Below are positions 1 through 64,000 of a DNA stretch of 64,000 nt, one piece after another. Each line of letters begins with the position of its first letter. The first letter of the stretch is position 1. The stretch covers positions 1 through 64,000 of the forward strand of contig CADBCZ010000005.1 of the NCBI GenBank assembly GCA_902793335.1, in the 5' to 3' direction. The position numbers were made by a program, and so were the translations under genes. Origin of the DNA: an uncultured Lachnospiraceae bacterium. GTDB taxonomy: Bacteria; Bacillota; Clostridia; Lachnospirales; Lachnospiraceae. The notes under the pieces were generated by a model. It worked only from the letters and a program-made list of their open reading frames with translations, was not told the origin of the DNA and made no database searches.

Positions 1-31
1 GCCTTGGTACAATTATGAAGAATCACATCTT

Positions 32-65
32 GAGCAATTGAAGATAATCAACAATTGCTCTTTTT
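32..65 (+). terminator. Rho-independent terminator for an off-window gene
   Basis: A 9-bp perfect stem (32-40 pairs with 52-60, arm GAGCAATTG) has an 11-nt loop and is followed on the plus strand by TTTTTCTTT. It points at a plus-strand gene that ends before the window or in its first bases; a frame ending in TGA at 16-18 would fit but is too short to call. Confidence 0.7.
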
Positions 66-86
66 CTTTGCTCAATCTGTGATACT

Positions 87-1187
87 TCACTTAAGAATTG
101 TATCATCAACTTGGGCTACAGGATTATTATCCGACTCTTGATCATTACTTTTAAGCAGTTCCTCAGGTACCGGGTAGGATTCTTCTGCGATCATATTCTT
201 GATGTCACTGCTGTCCTCTCTATAGGAATGACTTTCAAAATCGGCATTGCTTTTCAAAAACCAAGTGTATACTGTATCGTAATCGCCATTCTCATCCCAA
301 CTCACATCAAAATTGTACCATTTACCGTCTAAATAGATTATATTCCAAGTATTGTGAAACACGCCTTTATCATTAGTTACATCACCATCTACAATCCGGG
401 TTTTAATGCCCATATTAGTCAAAAGCTCAAACACCGCCATTGAATATCCATAACAGGTTGCTCCTCCATTTTTAAAGCCTGCAATAGAATCATTTATTTT
501 ATCCTTCCAATCAAAATTCTCGGTCAGATAATCATGAACCGCTTTGATACTTTCTAAATCACTATCTCGTTTTAAAGATTGTGAAAGCTCCATCATCTTA
601 TTAGTATGCTCTTCAATCTCTTCCTGAGTGTATAAATATTTAAATGTAATCCCTATGCGATATTTCTTTTCACCCGGAATATCCCGTTCTTTCCAGCTGC
701 AATTTGTAGAACTATTATCGCAAAACCCTATCAGATAGCTTGAACTTATCATTGGATTATTCTCATAATAATATTTATCTATACTATCAAAAATAAATTG
801 CGAATTATTATACAGTGTTTCAACATCGGTATCATAATACTCAACCGTTCTGTGTTCCTTAAGCTGATAACATACTTCCTCTAAAAATTCATCAACTGAA
901 TTAACATATGAAATGTATTTATCTTTATCATAATCAACATATTTTTCTTCTGTGGTTGTATTGAAATCTTTTTCTATTGCATTTTCAATCCAATTTATAT
1001 ACTCCTGCGCCCTTGCGTCCAATTCCTGTTCAGAAATATTAGAACCAAAAGAGTCACGTAGTTGCGCCTTATAATCTTCTATAAGCTCCTGTTTCTGTTC
1101 CGGACTAAGAGCATACGCCTTAACGCCTATCATAAAAGCATAAACAAACACAGATAATAATATAAAAATGAATATTCTTTTATCCAT
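87..1187 (-). CDS. Secreted transglutaminase-like domain protein
   Basis: The protein is 366 residues. A hydrophobic N-terminal segment (about residues 5-26, ending near AYA) looks like a signal peptide or anchor. The C-terminal half carries the papain-like transglutaminase triad: Cys in GGATCYGYS, His in HNTWNIIYLDGKWYNFD and the Asp of that same stretch. Proteins of this superfamily in Clostridia are peptidase- or transglutaminase-like enzymes acting at the cell surface; the substrate cannot be told. The middle region is Asp/Glu/Tyr rich with no recognised domain. The start has an AAAGGTG ribosome binding site. It lies 26 bp downstream of the lipoprotein gene at 1214-2515, so the two may be cotranscribed. 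Confidence 0.8.
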   Translation of the reverse strand: MDKRIFIFILLSVFVYAFMIGVKAYALSPEQKQELIEDYKAQLRDSFGSNISEQELDARAQEYINWIENAIEKDFNTTTEEKYVDYDKDKYISYVNSVDEFLEEVCYQLKEHRTVEYYDTDVETLYNNSQFIFDSIDKYYYENNPMISSSYLIGFCDNSSTNCSWKERDIPGEKKYRIGITFKYLYTQEEIEEHTNKMMELSQSLKRDSDLESIKAVHDYLTENFDWKDKINDSIAGFKNGGATCYGYSMAVFELLTNMGIKTRIVDGDVTNDKGVFHNTWNIIYLDGKWYNFDVSWDENGDYDTVYTWFLKSNADFESHSYREDSSDIKNMIAEESYPVPEELLKSNDQESDNNPVAQVDDTILK

Positions 1188-1213
1188 CGTTCACCTTTTT
1201 TCATTTACAAAAA

Positions 1214-2515
1214 TCAATAAACTCTTATCTCACTCACGCAGGTATCATCATATTTCATGCCCACATTTGCACTCGTTATTGTCACTGTGATCGTATCGGT
1301 CATAACAGGCTCACCTAACTCAATCTTGTTAAAGTTCATCTCTGCAAGATAATCTCCTTCAAGATATTCCGAGCCATAACCACCTACATTTTCTTCAACC
1401 ACTTTGCCATTACCAAAGTCAACCTTAACACTGGCAAGTGTTCCATTCTTAGAATACAGATCATAGTCAGCTGTATAACCGTTGCAAATCACAATACCAT
1501 ATACCGGCTGTGTTTTATCAAGATGTAAAGTGACCGACTCTCCTATACCGACTCCGGATACGCCTTCGACCCACACAGTCGAATAATCACCATCCACAAG
1601 ATTAGCACCTGAATAGCTTTTTCCATTAGATGGAGACAGCTCCGAAGTGGCATCAACTGAAGTAACATTTATCTTTTCATTGCGATAACGACCATACAGC
1701 ATGGTAACACCATAACGGCTTTCAGGATTTTTCGCAAACAATATATCCGCATATCCTTTAAAACTCATATCTCCACCATTGCTTTCAAAGAAGGATGGAC
1801 CCGAAAACAGATAATAGTTATCATCCTCAAAAAATTGCATATGCTCCACGCGCTCCCAAGGGTCTCCGTCGGCATACGACCACAGGATATAACCATCTTG
1901 AATTGTTTCCCAGTGGTCACCATTTGTAAAATCATCAGCTCCATATATATCCTTTAACAGAGCAACTGTTTCATCCACCGGAATCAATATATCAGCATCA
2001 TAATTACCTTCATTTTGCTTATATGAAACAGCACCCGATAATGCATTTTCAGAAGTCAGTACTTCCTTTAGCACCTGCGTTCTCAACGCTCCTTGTCTAT
2101 CCGTACCCATCTTTGAAAAAATGCAGCCGTTCTCATCAAGAATACGCGATGCAGTCACACACCATGCCAGCTCAGCAAGCAATTCTGTCTCTGCCGGAGA
2201 GACCGGTTCTGTAAATCGAAGTTCATCTATTTTTGCCTTGTACTGCTCTTCATCTAATAATTCTGAATTTGCAGCACCATCATTTTCAGGATTACTCTTT
2301 TGCTCATCATTTACCTGTCCTTCATCAGCACTGCCTTTTTTATCATTCTCATCCACAGTTTCCGTAGTTTCTGTTGATGTATCCTTTGATTCATTTGAAT
2401 TTTGGGTAGTCTCCACAGAAGTAAGCGGTGGTACATCATCTCCGCAGGCAGTTACCATTGATAATGCTAACACTATGCCAAGCGAAATAATACTCTTTCC
2501 TATTTTTCTGATCAT
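1214..2515 (-). CDS. Lipoprotein with C-terminal discoidin/NADase-type glycan-binding domain
   Basis: The protein is 433 residues with a lipoprotein signal (LSMVTACGDD; Cys about residue 24), then a Ser/Thr/Glu/Asp-rich linker to about residue 85, a central domain of unknown function, and a C-terminal beta-sandwich (about 290-433). The C-terminal part has the pattern ATSELSPSNGKSY...GANLVDGDYSTVWVEG, typical of the discoidin-like fold annotated as NADase-type glycan-binding domain. It is probably an exported surface protein binding carbohydrate, seen from sequence only. An AGGGAGAAG ribosome binding site precedes the ATG. Downstream lies the transglutaminase-like gene. Confidence 0.75.
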   Translation of the reverse strand: MIRKIGKSIISLGIVLALSMVTACGDDVPPLTSVETTQNSNESKDTSTETTETVDENDKKGSADEGQVNDEQKSNPENDGAANSELLDEEQYKAKIDELRFTEPVSPAETELLAELAWCVTASRILDENGCIFSKMGTDRQGALRTQVLKEVLTSENALSGAVSYKQNEGNYDADILIPVDETVALLKDIYGADDFTNGDHWETIQDGYILWSYADGDPWERVEHMQFFEDDNYYLFSGPSFFESNGGDMSFKGYADILFAKNPESRYGVTMLYGRYRNEKINVTSVDATSELSPSNGKSYSGANLVDGDYSTVWVEGVSGVGIGESVTLHLDKTQPVYGIVICNGYTADYDLYSKNGTLASVKVDFGNGKVVEENVGGYGSEYLEGDYLAEMNFNKIELGEPVMTDTITVTITSANVGMKYDDTCVSEIRVY

Positions 2516-2537
2516 AATCTATCTTCTCCCTTTATCT

Positions 2538-2768
2538 GTATATACTATTTAGGTAATTGCGAAACTCATATTTGTTGTGTTTAGTTTTGTTCATATTGTA
2601 CAGTTTCAACTCGCACGGTGCTTTCAAGCCGCCGGTACTAATGCACCGTATTTTGGTGCATTAGTACCGTTGCGTGCGCCGAGCAGCGAAAGCGTACCTG
2701 CGATGGAACTGTATAATATGTACAAAGCAAGAGTACATAAAAGAGTTTCGCAATCACCTAGTATATAC
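2538..2768. repeat. Long imperfect palindromic intergenic element
   Basis: The 231 bp form one imperfect palindrome. The centre is a perfect 14-bp stem (2634-2647 with 2655-2668, arm GGTACTAATGCACC) with a 7-nt loop. Going outward the arms keep pairing with mismatches and bulges: GTACAGTTT with GAACTGTATAA, TTGCGAAACTC (2557-2567) with GAGTTTCGCAA (2743-2753), and GTATATAC at both ends. A further degenerate copy of the outer arm follows directly at 2761-2794 (GTATATACTATTCAAGTG... GTGAAACTG). No protein is encoded. It may be a MITE-like nonautonomous element or a structured RNA. Confidence 0.75.
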
Positions 2769-2819
2769 TATTCAAGTGTTTGTGAAACTGTATTTTTCTT
2801 TTATATAACAATAGTTTTA

Positions 2820-3539
2820 TCACTTCATTAATTCCACAAGCACATACGGATTACCATCGGAATCATTTAATACTACCTGCGTAATCTCGTCATTACTGTA
2901 GACAGCAGGATACATTACATCTCCAAGAACCGCTGCCTTTCTGTAATCAACACGCATTTTCATATATCCGTCGGTATCTGCCATATCAAGTGCTTCCGAA
3001 ACATATCTCCCATTATTAACATGATGATTTGAATCAAGAAATGATCTCTTCACAACTATTTCGGGAAGTTCATTATTAACCGCAGTCAAATTATCATCCG
3101 GCAGCTTCTTAATCTTTCTCGGTGCGTACTCCATATCTATTGCAGCTTCAAGATCATAACCTCTCACATCATCTTCCGTTGGTTTTATAGGACACATCCT
3201 ATTAATATCCATGAATATCCATATCGAATTGGCACGTACTATCTGTCTTCCTTCATTATCCAATATGTCAAAGTTTCGATAACCATACATGCTCTTAAAT
3301 TCATGAGGCCATGTGCGGACTGTCACCTGCTCCTGGTACTTAGGAAATCTTGTCACCTCTATCTGCCAGCTTGAAAGAAACCAGGCTCTTTTAGTCTGCT
3401 CCACATTCTGTACACCTCTCCCAAGACTTTCTGAATGAGCAAGTGTACAATCCTGAAGATAATGAACTATCCCTGCCATATCCATTGTAATATTGCTTCC
3501 AACCTGTGAATAAGTCACAGTCCTTTTCATTTCAAACAT
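2820..3539 (-). CDS. Acyl-ACP thioesterase
   Basis: About 239 residues from the chosen ATG (an upstream in-frame start at 3581 adds 14 residues with a poorer ribosome binding site). It has the double hot-dog arrangement of bacterial FatA/FatB-like acyl-ACP thioesterases: an N-terminal half with RTVTYSQVGSN and WQIEVTRFPKYQEQVTVRTWP, and a C-terminal half beginning VVKRSFLDSNHHVNNGRYV. The Asn/His of DSNHHVNN are the expected active-site region. The family hydrolyses acyl-ACP to free fatty acid and sets chain length. It is monocistronic and divergent from the lipoprotein at 3829 across 289 bp of very AT-rich DNA in which only promoters would be expected. Confidence 0.85.
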   Translation of the reverse strand: MFEMKRTVTYSQVGSNITMDMAGIVHYLQDCTLAHSESLGRGVQNVEQTKRAWFLSSWQIEVTRFPKYQEQVTVRTWPHEFKSMYGYRNFDILDNEGRQIVRANSIWIFMDINRMCPIKPTEDDVRGYDLEAAIDMEYAPRKIKKLPDDNLTAVNNELPEIVVKRSFLDSNHHVNNGRYVSEALDMADTDGYMKMRVDYRKAAVLGDVMYPAVYSNDEITQVVLNDSDGNPYVLVELMK

Positions 3540-3828
3540 AACAAACATCCTTTTCAAACATCTTGATCTTGCAATTACCAAAAAAAATAATTGTATTAAA
3601 ATTACCTATAATTATCCTATAAATCAAAAAGAAGTGCAAGTTTTTCTCACACTCATAATAATTATCACAAACAAATATAAAAAATTTTCAATCCTTAAAC
3701 ATTTTTCAATATTAATTCAAGATTAGTATTTTATTATACACACATAAACAAACAAAGCAAAGAAAAAATGACGATATCAATCACTTAAAATATCGTATAA
3801 ATTATGAAAAAGAAAGGGGTAATGACCT

Positions 3829-4494
3829 ATGATAGCAAAAAAGAAAATAGCAGCAATCACTTTATCAACAATTATGGCAGCAGCAATACTTACAGGGTGC
3901 GGAACAGCCTCTACCGGTTCATCTGTAAATGAAACCGATCAGACTGTTTCGACAGCAAAGACAGCTAATATAGCAGATTACAAAGGAAGCACATTTACCG
4001 GCAGAGTAACCTCAATAAACGGCAATGAAGTAACCGTTTCTATAGGTGGTGGTCCTATGGGAGATATGGGACAGCTTCCAGATTTCAACTCTGAAAATGG
4101 CAGCAAACAGGCTCCTCCTGATTTCAACAAAGAGGACGGCAATATGCCTGCTCCTCCGGATAAAAACTCAGATGATAACAAAGATAATTCTTCATCAGAT
4201 AAATCTAATAAAAAAGAGCATGAGAGCAAAACTATAACATTTACAATTGATGATGAAAGTATTCTTGAAGATATGACAATATCAGATATAGCCGAAAATA
4301 CCGTGCTTACAGTATCAGTAGATGACAACGGTAAGATTTCAAAGATAACAAAATTATCAGATAACATGAAGCCTGATAAAAATGGTGAACGCCCTAACAA
4401 AGACAGCAAAACTTCTGATGACAACACAAGTTCTGACAGCAAAGCTGACGATAATAATACTAACGGTTCCGACAATGGCGAAAGCTCATTGTAA
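3829..4494 (+). CDS. Acidic low-complexity lipoprotein
   Basis: The protein is 221 residues with a clear lipobox (AILTGCGTAS; Cys about 24). Residues about 45-75 form a short beta-rich part (GSTFTGRVTSINGNEVTVSIGGG), repeated in spirit at 135-180 (TITFTIDDES...LTVSVDDNGKISKIT). Between and after are stretches of Asp, Asn, Lys, Pro and Ser. This composition is common in Lachnospiraceae surface lipoproteins of unknown role. An AAAGGGG ribosome binding site precedes the ATG and a terminator follows. It is one of few plus-strand genes in the first 50 kb. Confidence 0.75.
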   Translation: MIAKKKIAAITLSTIMAAAILTGCGTASTGSSVNETDQTVSTAKTANIADYKGSTFTGRVTSINGNEVTVSIGGGPMGDMGQLPDFNSENGSKQAPPDFNKEDGNMPAPPDKNSDDNKDNSSSDKSNKKEHESKTITFTIDDESILEDMTISDIAENTVLTVSVDDNGKISKITKLSDNMKPDKNGERPNKDSKTSDDNTSSDSKADDNNTNGSDNGESSL

Positions 4495-4543
4495 TAATAG
4501 AACAACAGTTTAATACTTTTCCTTCATTTTACTATCCTTTTAA

Positions 4544-4590
4544 AAACAAGAAATAGGCATCTTGCAAATGTCTATTTCTTGTTTCATTTT
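4544..4590 (+). terminator. Rho-independent terminator
   Basis: A 13-bp perfect stem (AAACAAGAAATAG at 4544-4556 with its complement at 4572-4584) is followed by CATTTTT on the plus strand. It ends the lipoprotein gene at 3829-4494. A-rich sequence on the other side may let it serve the minus strand as well. Confidence 0.8.
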
Positions 4591-4614
4591 TGGATAAATT
4601 ATCTGCTTCCCAAA

Positions 4615-5076
4615 TTATACAAGTTTTTCGTGAATTCTCACACTTCTCTTAACAGTCCTTTCAAAATCATCTTCTAAATCTGCCGTACTTCTATTTCTCA
4701 TGTTTATCTTCTGATCAAGCAGCTGAAGATATGATCCTTGTTTTTCATAATCAACCGTGTCAACCGCAGCCTTATCTCCATCACCTACACACAAATTGGT
4801 ATAAATGAACCCATTGCGATATTCAAAGAACTCCACTCCTAAACTGTTCAATTTCTCAATCTGTAATTCTGTAATTGTATCATCCAATGCTGCCCTCATC
4901 CATTTACCTTTTTTCATAACCTGGCAATAGGTTAATATCCCATTTAATCGAATAAAGCGAACAGCTAATAATAAGATAACTACAATAGATATAACAGAAA
5001 AATAAAAATGCCATACCAACTGTTTATTTTCTTCGTATTCCGGAACACATACAGACTTTTCTTTTTTGTATGACAT
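4615..5076 (-). CDS. Single-pass membrane protein of unknown function
   Basis: The protein is 153 residues and not recognised. One membrane segment is visible at about residues 23-45 (HFYFSVISIVVILLLAVRFI), so a short N-terminal tail and a charged C-terminal domain of about 105 residues lie on opposite sides. No motif or Cys cluster is seen. A GGGGG ribosome binding site precedes the ATG. It sits downstream of the PIN toxin-antitoxin pair but a terminator at 5099-5135 separates them. Confidence 0.55.
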   Translation of the reverse strand: MSYKKEKSVCVPEYEENKQLVWHFYFSVISIVVILLLAVRFIRLNGILTYCQVMKKGKWMRAALDDTITELQIEKLNSLGVEFFEYRNGFIYTNLCVGDGDKAAVDTVDYEKQGSYLQLLDQKINMRNRSTADLEDDFERTVKRSVRIHEKLV

Positions 5077-5098
5077 ATTAATCCCCCAATACTACATT

Positions 5099-5135
5099 TA
5101 AAAAGCCATACCATTACATATGCAATAATATGGCT
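5099..5135 (-). terminator. Terminator after the PIN toxin gene
   Basis: On the minus strand AGCCATA (5129-5135) and its complement (5104-5110) form a 7-bp stem, with some further pairing in the loop, followed by TTTTTAAA. It lies 15 bp after the toxin gene. Confidence 0.6.
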
Positions 5136-5150
5136 CTTATATCATTCCAC

Positions 5151-5564
5151 TCAAACATTTTCTATCTTTAAAAAATCTTCCGGTAATATTGCAGGAATCT
5201 CAGAACCCGCAAAATCATCTACATTTCTAGTAATAATATAATTTGCATTGACTCCGACAGCACATTTATCCTGTAAACAATCCTCAAAATCCTTAAAATT
5301 ACTTTTCTTAATAGCATTAATCACTTCGTCATGATCTGCTCCAACCACAGTCAGACATTTACATACATTAACCAGCCACTCCCTGCGTTCATTTTCCGGC
5401 ATCTTCCTTAATATATACCAAAGATTAGAAATAGAATGAAATGCAACATATCCCTGAATTTCTCTAGAGGCACATTTTTTCATCACTTCAGTAGATTCTT
5501 TTTCAAATGGCTGACGCTTTATAATAAAATCAATAATTACATTAGTATCAATTAGTACCACCAT
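5151..5564 (-). CDS. PIN-domain ribonuclease toxin
   Basis: The 137 residues form one PIN domain of the VapC-like superfamily. The conserved acidic residues are visible: Asp in VVLIDTNVIIDF (residue 6), Asp in FKDFEDCLQ (about 92-96) and Asp in TRNVDDFAGS near the C-terminus. PIN toxins are Mg-dependent endoribonucleases that cut tRNA, rRNA or mRNA; the target here is unknown. The start codon overlaps the 3' end of the upstream gene (5548-5808) by 17 bp, the usual antitoxin-toxin order and coupling. The terminator at 5099-5135 ends the unit. Confidence 0.85.
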   Translation of the reverse strand: MVVLIDTNVIIDFIIKRQPFEKESTEVMKKCASREIQGYVAFHSISNLWYILRKMPENERREWLVNVCKCLTVVGADHDEVINAIKKSNFKDFEDCLQDKCAVGVNANYIITRNVDDFAGSEIPAILPEDFLKIENV

Positions 5565-5808
5565 ATCGTTCAGCCCTTGCCTCCTCTAATTCTTTTTCCG
5601 GATTAAAATCTACCGGAAAATAATGTTGAATATTATCTCTTGCTGCAAGCATCTTCTCAAATGCTTCTTTTCCTTCGCTGATATATGCATTTTCTTTATG
5701 TCCTTGTTCATGTGGCATTAAACGTCGTATTATTTCTATAAGAAAACTAACATTATCATCAGATAAATTACCAATCATACTAACTGCCTGCTCTTGCAAT
5801 ACTGACAT
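5548..5808 (-). CDS. Antitoxin of the PIN module
   Basis: The protein is 86 residues from the ATG at 5808 (GGTGG ribosome binding site 8 nt upstream; a further in-frame start at 5820 lacks one). The N-terminus is a short helical region (SVLQEQAVSMIGNLSDDN), the C-terminus is charged (NPEKELEEARAERYGG), as expected for a toxin-neutralising tail. The DNA-binding fold is not obvious. The identity as antitoxin rests on position, size and the 17-bp overlap with the PIN gene. A consensus-like promoter lies just upstream. Confidence 0.7.
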   Translation of the reverse strand: MSVLQEQAVSMIGNLSDDNVSFLIEIIRRLMPHEQGHKENAYISEGKEAFEKMLAARDNIQHYFPVDFNPEKELEEARAERYGGTN

Positions 5809-5837
5809 AAGAAACACCACCTTCCTTCTTTTCTATT

Positions 5838-5866
5838 ATTATACCCCTTTATACACGTTATAACAA
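5838..5866 (-). promoter_or_regulatory. Promoter of the PIN toxin-antitoxin operon
   Basis: On the minus strand TTGTTA (5861-5866) and TATAAT (5838-5843) are separated by exactly 17 bp and sit about 30 bp before the antitoxin start. It is divergent from the hicB promoter 100 bp away. Confidence 0.6.
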
Positions 5867-5963
5867 TACAATAATTTTGTTCGTATGACAATAATAATGA
5901 AAATAATATATTTGACATGATAAACATAAAAAACATTTAAGTGAAAAACATTTAAGCCAGCAA

Positions 5964-5992
5964 TTGACATACGTATTATTACGTAATATAAT
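5964..5992 (+). promoter_or_regulatory. Consensus promoter of the hicA-remnant/hicB unit
   Basis: TTGACA (5964-5969), a 17-bp spacer and TATAAT (5987-5992) match the vegetative consensus perfectly. The spacer holds the inverted repeat TACGTATTATTACGTA (5970-5985), a likely operator for HicB autorepression. The predicted transcript start (about 5999) falls on the ribosome binding site AAAGGAG of the hicA remnant, so the leader would be unusually short. Confidence 0.75.
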
Positions 5993-6009
5993 ATAAAGGA
6001 GATTATAAT

Positions 6010-6165
6010 ATGCCAATGACTGCGAAACAAATGATCAAGCTTCTGAAAGCAAATGGTTTCACAGAAGTCAGACAGAAAGTGAGGATACATTATGAATCAA
6101 GAATTATATTATCCGGCTATTTTTACACCGGAAGAAGACGGAAGATACTCTGTATCATTTCCTGA
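6010..6165 (+). pseudogene. hicA: Truncated hicA toxin remnant
   Basis: The first 23 codons (6010-6078) read as the start of a HicA/YcfA mRNA interferase: MPMTAKQMIKLLKANGFTEV then RQK. Full HicA proteins are about 60 residues and continue with Gly-Ser-His, carrying the catalytic His. Here the sequence goes from RQK straight into the ribosome binding site and start region of hicB; the frame runs on out of register to a TGA at 6163-6165. The pattern suggests an internal deletion that removed the catalytic half but kept the promoter, the start and the antitoxin. What remains cannot be an active toxin. Confidence 0.75.
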
Positions 6166-6493
6166 CCTTCCGGGTTGTAATACATTTGGTGATAATTTAG
6201 AAAATGCTTATGATATGGCTTTTGATGCTTTAGGAATAATGTTGACATATTTTGAAGATGAGCATATATCTATTCCTCAGGCTTCCGATCCATCAGCATT
6301 TACTATGGAAAAAGGTCAGTTCACAGCCATAATAAGATTTAATTTTATTGAATATAAAAAGAAAGTCAGCACTAAATCTGTAAAGAAAACTTTGTCCATA
6401 CCCGAATGGCTGAATGAAGCCGCATTAGATGCTAACATCAACTTTTCCAATGTGCTGCAGGAAGCACTCAAGCAGAAATTGGGAATTAATTAA
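6092..6493 (+). CDS. hicB: HicB-type antitoxin
   Basis: The protein is 133 residues. The N-terminal half is the HicB partial RNase H fold (YYPAIFTPEEDGRYSVSFPD, LPGCNTFGDNLENAY). The C-terminus is a ribbon-helix-helix DNA-binding segment (KKTLSIPEWLNEAALDANI, NFSNVLQEALKQKLGI). HicB binds HicA and represses its own operon. It seems intact, with ribosome binding site GTGAGG 7 nt before the ATG, but its toxin partner upstream is a remnant, so it is an orphan antitoxin that may still act as a repressor or neutralise a HicA elsewhere. Confidence 0.85.
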   Translation: MNQELYYPAIFTPEEDGRYSVSFPDLPGCNTFGDNLENAYDMAFDALGIMLTYFEDEHISIPQASDPSAFTMEKGQFTAIIRFNFIEYKKKVSTKSVKKTLSIPEWLNEAALDANINFSNVLQEALKQKLGIN

Positions 6494-6596
6494 AAGTTCT
6501 TGGTAACACGCATTCCGCAGCAGGAACGCCGGGAGCATTCTTGAATTCAAACAACAGAATAACTGCATAGATAAACAACAGGAGGGAGTATTGAAA

Positions 6597-7202
6597 ATGG
6601 GAATATCATTTTGGTTAATCACAGGCAGTATGATATGTTTAATATTATTTGTATTTGCTTATTCGATATGGAATATTACCGTCGGAAGGAAACGGAATCT
6701 TCCTGAAGAGATTAAGCTTGTATCTTCCGAAAGCAGAGCTTACTTATCGGAACAGTCCTCTCACAAACAAATATCAAAAGAACTCAAAAGAAATATCTTA
6801 CAAAAAAGGTATCTGCAATTGTTAGAAAGAATCGGATTCATCTTTCTTATATTTCTTGGGGTAGGATTATTCACAAAGCAAAAACCGATCATACTTCTGA
6901 TAACCTCATGTATCTTTGCAGGAATGTATGCTATAGGAATTCTTTATTACCTATTCATAACATCCGGTGGAATCTATGAAGTCAATGCAGTATGCATGGA
7001 TATCACCACAAACGGTATGGGTGGCGACGGTGACATCCAGTATGATTTTGTATTTTATGATCGTCATACCGATTCGCTTGAGGGCACAATCCTGGTTTCC
7101 AGAAGAAAAGACATGAAAGAAATCTTAGAAATTGGAATGAGGACACATCTTCTCCTAATCGTTCACAAAGGAAAATGGACAATTTTTGATTGGAAAGAAT
7201 AA
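6597..7202 (+). CDS. Membrane protein of unknown function
   Basis: About 201 residues; not recognised. Three hydrophobic segments are seen: one at the N-terminus (about 3-25) and a pair near residues 82-122. After them comes a soluble C-terminal part of about 75 residues containing TTNGMGGDGDIQYDFVFYDR, perhaps a small beta-barrel domain like those in DUF3592-type proteins. GGAGG precedes the ATG by 10 nt (a TTG two codons upstream is also possible). It follows hicB and ends in a strong terminator. Confidence 0.55.
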   Translation: MGISFWLITGSMICLILFVFAYSIWNITVGRKRNLPEEIKLVSSESRAYLSEQSSHKQISKELKRNILQKRYLQLLERIGFIFLIFLGVGLFTKQKPIILLITSCIFAGMYAIGILYYLFITSGGIYEVNAVCMDITTNGMGGDGDIQYDFVFYDRHTDSLEGTILVSRRKDMKEILEIGMRTHLLLIVHKGKWTIFDWKE

Positions 7203-7215
7203 TCACCATTATTAA

Positions 7216-7252
7216 AGGGACAAAAGCCACACAGGTTTTTGTCCCTCTTTTT
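7216..7252 (+). terminator. Rho-independent terminator
   Basis: The 10-bp stem AGGGACAAAA (7216-7225) with its complement (7237-7246) is followed by CTTTTTG. It ends the plus-strand gene at 6597-7202; beyond it, 7260-7349 shows no gene or clear signal. Confidence 0.8.
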
Positions 7253-7349
7253 GTTTAATTAGAAAATATTCGGTTCACATTATAAACTTTGCAACTACAC
7301 CATCCCGGTATAAATAGTACTTAGCTTACATTACTTCTGTATATAATAT

Positions 7350-8780
7350 TTACAGCAACTCCTTAAGAATCTGGTTAACCATACCAGGATTAGCTTTACC
7401 CTTCATAGCCTTCATGGTCTGACCAACCAGGAATCCGATTGCTTTCTCCTTACCGTTTCTGTAATCCTCAACTGACTGCGGATTATCAGCGATAACCTGC
7501 TCGATTGTTGAACGAAGTGCACCCTCGTCATTGACAGTCTTAAGACCTTTCTCCTCAACGTAACTTTCAGGATCAATGTCATCCTCGAAAATCTTCTCAA
7601 ATACTTCCTTCGCAACTGTTGAGTTGATTGCCTGTGAATCTGTAAGCTTGATAAGCTTTGCAAGGTTTTTTGCAGAAAATGTTATATCATCCGCATCCAT
7701 CTCCTTCTCCTTAAGGATTCTCATAGTCTCAACCATGAGCCAGTTAGAAACCTTCTTCGGATTAGCATCAAGCGCAATCGTCTCCTCGAATATATCCGCA
7801 AGTTTCTTAGTTCCTGTAAGGATATCTGCATCATACTCAGGCAGTCCGTACTCCTCCTGATACCTTGCCTTCTTCTCCTCGCGAAATTCCGGCTGTTTTG
7901 CTCTTATATCATCAAGCCACTCATCTGAAATGATGATAGGAACAAGGTCCGGATCCGGGAAGTAACGGTAATCCTGTGCATCCTCCTTTGAACGCATAGC
8001 ATATGAATACTCCTTTGTATCATCCCAACGTCTTGTCTCCTGAACGACCTTCTCTCCGGCCTCAAGAATATCTATCTGACGCTCACGCTCATTCTCTATT
8101 GCTCTGGCGATAGCCTTAAATGAGTTAAGATTCTTCATCTCTGTTCTTGTACCAAACTCTTCTGCTCCAACCTCGCGGATAGATAAGTTGACATCCGCAC
8201 GCATTGAGCCCTCATTTAACTTACAATCAGATGCTCCGAGATACTGAATTGTCATGCGAAGCTTATCAAGGTAAGCGATAACCTCCTCAGCACTTCTCAT
8301 ATCAGGTTCTGAAACGATTTCAATGAGAGGCACACCTGAACGGTTGAAATCAACCAAGGAGCTATCTGTATATGGATCATGGATAAGCTTTCCTGCATCC
8401 TCTTCCATATGAATCTCATGGATACCGATCCATTTCTTCTTGCCCTCAACCTCTATCTCAACCTTTCCGTTTCTACAGATCGGATAGTAAAGCTGTGATA
8501 TCTGGTAGTTCTGAGGATTATCCGGATAGAAATAATTCTTTCTGTCAAACTTACAGTTCTGTGTAATAGTACAGTTAGTTGCAAGTCCTACTGCAATTGC
8601 CTTATTAACAACCTCTTTGTTAAGTACAGGAAGTGAACCCGGCATACCTGTACAAACCGGACATGTATGTGTGTTAGGTGCTCCACCAAATGCCGTAGAG
8701 CAACCACAGAATATCTTTGTCTTTGTAGCGAGCTCAACATGGACCTCAAGACCGATTACTGTTTCATATGCTTTTGCCAT
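7350..8780 (-). CDS. gatB: Asp-tRNA(Asn)/Glu-tRNA(Gln) amidotransferase subunit B
   Basis: About 476 residues, full length for GatB. The N-terminal cradle domain shows ETVIGLEVHVELATKTKIFC, CSTAFGGAPNTHTCPVCTG and DRKNYFYPDNPQNYQISQ, all hallmark motifs, with four Cys of the zinc-binding region. The C-terminal tRNA-binding YqeY-like domain ends LVGQTMKAMKGKANPGMVNQ. GatB phosphorylates the mischarged Glu or Asp on the tRNA and passes it ammonia from GatA. The ATG at 8780 has GGGGTGAG upstream (an in-frame GTG at 8786 is less likely). Order gatC-gatA-gatB, nearly touching, is one operon. Confidence 0.95.
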   Translation of the reverse strand: MAKAYETVIGLEVHVELATKTKIFCGCSTAFGGAPNTHTCPVCTGMPGSLPVLNKEVVNKAIAVGLATNCTITQNCKFDRKNYFYPDNPQNYQISQLYYPICRNGKVEIEVEGKKKWIGIHEIHMEEDAGKLIHDPYTDSSLVDFNRSGVPLIEIVSEPDMRSAEEVIAYLDKLRMTIQYLGASDCKLNEGSMRADVNLSIREVGAEEFGTRTEMKNLNSFKAIARAIENERERQIDILEAGEKVVQETRRWDDTKEYSYAMRSKEDAQDYRYFPDPDLVPIIISDEWLDDIRAKQPEFREEKKARYQEEYGLPEYDADILTGTKKLADIFEETIALDANPKKVSNWLMVETMRILKEKEMDADDITFSAKNLAKLIKLTDSQAINSTVAKEVFEKIFEDDIDPESYVEEKGLKTVNDEGALRSTIEQVIADNPQSVEDYRNGKEKAIGFLVGQTMKAMKGKANPGMVNQILKELL

Positions 8781-8782
8781 GA

Positions 8783-10252
8783 TCACTCACCCCTTTCTAC
8801 TGCATAAGCAGGACGTTTATATTCGCTTGTCTGCTCAAATGCATAAGCTGCCCTGATAATTGTTTTCTCGTCAAAATGCTTTCCAAGTAACTGAAGCCCT
8901 ATCGGAAGTCCGTTTTTGTCATAACCGCATGGAAGTGATATTCCCGGAAGTCCTGCAAGGTTAACTGAAACCGTATATATATCTCCAAGATACATCTTGA
9001 TCGGATCCGATAAAGACTCACCAAGCTTTAATGCTGTTGTAGGCGCAACAGGACCAAGTATTACATCATACTTTTCAAATGCCTTGTCAAATGCCTTCTT
9101 GATAAGAGCTTTGGTTCTTAACGCCTTCATGTAATATGCATCAAAATATCCTGATGAAAGAACAAATGAGCCAAGCATTATTCTTCTCTTAACCTCAGGT
9201 CCAAATCCCTCTGATCTTGTCTTCTTGTACATGTTGTGAAGATCTGAAAACTCCTCTGTTCTGTATCCGTACTTAACACCATCAAATCTCTCAAGGTTTG
9301 AACTTGCCTCTGCTGAAGCGATTATGTAATAAGCAGGGATTGCATATTCAACAAGCGAAAGATCAAATTCCTCTACAATCGCACCCTTTGCTTCAAGAGC
9401 TTTTGCAGCTGCAAGAACACTTTCCTTAACCTCAGGATCTAAACCTTCACCGAGATAATCCTTAGGAATTCCTATCTTCAATCCCTTGACATCATCAACA
9501 AGTGCTGCGGTAAAATCATCTCCCGCTTCTTTAACCGATGTTGAATCCTTATCATCTTTGCCACATATTGCTTCAAGGATTGTCGCACAGTCTGTAACGT
9601 CTTTTGCAAGAGGTCCAATCTGATCAAGCGATGAACCATAAGCAATAAGTCCGTAACGGGATACTCTTCCATAGGTTGGCTTGATTCCTACAACCCCACA
9701 GAAACCTGCAGGCTGTCTGATACTTCCACCTGTATCTGAACCAAGTGCGAATGGTACTTCCTCTGCTGCAACCGCTGCTGCGGAACCACCTGAAGATCCT
9801 CCCGGAACTCTGTCTAAATCCCATGGATTCTTAGTCTCACCATAAAATGATGTCTCAGTTGTTGAACCCATTGCAAACTCATCCATGTTAGCCTTGCCAA
9901 CTATAACCGCACCTGCATCTATAAGCTTCTGAACCGCTGTTGCGGTATAGGTCGGAACAAAATTTGAAAGAATCTTTGACGAACATGTTGTAAGCATTCC
10001 CTCAACACACATGTTATCTTTGATTGCTACAGGAACACCTGCAAGAGGTCCTGTGTACTTTCCTTCATCAATTCCCTTCTGTACTTCCTCGGCACGTGCA
10101 AGGGCGCCCTCTCTGTCTATTGTTACAAATGCATTGATATCCTTTTCCCTTGCTTCCATCGCATCTAAGTATGCAGTGGTAGCTTCTACAACGGATATCT
10201 CGCCTGCTTTTATCTTCTTGCCGAGTTCTACGGCAGTTATGCTAAAATCCAT
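8783..10252 (-). CDS. gatA: Asp-tRNA(Asn)/Glu-tRNA(Gln) amidotransferase subunit A
   Basis: 489 residues, full-length amidase-signature protein. The Ser-cisSer-Lys catalytic triad is visible: Lys in VAIKDNMCVEG (about residue 77), and the serines in PGGSSGGSAAAVAAE and GSDTGGSIRQPAG. GatA releases ammonia from glutamine for amidation of misacylated tRNA with GatB and GatC. The 3' end is 2 bp from the gatB start. Presence of GatCAB implies Gln-tRNA and/or Asn-tRNA is made indirectly, as usual in Clostridia. Confidence 0.95.
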   Translation of the reverse strand: MDFSITAVELGKKIKAGEISVVEATTAYLDAMEAREKDINAFVTIDREGALARAEEVQKGIDEGKYTGPLAGVPVAIKDNMCVEGMLTTCSSKILSNFVPTYTATAVQKLIDAGAVIVGKANMDEFAMGSTTETSFYGETKNPWDLDRVPGGSSGGSAAAVAAEEVPFALGSDTGGSIRQPAGFCGVVGIKPTYGRVSRYGLIAYGSSLDQIGPLAKDVTDCATILEAICGKDDKDSTSVKEAGDDFTAALVDDVKGLKIGIPKDYLGEGLDPEVKESVLAAAKALEAKGAIVEEFDLSLVEYAIPAYYIIASAEASSNLERFDGVKYGYRTEEFSDLHNMYKKTRSEGFGPEVKRRIMLGSFVLSSGYFDAYYMKALRTKALIKKAFDKAFEKYDVILGPVAPTTALKLGESLSDPIKMYLGDIYTVSVNLAGLPGISLPCGYDKNGLPIGLQLLGKHFDEKTIIRAAYAFEQTSEYKRPAYAVERGE

Positions 10253-10276
10253 TACTTTCCCCTTTCCTTATTCCAT

Positions 10277-10564
10277 CTAGTCAAAGGTTCTAGGAACCTT
10301 ATATGCTCCATCTTTCTTTTCCGGTGCGTTAGCAAGCATATTCTCTCTATCATCACCATTAGTCACAACATCTTCACGGAACACATTGTTAACTGAAAAT
10401 GTGTGGCTCATAGGTTCTACGCCTTCGGTATCAAGCTCATTTAACTTACCAACATATTCAAGCATGTTTGTCATGTCCTTCTTTGCCTGCTCCTTCTCCT
10501 CCGGAGAAAGTTCAAGTTTTGCAAGAATACCAACATAATCAATTGTTTCATCTGTTATCTGCAT
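10277..10564 (-). CDS. gatC: Asp-tRNA(Asn)/Glu-tRNA(Gln) amidotransferase subunit C
   Basis: 95 residues, the normal GatC size. [20 protein letters not shown] at the N-terminus and [19 protein letters not shown] are family motifs. GatC is a belt that stabilises the GatAB complex. An AGGAGG ribosome binding site precedes the ATG. The leader (10565-10672) has a TTGTTT/TATTAT promoter-like pair spaced 17 bp on the minus strand and a small AGTCC-GGACT hairpin. Confidence 0.95.
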
Positions 10565-10672
10565 TCATATATCCTCCTGACTTTTCTATTTATATCTATT
10601 CAAGTCCTGCGGGACTAAGATTTCATTAACCCCTATATAATACAATATTTTCAGGAACGAAACAAGAAAAAG

Positions 10673-10885
10673 TTATTTCGTCTCCTCAGGCTGTATTTTT
10701 TCATGAATAATCTCATCCTCCACCTTATTTTCCCACTCTATGCGGGCATCACTCATAGTATTCTCCAGCCCTGTAAGCGCGGCAAACGGAGCAAACTGCG
10801 CCGCCCTTTTCTCAATACTCATCTGCGGGTGCTTGCTTGAAACATGATGTGGAAGATTGATAATATCATCATAATTATTATTCAA
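10673..10885 (-). CDS. Small YolD-like partner of the Y-family polymerase
   Basis: 70 residues containing DIINLPHHVSSKHPQMSIEK and RAAQFAPFAALTGLE, a pattern that in Firmicutes accompanies UvrX/DinB-like polymerases and is usually annotated YolD-like. The function is not settled. Its ATG overlaps the stop of the polymerase gene by 4 bp (ATGA), which shows translational coupling. Confidence 0.7.
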   Translation of the reverse strand: MNNNYDDIINLPHHVSSKHPQMSIEKRAAQFAPFAALTGLENTMSDARIEWENKVEDEIIHEKIQPEETK

Positions 10886-12447
10886 GCTTTGTGCCCTCCT
10901 ATCTGTCTGTTTCTCTCTATCGTCGTTGCTCCATCTTTTAAGTTATATCCCTTAAGTATTGCATTCTTTCCATACTTCTTCTGTATCTTAAGCATTGCCT
11001 CCTGAAGCTTCTTCTCATCCTCTTCAGTCTTACTCTTTGTGCCATCATCCAAAATGTTTTCTCTTATATTTCCATTCCCCTGCACAACATCATCAAAATC
11101 TCCGAACAATGACATCTGTCTGTATTCTTCTTTTTCTTTTGCAACTTTTTGGGGCAACACATTATTAGCCGTCACATATACTCTTCGCACCAGCAGAGAC
11201 GGATCAACAATTCTTCTATACAACTCAATCGTATGGTCTATTATAGTCATCGATGATGAGGTATGCTTGCCCAAATTGACCGTTCCATGAGCATCTTTTG
11301 GAACAGCCCGTCCATATCTATCCGCTTTCACCTCACCCTGATATGTTTTCCTGATTTTTGAATCTGTCAGATTATCTTTATCGAAACAAATGGTAAGTAC
11401 CATCTGATCGGTCACATATCCCTTATCCACAAGGTCAAGCACAAGTAATTCTGTCATCTCCCTGACTATTATCTCTGCTTTTTCATATTCATAAGGCTCT
11501 TTTAAAACCTGTCCCGAACCCATACTGTTACTTTCAGGCTTATATGCTTTGATATGCGCTATCGTGCAGGGTTCGTACCCCCACGCATGGTCAATTAGCA
11601 GCTGCGCATTCACTCCAAACAACTTATATAAAAGCTCCTCATTATAAAAGTCTGAGTCTTTTCCAATAGAACATCTTGCGATATCACCCATGGTATATAT
11701 TCCATGCTTTTCCAACTTTGAAGCATATCCGCGCCCAACTCTCCAAAAATCAGTAAGCGGTCTGTGACTCCAAAGCTTTCTTCTGTATGACATCTCGTCA
11801 AGCTCAGCAATTCTTACACCATTTTCATCTGCCTCTATATGTTTTGCAACTATATCCATTGCTACCTTGGAAAGATACATATTGGTGCCTATTCCGGCGG
11901 TAGCTGTTATCCCCGTTTCTCTATACACATCATTTATCATTGTGATTGCCAACTCTCTCGGTGACTTGTGATACATACCGATATAGTCAGTTGCATCAAT
12001 AAACACCTCGTCAACAGAATATATGTGTATATCCTCCGGTGCAATGTACTTAAGATATATATTGTAAATGTGTGCGCTGTAATCCATATACAATGCCATT
12101 CGCGGAACCGCAGTAATGTAATTAAGTTCAAGTTTGGGATTAGCAGACAATTCAGTCAAGTCAACCGATGCACCTTCAAAAACACCATCATTTAACTTAG
12201 TCTTTCTTGAAGCATTTATCTCACGAACTTTTTGAACCACCTCAAAAAGTCTTGCACGTCCCGATATCCCATATTGTTTGAGAGACGGTGACACTGCAAG
12301 ACATATAGTTTTCTCTGTTCTGCCAGAATCAGCTACAACAAGATTAGTAGTAAGCGGATCAAGACCTCTTTCCCTGCACTCAACCGATGCATAAAATGAT
12401 TTTAAGTCAATCGCAATATATATTCTTTCTTTATCATCTTTAACCAT
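10882..12447 (-). CDS. Y-family DNA polymerase (UmuC/UvrX-like)
   Basis: 521 residues. The N-terminal palm has IYIAIDLKSFYASVECRERG with the first catalytic Asp, and IHIYSVDEVFIDATDYI with the Asp-Glu pair (about residues 145-147). Fingers, a helix-hairpin-helix region (FWRVGRGYASKLEKHGIYTM) and a little-finger domain follow. Y-family polymerases copy damaged DNA. The last 90 residues are charged and probably carry a clamp-binding or regulatory tail (RQMSLFGDFDD resembles a beta-clamp motif). It is coupled to the small gene at 10673. No LexA box was found just upstream. Confidence 0.9.
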   Translation of the reverse strand: MVKDDKERIYIAIDLKSFYASVECRERGLDPLTTNLVVADSGRTEKTICLAVSPSLKQYGISGRARLFEVVQKVREINASRKTKLNDGVFEGASVDLTELSANPKLELNYITAVPRMALYMDYSAHIYNIYLKYIAPEDIHIYSVDEVFIDATDYIGMYHKSPRELAITMINDVYRETGITATAGIGTNMYLSKVAMDIVAKHIEADENGVRIAELDEMSYRRKLWSHRPLTDFWRVGRGYASKLEKHGIYTMGDIARCSIGKDSDFYNEELLYKLFGVNAQLLIDHAWGYEPCTIAHIKAYKPESNSMGSGQVLKEPYEYEKAEIIVREMTELLVLDLVDKGYVTDQMVLTICFDKDNLTDSKIRKTYQGEVKADRYGRAVPKDAHGTVNLGKHTSSSMTIIDHTIELYRRIVDPSLLVRRVYVTANNVLPQKVAKEKEEYRQMSLFGDFDDVVQGNGNIRENILDDGTKSKTEEDEKKLQEAMLKIQKKYGKNAILKGYNLKDGATTIERNRQIGGHKA

Positions 12448-12458
12448 TATTAATCAGC

Positions 12459-13871
12459 CTATAATTCCATTTCATCCATTGAATATGTAATTTTTCCTTC
12501 ACGACCTCTAAACCTTACCTTAACCAGTTCAGAATCTATCTGCTTTTCATTAGTGTCAATGCAAATGATAACTCCCGGATAAAAATGTTTTCCATGTATG
12601 TAGCCTCTGTAATCGTCATATCCATAAAGCGCATCCAATGCATAGAATAACCCCTCTAACTGCTTCTTTTCTGTAAGGAGATTTGCCTTGTTCTGTCTTA
12701 CTATATACAAGAGATTACTCTTTGAGTGATTCTCCTTCGCTTCTTTGTTAAGAATCATTTCCCGTGAAGTAATAGCTTTAAGTTTTACATCTATTTCTGA
12801 AATTAATTTCGGATATTCCAATTTGCGTGATAGAGTCTCGTTGTTTTTTCCTATTGCCAGTCTTGTCTTTATCTTACGATGATTACCAAAAACCTTTCCA
12901 TCTATTCCCTTTGCACAATATATATCCCCTCCGGATACAACCCCGTTTTCATCCTCTATCCTGACCATGCCTCCGGAATAAATGTTGCAGTCTAATATAG
13001 ATTTGGCTGTTATATCACCACCGGTTACCACATGACAATATTGTAGAAATCTGGTTTCTAAATTACCACCGCAAATTAATCTGACCTTATCTTCCCCGAT
13101 TACACCGCCTTTTACAACAATATCATCGCCTGCCATTATACTTGAGCCCTGAACAGTTCCGCTTATATTCACGCTTCCGCTTGCAGTAATCTCAACTCCC
13201 GAGTCAACATCGCCATATATATTAACATCTCCAATAAAATGTATGCTTCCATACGCAACATTTACATTACGGTTGATGTCTAAGACACTCTTAACTTCTA
13301 TCTTGGTAAGTGAAGCTTCTACCTTACCATCTATAAGTGAATAATATGAATAATTCTCCTCATCATACCGACATCCGACAAGTCGTGGAACCGGATAACT
13401 CTTGCCCTGTCTTGGCTTTAACAGATCACCTGTAACGGTAAAACCAAATTTTCCGGGTGTCGCAGGGGTATATACCGCTATAAGTGAACCCTCTGCAACA
13501 GTTCCAACTGTGTTAACACTTGTATAATCAACAGAACCGTCATCCCGGATTCGCGGCTTTCCGGAATTAGAATCTTTCTTATGAAAAAAATATTCAAAAA
13601 ATCCATCAACACCATCCTCAGACGGTGAGCCGGAAGCTACCAGAACCTTCCGGTCATATTCCTGATTAAACAATATATCCATTAAACGCATCTTGTCTAT
13701 TCCGGCCTTAACACCGGCTTCATCAAGAGCTCCCAACACCTCAATCTGTCCATATGCAGGTCTGTTGCCGTTAGGAGTAGGCAAAGTAACGTATGCCTCC
13801 ATCTTGTCACCGGATATTTCTATTTTAATCGGATCAATAATTTCAGTATCAATATCAGCTATATCTGACAT
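12459..13871 (-). CDS. FapA/DUF342 family protein
   Basis: About 470 residues from the ATG with an AGGAGG-like site (13871; the longer frame to 13934 has none). After an N-terminal domain, about residues 190-330 form a repetitive beta-helix with NVAYGSIHFIGDVNIYGDVD, VEITASGSVNISGTVQ and similar Gly-rich turns, the flagellar assembly protein A/bactofilin-like right-handed helix. A coiled-coil stretch follows (about 340-410). DUF342 proteins are linked to cell-surface polymer or motility functions, but the exact role is not known. Adjacent to a diguanylate cyclase gene. Confidence 0.75.
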   Translation of the reverse strand: MSDIADIDTEIIDPIKIEISGDKMEAYVTLPTPNGNRPAYGQIEVLGALDEAGVKAGIDKMRLMDILFNQEYDRKVLVASGSPSEDGVDGFFEYFFHKKDSNSGKPRIRDDGSVDYTSVNTVGTVAEGSLIAVYTPATPGKFGFTVTGDLLKPRQGKSYPVPRLVGCRYDEENYSYYSLIDGKVEASLTKIEVKSVLDINRNVNVAYGSIHFIGDVNIYGDVDSGVEITASGSVNISGTVQGSSIMAGDDIVVKGGVIGEDKVRLICGGNLETRFLQYCHVVTGGDITAKSILDCNIYSGGMVRIEDENGVVSGGDIYCAKGIDGKVFGNHRKIKTRLAIGKNNETLSRKLEYPKLISEIDVKLKAITSREMILNKEAKENHSKSNLLYIVRQNKANLLTEKKQLEGLFYALDALYGYDDYRGYIHGKHFYPGVIICIDTNEKQIDSELVKVRFRGREGKITYSMDEMEL

Positions 13872-13954
13872 AAAACAGAACCTCCGTACAATAATACAGT
13901 AATTATAAAACGTATACATAACATATGCAACCAATATTATTGTTCATAACATTA

Positions 13955-15562
13955 TCAACACTTTGAGCGTTTAAGAAATCTCTTGTTATCATACATATTC
14001 TTATCCGCGCGCTCAAATACTGTAGCCACGCAATCATCATTCTCAGTCTTAGCCATACCACACGCAATAACGATACCACCGGAATGTACTGCTTTGAGGT
14101 TGTGATCATTTATCATTTCAACTAATTCATCAATACTTTCATAGTCTTCACCCTGAACAACTACCGCGAATTCATCACCACCAATTCTAAACACCGGGCT
14201 ATGCTTAAAGGTTTTACAGATTATTCTGCATGCCTCTTTAATATATTCATCACCTGCCTTGTGTCCTGCGGTGTCATTTATCTTCTTCAAATCATTTAAG
14301 TCAAGTATGACAATCGCAAACTGCAACTCTTTATCATCCTTTATCTGACTGTTTACGCGTTCCTCCTCTTCAAGATAAGCATGCTTATTTCTAACCCCGG
14401 TAAGTGCATCAATATTTGCTTTTCTTTGAGCCTGTTTCAGCCGAATCTGGTATTCTTCTTCACGTTTCATATAGTAATCAATATCAACTATTCCAACTAT
14501 GAGTCTGAAACCTTCCTGTTCTTCAACCATAGCCGCTTTAATCTGAACATAATTGGGTTCATTATCCATCATGATTCTATATGTCATTGAAAATACACCG
14601 TTTGTCTCAATTTCCTCAAGAACATTTTTTTCGGTAAATATGTTAATAAACCGTTCCTTATCCTCAGGCGATATCACTTTTAATGCATTTTGACGTGAAG
14701 CTCCAAAAAAATCCACACCTTCTTTTGGCAAACCTAAATCTTTGAATTTATCGTTAGCGTTAAACTCTCTATATTCCCAATTATCAGGATTGATTACATA
14801 AATACAGATAGAATCTCCCGAGAGAGCACTCAGTCGATTATATGTTACACTTTCCTTAACCTTTTCTGCCTCATCCAATGCTTTCAGATACTCTTCTTTC
14901 TCTTCGCTAATTACAAATGCGCGTAACAGACAAGTCCCGAGCATATATGCAATGGAAAAAAGAGGAAGATACGGAAACCAGAGCTGAGCAAAGAGAAATA
15001 CTGCCATAATCACTCCAAAATGCACCACAGTACGGTATCTCTGCAATTTCTTTTCCGACTTGTTCTTTCTTATAATTGATATAAATGCATAAACCGAAAT
15101 TAAGGCAAGCAGCACTATCTGAATTGCCAGGAGAAAATATCTGAATCCCAATGCATGATAAACACATTTCTCATCAACAGTAAAAATAATTGGAACAAAA
15201 ACATTAAGAAAAGATGCAGCCGTTACAAGTATCGCAAATATTCGTCCTGCATACACCAGAAAACGACCAAATATATTGTTTTCTTCAAGATATATAACCA
15301 CATACTGAGTCCAAAATAACACTCCGATACCCATAGCTATAAAATAGATAAATGTATCGGCAAAAAGCATAGTTCTGGACTTTTGAAATTCAAAAATCCC
15401 CCACAGAACATCTGTGACATAATATATAATCACAGAATTCAAAAATTTTTTGTATACCCTCCAGGAAGGCATGCCAAATGAATCATTCATATTTAATAAT
15501 ATATCTTGATTTTCAAGCAATAAAACCAAAACCGCAAGCAGTCCAATTGCTGAATAATACAT
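13955..15562 (-). CDS. Membrane diguanylate cyclase (GGDEF)
   Basis: About 535 residues. Roughly seven hydrophobic segments fill residues 1-220, then a PAS-like region (SALSGDSICIYVINPDNWEY; about 240-360), and a GGDEF domain with FRIGGDEFAVVV. The catalytic signature is intact, so it should make cyclic di-GMP. No RxxD inhibitory site is found five residues before GGDEF. The ATG at 15562 has GGAGG 9 nt upstream. It lies between fapA-like and amylase genes, each with its own signals. Confidence 0.85.
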   Translation of the reverse strand: MYYSAIGLLAVLVLLLENQDILLNMNDSFGMPSWRVYKKFLNSVIIYYVTDVLWGIFEFQKSRTMLFADTFIYFIAMGIGVLFWTQYVVIYLEENNIFGRFLVYAGRIFAILVTAASFLNVFVPIIFTVDEKCVYHALGFRYFLLAIQIVLLALISVYAFISIIRKNKSEKKLQRYRTVVHFGVIMAVFLFAQLWFPYLPLFSIAYMLGTCLLRAFVISEEKEEYLKALDEAEKVKESVTYNRLSALSGDSICIYVINPDNWEYREFNANDKFKDLGLPKEGVDFFGASRQNALKVISPEDKERFINIFTEKNVLEEIETNGVFSMTYRIMMDNEPNYVQIKAAMVEEQEGFRLIVGIVDIDYYMKREEEYQIRLKQAQRKANIDALTGVRNKHAYLEEEERVNSQIKDDKELQFAIVILDLNDLKKINDTAGHKAGDEYIKEACRIICKTFKHSPVFRIGGDEFAVVVQGEDYESIDELVEMINDHNLKAVHSGGIVIACGMAKTENDDCVATVFERADKNMYDNKRFLKRSKC

Positions 15563-15670
15563 ATTAATCAACCTCCAAATTATGAGAATTCCTATATTTC
15601 TTACCCGGCAAATCTCATATATGTATTTTTATTATAGCATGAACTTTGTAATATCGCTATCTTTTAACAA

Positions 15671-15708
15671 AAAAAACCTCCCTGCCTGAAACCAGGCAAG
15701 AAGGTTTT
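15671..15708 (-). terminator. Terminator after the amylase gene
   Basis: On the minus strand the stem TGCCTGgtttCAGGCA with flanking AAAACCT/AGGTTTT pairing is followed by TTTTTT and lies 31 bp after the amylase stop. Confidence 0.8.
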
Positions 15709-15738
15709 ATCAATGGAGGCATATATTAGAATTGGGTG

Positions 15739-17784
15739 TTAGAAATCAAACTCATAATTCATATCCTGCTCTCCGACGTTGATAACCTTGTTATCTCCGC
15801 CTTCCCATTGTACATTTCCGTTACCATCTTTCTTGATAGCCTTAAACTCAATTGTTGAATTCTTTGGAAGCTCCACTGTAACTTCCCATGTAGGATAATC
15901 AGGGCATATTGCTTTTACTGTTGCTCCATTTGCATCCCAGTTACCAAGCTCAGGACAGTTACCAACAAGGTATACGTCCTGTCCCCAGTAAGTCTCTGCA
16001 TTTTTAATCTTGAAAGAAACACTAACAGTTTCAACAGGATCATAACTGCCAACAACGTAAATCTTATTTGAGTATTCCGGAACTCTTACATTAATCTTTC
16101 CGTCAGAAGATACCTTCACTTTATCATTCTTATCAAATACATTAACAAGTATAGTTCCCGGTTTGATTGAGCTTTCTTTTCTGATAGACATATTAGCTGA
16201 CTGCTCTTCACCACTGTTGTTAAATGCACAGATTGCTTCGATATCATCAGGATTTGTAACAACCTCACTGTCAGCGTCATCAATTCTTCTTGAGAACGCA
16301 TATAAGTGCTCTGATGTCCACATCTCACGCTGTGTACCATACTGTAATGCAGGATGATCTTTTCTTATGTTATTAAGGTTAGCAATTAACTTGTAAGTAC
16401 TTGTATTAGTGTTGAAATGATCTGCAACTACCTTTCCGTTGAAATCCTTCTCAACCATGTTCCAACGGTTGCATGTATCAGAGATTCCACCGTGAGCTGA
16501 TAATCCCCACTTGTTTCCAAGCTCCTGCTCTGTTCCCTGGAATACTGTTGGGATACCTCTACAAGAATAGATGAATGTAAGAGCATTCTGCATTCTCTTA
16601 ACTCTTGTTCCCTGATCAACATTACCTTCAATAGCAGTTAAGAATCTGTCACGATCATGATTGTCAATAAATGTTACCATGTTATTAACATTCTTGCCAT
16701 AATAACCATCCTGATTAAATACATTCTGAACCGAAAGTGCGCCATTAGATGTATCGTTGAAATTACCACAATTTCCGAAATCATTGACAACAGCCTGGAA
16801 AAGAGGGAAGTCAAGCATGCCGTCTTCACCCTTGTCTCCCACCCACTGAGAAACAAAACCGGGTCTCATATCAAAGTTCTCACCAAATGATGTAACACCA
16901 AGATATTCCTGAAGTTCGTGAATATCTGATACTTTCATACATTTAGCAGCATCAACTCTTACAGCATCAGCATTAGTAAGATCAACAAAGTGCTTAATAG
17001 CTTTAAAAATAGCTTTCTTAGCCTCCGGATTATCTAACTCAAGATCATCGATACCACCCATATCATGGTCTTCTGCATTATTAGGATCTTCATAGTTAGT
17101 AATATTACCCTTGTTATGATACCAGCTCATCTGATCAAAAGGTGCCGCCGGTTTAATCTCTGTGCCGTCTTTTAACTTTGCATTACCGTTATAGTAATGA
17201 GGATTGTGTGGATTATTGTCAGGATCATCAATCTGAATAAAATCTCCAAGATGATTAGGAACCACATCAAGAATTATCTTGATTCCTTTTTCATGACACT
17301 TATCTGCTAGTTCTTTAAGTTTTGCTTCAGAGGCAGCAGGATCCTCACATCCAAAATATCTGCTTGCTCTATTAGGATCATATGCGTTGTATCCATGATA
17401 TGCTGTTGGCCACTGCTTGCCAGTACCATCAGGCATTCCCCATAACTGTGGATCAGAAACTGGGCTGATCCAGATTGCTGTATAACCCATACCCTTGATA
17501 TAATCAAGTTTATCAATAATTCCCTGCCAATCTCCACCGTGCATATATCTGAAGTCTTCCTCTTCCCATTCAGTGTTTCGGAAAGCTTCTCCTTTTGCAT
17601 TGTTGCTTGGATCTCCATCATAGAATCTATCTACCATGATCTGATAGATACTTTCCCCCTGAAGGCTTCCATGGTAGTTTCCATTGGATTTCTTTGCTGC
17701 ATTAACGTTAACCGGGCTTACATATAAGCCACTTGCAATTGTGCTCACTGTCAAGAGTGCTGCCAAACATTTTTTAAGTCTCAT
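15739..17784 (-). CDS. Secreted GH13 alpha-amylase with CBM20 starch-binding domain
   Basis: 681 residues from the ATG at 17784 (AAGGAG 5 nt upstream; the open frame extends to 17847 without support). A Sec signal peptide ends near VNA (about residue 30). The GH13 barrel resembles the CGTase-like branch (ESIYQIMVDRFYDGD) with catalytic Asp about 278 in ADAVRVDAAK, Glu about 302 in TSFGENFD and Asp about 377 in TFIDNHDRDRF. After domain C, a CBM20 domain (about 585-681; YLVGNCPELGNWD) binds granular starch. The TIG domain found in true CGTases seems absent, favouring alpha-amylase. Upstream lies a cre-like site. Confidence 0.9.
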   Translation of the reverse strand: MRLKKCLAALLTVSTIASGLYVSPVNVNAAKKSNGNYHGSLQGESIYQIMVDRFYDGDPSNNAKGEAFRNTEWEEEDFRYMHGGDWQGIIDKLDYIKGMGYTAIWISPVSDPQLWGMPDGTGKQWPTAYHGYNAYDPNRASRYFGCEDPAASEAKLKELADKCHEKGIKIILDVVPNHLGDFIQIDDPDNNPHNPHYYNGNAKLKDGTEIKPAAPFDQMSWYHNKGNITNYEDPNNAEDHDMGGIDDLELDNPEAKKAIFKAIKHFVDLTNADAVRVDAAKCMKVSDIHELQEYLGVTSFGENFDMRPGFVSQWVGDKGEDGMLDFPLFQAVVNDFGNCGNFNDTSNGALSVQNVFNQDGYYGKNVNNMVTFIDNHDRDRFLTAIEGNVDQGTRVKRMQNALTFIYSCRGIPTVFQGTEQELGNKWGLSAHGGISDTCNRWNMVEKDFNGKVVADHFNTNTSTYKLIANLNNIRKDHPALQYGTQREMWTSEHLYAFSRRIDDADSEVVTNPDDIEAICAFNNSGEEQSANMSIRKESSIKPGTILVNVFDKNDKVKVSSDGKINVRVPEYSNKIYVVGSYDPVETVSVSFKIKNAETYWGQDVYLVGNCPELGNWDANGATVKAICPDYPTWEVTVELPKNSTIEFKAIKKDGNGNVQWEGGDNKVINVGEQDMNYEFDF

Positions 17785-17887
17785 GTCTTCTCCTTTTCTA
17801 CTAAGTAAGTATACATTATATTTTGCGCTGGGTACCCCGGTAGACATATTATTTCATGTTATTGGCAAACGGTCAACGAAAAGTAGC

Positions 17888-17899
17888 GAAAGCGTTTTC
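17888..17899 (-). promoter_or_regulatory. cre-like catabolite-control site upstream of amylase
   Basis: GAAAACGCTTTC on the minus strand fits the core of the CcpA/LacI-family operator (AARCGNWWWC). It sits about 100 bp before the amylase start, just upstream of TTGACC and an AT-rich -10 region, and overlaps the very 3' end of the phosphatase gene. Catabolite control of amylase genes by CcpA is well known in Firmicutes; here it is inferred. Confidence 0.5.
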
Positions 17900-18559
17900 T
17901 TAAAATTTATTTACTGACAATATGTTTAAAATATCACCAGGAACCTGTGCAAAAATACCAGCCCCGACTTCCTCAAGACAGAATTTATCACGAAATCCCC
18001 AGAGAACTGATATACAGGGAAGTGATGCATTTTTCGCAGTTGCGTAATCCACCTCAGAATCACCGACATAGACTGCATTGTCAAAAGAACTTCCCAGCTC
18101 CTTTAAAGCTTCATAAACCATATCAGGCGCAGGCTTTCTCTTTATTCCCTGTTTCTCTCCTATTGCCACATCAACTACATCCTTGAAGAATCTGTCATTT
18201 AATTCCTTTACCGCCGAATCTATCTTATTGGATACAATCGCCATTTTAAATCCTCGTTTTTTGAGTTCTTTCATCAATTCGATTATTCCATCATACGGTC
18301 TGGTCTCATCCAGACAATGCTTATCATAGTGTCCCTTAAAGACAGTGACCATCTCGTCAATCACATCTGAAGTTGTCCCAGACGGAGCAGTCTCTTCTAG
18401 CGCATATCTGATTCCGTTACCAAACGCATGCCTGTACTCCTCCAATGAATGACGCGGAAAGCCAAACTTCTCCATCACATAATTCATAGATGTAGTCAGG
18501 TCATCCAATGTGTTTAGTACAGTTCCATCCATATCAAATATTATCGTATCTATCTTCAT
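17900..18559 (-). CDS. HAD-family phosphatase (phosphoglycolate phosphatase-like)
   Basis: About 219 residues from the ATG at 18559, which leaves no overlap with the upstream gene. HAD motifs: I in TIIFDMDGTVLNT (nucleophile Asp 8), II in MAIVSNKIDS, III Lys in GIKRKPAPDMV, IV in VYVGDSEVDYATAKNA. The cap is the helical Gph/PgmB type. The substrate is a small phosphate ester, possibly 2-phosphoglycolate; beta-phosphoglucomutase is less likely as the motifs fit Gph better. It follows the TtcA-like gene by 28 bp and may be cotranscribed. Confidence 0.85.
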   Translation of the reverse strand: MKIDTIIFDMDGTVLNTLDDLTTSMNYVMEKFGFPRHSLEEYRHAFGNGIRYALEETAPSGTTSDVIDEMVTVFKGHYDKHCLDETRPYDGIIELMKELKKRGFKMAIVSNKIDSAVKELNDRFFKDVVDVAIGEKQGIKRKPAPDMVYEALKELGSSFDNAVYVGDSEVDYATAKNASLPCISVLWGFRDKFCLEEVGAGIFAQVPGDILNILSVNKF

Positions 18560-18587
18560 TACTCTTATATCCTCTCTTCTATCAATC

Positions 18588-19733
18588 TTAATATTCATCT
18601 AAGAAGTTATGACGTATTCCACCCTTCTTATAGGTTATCACTGTATCAACATTTACATTTTCCACGCTTCTGAAAATGTTAGATTCCACGAAAGGATTGG
18701 TTTTCTTCATTTCTGCTATCAGCTTCTTTGTATCTAATCTTTTTGAAGATGTAGTTCCGTCTTCATGACAGGTTGAACAGGTATCCGTAAAATGACAGGC
18801 ACACTGCAGAAAATGCAGGTTATTGTAATCACGCCATGCGCAGATATCATTTTCCCGGACAAGATACAGCGGTCTTATCAGCTCCATCCCCTCAAAATTC
18901 GTACTGTGCAGCTTAGGCATCATCGTCTGTATCTGTGCTCCGTAAAGCATTCCCATCAGAATTGTCTCAATTACATCATCATAGTGGTGCCCGAGCGCTA
19001 TCTTGTTACAGCCAAGCTTTTTCGCATTGCTATACAAATGTCCTCTTCGCATTCTTGCACATATATAGCAGGGACTCTTCTCTATCGTATCAACTGCATC
19101 AAATATATCACTCTCAAATATAGTGATTGGTATTCCCAAAGCCTTTGCATTACTCTCAATAAGGGCACGATTTTCTCTGTTATAACCCGGATCCATAACC
19201 AGAAAAGTAAGCTTAAAGTTACACTGTCTGTGTTTTTGTATTTCCTGAAACAGCTTTGCCATAAGCATTGAATCCTTTCCACCGGAAATACATACGGCTA
19301 TATGATCACCTTCCTCTATAAGACGATAAGTCTTGCAAGCCTTGGCAAACGGAGTAAATAATCTCTTGTGAAATCTCTTTCGGATACTTTCCTCCGCCTT
19401 CTGTCTAATCTCTTCTATATCCTCATCACTTGCCATACAGGATTTGATGTATTCCAAATATCCTCCTTGAACACTGTAACAATCACGTCCTTCAAGACAT
19501 GATATCCCGCCAAGTTCTCCGGTCTTTCGACCTATCTGACAATAAAAAACAAGCTTTTTCTCTGCAGGTATGGCTGATAATTTTTCAACATACTCTTCTT
19601 CAGGTTCATCAAAACTTATTGCAATAGCATCCGGTATCATTCCATAAAGCCTAAGATCTTCATTCCTGATATCTATAAGTTGATACGATTCGCTTTTCAT
19701 TTCATATAATTCTTCAAATGTTATTTCCTTCAT
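18588..19733 (-). CDS. Rhodanese-TtcA-like PP-loop fusion protein
   Basis: 381 residues. Residues about 1-95 are a rhodanese domain with the active-site Cys in LVFYCQIGRKTGELGG. Residues about 115-330 are an ATP-pyrophosphatase of the TtcA/CTU type with PP-loop AVCISGGKDSMLM, CYICARMRRGHLY and ALGHHYDDVIETILMG. The C-terminus has CACHFTDTCSTCHEDG. TtcA thiolates cytidine 32 of tRNA using an Fe-S cluster; the fused rhodanese would supply or accept the sulfur. Lacking direct data, the substrate tRNA position is inferred. It opens the sulfur-related part of the window. Confidence 0.8.
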   Translation of the reverse strand: MKEITFEELYEMKSESYQLIDIRNEDLRLYGMIPDAIAISFDEPEEEYVEKLSAIPAEKKLVFYCQIGRKTGELGGISCLEGRDCYSVQGGYLEYIKSCMASDEDIEEIRQKAEESIRKRFHKRLFTPFAKACKTYRLIEEGDHIAVCISGGKDSMLMAKLFQEIQKHRQCNFKLTFLVMDPGYNRENRALIESNAKALGIPITIFESDIFDAVDTIEKSPCYICARMRRGHLYSNAKKLGCNKIALGHHYDDVIETILMGMLYGAQIQTMMPKLHSTNFEGMELIRPLYLVRENDICAWRDYNNLHFLQCACHFTDTCSTCHEDGTTSSKRLDTKKLIAEMKKTNPFVESNIFRSVENVNVDTVITYKKGGIRHNFLDEY

Positions 19734-19840
19734 AAATCTCTTCCTTTTTACTATCCTTTCAGAGCAACACTACGATTATACTTTATTTGTTTTATAAAAT
19801 AAAGAAATTAATTAATAATAATTAATCTATTAACAAACCA

Positions 19841-19868
19841 AAAAAAGTGGAAAGACTTTGCTTCCCAC
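19841..19868 (-). terminator. Terminator after the second GGDEF gene
   Basis: Minus-strand stem GTGGGAAgcaaagtctTTCCAC followed by TTTTTTTGG, 17 bp downstream of the gene. Confidence 0.75.
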
Positions 19869-19885
19869 CCCCATTAAAATATACT

Positions 19886-20989
19886 TTAATTCATTACAAC
19901 TTTATTCTTTCCGGAATTCTTTCCTTCATATAAACATATATCCGCTTTCTGAACCATCGAACGAATATTGTCACCTTCTTTGTATGTTGAAACTCCCAAT
20001 GTCATTGTAACACTCAAATTATTATCGTTAACCTGCACTACCATCTTCTCAACATCCGAACGTATTCTCTCTGCTGCCTGACCTGCAATATTCTTATCTG
20101 CCTTAATTATCAACAGCATTTCTTCGCCGCCCCATCGACACACATAATCACACTCTCTCACATCGTTCATAAGTATCTTGGATATCTCAACCAAAACTTT
20201 GTCTCCTGCCGCATGACCATAAGTATCATTGACTGCTTTGAAGTCATCAATATCAGTCATTATTATGCTGAAGACCTCTCCGGTATTCACTGCATGTTCA
20301 AGCGATTCTTTTAAATGTGTATTGATGCTTCTTCTATTCATCAGCTTAGTAAGTGGATCATAATTAGCAAGCTTTGCGAGATCCGTATTCTCCGACTCCA
20401 AAGTGTTATGCATGTAAGCCACCTCTAATGTGAAAAAGGTAGAAATAGTCCATATATATGCGAAAGTCAGAAAGGTGTTAAAATAATAGAGCGACTCAGC
20501 CTGCTTTGGAGAAATCCCTATAACTGTCCTAAGCGGTGTGTCGTAGGTTTCATGCATCACACCAAAATACGAAAGAAATACAACCACTGTCACTACTGAC
20601 GGAACAGTCGGACTTTTCTTCAAATACGGTATCGTGTAACATACATAAAATGATAGCGGAATCATAGATATTGTGTATAACATAAATCCGCAGTCCCATC
20701 CTGCAAAAAATGTCGCAAAAACAGAATGAACCATAATCTCTATAAATGTAAGAAGATATATAAGCGGTTCTGTTATCTCTCGGGCAATAAGTATAGCCAT
20801 AACAATATAGAATATCACAGCTCCGATATTGTATATAAACATAGGTGTTACATCAAGCGCAAAAAACACAACCGTATAAACCATATGTACAACACATATT
20901 ATTATCGCAACGGCAAGATACTTCGTTCTGTCCTCTATAACACGTTTTCCGGAAAATAATTGTCTGATTACGTTAACAACCTCTCTCAC
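19886..20989 (-). CDS. Membrane diguanylate cyclase (GGDEF) with I-site
   Basis: 367 residues, GTG start with AAGG close upstream. Six hydrophobic segments occupy about residues 20-200, then a GGDEF domain: ANYDPLTKLMNRRSINTHL at its start and CRWGGEEMLLII as the active loop (GGEEM variant). RECD lies five residues before the loop, the RxxD inhibitory site for product feedback. It should synthesise cyclic di-GMP. It is monocistronic with its own terminator. Confidence 0.88.
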   Translation of the reverse strand: MREVVNVIRQLFSGKRVIEDRTKYLAVAIIICVVHMVYTVVFFALDVTPMFIYNIGAVIFYIVMAILIAREITEPLIYLLTFIEIMVHSVFATFFAGWDCGFMLYTISMIPLSFYVCYTIPYLKKSPTVPSVVTVVVFLSYFGVMHETYDTPLRTVIGISPKQAESLYYFNTFLTFAYIWTISTFFTLEVAYMHNTLESENTDLAKLANYDPLTKLMNRRSINTHLKESLEHAVNTGEVFSIIMTDIDDFKAVNDTYGHAAGDKVLVEISKILMNDVRECDYVCRWGGEEMLLIIKADKNIAGQAAERIRSDVEKMVVQVNDNNLSVTMTLGVSTYKEGDNIRSMVQKADICLYEGKNSGKNKVVMN

Positions 20990-21141
20990 GCCTTACCCCC
21001 TCCGCATGACAAATATAACCCTCGTATAAACAGAATAAATCTACGTATAATTTTACCAAACAATCACTAAAATTACAATCAAATAAACGATATCACATGA
21101 TACCGCTTTTTTGTAAATAGTCTTTTATTGAATATAACGTT

Positions 21142-21579
21142 TCACTCTTCTTCGTCGCCTATTCTCTCCTCTATATCATCAACAGGCTCTTTGAGTCCAT
21201 CTATTGTTATACCTTTCTTCTGGGCGTAATCCCAAAGCGCAGCGTGAATGGCCTCCTCAGCAAGAAGTGAACAGTGTACCTTAACAGGCGGCAAACCATC
21301 AAGAGCCTCCATCACTGCTTTATTAGTAACTTCTAATGCTTCATTTACAGTCTTACCTTTGACAAGCTCCGTTGCCATTGAGCTTGTTGCTATAGCCGCT
21401 CCACAGCCAAAAGTCTTAAACTTTACATCCTGTATTATACCGTTTTCATCAATGTCGAAATACATTCTCATGATATCACCACACTTGGCATTTCCAACTG
21501 TTCCGACACCGCTGGGATTCTCTATCTCTCCAACATTTCTCGGATTATTAAAATGATCCATCACTTTTTCACTATACAT
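21142..21579 (-). CDS. iscU: Fe-S cluster scaffold protein IscU/NifU
   Basis: 145 residues. Family motifs and the three cluster-ligand cysteines are seen: GNAKCGDIMRMYFDI (Cys 33, Asp 35), KFKTFGCGAAIATSSM and VHCSLLAEEAI. The scaffold receives sulfur from the desulfurase encoded just upstream and passes Fe-S clusters to target proteins. The C-terminal acidic extension (DDIEERIGDEEE) is usual in Clostridial NifU-like proteins. Order rrf2-iscS-iscU with 24-bp gaps points to one operon. Confidence 0.93.
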   Translation of the reverse strand: MYSEKVMDHFNNPRNVGEIENPSGVGTVGNAKCGDIMRMYFDIDENGIIQDVKFKTFGCGAAIATSSMATELVKGKTVNEALEVTNKAVMEALDGLPPVKVHCSLLAEEAIHAALWDYAQKKGITIDGLKEPVDDIEERIGDEEE

Positions 21580-21603
21580 GATCCTATTCTCCTTTTCCTG
21601 TTA

Positions 21604-22785
21604 TCATCTATTATTCTTGACAAAATCCTCATATAACGGCGACATTCCTCTAAGTCTTTCCACTATCTTTTTAAGGTTATCGACAACGAAATCTATATCT
21701 TCCAGTGTTGTCTCCTCTGATAGTGACAATCTCACTGAACCGTGAGCAATCTCATGCGGAAGTCCGATTGCAAGCAATACATGACTTGGATCAAGCGAAC
21801 CGGATGTACATGCCGAACCACTCGATGCGCAGATTCCCAATTGATCAAGCAGTATAAGCAGAGACTCACCCTCAACAAATCTAAAGCAGAAGCTGGCATT
21901 ACCCGGAAGTCTGTCTGTTCTGTGTCCGTTAAGCCTTGCGTAGGGAATCTCATTTAACACTCTCTCAATTAAATGATCACGAAGACTCTGTTCTTTCTTA
22001 ATTATCTCATTCATATTCTCAGCTGCAAGCTTTGCTGCTGTTCCGATTCCCACGATTCCCGTGGTATTGTGAGTTCCGGCACGTCTGTTTCTCTCCTGTG
22101 CCCCACCATGTATAAATGAACCTATCCTGACCCCTTTTCTTATATATAAAAAGCCTACTCCCTTGGGACCGCCAAGCTTATGTCCGCTTGCCGAGAGGAG
22201 ATCAATGTTCATCTCATCAACGTTGAGAGGGATATGTCCGTAAGCCTGCACCGCATCTGTGTGGAACAATACGTTATGATCATGAGCTATTCTTCCTATC
22301 TCTGCAACAGGCTCGATAGTTCCTATCTCATTATTTGCGGTCATTATAGTTATGAGAATAGTATCTTCTCTGATTGCATTTTCAAGCTCTTTTAGCGATA
22401 TCTTTCCATCTTCGTCCACACCAAGATATGTCACCTCATATCCATGTTTTTCAAGATATTCACAGGTATGAAGTACTGCATGATGTTCAATTGCACTTGT
22501 TATTATGTGTTTTCCTTTGCCTGCGTACGCCTCGGCAATAGATTTGATAGCCCAGTTATCAGACTCACTTCCTCCCGCTGTAAAAAAAATCTCTTCCGGC
22601 TTTGCTCCTATAAGATCGGCGGTTCTTTTTCTTCCTTCATCAACTCCCTTGCGTGCTTCCTGCGCAAATGAATATATAGCTGAAGGATTGCCATAGTTTT
22701 GACTGAAATAAGGCATTATTTCAGTAAGGACTTCATCTTTAACACGTGTTGTTGCTGCATTGTCCAAATATATCAGTTTACTCAT
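21604..22785 (-). CDS. iscS: Cysteine desulfurase IscS/NifS (class I)
   Basis: 393 residues. PLP Lys in LLSASGHKLGGPKGVGFLY, catalytic Cys in GICASSGSACTSGSLDPSH, and the N-terminal MSKLIYLDNAATTRV. The long mobile loop around the Cys marks class I, as opposed to the class II enzyme at 24885-26726. It makes persulfide from cysteine for the adjacent IscU scaffold. AAGGAG precedes the ATG. Confidence 0.94.
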   Translation of the reverse strand: MSKLIYLDNAATTRVKDEVLTEIMPYFSQNYGNPSAIYSFAQEARKGVDEGRKRTADLIGAKPEEIFFTAGGSESDNWAIKSIAEAYAGKGKHIITSAIEHHAVLHTCEYLEKHGYEVTYLGVDEDGKISLKELENAIREDTILITIMTANNEIGTIEPVAEIGRIAHDHNVLFHTDAVQAYGHIPLNVDEMNIDLLSASGHKLGGPKGVGFLYIRKGVRIGSFIHGGAQERNRRAGTHNTTGIVGIGTAAKLAAENMNEIIKKEQSLRDHLIERVLNEIPYARLNGHRTDRLPGNASFCFRFVEGESLLILLDQLGICASSGSACTSGSLDPSHVLLAIGLPHEIAHGSVRLSLSEETTLEDIDFVVDNLKKIVERLRGMSPLYEDFVKNNR

Positions 22786-22808
22786 TGTGTATTCTCCTTT
22801 TCCTAATC

Positions 22809-23246
22809 TTATATTACGTATTGGTCAGTATACAATTCATTCTGCCATGACAGCATATCTTCGAGAGTTATTCCTTCAAGCACTTCATTGAGTGCCTGAT
22901 CTAATCTGCCCCATAACCTGTAGTTAACACAGGTCGGTTTATTAGGACAGGGCGCACTGTTTTCTCCATAACAATCAGTGGGATTCATATTACTCTCCAC
23001 CGCCCTTATTATCTGACCTACAGTATATTTCTCAGGCGTATAGGTCAGTGAATAACCACCGTTTTTTCCACGTACACTGCTAACTAGTTTTTCCCTGTGC
23101 AGACCCGACACAATCTGCTCAAGATATTTTTCGGAAATGTTCTGACGTTTCGCCACATCCTTAAGCCTTACCAATTCACCTGTATTGTGTTCGGCAATGT
23201 CCAGCATAAGTTTCAAAGCATTTTTACCTCTTGTAGATATAATCAT
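22809..23246 (-). CDS. Rrf2-family regulator with IscR-like cysteines
   Basis: 145 residues. Winged-helix Rrf2 fold: MIISTRGKNALKLMLDIAEH, KRQNISEKYLEQIVSGLHRE, KNGGYSLTYTPEKYTVGQII. Cys 92, 100 and 106 (DCYGENSAPCPNKPTC) are placed like the [2Fe-2S] ligands of IscR, so it may sense Fe-S or sulfur status; CymR proteins lack these. It is the first gene of the isc operon and its own promoter carries a palindrome also found twice before metY, which suggests it is the sulfur regulator of this region. That link is inferred. Confidence 0.88.
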   Translation of the reverse strand: MIISTRGKNALKLMLDIAEHNTGELVRLKDVAKRQNISEKYLEQIVSGLHREKLVSSVRGKNGGYSLTYTPEKYTVGQIIRAVESNMNPTDCYGENSAPCPNKPTCVNYRLWGRLDQALNEVLEGITLEDMLSWQNELYTDQYVI

Positions 23247-23287
23247 AATTTCTCCTTATCATAATTACATTCCCCCTATCGCATATT

Positions 23288-23316
23288 ATCATACTATGTT
23301 AGTAGGGATTTGTAAA
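23288..23316 (-). promoter_or_regulatory. Promoter of rrf2-iscSU with overlapping operator
   Basis: On the minus strand TTTACA (23311-23316), a 17-bp spacer and TATGAT (23288-23293). The imperfect palindrome CATACTATGTTAGTAGG (plus strand, 23290-23306) covers spacer and -10, the place for a repressor. It matches the two operators before metY at 12-13 of 17 positions. Confidence 0.65.
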
Positions 23317-23374
23317 GTACTATTTTTGTTTTTTTATAAGAAATGCTTTATGATTTGCATGTTTTATAAAATCA

Positions 23375-23403
23375 GGGTTTCACACTTTTAAGTTGCGAAA
23401 CCC
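23375..23403 (-). terminator. Hairpin after thioredoxin gene
   Basis: GGGTTTC (23375-23381) pairs with GAAACCC (23397-23403) with a 15-nt loop; on the minus strand it is followed by TGATTTTAT, so termination may be weak. Confidence 0.5.
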
Positions 23404-23436
23404 CATTATCTTTAATAACCAAGTTGTTGTTACATG

Positions 23437-23745
23437 TTATTGAAGCATATTCAATATCTCTTCCTTTGATTTAACGCCAACAATTCTGCCAACTTCAACA
23501 CCATTCTTAAAAGCAATCAGTGTAGGAATTGACATCACCTTATATTCAACTGCTAAATCCTGTAGATCATCTACGTTTATCTTGCACACCTTGATTTCAT
23601 CATTTTCATCGGCTATCTGATCTACAAGTGGTGAAAGCATCTTACACGGACCACACCACGATGCCCAGAAATCTACTAATACGGGTTTATCACTCGAAAT
23701 AACCTCTGCCTCAAAATTATCCTGTGTTATAACTACAACTGCCAT
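23437..23745 (-). CDS. trxA: Thioredoxin
   Basis: 102 residues, normal thioredoxin size. Active site WASWCGPCKMLSPLV (Cys about 30 and 33) and cis-Pro in MSIPTLIAFKNG. A reductant for disulfides, including persulfide release from desulfurases and sulfur-transfer proteins, in keeping with the gene neighbourhood. It has a good ribosome binding site (AGGTAG region) and lies between two terminators, so is transcribed alone. Confidence 0.95.
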   Translation of the reverse strand: MAVVVITQDNFEAEVISSDKPVLVDFWASWCGPCKMLSPLVDQIADENDEIKVCKINVDDLQDLAVEYKVMSIPTLIAFKNGVEVGRIVGVKSKEEILNMLQ

Positions 23746-23776
23746 TTTAATTCTACCTCCTTATCATTTATAAAAA

Positions 23777-23816
23777 AAACAGGAAGTGTACAAATTCTCT
23801 CATACTCCTCCTGTTT
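23777..23816 (-). terminator. Terminator after epsC
   Basis: Minus-strand stem AAACAGGA (23809-23816) with TCCTGTTT (23777-23784) followed by a run of T, 10 bp after the epsC stop. Confidence 0.75.
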
Positions 23817-23826
23817 GACAACCAAG

Positions 23827-24786
23827 TTATATGATATAATACCACTCATCACTCTGTTGTATTTCTTTAGTTTTTCTTTCTTTACTTCCGGTTCTGTACT
23901 CCAATTCCTGATTCTTGATACTTACTATTGTATCAGCCGGAATTGAGCTTGTGATAAATGCATTTCCACCAATAACCGCATTTTTACCTATCACTGTATC
24001 ACCGCCAAGAACCGAAGCACCGGCATAAATCGTCACATTATCCTTAATTGTAGGATGACGTTTTACTCCGGACAACTTCTGACCGCCTCTTGTAGACAAA
24101 GCTCCGATAGTTACACCCTGATAGATTTTGACGTTATCACCTATAATTGCTGTTTCACCGATAACAACACCTGTTCCGTGATCAATAAAGAAATATTTAC
24201 CAAGTGTTGCACCCGGATGAATATCTATCCCCGTCTCTGAATGTGCATACTCGGTCATAAGACGCGGAAGAACCGGAACATTTAACTTATAAAGTTCATG
24301 CGCTATTCTGTTGGTTGTTGATGCCATAATACCCGGATAGGCAAGGACGATTTCCTCTATACATCCCGCTGCAGGATCACCGTCAAATGCAGCCTGCAGA
24401 TCAGTATCTACATACTTTCTTATATGTGGGATTTTAGAAAAAAATTCTTTACATATCCTATAACTTTCAATAGAGCGTTCATCATCTGTGTAAGCACCTT
24501 GAAGTTTACAAAAATCAAGTGCCAAATATACCTGTTTATTGAGATGATAAAAAATATCTTCAATCAACACAGCATACTTGTGTTTTGGATTATATATCTT
24601 GAAAGTCTTATCCCGGAAATAACCCGGAAATACAATCTGAAATAAATTATGTACAAGCTCTCTAACCTCTGACTTATCCGGTTTATTATAAATATTGATC
24701 TCGTCAATTGCCTTTCCCAAAGAATAATCTTTAAAAATTGACTTAACGATCTTATCAACTTCTGCCTCATTAATGATATCTGTCAT
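23827..24786 (-). CDS. epsC: Serine O-acetyltransferase (EpsC type)
   Basis: 319 residues. The N-terminal helical domain is long as in EpsC/SrpH-like enzymes; the C-terminal left-handed hexapeptide helix has IDIHPGATLGKYFFIDHGTG with catalytic His residues, VVIGETAIIGDNVKIYQGV and RHPTIKDNVTIYAGASVLG. It acetylates serine to O-acetylserine, the sulfide acceptor for cysteine. Its place beside the family 2A encapsulin and cargo desulfurase is a known genomic association (SrpH in cyanobacteria). It is separated from the cargo gene by 98 bp containing a GC-rich hairpin, so coupling is partial. Confidence 0.92.
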   Translation of the reverse strand: MTDIINEAEVDKIVKSIFKDYSLGKAIDEINIYNKPDKSEVRELVHNLFQIVFPGYFRDKTFKIYNPKHKYAVLIEDIFYHLNKQVYLALDFCKLQGAYTDDERSIESYRICKEFFSKIPHIRKYVDTDLQAAFDGDPAAGCIEEIVLAYPGIMASTTNRIAHELYKLNVPVLPRLMTEYAHSETGIDIHPGATLGKYFFIDHGTGVVIGETAIIGDNVKIYQGVTIGALSTRGGQKLSGVKRHPTIKDNVTIYAGASVLGGDTVIGKNAVIGGNAFITSSIPADTIVSIKNQELEYRTGSKERKTKEIQQSDEWYYII

Positions 24787-24836
24787 ATCCCCAACATCCT
24801 CTCTGCATGCACTTCATATGCAATACACACTGCTTT

Positions 24837-24865
24837 GTGCCGTCTGACGCCCCGCCAGACAGCAC
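24837..24865 (-). other. GC-rich hairpin between cargo desulfurase and epsC
   Basis: GTGCTGTCTG and CAGACGGCAC (minus strand) form a 10-bp stem with one G-T pair and a 9-nt loop GCGGGGCGT. No T-run follows, so it is not a standard terminator. It may stabilise the upstream mRNA end or tune epsC expression within the operon. Confidence 0.45.
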
Positions 24866-24884
24866 TTATCTCACAAACTTATTA

Positions 24885-26726
24885 TTACGAAAATGTCTTC
24901 AATACTTTAATCAAAGCATCTATGTCATCCGGTGAATTATATAATGCAAGTGTCGGACGAACCGAACCCTCGAAACCAAAATGACGAAGTACCGGTTGAG
25001 CACAGTGATGACCGGTCCTTACAGCTATTCCATAACTGTTAAGTCTCTGTCCTACCTCTTCATCCGAATAACCATCTAACTTAAACGAAAGAACTGAAGC
25101 CTTGTTAGCAGCTGTTCCAATCAAATGAAGTCCTTTAATCTTCTTCATCTCATGGAGCGCATACTGCAATAATTCATGCTCCCATTTATTAACCGAAGGC
25201 ATTCCTATTGACTCAAGATACTCAAGTGCAGCACCGAGTCCGACAGCATCTGCGATACTTCCTGTTCCCGCCTCAAATTTATTTGGAGCAGGATTATAAA
25301 TGGTTCTCTCAAAGGTAACATCAGCTATCATATTACCACCACCATGATATGGTCTTGCAGCCTCAAGTAATTCCTTCTTTCCGTATACGACACCTATTCC
25401 CGTAGGAGCAAAAATCTTATGTCCTGAGAAGACGAAGAAATCCGCATCCAACGCTGAAACATTTACCGGAATATGAGCTACAGACTGAGCTCCATCTATA
25501 AGAATTCTCACACCATGTCTGTGAGCAATCGCAACAAGCTCTTCAACAGGTGTAACTGTTCCTAACACATTGGAAACATGTGTTACGGAAACGAATTTAG
25601 TTCTATTTGTAAATAACTTCTCATACTCATGAAGAATCAACTGTCCATCCTTGTCACAAGGAATAACCTTGATAACTGCACCCGTCTCCTCAGCAATCAG
25701 CTGCCATGGAACTATATTGGCATGATGCTCTAATATAGAAACAATAATCTCATCACCGGGTTGAAGTGTCTGCTTAACATATGCATTCGCAACTAAGTTG
25801 ATTGCTTCAGTTGTTCCACGAACAAACACTATTTCATCTGTTGAAGGAGCACCGATAAATCTTCTTACAATCTCTCTTGCATTTTCATATGCATCCGTAG
25901 ACCTTGCCGCCAGAGTATGTGCACCTCTGTGTACATTAGAATTCTCATGTGTATAGTAATATGATATTCTGTCGATTACAGACTGTGGTCTCTGTGTAGT
26001 AGCACCATTATCAAGCCATACGAGTTGATTACCGTTGATCTGCTCAGAAAGGATTGGAAAATCATTTCGGATCTGTGCAAGCGTCTTACTACCGACAATT
26101 ATAGAGTCATTTCTTGATGTACCCTGCACTCTGCTCTCATTTGCGGAATTATCACCACCGATAGATGTCGGTGCATTGATTGCGCGCTCATTTTGTTTCG
26201 CCTGCTCCTGTGACAGAACCGACGGAGAATATGATTTTGTGTTCGGTGTAACAACAGACTCTATACCCTGTACTCCTAACAGATTACCTCCCTCAGGAGC
26301 GCTTACCGAATCTACAACATTTAACCACTCATCCGTAGATGATCCACCGTATCCAAAAGGATGTGCATAATCAAAATCAGAGCCATAAGTATTCTCAGCA
26401 TGATTCAAGTACTCACCATACGAAGCACCCTCTTCACCTGCTAAATGCTCATAAGAGGTTACCGCTTTGCTCTCTGCAACATTAAGTACAGCCGGATCTT
26501 TGTTTTCTACTAAATTATCAATACCATCAATACAAACCTCAGGTTCCGGTGTTATACCTGCATAGCTTACATCTTCAGTAAAATCAGGAAACAGCGAGTT
26601 TGCAAGTGCAGCAAGTTCTGTGGCAGACGGCACTCCGGCGAGCTGTTCTAATGATCCCTCTGATGGTAATGAATTAGAACTTGCTCCTTCAGGTACAGCA
26701 TAAACCTGTGGATTAATCGTAGTCAT
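24885..26726 (-). CDS. Family 2A encapsulin cargo: cysteine desulfurase with disordered N-terminal loading domain
   Basis: 613 residues from the ATG at 26726 (GTG at 26735 would add three). Residues about 1-215 are low complexity, rich in Gly, Ser, Asn and Glu, with short islands such as ATELAALANSLFPDF and YAHPFGYGGSSTDEWL. From about 218 a complete SufS-like class II desulfurase follows: LVWLDNGATTQRPQSV, PLP Lys 437 in FFVFSGHKIFAPTG, catalytic Cys 575 in VRTGHHCAQPVL. In family 2A systems this disordered extension targets the desulfurase into the shell. The start overlaps the shell gene by 14 bp, giving coupled synthesis. A plain SufS lacks the extension. Confidence 0.93.
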   Translation of the reverse strand: MTTINPQVYAVPEGASSNSLPSEGSLEQLAGVPSATELAALANSLFPDFTEDVSYAGITPEPEVCIDGIDNLVENKDPAVLNVAESKAVTSYEHLAGEEGASYGEYLNHAENTYGSDFDYAHPFGYGGSSTDEWLNVVDSVSAPEGGNLLGVQGIESVVTPNTKSYSPSVLSQEQAKQNERAINAPTSIGGDNSANESRVQGTSRNDSIIVGSKTLAQIRNDFPILSEQINGNQLVWLDNGATTQRPQSVIDRISYYYTHENSNVHRGAHTLAARSTDAYENAREIVRRFIGAPSTDEIVFVRGTTEAINLVANAYVKQTLQPGDEIIVSILEHHANIVPWQLIAEETGAVIKVIPCDKDGQLILHEYEKLFTNRTKFVSVTHVSNVLGTVTPVEELVAIAHRHGVRILIDGAQSVAHIPVNVSALDADFFVFSGHKIFAPTGIGVVYGKKELLEAARPYHGGGNMIADVTFERTIYNPAPNKFEAGTGSIADAVGLGAALEYLESIGMPSVNKWEHELLQYALHEMKKIKGLHLIGTAANKASVLSFKLDGYSDEEVGQRLNSYGIAVRTGHHCAQPVLRHFGFEGSVRPTLALYNSPDDIDALIKVLKTFS

Positions 26727-27666
26727 AGTACTCACCTACCTCTACATCCTCTAATACTGCAATCGCATCATCTGCCAAAATGGCTGCTGAGCAGTAAAGA
26801 GATAAGAGATAAGAAGCAACACCCTTATCATCTATTCCGCGGAAGCGAACAGATAATCCTCTTGAATGCTCGTTCTTAAGTCCTGCCTGGAAAAGTCCGA
26901 TAACACCTCTCTTAGCCTCTCCTGTACGGATCAAGAGGATGTTAGTCTTACCACTCTGCGACTTTGGATTCTTAAGTCCGTCTACAAGTAATTTATCTGT
27001 AGGAATGATTGGGATTCCTCTCCATGTAAGGAATGTTCCTCCTGCAATGTTTGTAGTTACAGGTGGTACCCCTCTCTTAGTACATTCTCTCTCAAATGCA
27101 GCAATTGCTCTTGGGTGAGCTAAGAAGAATGAAGGCTCCTTCCAAACCTTTGTGATAAGTTCATCAAGGTCATCCGGTGTTGGTGCACCATTTCTTGGCT
27201 GAATTCTCTGAGAATCAGGTACATTCTTTAAAAGACCGTAATCATCATTATTTATAAGCTGACTCTCCTGTCTCTCACGAAGTGACTCGATAGCAAGACC
27301 CAACTGCTCCTGAACCTGATCATATGGTGAGCTGTATACATCCTCAATTGCTGTATTAACATTAATAATTGTTGAAATAGAATTTAATACATATTCTCTT
27401 GGCTCTGTCTCATATTCAACATATCCATCAGGAATAATGTCTGACTTCTTTGTCTGGCTGCAAAGCACGTCAAGCGGAGTTTCTCCCTCAACTACCTTAT
27501 TTACACGAAAGATTCCTGTCTCTAAGCCCTTAAACTCTAACAGTCTTGTAATCCATTTTGGTGTAATCGCACCATACTGTGGTTTTGTCTTTGTCACATT
27601 GGCGAGATTATAAGCCGCCTTAGCTCCTAAAGCATTGATCTGATTTTTGTCTGTTTCTTTTGCCAT
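26713..27666 (-). CDS. Family 2A encapsulin shell protein (SrpI-like)
   Basis: 317 residues, typical for the HK97-fold shell long annotated as major membrane protein I or SrpI. Recognisable parts: YGAITPKWITRLLEFKGLET at the N-terminal arm, VEYETEPREYVLNSISTIIN, a segment on repeated REYVLNS/EDVYSSPYDQVQEQL, ELITKVWKEPSFFLAHPRAI, and FRGIDDKGVASYLLSLYCS. It self-assembles into an icosahedral compartment that encloses the desulfurase encoded immediately downstream. No cyclic-nucleotide-binding insertion is present, which separates 2A from 2B. A strong GGAGG lies before the ATG; the 72-bp gap upstream allows a separate promoter. Confidence 0.93.
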   Translation of the reverse strand: MAKETDKNQINALGAKAAYNLANVTKTKPQYGAITPKWITRLLEFKGLETGIFRVNKVVEGETPLDVLCSQTKKSDIIPDGYVEYETEPREYVLNSISTIINVNTAIEDVYSSPYDQVQEQLGLAIESLRERQESQLINNDDYGLLKNVPDSQRIQPRNGAPTPDDLDELITKVWKEPSFFLAHPRAIAAFERECTKRGVPPVTTNIAGGTFLTWRGIPIIPTDKLLVDGLKNPKSQSGKTNILLIRTGEAKRGVIGLFQAGLKNEHSRGLSVRFRGIDDKGVASYLLSLYCSAAILADDAIAVLEDVEVGEYYDYD

Positions 27667-27738
27667 TGTTATTTTCCTCCTTATTAATATGTGCTAATGC
27701 ACTTATTTAACATTATTATCAATATATAGAAATATCTT

Positions 27739-29196
27739 TTACAACCACGCACCCTCATGCGAGAAAATGATGTCTTTAGCTCCATCAATTCCTCCCTTTA
27801 AATTATAGAGAGGACCTTTATATCCGGCTTCTCTAAGAGTCTTAATAGCTAAAATACTGCGTTTACCCTGTTTACATATAAATATAGTATCTATCTCCGG
27901 ATCAAGCTCTTTCTGTCTTCTGGCAAGCTGACCTATAGGTATAACAACTACATCAGGGAATCTGTGAATTGCCCGTTCATGTGGTTCCCTTATATCAACT
28001 ATAGTCATCTTGTCACCACGTTCGATCCTCTCGGCAAGCTCCTCAGGTTCTATACCTTCAATCGGTATCTCCTCTTCTTCCTCTCTAAGTCCGCAGAAAT
28101 CTTCGTAATCGTAATCCTCTACTTCAAATATTGATGCTTTCTTTCCACAAATCGGACAATTATCATTTTTATGAACCTTAAGTATATTTGAATGTAGATA
28201 CAGACTGTCTACAGTCAGCAGTTTTCCGCTAAGATTCTCACCTATACCGATAATGAGCTTTAATACCTCATTAGCCTGAATGCTTCCTATAATTCCGGGG
28301 AGCGGCGATATCGCACCACCCTCGGCACAAGTAGGTACAAGCCCTGTCGGTGGTGGTGAAGGGAACTGACATCTGTAGCATGGTCCATCATCAAGATTAA
28401 AAATACCAACCTGACCCTCGTACTGATAAATCGCACCAAATACGAGCGGAATTTTAGCCAATGCACAGGCATCGCCGATTACATAGCGCGCTTTGTAATT
28501 ATCGGTACAATCAACAACAACGTCATATCCTGCGATAACTTCCATAATATTTTCAGCATCCACCTTAATGTTATCCACTTCTATGGTTAGTTTCGGATTG
28601 ATTCCTTTAATGGTATCCTTTGCAGATGCAGTCTTAGGTCTTCCTATATCACGTTTTCCATGGATAACCTGACTTTGCAGATTACCCAGATTAACCTCAT
28701 CAAAATCGACTACCTTAATCTCACCTATTCCCGCTGCCGCAAGATATTGAATTACAGGTGAGCCCAATGCTCCCGCACCGATTATAACAACTCTCGCAGC
28801 CTTGATTCTTTTCTGCCCCTTTACACCTATTTCCCTGAGCATTAAATGTTTGTTAAACCGTTCAATCTCTGCGTCGTCAAATGAGACCTCTTTTCTTCTC
28901 TCATCTGATATAAGACTCTCTGTCGGTGCCCCTCCGGCAATAGACGGAATCAAGAGCAATTCTCTGTTAGCGGTAATATCCTCATCCCACTTATCTTCTG
29001 TTGTAAATTTTTCATCATCAACATATATCTGTATAAACTCCCGAAGTTTTCCGTCATCATTATATAAAGCTTCCCTACCATCAGGATATTCGTCTGTAAG
29101 AGTCTTAAGAAGGCTTCGTACAGTATTTCCTTCAAGCTCAACCTTATCATGTCGCCCGAAAAAACCTCTAAGAGTTGCTGAAATATAAATCTTCAT
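27739..29196 (-). CDS. Sulfur carrier-E1-rhodanese fusion protein
   Basis: About 485 residues from the ATG at 29196. Three parts: a MoaD/ThiS-like ubiquitin fold (about 1-88) ending in IPSIAGGAPTES; a MoeB/ThiF-type adenylating domain (about 105-355) with VVIIGAGALGSPVIQYLAA and zinc pairs CYRCQF and CPICGKK; and a rhodanese domain (about 385-485) with active-site Cys in TIFICKQGKRSI. E1 enzymes adenylate the C-terminal Gly of the carrier and rhodanese supplies persulfide, giving a protein thiocarboxylate. Here the Gly-Gly is internal, so the carrier must be cut free or work in cis. The JAMM peptidase gene ends 8 bp upstream. Confidence 0.88.
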   Translation of the reverse strand: MKIYISATLRGFFGRHDKVELEGNTVRSLLKTLTDEYPDGREALYNDDGKLREFIQIYVDDEKFTTEDKWDEDITANRELLLIPSIAGGAPTESLISDERRKEVSFDDAEIERFNKHLMLREIGVKGQKRIKAARVVIIGAGALGSPVIQYLAAAGIGEIKVVDFDEVNLGNLQSQVIHGKRDIGRPKTASAKDTIKGINPKLTIEVDNIKVDAENIMEVIAGYDVVVDCTDNYKARYVIGDACALAKIPLVFGAIYQYEGQVGIFNLDDGPCYRCQFPSPPPTGLVPTCAEGGAISPLPGIIGSIQANEVLKLIIGIGENLSGKLLTVDSLYLHSNILKVHKNDNCPICGKKASIFEVEDYDYEDFCGLREEEEEIPIEGIEPEELAERIERGDKMTIVDIREPHERAIHRFPDVVVIPIGQLARRQKELDPEIDTIFICKQGKRSILAIKTLREAGYKGPLYNLKGGIDGAKDIIFSHEGAWL

Positions 29197-29204
29197 ATCT
29201 CCAT

Positions 29205-29624
29205 TCACCTCCACTTTATGTAGTCAGTATCTGTAACATCCTTGTAATCTTCGTCAAAAGAATCCTTATAGTAGAGCCTTAATTCGTTGCACTTTTCATC
29301 ATCCACAGATGCTATAGCATAAATGCATCCCGGAATCATATAACGCTCATCCTCTTTTGACAAAACTGCCGGATAGTCTATGTGAGAATGGTAAAAGCCT
29401 ATTACATCCAATCCTCTCTTTTCACTTTCCTGCTCAATCCTATATAAAATGAGTGGATCAATTGTATAATGAATATTACTTTCGCTATCTGTATCAACAT
29501 TGTCAGCGCTTATAATCTCTGCTATTGTTTTTTCGTCTTTATGCCCTAACAAAATTCCACAGCACTCATTCGGATATTCATCTTCTGCATGACGTTTTAT
29601 CAAACCTTTAACCTTTCCATCCAT
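29205..29624 (-). CDS. JAMM/MPN+ metallopeptidase
   Basis: About 139 residues from the second ATG (GGGAG 9 nt upstream). The zinc motif is complete: Glu in YPNECCGILLGH, His-Ser-His in VIGFYHSHIDYPAVL, and Ser-x-x-Asp in LSKEDERY. Bacterial JAMM proteins next to ThiS-like carriers either trim residues after Gly-Gly (HcyD) or release cysteine from a carrier (Mec+). Adjacent to the fusion gene, it may cut after the internal Gly-Gly of the fusion. One of two JAMM genes in this operon. Confidence 0.85.
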   Translation of the reverse strand: MDGKVKGLIKRHAEDEYPNECCGILLGHKDEKTIAEIISADNVDTDSESNIHYTIDPLILYRIEQESEKRGLDVIGFYHSHIDYPAVLSKEDERYMIPGCIYAIASVDDEKCNELRLYYKDSFDEDYKDVTDTDYIKWR

Positions 29625-29669
29625 ACAGAGCATCTCCCATCTTAATAAAGCCTCCGGTCTTCCAGTCAG

Positions 29670-29807
29670 CTATTTCAACCGTATTTTTTCAGTTTTATCA
29701 ATCTGTATGACCTTACCATCCTGTATAACGATTGTGACTGTACCGTATTTCATATCCCTAACAAGTCTGTCAACCTGTTCAAGATATTCCTTCTCTTTAT
29801 CCTCCAC
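29670..29807 (-). CDS. DUF2292 (YezD-like) small protein
   Basis: 45 residues, GTG start, AGGTGA four nt before it; too short for usual ORF cut-offs. It reads VRDMKYGTVTIVIQDGKVIQ followed by IDKTEKIRLK, the DUF2292/YezD signature. The family is often found near sulfur or cysteine genes in Firmicutes; its role is unknown. It lies between the two JAMM genes and keeps the operon direction. Confidence 0.7.
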   Translation of the reverse strand: MEDKEKEYLEQVDRLVRDMKYGTVTIVIQDGKVIQIDKTEKIRLK

Positions 29808-29886
29808 CTCATCACCTCGCTATGCTAAAAAATCACACCATCAACTCACCTTACATTAATCATGCTAAAATCCTTGTTTATCCGTC

Positions 29887-30312
29887 TTACACATACTCAA
29901 TTTCATGTATGAAAACGTTCTTGTCTTTATCGACCTCAAATGCTTTAAATACCGGATTATCTTCCTCCTGTAAAGACAAAATCAGGTATTCAAATGTTGG
30001 ATCAAATGCAAGCCTCTTATCCTCCTCGGATGGTCTTGAAGGGCTTTCGGGATGTGAATGGAAATTTCCTATGAGTCCGACTCCGTTTGCTCTTGCATCC
30101 TTTAATGCGGCAAACTGTTCCTTCGGATCCATTGAAAAATGCTCATTGCTCTCATCTAGGTTTTTAAGAAGATATACTTTAGTGACCGTCTTGACGTTGC
30201 CTTCAACTGTCCCCGCAAGCAGACCACAGGCTTCATTGGGCAGTCCCTTTCTGCAGTGATCAAGTATCGTTTCATAATCTTCTTTTTTCATAACTATTTT
30301 GAAATCACTCAT
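29887..30312 (-). CDS. JAMM/MPN+ metallopeptidase (HcyD-like)
   Basis: About 141 residues from the ATG at 30312 (GAGGAA upstream; the frame extends to 30378 into the neighbour). Motif: Glu in LPNEACGLLAGT, His-Ser-His in GLIGNFHSHPESPS, Ser-x-x-Asp in RPSEEDKR. It sits directly after the E1-like gene and near the carrier ending Gly-Gly-Gly-Ala-Leu. By analogy with Wolinella HcyD, it would remove the last residues to expose the Gly terminus for activation. Cleavage is inferred. Confidence 0.86.
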   Translation of the reverse strand: MSDFKIVMKKEDYETILDHCRKGLPNEACGLLAGTVEGNVKTVTKVYLLKNLDESNEHFSMDPKEQFAALKDARANGVGLIGNFHSHPESPSRPSEEDKRLAFDPTFEYLILSLQEEDNPVFKAFEVDKDKNVFIHEIEYV

Positions 30313-30334
30313 ATCATTTCCTCTTGTATCTTTA

Positions 30335-31147
30335 TCACTCTCCGGGCTTCCACTCACAAACTGCCTGTTCATAATCAATCAGTTTTGTAATTGTTGGATT
30401 CTTTCCACATACCGCACAATTGCAGTTCTTTGGAAGTTTTACACTGTGGAAATCCATCTTAAGCGCATCGTATGTAAGAAGTTTTCCGGTTAGAAGCTCG
30501 CCCTGACCGATAATATACTTAACAGCCTCCATCGCCTGAAGACTTCCGATAACACCACCCATAGCACCGATAACACCGGCCTGCTTACAGGTAGGAACCG
30601 CATCCTTTGGTGGCGGATTCTTAAATACGCATCGATAACATGGTCCCTCTCCCGGAACATAAGTCATAAGCTGCCCCTTAAATCTGATAATACCGGCATG
30701 TGAAAACGGCTTACCTGCCATAACACATGCATCATTTATAAGGAACTTTGCAGGGAAATTATCCGTGCCATCAATTACAAAGTCATAATCCTTGATAATA
30801 TCCAATATGTTTGTTGAATTAATAAATGTATGATAAGTGTTAACTGTAACATCAGGATTTATGGCCTTCATCGTCTCTGCAGCCGACTCAACTTTCTTTT
30901 TGCCCACATCAGGTGTTGTATGTATAACCTGTCTCTGAAGATTTGAAAGGTCAACAACATCTGCATCGACAATACCGATAGTTCCGACTCCAGCTGCTGC
31001 AAGATAAAGTGCTGCCGGAGCACCAAGTCCGCCGGCGCCGATTATAAGAACTTTTGCATTCAATAATTTTTTCTGACCTTTAACGCCAACCTCTTTTAAT
31101 ATGATGTGGCGTGAATATCTCTCTAACTGTTCGTTTGAAAATGCCAT
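30335..31147 (-). CDS. ThiF/MoeB/HesA-family adenylyltransferase (HcyF-like)
   Basis: 270 residues. RYSRHIILKEVGVKGQKKLL at the N-terminus, nucleotide loop VLIIGAGGLGAPAALYLAAA, and zinc ligands in CYRCVF and CNCAVCGK. A Cys in AVPTCKQAGVIG may hold the thioester or persulfide. It activates the C-terminus of the ThiS-like carrier whose gene overlaps by one base. In this setting (metY, carrier, JAMM) the HcyF role of homocysteine synthesis is the best guess; thiamine or molybdopterin synthesis is less likely as thiG or moaE are absent. Confidence 0.88.
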   Translation of the reverse strand: MAFSNEQLERYSRHIILKEVGVKGQKKLLNAKVLIIGAGGLGAPAALYLAAAGVGTIGIVDADVVDLSNLQRQVIHTTPDVGKKKVESAAETMKAINPDVTVNTYHTFINSTNILDIIKDYDFVIDGTDNFPAKFLINDACVMAGKPFSHAGIIRFKGQLMTYVPGEGPCYRCVFKNPPPKDAVPTCKQAGVIGAMGGVIGSLQAMEAVKYIIGQGELLTGKLLTYDALKMDFHSVKLPKNCNCAVCGKNPTITKLIDYEQAVCEWKPGE

Positions 31148-31356
31148 TAAAGTGCTCCTCCTCCCATGAAATAGAGGAACTCTACAGCATCCCCTTCTTT
31201 GATAGCTGTTGCAGGAAATGCTTCCCTGTCGATAAACTCATCATTGATAGTAACTGTAACGTAATCAGGATTATCAATCTGTTCCTTCTCAATAAGCTTA
31301 TCAAGTGTAATTCCTTCTTCGTATTCTTTCTTTTCACCTGCGATTGTAAATGTCAT
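31147..31356 (-). CDS. ThiS/HcyS-like sulfur carrier with masked C-terminus
   Basis: 69 residues with a ubiquitin-like beta-grasp: MTFTIAGEKKEYEEGITLDK then the C-terminus GDAVEFLYFMGGGAL. Carriers act through a C-terminal Gly-Gly, but here Ala-Leu follow, so a peptidase must first trim them. That is the property of HcyS (Gly-Gly-Ala) and fits the JAMM genes in the operon. After thiocarboxylation it would give sulfur to MetY. Start and stop touch the neighbouring genes. Confidence 0.87.
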   Translation of the reverse strand: MTFTIAGEKKEYEEGITLDKLIEKEQIDNPDYVTVTINDEFIDREAFPATAIKEGDAVEFLYFMGGGAL

Positions 31357-31395
31357 ATCTATACCTACTTTCTTTTTATTTTTTAAGTTTTATTA

Positions 31396-31647
31396 TCAGT
31401 CTCCTACTTTCTTAACGATTAGTGTATATGTCCCGTCATCATTAGATGTGAGTTTCAACACCTCGTGTCCCTCTTCCTTAAGGCTTCTCGGAACATTTTG
31501 AACAGGCTCTCCGTCATTTAACTTAATTTCTAAAATGTCACCCTCATCAAGTTCATCCAAAGCAACTTTAGCCTTAACAAATGTCACAGGACAAACAACG
31601 TCTGTTATATCCACCTTGTCTGTTATTTCAAATTCAACTTCTGCCAT
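31396..31647 (-). CDS. TusA/SirA-like sulfurtransferase
   Basis: About 83 residues from the ATG at 31647 (AAGGAGG upstream). The TusA motif DVVCPVTFVKAKVALDEL holds the persulfide Cys; the family usually has CPxP, here CPVT. The fold continues with GDILEIKLNDGEPVQNVPRS. TusA-like proteins relay sulfur from desulfurases. It overlaps the metY end by 14 bp, so translation is coupled. Confidence 0.87.
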   Translation of the reverse strand: MAEVEFEITDKVDITDVVCPVTFVKAKVALDELDEGDILEIKLNDGEPVQNVPRSLKEEGHEVLKLTSNDDGTYTLIVKKVGD

Positions 31648-32896
31648 TTTCTTTATCCTCCTTGTTCTGCACTGCCTGTGCAAAATCCTTCTTAAGATCT
31701 TCTATATCCTCAATCCCAACGCTTATTCTTATAAGATCGTCATAAACACCCGATTTAAACTGTTCCTCTTTTGATAAATGAACGGCTATCGTAGATGCAG
31801 GATGGAGTACCAATGATTTTGTGTCTCCAATATTTGATAGAATATACGGAATCTTTAAATTATTCATTATATTAAATGCCCGTTCTTTGCTTCCGACTCT
31901 CACCGTGATTATCGCGCCATATTTGGCGCCGAACTGGCTCTTTGCAAGTTCATGTCCGGGATGTGATTCTAACCCAGGATAATTAACAATGAATTCGTCA
32001 TCTAAATCCACAAGAAACTTTGCAAGTTCTAATGCGTTCTGACATTGACGTTCAACTCTTAGCCCCAACGTTTCAAGTCCCAATATATTCAAAAATGCAT
32101 TCTGAGGCGAAAGACATCCACCTGTATTTCGAAACAGTCCGCTTCGTAGTTTTGCTATGTATGCAAACGGTCCGAACTTTTTATATGGAAGAAGACCGGG
32201 ATATCTTTCATCCCATTTAAACTTCCCTCCACTTATCAGTACTCCGCTTATCGCATCACTGTTTCCGTTAATGTACTTTGAAGACGAATGTATGACCACA
32301 TCTGCCCCCAGAGATAATGGGTTAATAAGCATCGGTGTTGTTATTGTGTTATCAATGATCAGAGGAAGCTTATGTGCATGTGCAATATCCGCAACAGCCT
32401 TTATATCCGTAATGTCTAACTTCGGATTACCCATAGTCTCTGCAAATATCACTCTTGTGTTTTCATTTATCAGCTTCTCATATTCTTCAGGAACATTATC
32501 AGCCACATATCTGGTAATTATTCCAAACGCCTCAAGCTCTTCAAACAGTTCAACAGTTCCACCATATAATCCTGCCGAAGCAACAACTTCATCTCCGCTT
32601 TGCAATATATTCATTAAAGCATTGAATAATGCCGACATTCCGGAAGAACATGCCACAGCCCCGATTCCTCCTTCCAGCAATGTCATTCTCTTCTCAAAAT
32701 CCTCAATGGTCGGATTATTGATTCTCGTATAGGAAAAACCAAGCGACTTGTTTGTAAATATATCTTCAAGCTCTTTGGCACTTTTATGTTTAAATGCACT
32801 GCTCTGATATATAGGCATATGTGTTGCTCCATGTGGATAATCAGCGGCTATTCCATGGAGCAAAGTGGTGTTAAAGCCACACTCAGACGTATTCAA
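31634..32896 (-). CDS. metY: O-acetylhomoserine sulfhydrylase (MetY)
   Basis: 420 residues, Cys/Met metabolism PLP family. PLP Lys in DVVIHSSSKYINGNSDAISG, and GFNTTLLHGIAADYPHGATH at the N-terminus. The length and YPGLESHPGHELAKSQF fit MetY (O-acetylhomoserine plus sulfide gives homocysteine) better than cystathionine synthase or lyase. Here the sulfur may come from the carrier thiocarboxylate encoded downstream. First gene of the operon; GGAGGTGGT precedes the ATG; promoter and two operators lie upstream. Confidence 0.9.
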   Translation of the reverse strand: MNTSECGFNTTLLHGIAADYPHGATHMPIYQSSAFKHKSAKELEDIFTNKSLGFSYTRINNPTIEDFEKRMTLLEGGIGAVACSSGMSALFNALMNILQSGDEVVASAGLYGGTVELFEELEAFGIITRYVADNVPEEYEKLINENTRVIFAETMGNPKLDITDIKAVADIAHAHKLPLIIDNTITTPMLINPLSLGADVVIHSSSKYINGNSDAISGVLISGGKFKWDERYPGLLPYKKFGPFAYIAKLRSGLFRNTGGCLSPQNAFLNILGLETLGLRVERQCQNALELAKFLVDLDDEFIVNYPGLESHPGHELAKSQFGAKYGAIITVRVGSKERAFNIMNNLKIPYILSNIGDTKSLVLHPASTIAVHLSKEEQFKSGVYDDLIRISVGIEDIEDLKKDFAQAVQNKEDKENGRS

Positions 32897-32919
32897 CTGA
32901 CACCACCTCCTTTTTATTG

Positions 32920-32968
32920 CACACCATTTTAGTATGTTTATAGCATATATTCATACCATTTTGGTATG
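32920..32968 (-). promoter_or_regulatory. Two tandem operators in the metY leader
   Basis: CATACCATTTTGGTATG (32952-32968) is a perfect 7-bp inverted repeat with a 3-bp centre. CACACCATTTTAGTATG (32920-32936) is a degenerate copy. Centres are 32 bp apart, three helical turns, so two dimers could sit on one face. Both lie downstream of the predicted transcript start. The same motif is at the rrf2 promoter. Confidence 0.7.
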
Positions 32969-32984
32969 TATTACGTGTAACGAA

Positions 32985-33013
32985 ATAATAACGGAATCAA
33001 CCTGTTTTGTCAA
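32985..33013 (-). promoter_or_regulatory. Promoter of the metY operon
   Basis: Minus strand TTGACA (33008-33013), 17-bp spacer, TATTAT (32985-32990). The sequence CCGTTATTATTT at the -10 is the same as in the sulfite reductase promoter at 50388-50416. Confidence 0.75.
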
Positions 33014-33078
33014 TAACTTTAAGTCGCTTTGATTATAGAAAATACAGAAGCTTGGCTATAACTTTTTCCTATACATAC

Positions 33079-33110
33079 AAACAAGGTACAACTTACTTTG
33101 TACCTTGTTT
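33079..33110 (-). terminator. Strong hairpin ending the transporter/radical SAM operon
   Basis: Perfect 12-bp arms AAACAAGGTACA (33079-33090) and complement (33099-33110) with an 8-nt loop lie 11 bp after the TauE gene. The minus-strand arm ends in TTT but the T-run is short. Confidence 0.7.
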
Positions 33111-33121
33111 CGACACCTTAT

Positions 33122-33835
33122 TTATATTATCAACATTATTGCCATTAGAATCAGCAGTACACATGTCATTTTTTCGAACTTTTCCTGGCTTATTACATTT
33201 ACAATTTGCTTCCCTATTATTGTTGCAATAATAACAGGAATCACACCTATCAGACCTATTATCAAATTCTCTTTCGTATATAGACCTTTATAATATTGTA
33301 TCACCATAATATATAATGACTGTAACAAGAACAGAAAACTGTTACTGGCTCTGAATATCTCCTTTTCTTTATAGCGCATGCTCATATATAAGACCATAAC
33401 TATACCACCACACAAAAACAGATAGTTTACAATCCCCGAAAGTATTAACACTATTACGGAAGCTGTTTTATTAAGATTAATTTCCTTTGAACATAATAAT
33501 TTGATCATTGTGATAATCAAAATGATTCCGCCAAGAATTCTTATTAAAACCTCTTCCACATTGACGAGACTGTTAAAAAACATTCCCAATATCATACCTA
33601 TAAAAACAAGCGCAAATATTGGGAGTAATTCTTTTACCTTTAATACTTTTCGATGCTGAACAATTATAGTACTGTTAAATGCAATACTAATAATATTGAC
33701 TACCGCTTTTGCATTAGCCAGACCCAAAACCACGGCACACAAAGGAACCGAGATTGCAGCTCCTGCAAATCCTGCAACTGATGAAACTAGAAATGAAAAG
33801 AATAATATAATTTCTGTTTCTACAACTTCAAGCAT
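33122..33835 (-). CDS. TauE/SafE-family sulfite/sulfonate permease
   Basis: About 237 residues from the ATG at 33835 (the upstream TTG start overlaps the previous gene). Seven to eight hydrophobic segments and the repeated half-structure with VSSVAGFAGAAISVPLCAVV typify TauE/SafE. The family exports sulfite or sulfoacetate or takes up sulfur compounds. As the last gene of a sulfonate-transport operon it may expel excess sulfite or supplement uptake. Confidence 0.82.
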   Translation of the reverse strand: MLEVVETEIILFFSFLVSSVAGFAGAAISVPLCAVVLGLANAKAVVNIISIAFNSTIIVQHRKVLKVKELLPIFALVFIGMILGMFFNSLVNVEEVLIRILGGIILIITMIKLLCSKEINLNKTASVIVLILSGIVNYLFLCGGIVMVLYMSMRYKEKEIFRASNSFLFLLQSLYIMVIQYYKGLYTKENLIIGLIGVIPVIIATIIGKQIVNVISQEKFEKMTCVLLILMAIMLII

Positions 33836-33853
33836 TATTACACATCCTATCAA

Positions 33854-35119
33854 TCACCACTTCTCAATTCTTGCAAGATCTGTATTAGGATGATTACCAC
33901 ATCTACGATAATCATCAATATACACAGCAAGTCCGTATTTCTTTCTGACTTCCGAAAGACCAAGAGCCAATCTTACAAAGTAGTCTAATGTAGGCGTATT
34001 TTGTTTCGCAAAATATGACTTTGGAAGTGTATTCCACACACATTCCGAAAAACTCACACCATGAGATGCTATCTCATCAGCCTCTGAAAGTACCGCCTTA
34101 AGTGCTGCGTCCTCATCACTAAATCCATTAGGCTGAGCATTTTCAACACCTCCGACAAGACCGCAATGTACCTGTCCTTTTCCGAACACATCAACTGCCT
34201 CATATAACCTATGTTTCCACTCGTCATATCCGACAAGCCTTGCTTTTCCGGGGCATACCCACTTAAAAAGATCCTTATTCAAAACTTCAAGATCTGTAAC
34301 ATAACCGGTCATACCCGTTTCATCTCTAAGTCTTTCCAATTGGCGTTTGCTGAATCCACTTGCCACCAGCTTTGTAGGGAACTTTGATGAATGAATTGCT
34401 TTTCCCGCTGCCTGAAGCGTTTTTATATACAGTTCCACTTCATCATCAAAAATCTCTCTGCCTGAAAGAGTAGATCCCGAAGTCATATGAAACGAGGCGA
34501 AACGTCCTTTTTGTTTTAATGCCTCAGCAACCGTTTCCGTTACATCCTGAAAATATTTCTCATCACGGACTTCTCCGTCATCAAGCCTGTGACCTGCAAA
34601 AAGTGCGCAAAATTTACAACCTTCTCCCGGTGTATCCCAGAAATGACATTTCACCCCCGGAGTTATTGTTATTCGCTGAGGACGCGCGGTTGCAATCTCC
34701 CACATTGGTGTACCGTTAGAGGTAACTTTATCATAAAAATCAGGTTTTTCCCAAAACTCAACTTCCTCAAGTTTTTCGCCTTGATCAGTAATGTAGAGCT
34801 TACCGTTATCCGCATCAATTATATATGGTTCTCTATTCTTGTTCTGTGTTGTAAGAGCCGGACCACCACAGATTGTTGTACCATCCCGAAGTGTAAGCCC
34901 TATCGGAAACACAAACTTTTTCCCATCGGCAGTCATATAATCACTAGGCTCTACATGATGCTTATTTGGATCAACCAACTTTGCCGCCTCATCAGAATAA
35001 ACAAAGCCACGCCTATCCACATCGATTTTTAATACGGTGAATCTGTTAATATCACCATTATACCTATCCAAAACCTGTTCAAGCGAAGGTTCTTTTTCTC
35101 TCCAATTATTTTCACTCAT
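33854..35119 (-). CDS. Radical SAM protein B, unusual CX9CX2C cluster
   Basis: 421 residues. The Fe-S motif is CHFWDTPGEGCKFC, i.e. Cys-x9-Cys-x2-Cys in place of the usual CX3CX2C; the residues after it (FASFHMTSGSTLSG) resemble the SAM-binding GGE-type strand. An N-terminal beta-rich domain (about 1-130; VLKIDVDRRGFVYSDEAAKL) precedes it and the C-terminus holds VYIDDYRRCGNHPNTDLAR with a further Cys. It is related along its length to the protein at 38738-39994. The reaction is unknown. Placed in a sulfonate-type transporter operon, C-S bond cleavage is an appealing inference only. Confidence 0.8.
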   Translation of the reverse strand: MSENNWREKEPSLEQVLDRYNGDINRFTVLKIDVDRRGFVYSDEAAKLVDPNKHHVEPSDYMTADGKKFVFPIGLTLRDGTTICGGPALTTQNKNREPYIIDADNGKLYITDQGEKLEEVEFWEKPDFYDKVTSNGTPMWEIATARPQRITITPGVKCHFWDTPGEGCKFCALFAGHRLDDGEVRDEKYFQDVTETVAEALKQKGRFASFHMTSGSTLSGREIFDDEVELYIKTLQAAGKAIHSSKFPTKLVASGFSKRQLERLRDETGMTGYVTDLEVLNKDLFKWVCPGKARLVGYDEWKHRLYEAVDVFGKGQVHCGLVGGVENAQPNGFSDEDAALKAVLSEADEIASHGVSFSECVWNTLPKSYFAKQNTPTLDYFVRLALGLSEVRKKYGLAVYIDDYRRCGNHPNTDLARIEKW

Positions 35120-35142
35120 AACGTTTACTTCCTTATTAAAGA

Positions 35143-35916
35143 TTAGATAATATATTCGATATTAGCTATATTCTCCCCAAAGAACTCCTTATATATCTTT
35201 TTCCTGTAATAATCAAAATCATCACTAGTTCTTGATCGTGGTCTGGAAATATCAATCTTAAATTCTTTTTGTATAATTCCCGGTTTTGGCGACATAACCA
35301 CAACTTTATGACCAAGATATATAGCTTCATCGATATCGTGAGTAACAATTATCATGGTTGTCTTTTCTTTTTCCCATATATTTAACATCTCATTTTGAAG
35401 ATTAATCTTAGTAAATGCATCAAGAGCTCCGAAAGGTTCATCCAAAAGAAGTATTTTAGGTTTATTGATGAGCGTTCTTGCAATGCTAACTCTCTGTTTC
35501 ATACCACCCGACAATTGATCGGGAAGAGCATTTTCAAATCCTTTAAGTCCAACCAGTTCAATGTAATGATTGACAAGTTCCTTCTTTTCTTTCTTTGGAA
35601 TATCTTTTCTTGCAATACCAAATTCAATATTTTTATAAACACTCTTCCATGGAAACAGTCGTGCTTCCTGAAAAATCATTCCAACCTCAGTGCTGTCTAT
35701 CTCATAAGGTTTCTTTTCGTTTATTGTTATATCTCCCTCTGTAACATCCTCAAGTCCTATCAACAATTTTAGCAATGTACTCTTGCCACATCCGGAAGAC
35801 CCTACAACACTTACGATTTCTCCATCTTTAATGTTAAGATTAATGTCCTTTAATACCTCTATACCATCCTTATTTATAGAAAACACTTTTCTAACATTTT
35901 TTACTTCAAGTGCCAT
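35143..35916 (-). CDS. ABC transporter ATPase (SsuB/TauB type)
   Basis: About 257 residues. Walker A VVGSSGCGKSTLLKLL, Q-loop in VGMIFQEARLFPW, signature LSGGMKQRVSIARTL, Walker B ILLLDEPFGALD, H-loop IIVTHDIDEA. This is the ATPase of the nitrate/sulfonate/taurine family. It powers the permease encoded just upstream (11-bp overlap). GAGGTGG ribosome binding site. Confidence 0.92.
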   Translation of the reverse strand: MALEVKNVRKVFSINKDGIEVLKDINLNIKDGEIVSVVGSSGCGKSTLLKLLIGLEDVTEGDITINEKKPYEIDSTEVGMIFQEARLFPWKSVYKNIEFGIARKDIPKKEKKELVNHYIELVGLKGFENALPDQLSGGMKQRVSIARTLINKPKILLLDEPFGALDAFTKINLQNEMLNIWEKEKTTMIIVTHDIDEAIYLGHKVVVMSPKPGIIQKEFKIDISRPRSRTSDDFDYYRKKIYKEFFGENIANIEYII

Positions 35917-36712
35917 TCTTACCACCTCGACTCAATTCCCAAAAAATAATCTTATCCTGTAAAAACTGCATAAAAAGATCAATAAGCAATCCGATAATAC
36001 CAATTGCAATAATTCCTATAAACAACAATGCAGGTTTTGACATCTCCCTTGCATACATTATCAGATATCCTACACCAACCGATGAAGCGATCATTTCCGC
36101 AGCCACCACACAAGACCAAGCCGTACTGATTCCAAGTCTGAGTCCGGTGAATATTGATGGAAGTGCTGATGGTAGAATAATATCTTTTAATATAATAAAC
36201 TTTCCTTTTCCAAGAACCTTGGCCACTTCAATAAGCTTAGAATCCGCCTGTTTAATCCCGGTTATCGTGTTAAGAAGACACGGCCAGAAAGCTCCTATGA
36301 AGATCAATGCAATTTTAGAATCTTCACCTATTCCCAATGCTAATATAAACAAGGGAATGCAGGCTATTGGTGGAATCGGTCGCAAAACACCTATAAGCAG
36401 AATAAATGCTTGATCCAACTTGGAAAACAATCCCACCAAAATTCCCAGCACCACACCTGCCAAAGCTCCAATTACATATCCGTAGATGACTCTTACAAAG
36501 CTTACTGTAATATGTTTTAATAAACTTCCATCCTCTATTACTTTTGAAAACTGAAGATTAATCTTATGAGGTGTAGGAATAATCGATTGATTAAACCAGT
36601 TATTATCGCTTCCAACTGCCCATAACGCAATAATTAGTACAGGTAAGATAATTGAAATAATAAATGCTGTTATTCTATTGTCCGGTATTCTTTTACTATT
36701 AGACGATTTCAT
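35906..36712 (-). CDS. ABC transporter permease (SsuC/TauC type)
   Basis: 268 residues, six membrane segments of the BPD-transport-1 fold. The EAA-like loop for ATPase contact is seen around AKVLGKGKFIILKDIILPSA. FTGLRLGISTAWSCVVAAEM is typical for sulfonate/nitrate importers. Overlaps the next gene by 11 bp and the previous one by 4 bp (ATGA). Confidence 0.92.
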   Translation of the reverse strand: MKSSNSKRIPDNRITAFIISIILPVLIIALWAVGSDNNWFNQSIIPTPHKINLQFSKVIEDGSLLKHITVSFVRVIYGYVIGALAGVVLGILVGLFSKLDQAFILLIGVLRPIPPIACIPLFILALGIGEDSKIALIFIGAFWPCLLNTITGIKQADSKLIEVAKVLGKGKFIILKDIILPSALPSIFTGLRLGISTAWSCVVAAEMIASSVGVGYLIMYAREMSKPALLFIGIIAIGIIGLLIDLFMQFLQDKIIFWELSRGGKNGT

Positions 36713-37191
36713 TCTGTCTCCTCTGCATACTTATCCAAATGAACATACAATGGATATTTCTCCTTATGCTGTGCCTTTTGTACCGCAAAAGTCTGCTCAT
36801 ATATTTCAAGTGGTTCAATATAATATACAGCCACAAGATCGTTATCCTTTTCCCGCTCTTCATAAAGCCTGTAATATTTTTCAAACTCTTTGCCAAATAC
36901 TCTGCTTCTTATTGTTTTTCCCTTGATCACAAAACTTCTGTTATCAGCGCTTATAATTGTGACAGATATATTTTTATCAAACCATATGCTGTTTACCATA
37001 TTAATATTTGTCTGAGACTTTTCAAAAAACTCCAGATATATAAGCTGCCCATTCTCATCTACAGTCACCGACTGCTTTACAGCAGAATGAACCTCGCCCT
37101 GTGGAGAAATGCTCGCAATAACTTTAATAGTATCTTCTTTGGAAATTAAATCTTTTAATTCTTTACTAATTTCTGCTGACACAACATTCAC
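36709..37191 (-). CDS. PPOX-fold (pyridoxamine-phosphate-oxidase-like) protein 2
   Basis: 160 residues of the split beta-barrel, flavin-binding-like superfamily. IKVIASISPQGEVHSAVKQS and INMVNSIWFDKNISVTIISA are family-like strands. It is clearly related to the protein at 38267-38725 (shared VNSIWFDK/VNAIWFDK, EPLEIYEQTFAVQKAQHKE against EPVEVRNESFDYRKKKQEE). Such proteins bind FMN or heme; cofactor and reaction here are unknown. It may serve the radical SAM enzymes as electron donor. Four-base overlap with the permease gene. Confidence 0.75.
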   Translation of the reverse strand: MNVVSAEISKELKDLISKEDTIKVIASISPQGEVHSAVKQSVTVDENGQLIYLEFFEKSQTNINMVNSIWFDKNISVTIISADNRSFVIKGKTIRSRVFGKEFEKYYRLYEEREKDNDLVAVYYIEPLEIYEQTFAVQKAQHKEKYPLYVHLDKYAEETE

Positions 37192-37203
37192 CTCTGTCTG
37201 TTT

Positions 37204-38247
37204 TTATTTCTTCACTTCGTTGATAAATGTAGAATTTGTATGTTTCTCAATAAGATCTTCAACTTCCTCATCAAGAATTTCCTGATCAAGTAAGAACTTT
37301 TGAGTTTCTGTAATAGAAGTAATATCTTCATCCGTAAGATCAACCACAACTTCAACTTTATCCAGCAACTGTGATACTATCTCCTCATCCCAATCAAGCT
37401 GTTTTGAAAAAAATGCAACAGCTTCTTCTTTGTTATTATTAATATAGTCAACTGTCTTATACAATGTCTCAACTAAAGCCTCGGTAATCTCAGGATTATC
37501 GTTAATAAACTCATTCTTCGCAACAAAATATGTTGTGAGTGGATGACCTGTACCATCACCTATCTGTTTTACTGTTCCTTCTTCAAGGGCCTGGGCAAGA
37601 GAACTCCATGGGCCAAAATACGCATCAAGTTCACCGCTTCCAATTGCAGTCAACGCTTCACCGTAAGCTGCATCGCCAAGATTTGTAAATGAGACCTCTG
37701 AAACATCAATTCCGTTATCATCCAAAATTCCGATAAATGATTTATGAGAAAATGTTCCTATTCCCACACCGATGTTTTTCCCTTTAAGGTCTGCTGGTGA
37801 GTTGATGTCCGAATCAGCAGCAACAACTGTAATATATGATTTTTCCTGTTTCATTGTGGTTGCAAGAATACTTGTATCAACGCCATTAGCATTTCCTGTA
37901 ATGAACGGCTGATCACCAAGTGAAAGCTCTATGTCAAGTTCTCCTGCTGTTATTGCCTCATTTGCTACAGGACCATTTTCAAATGGAATCAGTTCAATGT
38001 TAACATCATCACCCAGTTTACCAATAACTTCATCCCAGATACCAAACTCCTGCGCAGCCTGGAATAATGTACCCTGAATATTGTATGCCCAATATGACAC
38101 TCTTACATTTTTTCCTTCAGAAGCATGCTCAGTAGCTGCACTTGACTTGCTGACAGCTGTTGCATCCTCACTACCGCATCCTGTTACTGCTCCTACAGTT
38201 AATGTTGCTATTACCAATAAAGCCAGTACTTTCTTAAATTTATTCAT
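37204..38247 (-). CDS. Substrate-binding lipoprotein (SsuA/TauA type)
   Basis: About 347 residues from the ATG at 38247 (GAGGAG upstream; the longer frame overlaps the previous gene). Lipobox in VGAVTGCGSED. The fold is the two-lobed NMT1/SsuA type: VSYWAYNIQGTLFQAAQEFG, ELDIELSLGDQPFITGNANG, KGKNIGVGIGTFSHKSFIG. The family binds sulfonates, nitrate or thiamine precursors; the ligand is not readable, though the sulfur context favours an organosulfur compound. Confidence 0.9.
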   Translation of the reverse strand: MNKFKKVLALLVIATLTVGAVTGCGSEDATAVSKSSAATEHASEGKNVRVSYWAYNIQGTLFQAAQEFGIWDEVIGKLGDDVNIELIPFENGPVANEAITAGELDIELSLGDQPFITGNANGVDTSILATTMKQEKSYITVVAADSDINSPADLKGKNIGVGIGTFSHKSFIGILDDNGIDVSEVSFTNLGDAAYGEALTAIGSGELDAYFGPWSSLAQALEEGTVKQIGDGTGHPLTTYFVAKNEFINDNPEITEALVETLYKTVDYINNNKEEAVAFFSKQLDWDEEIVSQLLDKVEVVVDLTDEDITSITETQKFLLDQEILDEEVEDLIEKHTNSTFINEVKK

Positions 38248-38266
38248 ATTTTTTCTCCTCTTTTCA

Positions 38267-38725
38267 TTATTTGACTGCCCTATCCAAATGTTTAAGGAAT
38301 GGATAATCCTCTTCCTGTTTCTTCTTTCGGTAATCAAAACTTTCATTTCTTACCTCAACAGGCTCAATCACCCATATGGCATTCAGATCAAAGTCTCTGT
38401 CTTTCTTTAATTTTTTGTATACCTCTTCAAATTCTTTTCCCTGTGTTATGCTCTCTTTGGCTTTTGCTATGATTTCATAACTTCTTTTATCTTCAGTCAA
38501 AACATTGACTGTTATATACTTATCAAACCAAATAGCATTCACTAACGCTTCATTTATTCTTGATGATTCTAAAATGTCATTAAATACAATATCCCCATCC
38601 TCATTTACATGAAGCGATCCTTTATAAACGGTATGCGGAACTCCTGATTTAAGTACCGCTGTCACAGATTTAAGACTTGTAGGGTTATTAATATCTTCTT
38701 TTAATACGTTGTCGATAATACTCAT
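38267..38725 (-). CDS. PPOX-fold (pyridoxamine-phosphate-oxidase-like) protein 1
   Basis: 152 residues, paralogue of the protein at 36709-37191. LKSVTAVLKSGVPHTVYKGS and INEALVNAIWFDKYITVNVL are the split-barrel strands, with a conserved C-terminal region HLDRAVK/HLDKYAEE. It comes 12 bp after radical SAM gene A and 19 bp before the binding-protein gene. Each radical SAM gene in the operon thus has one PPOX partner in the same unit. Function unknown; flavin or heme binding would be expected. Confidence 0.75.
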   Translation of the reverse strand: MSIIDNVLKEDINNPTSLKSVTAVLKSGVPHTVYKGSLHVNEDGDIVFNDILESSRINEALVNAIWFDKYITVNVLTEDKRSYEIIAKAKESITQGKEFEEVYKKLKKDRDFDLNAIWVIEPVEVRNESFDYRKKKQEEDYPFLKHLDRAVK

Positions 38726-38737
38726 TTCCTACTCCTC

Positions 38738-39994
38738 CTATACTCTCAAAAGGTCTAATCCCGGGTGCATTCCACATCTTCTGTAATCGTCAGTGTATCT
38801 GCCTACGTTATATTTGTGATGAAGTTCATCAAACTTGTTATATACACTTACGAAGTACTCTAGTGATGGGTTATACTGATTCTGAAATACCGAACCCGGA
38901 GCCGGTCTCCAAACGTTTGCCGCAAGAGAAATGCCATTCTCGACAATTGTTTCAGCCTCTTCTGTGATTACCTTAAATGCTTCCTCCTCAGAAACAAAGC
39001 CATTCGGTGAAGCAAGCTCCACACCTAGAACCATACCTGATGAAACATTTCCCTTTCCAAAATAATCAATTGAAGCAACCAGTCTTCTCTTCCATTCATC
39101 ATATCCGATATAGTGATTCTTTCCTTCACATATCCACGCAAACTTCTCTCTGTCCAACACTTCAATATCAGTTGTATAATGCATTAGTTTTGTTTCATTT
39201 ACCAGGCGTTCTAACTGTCTTTCATCAAAAGCCGAGCTTATTAACTGACTCGGATATCTCTTTCCATCCTCAAACAAATCACCTATTGCTTTTATCAATT
39301 CAATATAAGCATCTAACTCATCATCAAGCACGTTATCACCTGAAAGAATTGAACCTCCTGTGAACATAAAACCTGAAAATCTGCCCTCTTGTTTTAATGC
39401 TTCTTTGACCGCTTCAACAATGTATTTCACGTTGTATCGCTCTTCTTTTAGCTTCTGTTTTAGATAATTAGGAGTAAGTGGACAATATTTACATCCACCA
39501 CCATTTCTGTCCCAGAAGTGACAGTATTGATTAAGAACGACATCAATACGCTGTGGACGTGACGAAATATATTTTGTTAACGGTTCTCCGTTTGAAGCTA
39601 GCTTATTGTAATAATCCGGCTTAACAAAATACGAAACCTCTGCAAGTTTTCTTCCTTCGTCTGTAATCCAAATACGATCATCAATTACATCAACCACATA
39701 AGGGTCTCTTTTTTGATTTTCAAAATCATAATCATATGAAACTATAAGGTACGAGCCATCCTTTAATATAAGTCCTTCCGGGAAATATCTCTGCTCGATT
39801 CTAAATCCCTGTTGTCCGTCACTTTGAACCTGATGAATATTCGGATCAATTTTACTTTGTGCAGCTTCAGTATATATGACCCCTCTACGTTGTACATCAA
39901 TCTTCAATATCAATAGTTTCGGAAAACTCGGAAATTTGGCTGCAACTTCATCAAGACTTAACTCTTTCTTTCTCCATTCCAAATCTCTTGCCAT
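38738..39994 (-). CDS. Radical SAM protein A, unusual CX9CX2C cluster
   Basis: 418 residues. Cluster motif CHFWDRNGGGCKYC (Cys-x9-Cys-x2-Cys), followed by FSGFMFTGGSILSGDN. N-terminal domain LILKIDVQRRGVIYTEAAQS and C-terminal YTDDYRRCGMHPGLDLLRV match those of radical SAM B, so the two are paralogues. It lies 23 bp after metK with no terminator between, so the SAM synthetase and the SAM-dependent enzymes are probably one transcript. The substrate is unknown. Confidence 0.8.
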   Translation of the reverse strand: MARDLEWRKKELSLDEVAAKFPSFPKLLILKIDVQRRGVIYTEAAQSKIDPNIHQVQSDGQQGFRIEQRYFPEGLILKDGSYLIVSYDYDFENQKRDPYVVDVIDDRIWITDEGRKLAEVSYFVKPDYYNKLASNGEPLTKYISSRPQRIDVVLNQYCHFWDRNGGGCKYCPLTPNYLKQKLKEERYNVKYIVEAVKEALKQEGRFSGFMFTGGSILSGDNVLDDELDAYIELIKAIGDLFEDGKRYPSQLISSAFDERQLERLVNETKLMHYTTDIEVLDREKFAWICEGKNHYIGYDEWKRRLVASIDYFGKGNVSSGMVLGVELASPNGFVSEEEAFKVITEEAETIVENGISLAANVWRPAPGSVFQNQYNPSLEYFVSVYNKFDELHHKYNVGRYTDDYRRCGMHPGLDLLRV

Positions 39995-40017
39995 ACATTT
40001 TTCCTCAACAATCTATC

Positions 40018-41199
40018 TTATAAATATTTTTTAATCTCATCTACTTTATCAAGTTGCTCCCAAGGAAGACTAATATCAGTTCTTCCAAAATGACCATAAG
40101 CCGCCGTCTGCTTATATATAGGTCTGCGCAGATCAAGAGCATCTATAATTGCTGCAGGTCTTAAGTCAAATACCTTATTTATTATGTCTACGATTTTTTC
40201 GTCATCTATCTTACCTGTTCCAAAAGTCTCAACAGCAACAGAAACCGGTTTTGCAACTCCGATAGCATATGCAAATTCCACCTCAAGTCGGCTAGCAACG
40301 CCTGCTGCAACTAAATTCTTTGCAACCCATCTTGCTGCATATGCTGCAGAACGATCAACCTTTGTAGGATCCTTGCCTGAAAACGCTCCACCGCCATGAC
40401 GTCCTGTTCCACCGTATGTATCTACGATAATCTTTCTTCCTGTAAGCCCTGCATCTCCCTGCGGTCCACCGATAACAAATCTTCCTGTCGGATTAACATA
40501 GTAGATAGTGTCATCATCCAACAATTCATTCGGAATTACAGGTTTTATTACCTTTTCAATAATATCTTTACGAATCTGTTCTAAACCGACTTCTTCAGCA
40601 TGCTGTGTTGAGATTACGATTGTATGAATTCTCTTTACAGTCTGTCCGTCTTCTGCAAACTCTACTGTAACCTGACTCTTTCCATCAGGTCTTAAATAAT
40701 CAAGCGTTCCGTCTTTTCTTACCTTTGCAAGCTGTCTTGTAAGTCTGTGTGCAAATGAAATTGCAGGTGGAAGATATTCAGGTGTCTCATCCGTTGCATA
40801 ACCAAATATTATTCCCTGATCACCTGCTCCCGTTCCGAAATCCTCTGTTACACCTTCCTGCTTTGACTCGTATGCCTTATCGACACCAAGTGCAATATCT
40901 GCCGACTGCTCATCAATAGATGTCAGCACTGCGATTGAATCTGCATTATAACCATCAACGTTATTCACATATCCTATCTCTTTAATAGTATCTCTTGCTA
41001 CTTTTGCAATATCAACATACGCATTTGTTGATATCTCTCCAACGATAAGTGCAAGACCTGTTGCAACAGTTGTTTCTGCCGCTACTCTTGAATCAGGATC
41101 CTGTGCAATCAATGCATCTAAAATTGCATCTGATATCTGATCCGCTATTTTATCCGGATGTCCTTCTGTTACTGATTCCGATGTAAATAATTTTCCCAT
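40018..41199 (-). CDS. metK: S-adenosylmethionine synthetase
   Basis: 393 residues, full length. Motifs: [38 protein letters not shown] and the P-loop-like [20 protein letters not shown]. It makes SAM from methionine and ATP. It heads the radical SAM/transporter operon, linking methionine sulfur to radical chemistry. No SAM riboswitch was seen in the leader although many Clostridial metK genes have one. Confidence 0.95.
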
Positions 41200-41610
41200 T
41201 TATCTATCTCCTTAATCCATTTAATTATTAATAATCGACATTTCATATTTTATTGACCTATTTAATAATTCAACACATCGTTATACCGCCTGCTGAAAGA
41301 TAAATACCATTCATTCTTTTCTCTTTCCTCCAAATTTCTCATTTGTTTTTTGTTGTGCTCATTTTATTTTTTAAACAACGCATTTTCAATCTCAAATCAA
41401 GAAAACGATTGCATACCCTTTCTGTTATTTCTATATTTGCCTACACTTCACGTATACTTTTAATAAAAAAACCAAACTAAACACACCAAGTTATGAAAAC
41501 GTATTCAGCCTTACAATTCCTATATTTAAGCACGTTTTCCATAAAGCCATTTTTGTATTTCATTTTTTAAGTCATATTTGTATTTCACTTTTTATTTCTG
41601 TCCAATAAAA
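41200..41610. other. Long metK leader with LacI-type operator-like sites
   Basis: About 410 bp without a gene. It contains TGAAAACGTATTCA (41494-41507), a near-perfect LacI/CcpA-type palindrome, plus half-site-like GAAAACGATTGC (41401-41412) and CACGTTTTCC (41531-41540). A LacI-family gene lies directly next to it. The metK-proximal part is AT-rich with no clear promoter. No riboswitch, tRNA or small ORF could be supported. Confidence 0.45.
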
Positions 41611-41634
41611 AAAAGGAGTATTCGACTCCTTTTT
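41611..41634 (-). terminator. Terminator after the LacI-family gene
   Basis: AAAAGGAGT-attcg-ACTCCTTTT, a 9-bp perfect stem with T-runs on both sides, so it can act in both directions. It ends the siroheme/regulator unit and isolates metK. Confidence 0.85.
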
Positions 41635-41638
41635 TCTC

Positions 41639-42715
41639 TTATATACAATAATCACTCCACACACTTTCTGATACATGTTGGCAGCTTTCCCTGATAATTA
41701 ACTTACTTTCCACTTCCATCCTGACAACACTGCTATGTCCGCCATATATTCTATCAAGCAACAGTTTTACAGCCATTCGTCCCATCTCATCTCTTGGGAT
41801 TCTGACAGTTGTAAGCATAGGCTTCGAAAACTGAGCCTCCTCTATATCATCACTTGAAATGATTGACGGACGCGGATAATGCTTCTTAAATTTTGCCAAA
41901 CATTTCAACATTCCTATCGCAGTTATATCATTAGCACAATATATGCCTGTAGGACATTCATCCGACTGCAAAAACTTAAGCATACTTTCATAACCTGAGG
42001 ATTCAGTATGCCGTGTCGCGATAACGTACTGTGGCATAAGTTCCATACCATAATGATTTAAAGTTTCCAAATAACCTGAATACCTGACTTCATTTTTACA
42101 TTCACCGACATAGCCTATCTTCTTATGTCCGAGAGAATATAAATATTCCACTGCCATTGATGCTATCTTTTTACCATCACAAAGAACTTCGTCTACCGGA
42201 TATTCAGCAGAATTTCGGTTTACCAGAACAACATTACCAAAAACCTTTGAAAACTGTTCTATAGCTTTCTTATTACAGCGTCCAAGTATTATCAACCCAT
42301 CGGATTTTCCTCCGGTCTCCTCAAACATATCCGTAATAATGCGATTGATATTTTCTACATCGCATCTGGTATCATTTGAGAATAAAGATCTGTACCACAG
42401 ATTAGACAGTATAGACCCACTCTTATGTATCTCTGATTCTATTACGCGTAATATTTCTGAAAAAAACGGATCTGTCTGATTTGTATCTGCTCTTGTCATA
42501 AGAACATTTATATATATAACTTTGCTTTCCGTTCCACTTTTCCCAAGTTTCAAATTTCTGGCTGCCATATTGGGAGTATAATTAAGTTCTATGGCCGCTT
42601 TCCATACACGGTCACGTAGTCCCTGTTTAGAGCATCTGTAATCAGGATTGTTAAGTATACGCGAAACCGTCGCAGGCGAAACTCCGACCATAGTTGCAAT
42701 CTTCTTAATAGACAT
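41639..42715 (-). CDS. LacI-family transcriptional regulator
   Basis: 358 residues. HTH at the N-terminus (SIKKIATMVGVSPATVSRIL) and hinge (RDRVWKAAIELNYTPNMAAR). The periplasmic-binding-like effector domain follows, with VEYLYSLGHKKIGYVGE and PSIISSDDIEEAQFSKP. The ligand is not known; family members bind sugars or nucleosides. The gene is 8 bp after hemL at the end of the siroheme operon and next to operator-like sites before metK. Whether it controls sulfur, siroheme or a carbon source is open. Confidence 0.88.
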   Translation of the reverse strand: MSIKKIATMVGVSPATVSRILNNPDYRCSKQGLRDRVWKAAIELNYTPNMAARNLKLGKSGTESKVIYINVLMTRADTNQTDPFFSEILRVIESEIHKSGSILSNLWYRSLFSNDTRCDVENINRIITDMFEETGGKSDGLIILGRCNKKAIEQFSKVFGNVVLVNRNSAEYPVDEVLCDGKKIASMAVEYLYSLGHKKIGYVGECKNEVRYSGYLETLNHYGMELMPQYVIATRHTESSGYESMLKFLQSDECPTGIYCANDITAIGMLKCLAKFKKHYPRPSIISSDDIEEAQFSKPMLTTVRIPRDEMGRMAVKLLLDRIYGGHSSVVRMEVESKLIIRESCQHVSESVWSDYCI

Positions 42716-42723
42716 ATTTCACC

Positions 42724-44013
42724 TCATATTTTATCTTCCTCATAGCTATAATTTTTTACTGCATTTACTGTTTTCTTGATTTCAGCATCACTATGTACCG
42801 CAGACACGAACATCGCTTCAAACTGTGACGGTGCCAGATATATTCCCTGATCTAACATAGAATTAAAATACCCGGCATATTTTTCTGTATCCGATGAAAG
42901 TGCGGTCTCATAATCGGTAACGGATTTATCCGTAAAAAATACTGACAAAAGAGAGCCTATCTGATTGACGCACACTTTATCTCCTAACACTTCCCTTACT
43001 GAATCTGCAATATATCTTCCTTTTTCATCCAGCTTCTCATATAAACCTTTTTTCTTTCCAACAATAAGAAGCTTTAACGTTGTTATTCCCGCCGTCACGG
43101 CAATCGGATTACCAGATAGCGTTCCCGCCTGATACACATCACCCGACGGTGCTACAATGCTCATGATTTCTTTACTTCCACCATAAGCTGCAAGCGGCAT
43201 ACCGCCACCTACAATCTTACCGAGTGTCGTAAGATCAGGAGTTACTCCGTAGTATTCCTGCGCACCTCCAAGAGATATGCGAAATCCGGTTATAACTTCA
43301 TCGAAAATAAGAAGTGCATTATTCGCTTTCGTTATCTCCCTTAAATATTCAAGGAATCCTTCTTTGGGAAGAACCACTCCCATATTGGCAGCCACCGGCT
43401 CAACAATCACACATGCAATCTCACCTTTATTTTCATCAAATAATCGTTTAACCGATTCCTTATCGTTATACTCAGCTATAAGTGTGTTCTTAGCAAAGTC
43501 AACCGGCACACCTGCGCTGTCAGGAGTTGAATCTGTAAGTGCTCCCGAGCCGGCTTTGACCAGCATACCGTCTGAATGTCCATGATAGCACCCTCTGAAT
43601 TTGACAACCTTATCCCTGCCTGTATATCCTCTCGCCACACGTATGGCACTCATTACTGCCTCAGTTCCCGAACTTACAAGTCTGACATTTTCCATCGAGG
43701 GAATACATCGATTTATAAGCTGTGCAAGAATATATTCTTTCTTTGTAGGTGCACCAAATGACAAACCGGCTGAACATGCCCTCTTTACATCTCTAATGAC
43801 CTCTTTATTGGCATGTCCCAGTATCATCGGCCCCCAGGAGCATACATAATCGATATATTCATTTCCATCTACGTCATATATTTTTGAACCTTTGGCATGG
43901 TCAATAAATAACGGTGTTCTTCCTACACTTTTATATGCCCTGACCGGACTGTTGACGCCTCCGGGTATTAGTTTTTTTGATTTTTCAAAGAGTTTTTCCG
44001 ATTTGTTTTTCAT
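42724..44013 (-). CDS. hemL: Glutamate-1-semialdehyde 2,1-aminomutase
   Basis: About 429 residues from the ATG at 44013. KKLIPGGVNSPVRAYKSVGR, LVSSGTEAVMSAIRVARGYT and the PLP Lys in LTTLGKIVGGGMPLAAYGG. It converts glutamate-1-semialdehyde to 5-aminolevulinate. Part of the siroheme operon; AAGGTGG ribosome binding site; the hemB stop is 15 bp upstream. Confidence 0.94.
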   Translation of the reverse strand: MKNKSEKLFEKSKKLIPGGVNSPVRAYKSVGRTPLFIDHAKGSKIYDVDGNEYIDYVCSWGPMILGHANKEVIRDVKRACSAGLSFGAPTKKEYILAQLINRCIPSMENVRLVSSGTEAVMSAIRVARGYTGRDKVVKFRGCYHGHSDGMLVKAGSGALTDSTPDSAGVPVDFAKNTLIAEYNDKESVKRLFDENKGEIACVIVEPVAANMGVVLPKEGFLEYLREITKANNALLIFDEVITGFRISLGGAQEYYGVTPDLTTLGKIVGGGMPLAAYGGSKEIMSIVAPSGDVYQAGTLSGNPIAVTAGITTLKLLIVGKKKGLYEKLDEKGRYIADSVREVLGDKVCVNQIGSLLSVFFTDKSVTDYETALSSDTEKYAGYFNSMLDQGIYLAPSQFEAMFVSAVHSDAEIKKTVNAVKNYSYEEDKI

Positions 44014-44028
44014 CACTGATACCACCTT

Positions 44029-44991
44029 CTAATCTCTAAGCCACTCTGCCACCGAAAGTGCATGATAAGTAATTATTATCTTTGCACCGGCTCTTTTCAT
44101 TGCTGTCATATTTTCCATAACTATACGTTTTTCATCTATCCATCCATTCAAAGCAGCAGCCTTAACCATTGAATACTCTCCGCTGACGTTATATACAGCA
44201 AGCGGGTAATCGGTACTAAGCGATGCTTCCTTTAACACATCCAGATATGCAAGTGCAGGCTTAACCATTATGATATCTGCACCCTCTTCAATATCACTTA
44301 TACATTCCCGTATAGCCTCTTTTCCGTTTGCCGGGTCCATCTGATATGTCTTTCTGTCACCAAATGACGGTGCTGATTGTGCCGCATCTCTAAACGGTCC
44401 GTAATATGCCGATGCAAATTTGACACTGTATGCCATAATCGATTTATTGTGAAATCCATTCTCATCCAAAGCATTTCTGATATATTCAACCCTTCCATCC
44501 ATCATATCGGACGGCGCTATAACATCTGCACCTGCGCGTGCAACACTTACTGCCATCCTGGCTAACAGATCTAAAGTCTCGTCATTTACAACCTCATGTT
44601 CATGAACGACACCACAATGTCCGTGAGATGTATACTCACACAGACACACATCCGCTATAACAAGAAGCTCCGGCGCACGTTCCTTGATATATCTTATCGC
44701 TCTTTGTGTAATTCCCTGATCGTTGTATGCTTCGGTTCCCAATTCATCTTTTTTATCAGGAATACCAAATATTAATATTGCCGGAATATCAGCTTTAATA
44801 ATGCGATCTAATTCCTCATCAAATCTGTCTATCGACCACCGATATATTCCCGGCATCGAATCAATAGGCTCTTTTATGTTATTTCCCTCTGTCACAAAAA
44901 CAGGATATACGAGATCATCAACACTTACAGATGTCTCTCTCACTAATCTTCTCATGGTCTCATTTATTCTTAATCTTCTCATTCGTACCAT
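44029..44991 (-). CDS. hemB: Porphobilinogen synthase
   Basis: About 320 residues. Schiff-base lysines in SIMAYSVKFASAYYGPFRD and ADIIMVKPALAYLDVL. The stretch ADVCLCEYTSHGHCGVV has the three cysteines of the zinc-dependent type. It joins two 5-aminolevulinate into porphobilinogen. The ATG at 44991 has GGAGG 8 nt upstream (one at 44997 is closer). Confidence 0.94.
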   Translation of the reverse strand: MVRMRRLRINETMRRLVRETSVSVDDLVYPVFVTEGNNIKEPIDSMPGIYRWSIDRFDEELDRIIKADIPAILIFGIPDKKDELGTEAYNDQGITQRAIRYIKERAPELLVIADVCLCEYTSHGHCGVVHEHEVVNDETLDLLARMAVSVARAGADVIAPSDMMDGRVEYIRNALDENGFHNKSIMAYSVKFASAYYGPFRDAAQSAPSFGDRKTYQMDPANGKEAIRECISDIEEGADIIMVKPALAYLDVLKEASLSTDYPLAVYNVSGEYSMVKAAALNGWIDEKRIVMENMTAMKRAGAKIIITYHALSVAEWLRD

Positions 44992-45039
44992 AATCATATG
45001 CCTCCAAAATAATTAAATTTATTTCGTTTGCTTCTCATT

Positions 45040-46617
45040 TCAACCGTCACGCACTGCCTCAATCAGTCCATTCACATCAAAAACTGATGCAATCAAGTCG
45101 GATTTAACACCATATTTTTTTAACTTTGCCGCTGTGACATCTCCTATACATACTGTTTTAATATTATGAGAAAATGTCTTCCTATTCTTTTCCATCTCCT
45201 CAAAAAAAGCAGTCACGCCGGACGCACTGGAAAATACTATATGGGTAAACTCTTCTATACGTTTTATATGCTGTGTTCCGCGTCCTTTGACATCATAAAG
45301 CACAACAACATCTGACTTTCCCTTCCATCTGTTTTTGCATTCAATCAGTTCATCACTTCCCTGTTCTGCCCGGGGAATAAGAACGTTATCATTATCTGTA
45401 ATGATTCTTTCAAATTCTTCACAAAAATTCCTGATAGTATATTTTGTCGGAACAAAATCAGCCTTGAATCCGTATTGAAGCAACACCTGTCTTGTTCCTT
45501 CACCAAGCGCCCCGAATTTAACCGTGGATAATTTTCTCAAATCTGCATTCTTTTTCTTATATAATTCAAAAAACAATCTTACTGCATTCTGGCTTGTAAA
45601 AAGTATCCATGAATAACCTGTTATGTTATGTTTTTCATCATCATTATCGATAAGCTGTCCTATTTGTTCCGTTCCGAACTTATCCGGAACCACATCCATA
45701 TCACAAAGAAGTGCCGTTGTTATTCCTTCTTTCGTAAATGCACTGTATAATCTCTGAAATAATGATGGTGTTGCTACAACCCCTACGCGCATCTTAATCT
45801 TTCCTGAAACACTGTCTAAGCCGTCAGCATGCTCATACACATTTTTCCCGGATCTGTTTTTTTCATATCTGTAATGTTTTCCAGCAGTCTCTCCAACAAC
45901 AATAACTGCCGGCGAAGATATATTTTCTTCTTTAACCTTTTTACTTATATCAGAAAGGTTTCCTCTTATCTCTTTCTCATAGATAGTCGTCCCTTCACTG
46001 ATCACAGCTACAGAAGTTGACGGATTTTTACCGTTTTCAATAAGTTTTTGTGTAATTGTGCTTAAATTGGAAAGGCCCATTAGAAACACAATCGTCCCCT
46101 CATATCCTGCAATCTTTTCAAAGTCTATTCCGTACAGGCTACTGTCATCATTTTTTTCGATATTATTTTGGGGGGCATTGGTATGACCTGTTATCACGTG
46201 AAAGCTTCTTGCGATTTCTCTGTGCGTCACCGGAATCCCTGCACACTCAGGAACTGCAATCGCAGAAGTTATTCCGGGAACAACCTCATATGGGATGTTC
46301 ATCTTTTCAAGAGCCTCTATCTCTTCGCCACCGCGGCCAAAAACAAATGAATCGCCACCTTTAAGTCTTACAATCGTCTCATACTTTTCTGCATTTTTAA
46401 TTAGTATTTCATTTATCTCTTCCTGCTTTTTGTAATGACATCCGGGCTGCTTACCAACATATACAAGTTCGCAATCCTTTGAAGCGCTACGTATAAGATC
46501 GTCACCGGCAAGACGGTCATATATCAGACAGTCACAATTCTTTATTAAATTGTATCCTTTAACGGTAATCAGATCAGGATCACCAGGTCCTGCTCCTACC
46601 AAATATACTTTTCCCAT
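45040..46617 (-). CDS. cobA-hemD: Uroporphyrinogen-III C-methyltransferase/uroporphyrinogen-III synthase fusion
   Basis: About 525 residues. The first 250 are SUMT/CobA: VYLVGAGPGDPDLITVKG, CLIYDRLAGDDLI, VRLKGGDSFVFGRGGEE, VVPGITSAIAVPECAGIPV. The remainder is HemD, weakly conserved as usual, with LFTSQNAVRLFFELY and FSSASGVTAFFEEM. Together they close the ring to uroporphyrinogen III and methylate it to precorrin-2, the branch to siroheme and corrinoids. This fusion is common in Clostridia. The ATG is one base after the hemC stop. Confidence 0.93.
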   Translation of the reverse strand: MGKVYLVGAGPGDPDLITVKGYNLIKNCDCLIYDRLAGDDLIRSASKDCELVYVGKQPGCHYKKQEEINEILIKNAEKYETIVRLKGGDSFVFGRGGEEIEALEKMNIPYEVVPGITSAIAVPECAGIPVTHREIARSFHVITGHTNAPQNNIEKNDDSSLYGIDFEKIAGYEGTIVFLMGLSNLSTITQKLIENGKNPSTSVAVISEGTTIYEKEIRGNLSDISKKVKEENISSPAVIVVGETAGKHYRYEKNRSGKNVYEHADGLDSVSGKIKMRVGVVATPSLFQRLYSAFTKEGITTALLCDMDVVPDKFGTEQIGQLIDNDDEKHNITGYSWILFTSQNAVRLFFELYKKKNADLRKLSTVKFGALGEGTRQVLLQYGFKADFVPTKYTIRNFCEEFERIITDNDNVLIPRAEQGSDELIECKNRWKGKSDVVVLYDVKGRGTQHIKRIEEFTHIVFSSASGVTAFFEEMEKNRKTFSHNIKTVCIGDVTAAKLKKYGVKSDLIASVFDVNGLIEAVRDG

Positions 46618-46618
46618 A

Positions 46619-47521
46619 TCAAAAATCCTTCGAAACTTCTTCTGCGAGACGTTCCCAGTCCGCAAGTTTTCCTCTTATACTATTTCGTCTTATAACACTT
46701 TTTTTCCCGCCATCCATAATGTTTGCCACTGCCATAAATATGGTAACATCATCACCTGTAACCTTTGCTCTGACTGCAATCGGCTCATGACATCCTGCAT
46801 TTAAATTCTTAAGTATCTGCTGTTCAACCTTAAGCTCCGCATAAGCTGTATCATCCGATATCGCCCTGACTATCAACGCAACATAATCATCTGTTCTTGT
46901 CTCAAGAGCGATTATTGCCTGACCTCCTGCCGGAAGTATCTCTTCCTCTTTGAAAAAGTGATAATAAAAATCTTCATCTTCCAGAAGTCCAAGCCTTTCA
47001 AGTCCCGCCACTGCAAGTAACGCTCCGTCGTATTCTCCATTTCTTACCTTATCAAGCCTCGTCGGGACGTTTCCCCGTATGCTCTCACACGAAAACAAAG
47101 GATACAAATTCTCCAACTGACTCACTCTTCTGGGACTGTCAGTTCCAATCTTTAATGTTTTATTTATATCATTTAATGAAACTCCGAATTCTTTTCTATA
47201 CACAAGCACATCACGGACATCTGCTCTTTTTAAAGTACCTGCAATAACAAGTCCTTCCGGAATTCTAACCGACATATCTTTTGCACTGTGAACAGCAATA
47301 TCAATTTCGTTGTTAAGCAGTGCTCTCTCCAGCTCCTTTGCAAAAACTCCCTGTTCTTTGAAATCCACCAGTGGCGTATTCTGATCCTTGTCCGCAACTG
47401 TATGAATAATAACCCGCTTTATTTTAATATCAGGATACTTCTCCTTTAGCGCGGCTTCCAATAAATCCACCTGTATAAGAGCAAGCCTGCTCCCTCTCGT
47501 ACCAATCCTTATTTCTCTCAT
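46619..47521 (-). CDS. hemC: Hydroxymethylbilane synthase
   Basis: 300 residues. REIRIGTRGSRLALIQVDLL, HSAKDMSVRIPEGL, and the dipyrromethane cofactor Cys in KNLNAGCHEPIAVRAKV. It polymerises four porphobilinogens. In order between cysG-N and cobA-hemD. Confidence 0.94.
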   Translation of the reverse strand: MREIRIGTRGSRLALIQVDLLEAALKEKYPDIKIKRVIIHTVADKDQNTPLVDFKEQGVFAKELERALLNNEIDIAVHSAKDMSVRIPEGLVIAGTLKRADVRDVLVYRKEFGVSLNDINKTLKIGTDSPRRVSQLENLYPLFSCESIRGNVPTRLDKVRNGEYDGALLAVAGLERLGLLEDEDFYYHFFKEEEILPAGGQAIIALETRTDDYVALIVRAISDDTAYAELKVEQQILKNLNAGCHEPIAVRAKVTGDDVTIFMAVANIMDGGKKSVIRRNSIRGKLADWERLAEEVSKDF

Positions 47522-47582
47522 ATCGTTACCTTTTTTGCTTTCATATATCCATGCTTAAACTCACAAAACCTGCTGTTACACA

Positions 47583-48242
47583 TTATCGACTTCCACAGCC
47601 TATATCTGTCTGATACTGCAATAGTTTTTCTTCCACAATATCATCCGGCACATCACCGTTATGCTCTGCTCCGTACATGATAAGCTCTAAAAAAAATTGT
47701 TTTCTTTTATCATAAGAATCAATCTTTAAAAGCGCGACATCCCGATATTTTCCCAAATTACTTACAAGTTTTCCGTAACACCTCGGAAGCTTTTTATCAA
47801 TCTCTCTCTTAATAAATCCGGCCGCAACAGGACTATTACCTCCGGTCGACACCGCCACAACAAGTTCATCACGCTTTATTACCGCCGGAAAATAAAAAGA
47901 ACTTTTCTCTTTTTTATCAACAACGTTTACCGGTATTTTTTTAATCCTGCATAACTCTGATACAATACTCTGAAGCTTTTCATTATCCGTTGCCGCTATC
48001 ACAAAACAAATATCTTCACAATTATCAATATCTTTTTCATCAAAGCTTTTTTTAACCATAGTTAAATTCTTATCATTTATATCTGCAAGAGCTTTGAGTT
48101 CAGCACAAAACTCTTCACTTACAACACGGATTATTGCACCAAACGAAAGCAGTATTTTGATCTTGTGAAAGGCAATCTTACCTCCACCAATCACCAGAAT
48201 CTCTCTACTTTTAACTTCTACCATTAAGGGAAAATAAGACAT
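47583..48242 (-). CDS. Precorrin-2 dehydrogenase/sirohydrochlorin ferrochelatase-like (CysG N-terminal)
   Basis: About 219 residues from the ATG at 48242. Rossmann motif VIGGGKIAFHKIKILLSFGA, Asp in VVDKKEKSSFYFPAVIKRD, and VAVSTGGNSPVAAGFIKREI. It oxidises precorrin-2 and may insert iron to give siroheme. It matches Met8p/YlnF/CysG-N proteins. No separate SirB chelatase is encoded here, so it may do both steps. Confidence 0.88.
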   Translation of the reverse strand: MSYFPLMVEVKSREILVIGGGKIAFHKIKILLSFGAIIRVVSEEFCAELKALADINDKNLTMVKKSFDEKDIDNCEDICFVIAATDNEKLQSIVSELCRIKKIPVNVVDKKEKSSFYFPAVIKRDELVVAVSTGGNSPVAAGFIKREIDKKLPRCYGKLVSNLGKYRDVALLKIDSYDKRKQFFLELIMYGAEHNGDVPDDIVEEKLLQYQTDIGCGSR

Positions 48243-48249
48243 ATACGCA

Positions 48250-49428
48250 TCAACCTTCAACTTCCTGTATGTATATCTTTTCAAGAACCTTTAAAAAACT
48301 GTCACTATCAAGTATATCTTTAAGATAATATACCATTTTCATAACCTGCTCTTTTTTTTCCGGTAGATTATTCAAAAAATCTCTGATAAACAATCGCTTC
48401 AAAACCTCCTCAACTCCCTCGGAAACAATTGCCTCTATTTTCTTTCCCTCGGCACTTTTAAGTTCGTTGTTTCTTTTTGCTAATTGTTTAAAATGATCTA
48501 ATCCAAGAATCTCTACACTCTCTATTAATTCTATATCCCTATCGATATCAAACGGAACAGCAAGATCAACCAACAGATTTGTAGCATCAGGTAATTGAGC
48601 AGCTTCATACTCGCCACGAGTCAATGTATAATGTGGGCTTCTCGTAGCACTCACCACCACGGACACCTTATTAAGATAGTCATAACGCTTGTCAAAACCA
48701 ATCCACTCCAACCCGGCTAAATGAAGTACATCATATTCAGATTTATGTTTCCTTGTGGTTCCTATCACAGATATATTCTTTGCAATAAGATCCTTTGCAA
48801 CGATTGAACCAATCTGACCACTAGCCCCAATCACAAGAACACTTTTTTGTCTATTATTATCCTTAATATACTGTTCCACATAATTAGCGGTAAGTGTTCC
48901 GATTGATACCGGTGTCTTTGCAATATCAGTACGTGATTTTGATACTTTAGCACAGTTAAAAGCTCCCTGAAACAGAATGTTTAATTCTCCGCAGACTGCA
49001 CCGATATCCTTTGATAGCAGATAAGCCTCTTTTGCCTGATGAAGAATCTCATCCTCACCAAGCACCATCGAATCCAGTCCACATACAACTCTGTATAAAT
49101 GAAGTACCGCTCTTTTACCCTGATAAAAATAACAATTACTTCTTATTTCTTCTTTACTAAGCCCCTTATACTCCGCCATTCTTTCTTCAAGCTTACGAAG
49201 AACTATTCCACTGGATATATTAAGAAAACCGATGGAATCTCTCTCATTTGTTTTATTAATCGTAGCATATAATTCATTTCTGTTACACGTTGATATTATT
49301 ACCCCTCCGGCAATGATACCATCGCTTATAAGAGCATTTAAAAATTCCTTATGCTCTTGTCTTGTAAATGAAAACTTCTGCCTGATTTTATCAGGTGTTC
49401 TTTTGTATGTTACACTGATACATAGCAT
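48250..49428 (-). CDS. hemA: Glutamyl-tRNA reductase
   Basis: 392 residues. Catalytic Cys in GVIISTCNRNELYATI, VCGLDSMVLGEDEILHQ, and the NADPH domain SVLVIGASGQIGSIVAKDLI. First committed step of tetrapyrrole synthesis from Glu-tRNA. It follows the sulfite reductase gene by 23 bp. Confidence 0.94.
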   Translation of the reverse strand: MLCISVTYKRTPDKIRQKFSFTRQEHKEFLNALISDGIIAGGVIISTCNRNELYATINKTNERDSIGFLNISSGIVLRKLEERMAEYKGLSKEEIRSNCYFYQGKRAVLHLYRVVCGLDSMVLGEDEILHQAKEAYLLSKDIGAVCGELNILFQGAFNCAKVSKSRTDIAKTPVSIGTLTANYVEQYIKDNNRQKSVLVIGASGQIGSIVAKDLIAKNISVIGTTRKHKSEYDVLHLAGLEWIGFDKRYDYLNKVSVVVSATRSPHYTLTRGEYEAAQLPDATNLLVDLAVPFDIDRDIELIESVEILGLDHFKQLAKRNNELKSAEGKKIEAIVSEGVEEVLKRLFIRDFLNNLPEKKEQVMKMVYYLKDILDSDSFLKVLEKIYIQEVEG

Positions 49429-49451
49429 ATTAACTCATCATCCCGTTTTAT

Positions 49452-50315
49452 TTATCCCTCGTAGGCTTTTAACAGTACTTCTTTTAATTTCTCTATACCA
49501 ACACGATCAATCGTAAACTTAAATCTCTCACCGGCATTTGCGTTATCGTCAAAGAAGTTAATTGCCGCATCCGTAACCCTAAACAACTGTTCCTCATCTG
49601 TAATAATCGGTAAAAGCTCTTGTCCGCTACTTATAGAATTACCAAATGTTCCTCCAAACGATACCCAGTATGCAGGCTGCGCATCCCACGCATCTGTAGG
49701 ACATGACTTAACACATCTTCCACAATAATTACACTTGTCAAAATCAACATCAACTTTTCCATCCTTAATAGTAATCGCACCTTCTCGACAGACTTTCTGA
49801 CATAATCCACAATTAATACAATCCTCACTCTTATATTTCATCAATAAAGCGCCTTTAATTCCTACATCATTTTCCTCAGCCTTAAGACAGTTGTTCTGAC
49901 AACCTGTCACACCAAACTTAAATTTATGTGGAAGCTCTCTTCCAAAATATCTCTCATTTAATTTCAACGCGATATCATATGTGTCAATATTTCCACTCGG
50001 ACAGATTTCACTGCCCTGACAAGCTGTAACCGTACGTACTCTTGGACCACACACACCCGGTTTACATCCACCCTGTGCAAGAGAATCTTTTACCTCATCA
50101 ATATCGTTCAATTTTATAAACGGTATCTCTACTCCTTGTCTTGATGTTAGATGTACATGTCCATCACCATATTTTTCCGCAACCTCTGCAATCTTCTTAA
50201 GATTCTCCGCTGTCAGCGTTCCACCTACAACAGCCAAGCGAAGCGAAAAATTATCTTTCTGCTTTTGTTTCATAAATCCGCCTTTTTTTAATGTTGAATA
50301 ATCCACTTCTGCCAT
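49452..50315 (-). CDS. Siroheme/4Fe-4S sulfite (nitrite) reductase
   Basis: About 287 residues from the ATG at 50315 (AAGGAG 9 nt upstream). Siroheme-cluster cysteines in TACQGSEICPSGNIDTY and GCQNNCLKAEENDVGIKG (CX5C...CX3C); substrate-binding basic residues in HLTSRQGVEIPFI. A two-cluster ferredoxin insert is present: CINCGLCQKVCREGAI and CNYCGRCVKSCPTDAW. This is the compact, AsrC/Fsr-like type. It would reduce sulfite to sulfide by six electrons with ferredoxin. Heading the siroheme operon, it explains why those genes are here. Nitrite remains possible as substrate. Confidence 0.87.
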   Translation of the reverse strand: MAEVDYSTLKKGGFMKQKQKDNFSLRLAVVGGTLTAENLKKIAEVAEKYGDGHVHLTSRQGVEIPFIKLNDIDEVKDSLAQGGCKPGVCGPRVRTVTACQGSEICPSGNIDTYDIALKLNERYFGRELPHKFKFGVTGCQNNCLKAEENDVGIKGALLMKYKSEDCINCGLCQKVCREGAITIKDGKVDVDFDKCNYCGRCVKSCPTDAWDAQPAYWVSFGGTFGNSISSGQELLPIITDEEQLFRVTDAAINFFDDNANAGERFKFTIDRVGIEKLKEVLLKAYEG

Positions 50316-50357
50316 ATCAGTATCTCCTTTTTCCGAATCCATTTTTCATATATTCCT

Positions 50358-50416
50358 ATCAAATTAATATGATTTAATTGTAAAAAAATAATAACGGATG
50401 AACTTATCTTTGTCAA
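50358..50416 (-). promoter_or_regulatory. Sulfite reductase-siroheme operon promoter with palindrome
   Basis: Minus strand TTGACA (50411-50416), 17-bp spacer, TATTAT (50388-50393). Just downstream is ATCAAATTAATATGAT (50358-50373), a 16-bp near-perfect inverted repeat in a repressor position. It differs from the metY operator. Confidence 0.65.
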
Positions 50417-50494
50417 CGCATATTAATACTTATACTTATAGATTTTTCTTTGTCTTAGTGATAGTTTTTGACTATATCAAGTTGAAATAATATA

Positions 50495-50523
50495 GCCGAT
50501 TATAGTTGTTAACTATAACCGGC
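50495..50523 (-). terminator. Hairpin at the end of the hydrolase gene
   Basis: GCCGATTATAGTT-gtt-AACTATAACCGGC: a 13-bp stem with one mismatch that overlaps the stop codon of the hydrolase gene. The following T-run is weak (TATATTATTTC). Confidence 0.5.
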
Positions 50524-51073
50524 CATATAATGAAACCATTTTGATTATATTTTTCAAATTGTCCAGATCAGTGTCAATATCTCCCGTTTCTAAAGAATGA
50601 TTACCACCTCTTACCCTGAATGTATCGAGACTCTTTTCTTCTGCAATCTCCTCTATAATCTTATAATCAGCAAAAGGATCATCATCACCGTAAAGAAGTA
50701 TTCCCTCTCCTTCATTTATGAATTTCCCAATTGCTTCAAGAGGAGAAAAGCATATATGCTTGACCTGTAATGCTTTTTCTCTGGCATAGGCTGCCGCAAC
50801 AACAGTTCCCAGGCTCTTAGAAATAAAAATTATACTGTCTGATGTCATATCACCAACATCCTGTAGTGATTGTTCCGTCATTTGCAAATATTCATTAAGT
50901 TTTGAAGCAATGTAAGACTTATCCTTAATCTTGTCTTTATCGCAGTCAATCTCAGAATAGTCTATAAATATAAGCTCATATCCGTTCTTTCTTGCCAGCT
51001 TGCCTGAATAATACAAAAGTGGTCTGTCCTTCGTATACCCGATTCCCGGAAAAATAACAGCTATTTTCCTCAT
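50513..51073 (-). CDS. Alpha/beta hydrolase
   Basis: About 186 residues. KIAVIFPGIGYTKDRPLLYY near the N-terminus forms the oxyanion-hole region, the nucleophile elbow is FISKSLGTVVAAA (Ser-x-Ser-x-Gly; the first Gly is replaced), Asp in LYGDDDPFADYK and His in VRGGNHSLETGD. Small esterase or peptidase-like; substrate unknown. It follows the flavodoxin gene by 65 bp. Confidence 0.8.
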   Translation of the reverse strand: MRKIAVIFPGIGYTKDRPLLYYSGKLARKNGYELIFIDYSEIDCDKDKIKDKSYIASKLNEYLQMTEQSLQDVGDMTSDSIIFISKSLGTVVAAAYAREKALQVKHICFSPLEAIGKFINEGEGILLYGDDDPFADYKIIEEIAEEKSLDTFRVRGGNHSLETGDIDTDLDNLKNIIKMVSLYGRL

Positions 51074-51138
51074 CAATTACTAATCCTCCCTTATCAACTT
51101 AAGCTTATAGTCTGTTATTTCTATATTTCTTAACTGTC

Positions 51139-51615
51139 TCATAGAACTTTATTCACCCATTCCTTCAACTCTTCTTCTGTCACATTAGCATCTAATCTAT
51201 CACCCTCGATTACCTTTGCGGTTTTCGCAAGCGCCTGCATGTTCTTTCCGGAATCACCTATCTCACTACCCCCCGATGTACAAAACGGAATAACAGTAAT
51301 ATCGTCCCACGAATAACTTTCCATAAATGTGTCAATTATCGAAGGCTCACGATACCACCAAACAGGGAATCCAATAAATACATGTGAGTACTGTGAAATA
51401 TCATCTACCTTTTTGCTAATGGCGGGTCTGCAATTCCTATCATTCATTTCTATAGAACTCCGGCTTTTCTTATCCTGCCAGTTTAAGTCTGCTTCAGTAT
51501 ATATCTGCTCAGGTATAATTTCAAAAATATCTGCTTCCATAACCTTAGAAAGCCTCTCTGCAACCCTTTTTGTCACTCCGCTCGCACTAAAATATGCGAC
51601 TAATATTTTACCCAT
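51139..51615 (-). CDS. Flavodoxin
   Basis: 158 residues. FMN phosphate loop VAYFSASGVTKRVAERLS, then IGFPVWWYREPSIIDTFME around the isoalloxazine, and FCTSGGSEIGDSGKNM. It is a one- or two-electron carrier; the many radical SAM and reductase enzymes nearby could be clients, though the long-chain insertion pattern fits the general NADPH-quinone/flavodoxin branch equally. AGGAGG-like site before the ATG. Confidence 0.9.
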   Translation of the reverse strand: MGKILVAYFSASGVTKRVAERLSKVMEADIFEIIPEQIYTEADLNWQDKKSRSSIEMNDRNCRPAISKKVDDISQYSHVFIGFPVWWYREPSIIDTFMESYSWDDITVIPFCTSGGSEIGDSGKNMQALAKTAKVIEGDRLDANVTEEELKEWVNKVL

Positions 51616-51741
51616 ATAATATCCTCCTTTTCACTTTCTATGACCGATCATTCCATATCTAAATAACTGTTAATATTATACCACATTTTTCAAAAATGTA
51701 GAAAAAATATTCTTTTGTAAACAATACAAAAGCATAAAAAT

Positions 51742-51776
51742 AGAAGTAACACTTTATCATTGTGCTACTTCTATTT
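51742..51776. terminator. Bidirectional terminator
   Basis: AGAAGTAACAC at 51742-51752 pairs with GTGCTACTTCT (51762-51772) with one mismatch; T-runs or A-runs flank both sides. On the minus strand it overlaps the stop of the membrane protein gene. Confidence 0.75.
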
Positions 51777-52565
51777 TTTTTGCTTTTCTATTCCCTGAAG
51801 GATTCTTTTTTCTTTCAGTTTTTTCTCAATATTTAACTTATCCCATAATCTTTTTAACTGTGTTTTGTGAACACACAGTTTTTCACTGCAGTTAGTACAT
51901 TTCAGATAAGCATTGGTATTCTCAGAAAATCTTTCCGGGTATTTCCAAACAGTTATCTCCCATCTTACCAGCAATATAACTGACGCTAAAAGAAGCGACC
52001 AGGTATATTTCCCCGGTACAAAGAACAGCGGTGTAAACATCATGGCATAGTCCCAATTATAAATTCGACATGTACTGCAACATTTATTCTTCAAAAACCA
52101 GCTCTGAAACGGACAGAAGAATAAAATACATATAATATCACATATAGAATACATAAGACTAAGCAACAACATTATACCCTGATCTAAAATATTTGTCATG
52201 TATAACGCACCTATACCCGCATTTAAAATTATCCATATAAACGCAACAATCACCGTTGCATTATCATCCTGAATAATTATATCAGTTTTACCCGTAGATA
52301 TATAATTATCCCTAAACTGTTTCTGACATCCCGGACTTTCCAAATGCGACGGAAAGAATCTAAGTATCATTTCAACCATAAATACAAGCCATATAATTGC
52401 CGGAACCACGGCAACAGCTCCGCTTGGTATTTCATTTAACGATACTTTTTTATTACCAGTTTTTACCAGAATATACCATAACAATCCACATATAAATAAA
52501 ATACTTCGGTACGTCAACTTAATATAATGTAATAATGTTACTTTTGTGATTTTTCTTCCATTCAT
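51771..52565 (-). CDS. Cys-rich multi-pass membrane protein of unknown function
   Basis: 264 residues; not recognised. About six hydrophobic segments. Cysteines cluster in FLKNKCCSTCRIYNWDYA and at the C-terminus in LKCTNCSEKLCVHKTQL, each able to bind a metal or form a rubredoxin-like knuckle. The tail after it is basic. The spacing of CC..C and C..C....C suggests Fe-S or zinc. It lies 27 bp after the small acidic peptide gene and may be cotranscribed with it. Confidence 0.55.
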   Translation of the reverse strand: MNGRKITKVTLLHYIKLTYRSILFICGLLWYILVKTGNKKVSLNEIPSGAVAVVPAIIWLVFMVEMILRFFPSHLESPGCQKQFRDNYISTGKTDIIIQDDNATVIVAFIWIILNAGIGALYMTNILDQGIMLLLSLMYSICDIICILFFCPFQSWFLKNKCCSTCRIYNWDYAMMFTPLFFVPGKYTWSLLLASVILLVRWEITVWKYPERFSENTNAYLKCTNCSEKLCVHKTQLKRLWDKLNIEKKLKEKRILQGIEKQKK

Positions 52566-52592
52566 AACTTTTCTCTTCTCCGGCTTTTCTAT

Positions 52593-52778
52593 TTATTTCT
52601 TGTCATCAATACGACCGTCTCCACGTGTGTCGGGTTCTGAAGAAGAATACAATTCTTCAGTAGTGTCTGATGAAGAAGAACACAATTCTTCGCCACTCTC
52701 CATTCCTACACAATTCTGTCTTTCATCGTATAATTTCATCTCATCACTAACATCCAATAGTTCAGTCTGATTAGCCAT
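52593..52778 (-). CDS. Small acidic peptide with internal repeats
   Basis: About 61 residues, start ATG at 52778 with GGAGGG 7 nt upstream. The C-terminal half has two copies of a unit EEL(C/Y)SSSxxD, coded by near-identical 20-bp repeats at about 52636 and 52671, each itself palindromic (GAAGAA...TTCTTC). Ser, Asp and Glu rich. No recognised family. A leader or precursor peptide modified by an unlinked enzyme is possible, but nothing here proves it. Confidence 0.45.
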   Translation of the reverse strand: MANQTELLDVSDEMKLYDERQNCVGMESGEELCSSSSDTTEELYSSSEPDTRGDGRIDDKK

Positions 52779-52870
52779 AATCAAGCCCTCCTTATGAATG
52801 TTTTTATATCAGGGCACCTGCTACTGATATAACAGCAGATGCCTTGCTATCTTGAATAGTATACCACAAT

Positions 52871-54562
52871 CTATGCTGTCTTTGTTGTGCTTTTTTCTGC
52901 TTTGAACCATTCCTTTGCATTCGGCACAATGCTGTTGCCATTACCTTTCATAACAAAGGTCAATTTAAAAGGATCCACAGTTCCGTCTTCGTTCGTTTCT
53001 CCAACGATAACCTTCTCTACAATACTTTCAAATACCACTCGGTCAAATTCATCCAGAATATCTCCTTCAGCCAGTGCTTTCTTAAGAGTTGCCATTCTCT
53101 TGCTGACATCCTTCTGGTTAGAAACATTCTCCTTAAGAATCGCTATAGACTCCTTTGATTTTTGAATCTTCACAGAAAGCTCCTCGTACTTTTCATCATA
53201 GGCTTCCTTGGATATTCCATCATCAAGATACAAGTCAGTAAGCTTCTTTCTGCGCTGTTCCAAATTGTCTAAAGCCTTCTGTTCCTTTTTCAGTCTGCCG
53301 ATATCTTCGTTATTTGTACTGACACTTTCAATCGTATCAATCACAGAATCAATTACATCATCAAAGTTACCGGCAAGCAACTTATAAGCCTCAAGAAATG
53401 CATTTTCCAAGATAGATTCATGCACTGACTTGCTGTTTGGGCAGTTATGCTTTCCTTTATTGGCGGCATTTCTGCAATACCAGACTGGAGTCTCGTATTT
53501 GGAGCTACTATGGAGAGTGCGCCTCGTCAGCTTCGTGCCACAAAAACCGCACTCGCACATACTGGAGAATGCATATTTCTTCGTGTACTTCTCCCTCTTT
53601 CCATCAGCCATTTTGTTGGACTGTCGATTTCTGGACAGGCGAATCTCCTTTGCCTGCTCCCACACCTCTCTGCTTACGATAGGTTCATGGTGGTCGTGAA
53701 CATAATATTGCTCCTCTTCGCCAAAATTTTCAATACGTCTCTTGGATATCGGATCAGTGGTAATGGTTTTCTGTAATAGTAAATCACCCTTGTACTTCTC
53801 ATTTTTTATAATGCCACGAACTCCGCTGTCCGTCCACTTTACCTGTCCTTTCTTATTTACTCTGCCTAATTCCGTTAATCGCCTAGCAATCGTATAAGTG
53901 CCATATCCCTGCAAATACAGTTCAAAAATCAGACGAACCGTTTCAGCCTCTGCTTCATTTACCGTAATGGTCTTATCTTCTGGATGATAGTCATAGCCAA
54001 GACATCCGTTAAAGCCCATAAGCTCTCCACGTTTCATCTTCATCTTAATACCCATCTTCACATTCTTGGATGTGGATTCCACTTCATTCTGTGCAAGTGT
54101 TCCCATAAGGGTAAGCATCATTTCTCCCTGCTCTGTCATTGTGTTGATATTCTCTTTTTCAAAAATAACTGCAATCCCTCTTTCCTTTAAAAGACGCACA
54201 TACTGCAGGATATCAACTGTGTTTCTGGAAAATCGTGATACAGACTTTGTCATAATCACATCAATCTTTCCTTCCATACAATCCTGAATCATTCTTTGAA
54301 ACTGTTCACGCTTATCCACCTTGGTTCCGGTAATCGATTCATCCGCATAAATGCCGACCATAACCCAGTCTCTGTTTTCTGAAATCTTTTCCTGATAATA
54401 CTTCTTCTGAGACTGAAAACTCTCAAGCTGTTCATCATCATCCGTGCTGACACGTACATATGCCGCAACTCTCTGTCTTGTAATAACAAGCGGATTCCCC
54501 TCATAATCCCTCTTGCGAAGAATTGGACCCTCCACTGCCTTAATAACTTCTACTTCTGCCAT
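52871..54562 (-). CDS. Large serine recombinase
   Basis: 563 residues. Resolvase domain with catalytic Ser in VAAYVRVSTDDDEQLESFQS, a recombinase domain (about 190-300; GVRGIIKNEKYKGDLLLQKT), a zinc ribbon (CECGFCGTKL...CRN...HNCPNS), a coiled coil (about 405-490) and a C-terminal tail. Such enzymes integrate and excise phages, ICEs and transposons. It marks the left part of a mobile element; attachment sites were not found. TGEQGEMM-type details point to the Tn4451/TnpX-like group in Clostridia. Confidence 0.93.
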   Translation of the reverse strand: MAEVEVIKAVEGPILRKRDYEGNPLVITRQRVAAYVRVSTDDDEQLESFQSQKKYYQEKISENRDWVMVGIYADESITGTKVDKREQFQRMIQDCMEGKIDVIMTKSVSRFSRNTVDILQYVRLLKERGIAVIFEKENINTMTEQGEMMLTLMGTLAQNEVESTSKNVKMGIKMKMKRGELMGFNGCLGYDYHPEDKTITVNEAEAETVRLIFELYLQGYGTYTIARRLTELGRVNKKGQVKWTDSGVRGIIKNEKYKGDLLLQKTITTDPISKRRIENFGEEEQYYVHDHHEPIVSREVWEQAKEIRLSRNRQSNKMADGKREKYTKKYAFSSMCECGFCGTKLTRRTLHSSSKYETPVWYCRNAANKGKHNCPNSKSVHESILENAFLEAYKLLAGNFDDVIDSVIDTIESVSTNNEDIGRLKKEQKALDNLEQRRKKLTDLYLDDGISKEAYDEKYEELSVKIQKSKESIAILKENVSNQKDVSKRMATLKKALAEGDILDEFDRVVFESIVEKVIVGETNEDGTVDPFKLTFVMKGNGNSIVPNAKEWFKAEKSTTKTA

Positions 54563-54745
54563 AATTAAAATCCTCCTTTGAATCTGTGCTGGTGATTTCC
54601 TTCACACCAAGCATACTAAAAAATGAAAATATGAACGAATGTGTGAATCAATTAATTCTTTCTCATATTGCTCCACACAAAAACAGAGTCTACAATGCAT
54701 CTTCACACATGCAGACTCTGCTTACCCCAATACAACAACCAATTA

Positions 54746-54937
54746 CTAAGCAACTCGCTTTCCTGTATCGGATTTAAAATATTCAGACTCCAGAATATGA
54801 TACGAACTCATAATCTTATTCTTTGCCAGAATATACTCATTCTCTGAAATCAATCCAAGACGAACCAGCTTTCTTAGAACTGCCATCTTTTTACTAAATT
54901 CCAGACACTTGCCTGCCTCCATCTGATAACATTCCAT
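54746..54937 (-). CDS. Small SHOCT-like protein next to the recombinase
   Basis: 63 residues. FSKKMAVLRKLVRLGLISEN then EYILAKNKIMSSYHI fits the short C-terminal (SHOCT) type helical motif. Proteins of this kind are often found beside serine recombinases in Lachnospiraceae elements; role unknown, perhaps a recombination directionality or DNA-binding helper. GGGAGGAGG precedes the ATG. Confidence 0.6.
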   Translation of the reverse strand: MECYQMEAGKCLEFSKKMAVLRKLVRLGLISENEYILAKNKIMSSYHILESEYFKSDTGKRVA

Positions 54938-54990
54938 AGCAAGACCTCCTCCCTTAATTCTGTTTTATTTGCAAATCACGAACAGTCAAT

Positions 54991-55016
54991 CGCAAGAACA
55001 AACCGCAAGAACAAAC
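54991..55016. repeat. Tandem 13-bp direct repeats
   Basis: CGCAAGAACAAAC occurs twice head-to-tail, exact, in the divergent promoter region of the element. It may be a binding site for an element-encoded regulator or recombinase helper. Confidence 0.7.
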
Positions 55017-55040
55017 ATTTCATTTCTTTCAAATAGTTGT

Positions 55041-55069
55041 AGAACATATGTTTGTTTTGTGTTATACTA
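55041..55069 (+). promoter_or_regulatory. LexA-like box and -10 of the element's plus-strand operon
   Basis: AGAACATATGTTTG (55041-55054) matches 12 of 14 positions of the Gram-positive SOS box CGAACRNRYGTTYC. TATACT follows at 55064-55069. SOS induction of mobile elements is known; no lexA gene lies in the window. Confidence 0.5.
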
Positions 55070-55101
55070 ATTCTATCGACCAGCTCGCATTCGTACGATT
55101 C

Positions 55102-55133
55102 GAGTAATACTTTTATTCTTAAAAAGATTACTC
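55102..55133 (+). other. Leader hairpin upstream of the first accessory gene
   Basis: GAGTAATACTTTT (55102-55114) and AAAAAGATTACTC (55121-55133) form a 7-bp perfect stem plus AT pairs. It is followed by CCTATAGGAG and AGGAGGGG sequences but no start codon, so the leader could fold or encode a very short peptide; the open frame at 55052-55234 has no support. Confidence 0.4.
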
Positions 55134-55234
55134 CCTCACCTATAGGAGATTTAGGAGGGGTTTTGCGGAAGTGTTTTTTAAAAAAGTTGCAAAAAAATAT
55201 GAAAATGTATCTACAAGGCAGGTTTTACAGATAA

Positions 55235-55681
55235 ATGAACATTAGAAAACATCAGGAATTGCTAGACTTCTGGGAATATTCCCACGGCTTTGACAGTGAA
55301 GACGGAACCGTTCCCATAGATGAGGATGTTACCTTTGAGGCAACCCGGCAGGAATTACAAATCGAATTAGAGCATTTTGATGAAATGGAGCTGGAGCTGG
55401 AACTGCATCCCATAAAGGATGATGATATCCAGCCGGAGGATGAGCACCCGAATAAGACTATATTAAAAAGGGAGCTTCGTGCCATTGCCCTAAAGCGACT
55501 TGAGGATGGTGCCCGGACTGTTTCAGACTTTGAGGAAGTGATAAAGGAATGGGATCATTTGGATTCCAACCGTGAGCGCAAGGAGCGATATCATGAAATT
55601 GGCAGGGAAAACCTAGACAGCAAGAAAGATGTGGCACCACTTGCCATTGTTATCCCGGCTCCTATCAATCATGCTTACTAG
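55235..55681 (+). CDS. Acidic accessory protein of unknown function
   Basis: 148 residues; not recognised. Acidic, largely helical (EATRQELQIELEHFDEMELE), no Cys or catalytic motif. Position just before a sigma-like HTH gene (9 bp apart) in a recombinase element suggests an element-regulatory or maintenance role. The ribosome binding site is weak. Confidence 0.55.
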   Translation: MNIRKHQELLDFWEYSHGFDSEDGTVPIDEDVTFEATRQELQIELEHFDEMELELELHPIKDDDIQPEDEHPNKTILKRELRAIALKRLEDGARTVSDFEEVIKEWDHLDSNRERKERYHEIGRENLDSKKDVAPLAIVIPAPINHAY

Positions 55682-55690
55682 CGACAGCTT

Positions 55691-56188
55691 ATGAAGGGAG
55701 ACTTTATAGACATCATCTCTAATTGCCCATACGAAATGTACAATTCCCTATCTGACGAGGACTATTCCAAAATTATTTATGACCTAAAGGACGACCACAA
55801 GGAACTGATATACTTCCTATATCTTAGAGATTTCACAACTAATCAGTTAGCTGCCTTGCGTAATCAGAGCGACCGCAACATTCGTGGTGTCCGCTCTACT
55901 ATCCTTGGACAGATTGAGAAAAAGGTTCTTATGATACTGGTGGACAGACAGGAAGAAGATTTCCCTTTTACCAATGGTAATCTTACCATGGAAGAACTGG
56001 ACTTCCTTACAAGACATGAAGAAGAGATACCGGCTACCTTGGAAAAGCTTAATAAAGAGAAGCTGGCTCTTTTAAAGGAAATCGGTGTTGTGGTAAGAAG
56101 AATTACCAGAGAACAGGAAAAGCGAGCGAAGGAAGAAGCCAAGAAATGCAAGAAAAATAATCGGGCGAATCGAAAAAAAGAAGTTTAA
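55691..56188 (+). CDS. Sigma-70-region-4-like helix-turn-helix protein
   Basis: 165 residues. About residues 35-85 read as a sigma region 4 style HTH (LIYFLYLRDFTTNQLAALRN, then QSDRNIRGVRSTILGQIEKK). No region 2 is present, so it is a regulator rather than a full sigma factor. The C-terminus is a basic coiled segment (REQEKRAKEEAKKCKKNNRA). Probably controls genes on the element. Confidence 0.6.
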   Translation: MKGDFIDIISNCPYEMYNSLSDEDYSKIIYDLKDDHKELIYFLYLRDFTTNQLAALRNQSDRNIRGVRSTILGQIEKKVLMILVDRQEEDFPFTNGNLTMEELDFLTRHEEEIPATLEKLNKEKLALLKEIGVVVRRITREQEKRAKEEAKKCKKNNRANRKKEV

Positions 56189-56243
56189 AAATGCATATAG
56201 ACATGCTATGATAGTAATAGTTTTTGCAAAGAAAGGAATTACT

Positions 56244-57149
56244 ATGAAGAATATCTTTCAGAAATCCAGTTCCAACTGGGTGAAATATGATAAATACGAA
56301 TGGCGAACAGCCACAAACGGAAAATGTTATATTACACCTTCTGCGGATGCCAAGCCATCAATATACAATCCTATCAAGGATTATGAAAAGCTGGTGCTGA
56401 CCGCCATCAATATTGGCACTAATACCATGAATAGAGCTGATGAAGCAGAATTAAAAGAATCCATTATGAATTTTGTAAACGAATACGGTATGCTTGGACT
56501 TATGACAGCCCTTCCTACCACACCGGATTTCATTACATACGAGGCCGTCTATCTGCCAAAGAATCATTTTATTAAAGAAGAAAGTATTTCTACAGAGAAG
56601 TATCTGTCCTACTTCTTCCCGTTTGACAAGATTGATTTCCGCAAGATGGGTGTGGAATCCAGTTGGAGTACGGACAGTGTGGAAATGATTGCCTTGATTA
56701 TGACCATGAAGAACAAGCCACAGGCTGTGATGATGAGCTTTCAGAAAGAATATGCTGAACCCTATGAGTGGCTTGTGGAAGTATTCCGTGACTGGGCATT
56801 TACCTTTTTCTCCAGTTTTCTGTATTATCAGGACTATGACAGACTGGATGAGAATGAGCGTAACCTGTACCGTCAGGGAATTGCTGCTTTCGGCGGTGTG
56901 GCACCCACCTACCGTATAGAACTGAGAGAGCGTCCTACCATTGTTTGGGACTTCAATTCCTTATTGTTATGCGTACAGATGATGTTTTCCTTTATGCTGA
57001 CGGATGAAAACTCCAGCATGAAGGTATGTAAGCATTGTGGAAAGGCTTTTATTGCCACCCGACCAAATATGGAATTCTGTTCACCGCAATGTAAGAACCA
57101 GTACAATGTGTATAAGAGCAGAGCCAAGAAGAACGATACACCAAGATAG
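56244..57149 (+). CDS. Protein with C-terminal zinc finger
   Basis: About 301 residues from the ATG at 56244 (AAAGGA upstream; the longer frame to 56208 is not needed). The C-terminus has a four-Cys knuckle: VCKHCGKAFIATRPNMEFC then SPQCKNQYNVYKSRAKK. This kind of C-terminal finger is common in accessory DNA-binding proteins of the CGNR type. The large N-terminal part is not recognised. It lies between the HTH and RhuM genes in one operon. Confidence 0.55.
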   Translation: MKNIFQKSSSNWVKYDKYEWRTATNGKCYITPSADAKPSIYNPIKDYEKLVLTAINIGTNTMNRADEAELKESIMNFVNEYGMLGLMTALPTTPDFITYEAVYLPKNHFIKEESISTEKYLSYFFPFDKIDFRKMGVESSWSTDSVEMIALIMTMKNKPQAVMMSFQKEYAEPYEWLVEVFRDWAFTFFSSFLYYQDYDRLDENERNLYRQGIAAFGGVAPTYRIELRERPTIVWDFNSLLLCVQMMFSFMLTDENSSMKVCKHCGKAFIATRPNMEFCSPQCKNQYNVYKSRAKKNDTPR

Positions 57150-57162
57150 GAGGACGGCGTAT

Positions 57163-58161
57163 ATGAATCATTCAAATATTATTATGTACACAACCGAAGA
57201 CGGTTTGACGAAAATAGAAACTACCTTTGAGGAAGATACTGTATGGCTATCCACTGACCAGATGGCAGAACTGTTTCAGCGTGACAAATCCACTATATCA
57301 CGCCATATCAAAAAAATCTTTGAAGAGGGTGAATTACAACGAATTTCAGTTGTTGCAAATTTTGCAACAACTGCCGCCGACGGAAAAACCTACAATGTCG
57401 ATTACTATAATCTCGATGTAATCATCTCCGTAGGATACCGTGTGAAATCCCACCGTGGTACACAGTTCCGTATCTGGGCTATGGGAATATTAAAAGAATA
57501 CATGAAAAAGGGATTTGCATTAGACGATGACCGTTTGAAAAGACTTGGCGGCGGCAATTACTTTGATGAATTACTTGCCCGTATCAGAGATATCCGCTCC
57601 TCTGAAAAGGTATTCTGGAGAAAGGTTCTGGAAATCTATGCTACCAGTATCGATTATGATCCCCATGCCGAGAGTTCCATCTTATTCTTCAAGCAGGTTC
57701 AGAATAAGATGCACTGGGCAGCTCACAAGCACACAGCCGCAGAAGTTATTTACCAGCGTGCCGACGCTGAAAAAGATAATATGGGACTTACCTCATGGGC
57801 TAGTGACACCATCCGTCGCTCAGATGTGGAAGTTGCCAAAAATTATCTTACGGAGCAGGAACTTGATGCTCTCAACAAGATTGTTACTGCCTATCTTGAT
57901 ATCGCCGAGGTACATGCTCTTAACAAAGAGCCTATGTATATGAAAGACTGGCTGGAAACCATTGACGATTATCTGAAAATGACCCGCCGTGATATTCTTA
58001 CCAGCAGCGGACATATCAGCCATAAGCAGGCTATTGAAAAAGCTCATACAGAATATGATAAATACAAGAATCGTCTGGAAGATACACTCTCTCCTGTTGA
58101 AAAGGATTTTATTGAAAGTATCGGTATTCTGGAACATATTACCGACAATTCAAAAAAATAA
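57163..58161 (+). CDS. rhuM: RhuM family protein
   Basis: About 332 residues from the ATG at 57163 (AGGAGG 7 nt upstream). MAELFQRDKSTISRHIKKIF near the N-terminus is a winged HTH, followed by DVIISVGYRVKSHRGTQFRI, GILKEYMKKGFALDDDRLK and ARIRDIRSSEKVFWRKVLEI, the RhuM core. RhuM proteins are found in genomic islands and defence loci; function is not proven (a Fic-linked or toxin role has been proposed for relatives). A hairpin follows. Confidence 0.85.
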   Translation: MNHSNIIMYTTEDGLTKIETTFEEDTVWLSTDQMAELFQRDKSTISRHIKKIFEEGELQRISVVANFATTAADGKTYNVDYYNLDVIISVGYRVKSHRGTQFRIWAMGILKEYMKKGFALDDDRLKRLGGGNYFDELLARIRDIRSSEKVFWRKVLEIYATSIDYDPHAESSILFFKQVQNKMHWAAHKHTAAEVIYQRADAEKDNMGLTSWASDTIRRSDVEVAKNYLTEQELDALNKIVTAYLDIAEVHALNKEPMYMKDWLETIDDYLKMTRRDILTSSGHISHKQAIEKAHTEYDKYKNRLEDTLSPVEKDFIESIGILEHITDNSKK

Positions 58162-58174
58162 CATTTTATTAAGT

Positions 58175-58216
58175 CCTATATTCTGAATGTATATTTTTTA
58201 GCTTTCAGAATGTAGG
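58175..58216 (+). terminator. Hairpin after rhuM
   Basis: CCTATATTCTGAA (58175-58187) pairs with TTCAGAATGTAGG (58204-58216) with a mismatch; the loop holds ATTTTTTA. It may end the operon in both directions. Beyond it, 58217-58303 has only a 13-codon ATG frame on the minus strand (58250-58303 region), likely a remnant. Confidence 0.55.
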
Positions 58217-58303
58217 GCATCAAATCAAAAATGCTGGTTTTATGAGTTATTCCACCGCCTCTATTTCATCAAATGATACTCTTTTCATACCATTTTCACC
58301 TCT

Positions 58304-58990
58304 TTACAGCACTACGATATCATCATATAAACAATAGAACATATCCTCAACTTCCGTATCCTCGTGGAAATGTCCGAAATACCATGCCGTAAAATCTGTA
58401 TTATCAGCTACTCTCTGGAGATACTGTCTTAACTCTACTTCATCATCCGACATTTCTCCATACCCCATAGCTGCAACGACCTCTCTCGGACCAGAATGAG
58501 TTAGAATATAATCCACTTGAAAATCTACTTTTTCAAGATTGTGCCACCCCTCTTCATATTCCCTCCGATTAGGTATCTCTTCTGGGAACCACGATACCCC
58601 TTCCGTGCGATACATTTTATCAATACTATAGGCTCCGCCAAAAGTAAAAAAGCGTGTTGCATCTATCTCGAAAACCTGTCCTCTCATCAGATGGATTATT
58701 CCGCTCTCAACAAAATGAACTTTTCCCCCATTCCATGTATCAATACCATATGAATTAAGTTGTTCAAAATTCTCATGATTTCCCTCTACAAATAATATAG
58801 TAACAGGAAGATTTCTTAATACACTTCGGGTTTCAGCCTCTTCTGATGCAGAGAAACCACATACACCCACATCACCGCATATAATAAGATAATCTTCCGA
58901 TGTATATTCACCCTCATGTTCATCAAAGAATTTAACAATCTTGCCGATATCAATCATCCCATGCGTATCTCCAGATATAATAAAACTCAT
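58304..58990 (-). CDS. Calcineurin-like metallophosphoesterase 1
   Basis: About 228 residues from the ATG at 58990. Metal-binding motifs: SFIISGDTHGMIDI (GDxH), DYLIICGDVGVCGFS (GD), LFVEGNHENFEQL (GNHE), ILTHSGPREVVA and YFGHFHEDTEVED (GHxH). A two-metal phosphatase of nucleotides or phosphoproteins; substrate unknown. Last of the four related genes. Confidence 0.85.
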   Translation of the reverse strand: MSFIISGDTHGMIDIGKIVKFFDEHEGEYTSEDYLIICGDVGVCGFSASEEAETRSVLRNLPVTILFVEGNHENFEQLNSYGIDTWNGGKVHFVESGIIHLMRGQVFEIDATRFFTFGGAYSIDKMYRTEGVSWFPEEIPNRREYEEGWHNLEKVDFQVDYILTHSGPREVVAAMGYGEMSDDEVELRQYLQRVADNTDFTAWYFGHFHEDTEVEDMFYCLYDDIVVL

Positions 58991-59009
58991 AATTATTATC
59001 TCCCTTCCA

Positions 59010-59834
59010 TCATTGGTACTTGTCAAAAGTTCTAACAGGAATCATCTTACTATTTTCAACCTGATAATAATTTCCATTTCCTTCATCGTAAGCCAATAAC
59101 AACAGTTTTCCGCCCTTATAGACCGATCCGTCAATATAGTAATGACTTTCTCCATCGTAAAATACATCGTGATAATTTCGATCATCAGCAAGATCTCTGG
59201 TACCTGTTCCAACATGCCCCGCTATTATCGTTTTATAGAACTTCCCCTTCGTCGCGGGGAACTTACCAAGAAGAATACTATCAGATGTACCCCACATCCA
59301 ATACTCTCCTGCTTCTTCATCTACTCCTGCATGAACAAATATCTGACTTTCTGATTCAAAATACAAAGGCATCTGCTGAATCCACCAGATCAGCTTTTCA
59401 TGATTGGAAAGAATCATCTGAACTGCTTCTCTGTTGATTGTCTCCATGGAACAGGTTCTCGATATCTGATTAAGGAAATCCATCTTCTGGTCTGATACAA
59501 ATGTCCTTATAGTATTTGCTCCATACTCAAAATCTGTGCGAAGCCAATCATTAAAAGTCATATAATCTTCCGATTCATCGGAATACGGGTTTCTGTAATC
59601 ATCAATCCACTCTAAAAACATCTGCTCATGATTTCCCTTAAGGACTACAACTTTTTCTTCTCCGTATTCCTTCTGTAAATCCCAGATATACTTCAAAACC
59701 TGATATGAGCTATCACCGTAATCAATATAGTCTCCTAGAAAAATAATGCGATTATCCCCACTGAGTTCAACTTGTTCCATCTGCTTTTGAAGTTCTTCAA
59801 TGCATCCATGAATGTCACTTATAGCATATATCAT
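59010..59834 (-). CDS. Calcineurin-like metallophosphoesterase 2
   Basis: 274 residues. IYAISDIHGCIEELQKQ, IIFLGDYIDYGDSSYQV, VVVLKGNHEQMFLEWID, IFVHAGVDEEAGEYW and IIAGHVGTGTRDLAD. This is the PPP (protein phosphatase/ApaH) arrangement. Its start overlaps gene 3's stop by 4 bp and its 3' end is close to gene 1. Confidence 0.87.
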   Translation of the reverse strand: MIYAISDIHGCIEELQKQMEQVELSGDNRIIFLGDYIDYGDSSYQVLKYIWDLQKEYGEEKVVVLKGNHEQMFLEWIDDYRNPYSDESEDYMTFNDWLRTDFEYGANTIRTFVSDQKMDFLNQISRTCSMETINREAVQMILSNHEKLIWWIQQMPLYFESESQIFVHAGVDEEAGEYWMWGTSDSILLGKFPATKGKFYKTIIAGHVGTGTRDLADDRNYHDVFYDGESHYYIDGSVYKGGKLLLLAYDEGNGNYYQVENSKMIPVRTFDKYQ

Positions 59835-60565
59835 ATATTAATCTCCTCCATTTCATTGGACGTTGAATAATACTCTTCTCCAGTGTCCAAACATAAGGCA
59901 GCCAGCCTTCCTCCAGGATAAGATGCTCCACAATCAATTGCTATATGGTTGTTTCGCCGGTAAATATAACCAGGATGCGGATTATCTTCAATCGTCTGCG
60001 TTGGTGTATGTCCCGTTATAACATATGTATCCTCAAAATACCGCACATCATAGTCCGCTCTCACCCATATCAACTCATGAAGTGAATAATCCTCTATATC
60101 CTTTTCCGGCGAATAGTTTCCTAAGCCTGCGTGAACCAGCAGATAGTCTTTATCATTAATCGATACCTCTTCATATATCAAAAACTCCTTTATAAAATTT
60201 ATAACATCTTGTTTTTCCTCTGAATCCAATTGGCTAAACTCATTGATTGTTGATTTGCTTCCATTATATTGCCAGGTCACCAAATTATCCAGCATTTCTT
60301 CATCCAATTCCTCTATGGACATATCCGTGATTTCTTTCATCAAGAATTCCAGACATTCTAACGCCATAAGCTCATGGTTACCAACCATACATATAGCGTT
60401 TGGCATTTCCATGAGCTTCCTAAGAGTCTTTATGGGATGTGGTCCCCGGTCAAGTACATCCCCTAAAATATAAAGCGTATCCGTTTCCTTAAGTTTGATC
60501 TTATCAAGCAACTCCATGAACATATCATATTGTCCATGAATATCTGAAATAACATATGTAGCCAT
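59831..60565 (-). CDS. PPP-type protein phosphatase/ApaH-like phosphoesterase 3
   Basis: 244 residues. TYVISDIHGQYDMFMELLDK, YILGDVLDRGPHPIKTL (GDxxDRG), ICMVGNHELMALECLEF (GNHE), LLVHAGLGNYSPEKD, VITGHTPTQTIEDN. All PPP residues are present, close to bacterial Ser/Thr phosphatases and diadenosine-tetraphosphatases. Four-bp coupling to the next gene. The target is not known. Confidence 0.88.
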   Translation of the reverse strand: MATYVISDIHGQYDMFMELLDKIKLKETDTLYILGDVLDRGPHPIKTLRKLMEMPNAICMVGNHELMALECLEFLMKEITDMSIEELDEEMLDNLVTWQYNGSKSTINEFSQLDSEEKQDVINFIKEFLIYEEVSINDKDYLLVHAGLGNYSPEKDIEDYSLHELIWVRADYDVRYFEDTYVITGHTPTQTIEDNPHPGYIYRRNNHIAIDCGASYPGGRLAALCLDTGEEYYSTSNEMEEINI

Positions 60566-60587
60566 TGTGCAGAATCTCCTTACTCGT

Positions 60588-61094
60588 TTAGTCTAACTCA
60601 TTTCGATTCACTTCTCTGAATCTGTCATCAACCGCAATATACTCGAACATGGCAACCCTTTGTGGTGTGACAAAGGCCATATGTTTCTGCTCTTCATTCC
60701 ACCATGCAACTGCCCTGTCATAGGCTTCCTTTGCTGCCTTTTTACTTACATATATTCCAAGCCATCTGTCGTCATCATGATTCCATTCATCCGCTGTAAC
60801 AAGAAGAAAGAATGGTCCCTTCCCATAGGTAGATTCTTTATTAGGCTCTGCCCATAGCGATTCGGGATCTACTCCTACAAATTTCTCATTATCCCGATCA
60901 AATTCCTCTATTGTAAGTTTTGTATTAGGATTATTGAGATAAATTTCATAATACCGGAAGCCATCTTCACCTGCGACATTATTAATCATACGTTCATATG
61001 AAGTTTTCAGTTTCTGTATATCATCGTATATCCCGATAATCTCATCCCCATCAAAATAACCCGGAAAATATAATAAAAACAGTCTATTTTCCAC
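60588..61094 (-). CDS. Accessory protein of unknown function
   Basis: 168 residues; not recognised. Aromatic and acidic, e.g. FLLYFPGYFDGDEIIGIYDD and FFLLVTADEWNHDDDRWLGI. No catalytic motif is seen. In line with the phosphoesterase genes, 22 bp before gene 3. Confidence 0.5.
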   Translation of the reverse strand: MENRLFLLYFPGYFDGDEIIGIYDDIQKLKTSYERMINNVAGEDGFRYYEIYLNNPNTKLTIEEFDRDNEKFVGVDPESLWAEPNKESTYGKGPFFLLVTADEWNHDDDRWLGIYVSKKAAKEAYDRAVAWWNEEQKHMAFVTPQRVAMFEYIAVDDRFREVNRNELD

Positions 61095-61135
61095 GACAAA
61101 TCCTCCTTCCCTCTTTAACTCTACCAGTCTTGCAT

Positions 61136-61720
61136 TTATACTGCGTCAATAATATCTGCCCTCGCTGTATTTGACAGAACAATTACCATTCTCTTGTTCA
61201 AGTAAGAATCATACTTTCTTTTTTCTAACGTTTTTATGATATTCTTATCGCTTTCATCAGAATTATCCTCCATGCCTATACCATATACAAACATGTCATC
61301 ATAATTACCAGGAATATCATTTCGATATTCATATAATTTGTATGACCAGTCCTCTCTGTTAACGACAGCAAAATTCCGGCCTATCTGTAAGTACGGTTTA
61401 ATATCTTTGAACAAAAGAACATTTTCCGCTTTTCTTTCTATATCACGCGGAGCATCATGAAGAACAATCTCAATCGCGGGTTCTATAGTGTCATCCTTTG
61501 TTGAAATGGTCACGCCGTCCAAATCCTTTGGAGAAGCGTATATATCCATAGGAAATTCTACATCAACCATTCCTACTCCATAAACATATAAATCTTTATA
61601 TTTTTCAACCGGGATGTCCGAAATCATCAAATAATCGTGATAATGTCCATCTTCAAAACATATGGATAATCTAACGTTTCTTGCCAGATATTGCCTGATT
61701 TCCTTAAACTGAATTGCCAT
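61136..61720 (-). CDS. Accessory protein with internally duplicated domain
   Basis: About 194 residues from the ATG at 61720. Two halves repeat one pattern: FKEIRQYLARNVRLSICFED...YKDLYVYGVGMVDVEF and FKDIKPYLQIGRNFAVVNRE...YDDMFVYGIGMEDN. So the protein is a tandem of two about 85-residue domains. Not recognised further. The start codon lies 11 bp after the basic 96-type gene. Confidence 0.55.
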   Translation of the reverse strand: MAIQFKEIRQYLARNVRLSICFEDGHYHDYLMISDIPVEKYKDLYVYGVGMVDVEFPMDIYASPKDLDGVTISTKDDTIEPAIEIVLHDAPRDIERKAENVLLFKDIKPYLQIGRNFAVVNREDWSYKLYEYRNDIPGNYDDMFVYGIGMEDNSDESDKNIIKTLEKRKYDSYLNKRMVIVLSNTARADIIDAV

Positions 61721-61731
61721 AATACATTGCC

Positions 61732-61995
61732 TCACTTTCTCTTATAGCACTTTTCCCATAGTTTGCCTTTTATATTCCGTGGAGATTCCTCTCTCCATAT
61801 TGGCTCTCCCCAAAACCTATAATCCCAAATATCCCATGATTCGTTTTCTCTGCGATAATCGTTGGATTTACCTGAATACGCATCTTCGAGATTCTTTTTT
61901 ACGGAACGACGTATTTTCTTATTTGCCAGTCTCTTGGCATATTTCGTTTTACCACCAACTTTGTATACTGGTGTATGCTTATAACTTCTGCTCAT
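61732..61995 (-). CDS. Small highly basic protein
   Basis: About 87 residues from the ATG at 61995. SRSYKHTPVYKVGGKTKYAK then RLANKKIRRSVKKNLEDAYS give a very basic N-terminal half, with a Trp-rich C-terminus (WDIWDYRFWGEPIWREES). It overlaps the phosphoesterase 4 gene by 17 bp. It could bind nucleic acid; nothing more can be said. Confidence 0.5.
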   Translation of the reverse strand: MSRSYKHTPVYKVGGKTKYAKRLANKKIRRSVKKNLEDAYSGKSNDYRRENESWDIWDYRFWGEPIWREESPRNIKGKLWEKCYKRK

Positions 61996-62599
61996 TGCAA
62001 AGCCTTTCACTTTCCATGACAATCTCTTCTAATGTCTTTGGTTCATAATTCATGTATGGCAACATGCAACCTACATTGTATGCACGAAGTACCTTGTCCC
62101 CCCTTCTTCTATCAAAGAATTCCTCCGTATTCATTTCACGTAAACATTTCTTAAAATAATATTCTTCAACAGAATTATGAACATGTCCGTACAAAAGAAT
62201 CGAACCATAATGCTGTTCCTTCCACATCAAAATCGGATAATGGCAGAGAATTAGTTTCACATTTTCTCCATTAAGTGTATCTCTTATTTCCTTATAGTCA
62301 CAAATCTCGTCAAAAAGCTGCTTATATCGCTGATCACGAATATCATCATGATTGCCCCTGACCATAATCTTATGCCCTTTAAGTGTGGAAACAAATGCAA
62401 CCAAATCTTCCTGTGTGCCACGCATAGCCATATCTCCAAGAATATATACTGTATCTCCATTTGTTACTTTTATATTCCATTTTTCTTTAATTATTGAATG
62501 CATCTCTTCCAGGTTATCAAACGGCCGATCGTCAAAACCTTTTCCTGCTCTTGTCACATTTTTATGGAACAAATGTAAATCACTGATGTAATAATTCAT
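61979..62599 (-). CDS. Calcineurin-like metallophosphoesterase 4
   Basis: About 206 residues from the ATG at 62599. NYYISDLHLFHKNVTRAGKG (DxH), VYILGDMAMRGTQEDLV, IMVRGNHDDIRDQRY (GNHD), LILCHYPILMWKEQHYG, ILLYGHVHNSVEEYYF (GHVH). It is closest to phage-type and YfcE-like phosphoesterases. Most upstream of the four in this operon-like array. Confidence 0.85.
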   Translation of the reverse strand: MNYYISDLHLFHKNVTRAGKGFDDRPFDNLEEMHSIIKEKWNIKVTNGDTVYILGDMAMRGTQEDLVAFVSTLKGHKIMVRGNHDDIRDQRYKQLFDEICDYKEIRDTLNGENVKLILCHYPILMWKEQHYGSILLYGHVHNSVEEYYFKKCLREMNTEEFFDRRRGDKVLRAYNVGCMLPYMNYEPKTLEEIVMESERLCNEQKL

Positions 62600-62607
62600 A
62601 AACCTTC

Positions 62608-63174
62608 TCACTCCCACTCCGGCAGAACAGTGTATCTACCACTATGATAATCTTCCAACAGTTTTTCCTTTAAATCATCATACCAAGCTCTCAATGTAGT
62701 TTGGAGATAGTCTATTTCGTCTCTGCCATTTTTATCAATCTCAGAAATGTTTCCAGTCGTTACATCCATGTTAAAGATGACCTTCTCTTCATCTCCACCG
62801 GAATACTCAATTATTAAACAGTCATCAGTATCCTTAGCAAATACCATAAAGCAATCCAAAAAAACAGATATAAGACGATACTCAGGATTCCACCATAATC
62901 CTTTTATGTCTATTGCAGTTTCCTCTATCGGTAGCCACGCCAGTACATCATCAGCCTCTATGGTTCCTCCCCTGCTTTGCCTAAAACTCCCCGGTTGTCC
63001 ATTTTCGGTAGACCAAAACCCCGTATCCCAACATCCAGCACTTAGATGCCCCGTCTTCTCAACGATTAAGCAAACTTCAAAATCATCCGGAAGCCTGTCT
63101 TTCATAAACTTAAATCCTTTCATAGTTACTTCTCCCGGCTTATCTGATATAGCAAATACTTCATTTCTACTCAT
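62608..63174 (-). CDS. DUF551-like accessory protein
   Basis: 188 residues. The stretch CWDTGFWSTENGQPGSFRQS to DVLAWLPIEE resembles the Trp-rich DUF551 motif common in phage and island proteins. A beta-rich C-terminal part follows. Function unknown. AAAGGAG before the ATG; 8 bp before phosphoesterase 4. Confidence 0.5.
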   Translation of the reverse strand: MSRNEVFAISDKPGEVTMKGFKFMKDRLPDDFEVCLIVEKTGHLSAGCWDTGFWSTENGQPGSFRQSRGGTIEADDVLAWLPIEETAIDIKGLWWNPEYRLISVFLDCFMVFAKDTDDCLIIEYSGGDEEKVIFNMDVTTGNISEIDKNGRDEIDYLQTTLRAWYDDLKEKLLEDYHSGRYTVLPEWE

Positions 63175-63285
63175 AATTTAACTTCTCCTTTATTATTTAT
63201 CTCTATTCTGTTTTCACGTAGTTCTGCATTGGTCATAGGTCTGTGATGCGATTGTACAAAAGCCGCTGCCCTCCAAATAAAACTG

Positions 63286-64000
63286 TTAGCACGCAAACCC
63301 AATCCGTCTGATTGTCTTCTTTCTGGCACTCAGATTAGGAATATCGCATTCTTCAATAGTCGTGATCACTTCTTTCGTGATCTCAGATTCCTTATACTGC
63401 AATACCCTCTCTGCAAGATTCATTTCCGCTTCTTCCAGCATCTTGCGTACAAACCGACCATTTCCATAATCGTTTTCTCCACGAACAATATCGTAATTTT
63501 GTCTCAATTTATTCATAGCAGCATCGGTGATTGTCATTTGTTTCTCCGAAACCATAAGTTTTGTAATGTCACACAATTCGTCTGTAGTATAATCCTCAAA
63601 TTCCACTTGAAAAGCGATTCTTGAAAGCATCCCCGGATTTCTATCAAGAAACCGGTGCATAGGTTCCGTATACCCGGCAAAGATTACAATTACATCATCC
63701 CTATGATTCTCCATTTCCTGCACAAGCGTATTGATTGCCTCATCTCCAAAACCATTTTCATAGCTATCACAAAGTGAATACGCTTCGTCTATAAATAAAA
63801 CACCGCCTTGTGCTTCTTTAAACTTTCTTTTGACCAGCGGAGCTGTAGATCCAACATGGTCGCCAACAAGATCAGCACGTCCAACCTCCACAAACGTCCC
63901 AGTGGATAAAACTTTTTCATTTTGCAATATCTCCGCAAACAGCCTTGCCACAGAAGTCTTTGCCGTACCTGGGTTACCTGTAAATACCATATGTAAAGAA
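63286..64000 (-). CDS. AAA+ ATPase of the CbxX/CfxQ family, 5' end outside the window
   Basis: At least 238 residues; the frame is open to the window edge (LHMVFTGNPGTAKTSVARLF), so the real start lies beyond 64000. Walker A has Ala for the usual Gly (GNPGTAKTS), Walker B GGVLFIDEAYSLCDS, sensor/arginine region NPGMLSRIAFQVEFEDYTTD. The C-terminal lid is complete. The family remodels other proteins; in islands it is often near uncharacterised effectors. It reads toward the phosphoesterase genes and is 111 bp upstream of them. Confidence 0.85.
   Translation of the reverse strand, partial: SLHMVFTGNPGTAKTSVARLFAEILQNEKVLSTGTFVEVGRADLVGDHVGSTAPLVKRKFKEAQGGVLFIDEAYSLCDSYENGFGDEAINTLVQEMENHRDDVIVIFAGYTEPMHRFLDRNPGMLSRIAFQVEFEDYTTDELCDITKLMVSEKQMTITDAAMNKLRQNYDIVRGENDYGNGRFVRKMLEEAEMNLAERVLQYKESEITKEVITTIEECDIPNLSARKKTIRRIGFAC

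Follow-up and report, generated by a model that had tools for sequence, protein, structure and literature searches.

A radical SAM/PPOX operon of an uncultured Lachnospiraceae bacterium, probably for oxygen-free sulfur assimilation from sulfonates

Sulfonates are usable as sulfur sources by strict anaerobes, as seen in older Clostridium physiology, and few enzymes are known to release sulfur from sulfonates without oxygen. SsuD requires O2, and the oxygen-free desulfonation enzymes named in one report are Xsc, IslAB and Isr (PMC11423573). In isethionate sulfite-lyase, IslAB, a radical C-S cleavage independent of oxygen converts sulfonate to sulfite; the catalyst is a glycyl radical enzyme, and the radical SAM (rSAM) protein activates this catalyst (PMC6453916, PMC6386719). 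The isethionate reductase IsrBHDK of Rhodobacter capsulatus assimilates sulfonate sulfur anaerobically to sulfite and has an SsuABC-type importer and an rSAM gene. According to that report, IsrB has BciD as its closest relative and acts together with NifHDK-like proteins. The induced locus also includes genes for a cysteine desulfurase, "major membrane protein I" and a serine acetyltransferase, and taurine use is not wholly lost in R. capsulatus without Tpa and Xsc (PMC11423573).

The window analysed here is a stretch of 64,000 nucleotides of an uncultured Lachnospiraceae genome. Nine tightly packed minus-strand genes had been described at 33122..41199 in a first-pass annotation, and this layout was confirmed. 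The sulfite/nitrite reductase gene flanks the operon on one side and the MetY-like gene on the other, as listed below.

49452..50342, minus strand: siroheme sulfite/nitrite reductase with a 4Fe-4S domain (PF01077 101.8 bits, PF03460 77.4 bits)
40018..41199, minus strand: metK, S-adenosylmethionine synthetase (TIGR01034 581.9 bits, cut-off 309.4)
38738..39994, minus strand: rSAM1, CX9CX2C radical SAM protein of the NF045502 superfamily (173.4 bits, cut-off 125)
38267..38725, minus strand: PPOX1, split-barrel partner of rSAM1
37204..38247, minus strand: SsuA-type substrate-binding lipoprotein (TIGR01728 129.9 bits, under the cut-off of 163.5; lipobox by eye)
36709..37191, minus strand: PPOX2, split-barrel-family protein, partner of rSAM2 in relatives (34% identity to PPOX1)
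35906..36712, minus strand: ABC permease, SsuC/TauC-like (PF00528; SaoP 164.9, SsuC 153.1, TauC 146.6 bits, all below cut-off)
35143..35916, minus strand: ABC ATPase, SsuB/TauB-like (PF00005; SaoA 256.5, nitrate 227.3, taurine 216.6, sulfonate 200.0 bits, all below cut-off)
33854..35119, minus strand: rSAM2, CX9CX2C radical SAM protein
33122..33853, minus strand: TauE/SafE-family membrane protein, possible sulfite or organosulfur exporter (PF01925 72.9 bits, cut-off 32.6)
31634..32896, minus strand: MetY-like homocysteine synthase, likely downstream sulfide user (TIGR01326 434.7 bits, under the cut-off of 495.1)

On the observed gene content, folds, recurrence and co-occurrence, we propose, with a probability of roughly 0.68, that this operon serves to assimilate sulfur from sulfonates anaerobically and that each rSAM/PPOX pair works as a two-component desulfonating enzyme. 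The importer type, the presumed product sulfite and the assimilatory role are shared with SsuD/SsuE and SsuABC, whereas SsuD depends on O2 and the window's own genome has no luciferase-family match. No glycyl radical enzyme resembling IslA was recognised in the operon. Unlike IsrB, the window rSAM pairs with a PPOX protein and carries a CX9CX2C motif. The window also carries genes for a cysteine desulfurase, a serine acetyltransferase and "major membrane protein I", which we take to be encapsulin. An encapsulin gene was present in 3 of 79 related loci, and its link to sulfonates is suggestive only.

The related loci were those of the best 80 of 229 relatives, which gave 79 loci. Both window rSAM proteins passed the NF045502 cut-off of 125 bits (172.5-182.7 bits); the radical SAM type of (beta/alpha) barrel was found, and its first strand is followed by the three-cysteine motif for binding [4Fe-4S]. 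Proteins of 395-440 aa were kept for the alignment (2 of 92 sequences were dropped), and two genes are repeated (L009 = L082, L010 = L050) among its 97 rows, which represent 95 distinct genes. C157, C167 and C170 were invariant in all 97 rows, with a cysteine spacing of CX9 in 51, CX8 in 45 and CX10 in one. Residues R145, R148, C288, K291, C406, H409 and R416 are also conserved. The C-terminal motif D.[YF][RK].C..H was likewise present in 97 of 97 rows (95 distinct genes), and a slightly altered form of the pattern matched none of the 12 outgroup rSAM proteins. Although the superfamily is shared with the NF045502 "variant_rSAM" and TIGR04043 MSMEG_0568 families, the window family is a separate clade with a D-x-Y-R-x-C-x-x-H tail (FastTree support 0.97 against 12 other NF045502 proteins), and the window proteins missed the TIGR04043 cut-off of 303.7 bits (61.4 and 21.5 bits). 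A PDB sequence search with the rSAM profile gave no relevant match, and the literature search found no paper with both "MSMEG_0568" and "radical SAM". Judged by record titles, the family was found across about seven phyla, in hosts that include rumen and cecum bacteria, Paenibacillus and Chlorobiaceae. Plasmid relatives comprised two Streptomyces records of 26-27% identity.

The split-barrel fold of PPOX1 was seen in a structure model and had sequence support; among the matches listed, a number of the nearest structures bind FMN, F420 or heme according to their titles. PPOX2 was placed by sequence in the same PPOX family set (A3). In the Pfam scan of the family, 3 of 85 hits were to PF03971 and one was to PF01885, both taken as chance. 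A PPOX gene was present in 75 of the 79 loci, lying on the same strand within 60 bases of 61 of 90 full-length rSAM genes and within 700 bases of 76. Between the rSAM alignment and that of PPOX proteins of 144-175 aa (one of 84 dropped), tree distances correlated with an r of 0.62, which ignores species kinship, against a maximum of 0.12 in 500 permutations. The pairing of rSAM2 with PPOX2, which are not adjacent in the window, was assigned by hand; in L047-L051 a PPOX2-type gene stands beside the rSAM2-type gene, and for partners from these loci and from the window, nearest neighbours of the other paralogue class never occurred. Beyond these two, the loci showed no other widely conserved partner; the commonest cluster outside the core and metK occurred in 11 of 79. 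The comparison of sequences supports rSAM and PPOX as a functional unit.

The nearest solved chains of the binding protein are the sulfonate-binding 2x26 and 3uif (E 7e-15), against 4.5e-4 for a thiamine-type relative, and thiamine-precursor uptake was rejected on these relatives; at the level of sequence, the check for a sulfur-free ligand thus favoured the first-pass reading. The protein also matches PF09084 (NMT1/THI5-like superfamily), and binding proteins of the SsuA/NMT1-type superfamily are broad in ligand. With 129.9 bits the lipoprotein missed the SsuA_fam cut-off of 163.5 bits, hence SsuA-like and not SsuA. All 68 binding proteins scanned (67 of 80 matches, chosen by similarity, and the window's own) matched SsuA_fam at E 1e-10 or better. 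The best models for permease and ATPase were those of Sao; the cut-offs of 300, 295 and 360 bits for SaoX, SaoP and SaoA were missed (53.3, 164.9 and 256.5 bits), and all transporter parts were under the SsuABC cut-offs. An SsuA-type binding protein and a permease were found within 6.5 kb in 59 of the 79 loci; the other 20 lacked them, some through a contig end, and Paenibacillus loci carried a maltose-type transporter (by eye) instead.

For comparison with 20 control rSAM neighbourhoods, the 27 loci under 14 kb were left out and 52 were kept. Binding protein, permease and ATPase occurred together in 40 of 52 loci and one of 20 controls, metK in 25 and none, and a further sulfur gene in 26 and three. 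Among all 79 loci, metK was present in 31, a 5'-methylthioadenosine/adenosylhomocysteine nucleosidase accompanied the pair in two relatives, and a further sulfur gene was found in 34, the other 45 having none from the panel. Taken singly, most panel genes were not significantly enriched (MetY p 0.043; SsuD 0.063; sulfite reductase, ThiF and ThiS 0.37; SAT 0.93), and these p values are optimistic because a single family supplied the controls and the rSAM loci themselves supplied the queries. As far as sequences can show, the sulfur context claimed for the pairs in the first-pass annotation was supported by transporter and sulfur genes, and homologues occurring mostly without sulfur genes, which it would have counted against itself, were not what the loci showed once the transporter genes are counted.

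Some neighbours are sulfonate enzymes. Five of eight SsuD-like proteins scanned, out of 12, exceeded the equivalog cut-off; four Campylobacteraceae loci have an SsuD gene beside PPOX-rSAM, and the three scanned were all over the cut-off. For all three CuyA-like neighbours the CuyA model was the top match, just below cut-off. In Clostridium luticellarii the pair is flanked by S-box riboswitches ahead of MetY and MetH-like genes. S-boxes were found in 3 of the 15 loci searched (of 79) with Rfam, none directly ahead of the rSAM operon; in the window (20000-52000) no Rfam riboswitch reached the gathering threshold ahead of metK, and weak sub-threshold matches lay near the leader. TauE was rejected as a core part and treated as accessory, since it was present in only 3 of 79 loci (L044, L045 and L050).

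Genome searches covered 50 of the 79 loci, corresponding to 49 genomes. PF01077, which covers sulfite and nitrite reductases alike without telling them apart, was matched in 48 of these rSAM-positive genomes (all except G237) and in 97 of 200 family genomes, the baseline being one family and the positive set multi-phylum and of unstated completeness. Within the family, the reductase was present in all six rSAM-positive genomes (G000, G002, G014, G015, G083 and G122) and in 91 of 194 others (one-sided p 0.012). Eight further family genomes over the NF045502 cut-off, including G029, were counted as other kinds (G029 by score alone), and G122 and G002 probably recur among the 49 as G227 and G205. 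A Sat or CysD-like gene was found in 31 of the 49 genomes, counting CysD-like from 96 bits upward and a 37-bit fragment in G233 as absent; 17 had the reductase without detected Sat or CysD.

In the window's own genome, the gene at 49452..50342 was the sole PF01077 match found. No Sat, CysD or CysH was found there; two PF01507 matches, considered as CysH/CysD, were read by eye as a DndC-like protein and TilS. Since no gene for activating freed sulfate was detected in this genome, sulfate-ester uptake was rejected as the main function. One sulfite/nitrite reductase without detected sulfate activation points to sulfonates yielding sulfite. There was no match to PF00296 (luciferase-like monooxygenase) or PF02668 (TauD dioxygenase), hence no SsuD or TauD, and none to PF00148, so nitrogenase-like IsrDK subunits were not found. 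The earlier proposal that the pairs replace the oxygenase and free sulfur without oxygen is kept in part, for the sulfur context, the oxygen-free replacement of SsuD and the supported rSAM/PPOX unit; its range is narrowed to sulfonates, without sulfate esters and thioethers.

In the proposed mechanism, one or more organosulfonates would be imported by the SsuABC-type transporter. SAM would be reductively cleaved at the CX9CX2C-bound [4Fe-4S] cluster, and the resulting 5'-deoxyadenosyl radical would abstract a hydrogen close to the C-S bond of the sulfonate; that bond would then break, with sulfur departing at the level of sulfite. The PPOX-fold partner, probably with reduced flavin, would give or accept the electron that closes the cycle. 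One SAM would be used per turnover, which would explain why metK, and in two relatives the nucleosidase, stands with the pair. The siroheme reductase encoded some 8 kb upstream would turn sulfite into sulfide, which MetY and the downstream sulfur-carrier genes would fix, and TauE may vent excess. We put at slightly better than even the chance that the rSAM with its split-barrel flavoprotein partner is itself the desulfonase, a widespread oxygen-free counterpart of SsuD in about seven phyla that splits the C-S bond of imported sulfonates with stoichiometric SAM, different paralogue pairs serving different sulfonates.

The pair might instead cleave other organosulfur compounds (thioethers, sulfones or sulfoxides) to a thiol or sulfide. 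The MetY-like neighbours, found in 10 of 79 loci, could use methanethiol or sulfide directly, and the breadth of the binding-protein superfamily would allow this; but a thiol product leaves the reductase in 48 of 49 rSAM-positive genomes unexplained, and SsuD and CuyA-like sulfonate enzymes are among the neighbours, which makes this reading unlikely. Slightly less likely again is a helper role, in which the rSAM would activate an unlinked desulfonating enzyme or make its cofactor, in the manner of IslB with IslA or of NifB with nitrogenase. Among published anaerobic systems, IslB is such a helper and the role of IsrB is unclear (PMC11423573). Against this stand the lack of a third widely conserved partner in the loci and of a nitrogenase-like protein in the own genome, and also L081 and L088, where three rSAM genes lie alongside three binding proteins, the pattern expected if each enzyme has its own substrate; six of the nine loci with two rSAM genes, however, carry a single binding protein.

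A sulfur-free ligand (a thiamine or flavin precursor, nitrate or an aromatic) or an organometallic one, with sulfur genes nearby by accident, appears improbable. The NMT1/THI5-like superfamily is broad, and SaoP and SaoA, whose name presumably suggests an organometallic substrate, are the best models for permease and ATPase, below cut-off. The sulfonate-binding solved relatives and the uniform SsuA_fam matches argue otherwise, as do SsuD, CuyA-like and MetY neighbours that recur across unrelated groups. That the pair modifies or repairs sulfonated metabolites without sulfur release is very improbable even given the diversity of rSAM chemistry: sulfur release fits the joint operon with importer and metK better, as it does the window's reductase and MetY-like flanks and the own genome's lack of detected sulfate activation.

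The preferred reading is thus that the operon probably releases sulfur from sulfonates without oxygen. The first-pass statement that no such enzyme is described stands for this architecture within the literature searched, but anaerobic desulfonation as such is known from Xsc, IslAB and Isr (PMC11423573). Since the unit is small (rSAM and PPOX) and present in named isolates such as Ruminiclostridium cellobioparum and Clostridium luticellarii, the question is directly testable. If true, the finding would add a new reaction to the radical SAM repertoire and a further, SAM-driven desulfonation route in bacteria of rumen and cecum, in Paenibacillus, in Chlorobiaceae and elsewhere, would help close the gap beyond Xsc, IslAB and Isr, and would connect sulfonates from diet and host with the production of sulfide.

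The minus strand carries nine genes head to tail between 41199 and 33122, the single unit that the first-pass annotation had described. Family scans labelled metK, two NF045502 radical SAM proteins (rSAM1 and rSAM2), an SsuA-like lipoprotein, a permease, an ATPase and TauE, and gave no convincing match for either split-barrel partner, PPOX1 or PPOX2. The profile of the PPOX family matches HupZ and a PNPOx-like chain, and PF01243 was matched by 15 of 85 family members. In its AlphaFold model PPOX1 folds as a split barrel near HupZ and the Desulfovibrio FMN-binding protein; the rSAM2 model shows a radical SAM barrel, nearest to lipoyl synthase. The LacI-family regulator immediately upstream of metK (cluster 6), with relatives in 7 of the 79 rSAM loci studied, may control the operon.

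38738..39994, minus strand, rSAM1
38267..38725, minus strand, PPOX1
36709..37191, minus strand, PPOX2
33854..35119, minus strand, rSAM2
41639-42715, LacI-family regulator
49452..50342, minus strand, PF01077 reductase

An alignment of seven rSAM proteins was searched in genome contigs, and the best 79 distinct loci out of 229 relatives (L-numbers below) were kept. Judged by record titles, they span Bacillota, Spirochaetota, Synergistota, Chlorobiota, Pseudomonadota, Campylobacterota and a Desulfobacterota-type group. Among 200 Lachnospiraceae genomes, 14 carry an NF045502 protein above the cut-off, and at least six of these have an rSAM of the window's kind. The tail motif D.[YF][RK].C..H is present in every one of the 97 aligned rSAM rows (95 distinct genes), which form a group of their own against 12 further NF045502 proteins (tree support 0.97). 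Invariant residues beyond the cluster cysteines include R145, C288, K291, C406, H409 and R416. In L013, L015, L016 and L017, proteins of ~770 residues carry a C-terminal NF045502 rSAM domain, and their N-terminal half resembles, by eye, an ATP-grasp enzyme.

Neighbours in the 79 loci, counted by tblastn with window and neighbour proteins as queries
rSAM, 79/79
PPOX, 75/79
permease, 66/79
ATPase, 66/79
binding protein, 63/79
metK, 31/79
SsuD-like, 12/79
MetY, 10/79
ThiF, 9/79
JAMM, 9/79
sulfite reductase, 8/79

The loci lacking PPOX are L044 and L117, both short contigs, L104, whose contig stops 160 bases past rSAM, and L114, which is uncut, yet a second locus on its contig (L119) carries a PPOX gene. 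A thiamine-diphosphate enzyme lies immediately 5' of rSAM in the alphaproteobacterial L104 and L114 (in L114 at 8187-9878; NF006052, 795 bits). PPOX lies on the same strand within 60 bases of 61 of 90 full-length rSAM genes and within 700 bases of 76, leaving 14 without one at that distance. The rSAM and PPOX tree distances correlate with r 0.62 (permutation maximum 0.12), species kinship being uncorrected. In L047-L051 and the window, PPOX1 groups with PPOX1 of other species and PPOX2 with PPOX2; in L093 the two pairs resemble each other too closely to be told apart by class. Since the partners co-vary and the paralogue classes group across species, the sequences support rSAM2 and PPOX2 of the window as one putative pair, despite the transporter genes between them.

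The 52 loci of at least 14 kb were compared with the surroundings of 20 other Lachnospiraceae rSAM genes that match weakly. Binding protein, permease and ATPase occurred together in 40/52 loci versus 1/20 controls, the ATPase alone in 44/52 versus 7/20, and metK in 25/52 versus 0/20. Any further panel sulfur gene was present in 26/52 versus 3/20 (one-sided p 0.006); taken one by one, these genes were mostly without significant enrichment over the 20 controls (MetY 9/52 versus 0/20, p 0.043; SsuD 8/52 versus 0/20, p 0.063; sulfite reductase 6/52 versus 1/20, p 0.37; SAT 1/52 versus 1/20). Over all 79 loci, 34 had a panel sulfur gene and 45 had none.

The SsuD equivalog cut-off was passed by five of eight SsuD-like neighbours tested (L080, L098, L101, L110 and L112) and missed by three of Paenibacillus type (L059, L064 and L070). 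The CuyA cysteate sulfo-lyase model was the top match for all three PLP enzymes in loci with Deltaproteobacteria as record title, at scores of 430.5-443.4, slightly below the cut-off of 450. S-box riboswitches, present in 3 of 15 loci searched, precede MetY and a MetH-like gene (MetH by eye) flanking the rSAM-PPOX pair in Clostridium luticellarii (L089). In Paenibacillus/Paenibacillaceae (L059, L061, L063, L064, L070 and L072), a maltose-type ABC transporter (by eye) stands beside rSAM-PPOX, with an SsuD-like monooxygenase in all except L063; a sulfo-sugar is our guess for the substrate there. In the Chlorobiaceae loci L085, L095 and L120, NifHDK-like genes, other NF045502 rSAM proteins and benzoyl-CoA-reductase-like activase/double-cubane proteins flank rSAM-PPOX, as does a nitroreductase in L085 and L095.

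The window's own genome contains no match to a luciferase-like monooxygenase or TauD; nor was a nitrogenase-like protein matched. Its single PF01077 match is the reductase inside the window, adjoined by siroheme-type genes (by eye), and no match to ATP sulfurylase was found. Its PF01507 matches were rejected as CysD/CysH, being a DndC-like protein and TilS. Because a reductase is present and sulfate activation was undetected in this genome, sulfite would have to be imported or derived from organosulfonates. PF01077, which spans nitrite reductases as well, was found in 48/49 rSAM-carrying genomes versus 97/200 Lachnospiraceae genomes, a comparison that mixes phyla, and within the family in 6/6 rSAM-carrying versus 91/194 other genomes (one-sided p 0.012). 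Sat and CysD-like genes were both absent in 18 of the 49 genomes, 17 of which have the reductase, and one or the other was present in 31.

A sulfur-trafficking island continues past the operon.

Sulfur-trafficking island, window 21142-32896, minus strand, in order
MetY, TusA, ThiF protein, two JAMM proteins, ThiF-rhodanese fusion
Type 2A encapsulin shell (PF19307, 316.7 bits)
cysteine desulfurase, long N-terminal extension, encapsulated-cargo-like in appearance
hexapeptide (serine acetyltransferase-like) protein
thioredoxin, Rrf2, NifS, NifU (by eye)

A similar desulfurase/'major membrane protein I'/SAT set is part of the isethionate-induced locus of R. capsulatus (PMC11423573). Encapsulin genes are also close to rSAM in L046, L080 and L098.

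Together, the neighbourhoods show a conserved import-plus-redox unit linked to sulfur assimilation. Judged from gene content, rSAM itself probably cleaves the C-S bond, because no enzymes other than rSAM and PPOX occur in nearly every locus, because in L081 and L088 the rSAM copies and the binding proteins number three each (although six of the nine loci with two rSAM genes have a single binding protein), and because the metK and nucleosidase neighbours hint at SAM use. The nucleosidase gene (5'-methylthioadenosine/adenosylhomocysteine), immediately 3' of rSAM in 2/79 loci (L046 and L071), is consistent with removal of 5'-deoxyadenosine, and with metK it suggests that SAM is a consumed co-substrate. 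In IslA, a radical next to the sulfonate can expel sulfite (PMC11423573). The PPOX partner may hand electrons to the intermediate or accept them from it. Four Campylobacteraceae loci (L101, L103, L110 and L112) have SsuD next to PPOX-rSAM, which reads as oxic and anoxic enzymes for one imported substrate.

PMC11423573 is an account of IsrBHDK that also names Xsc, IslAB, SsuED and TauD; the rSAM/PPOX architecture is absent from all five as given there. No desulfonating system of rSAM and PPOX turned up in a full-text search, with subscription papers mostly and bioRxiv wholly outside it. The physiological job is already known; the enzyme system would be new.
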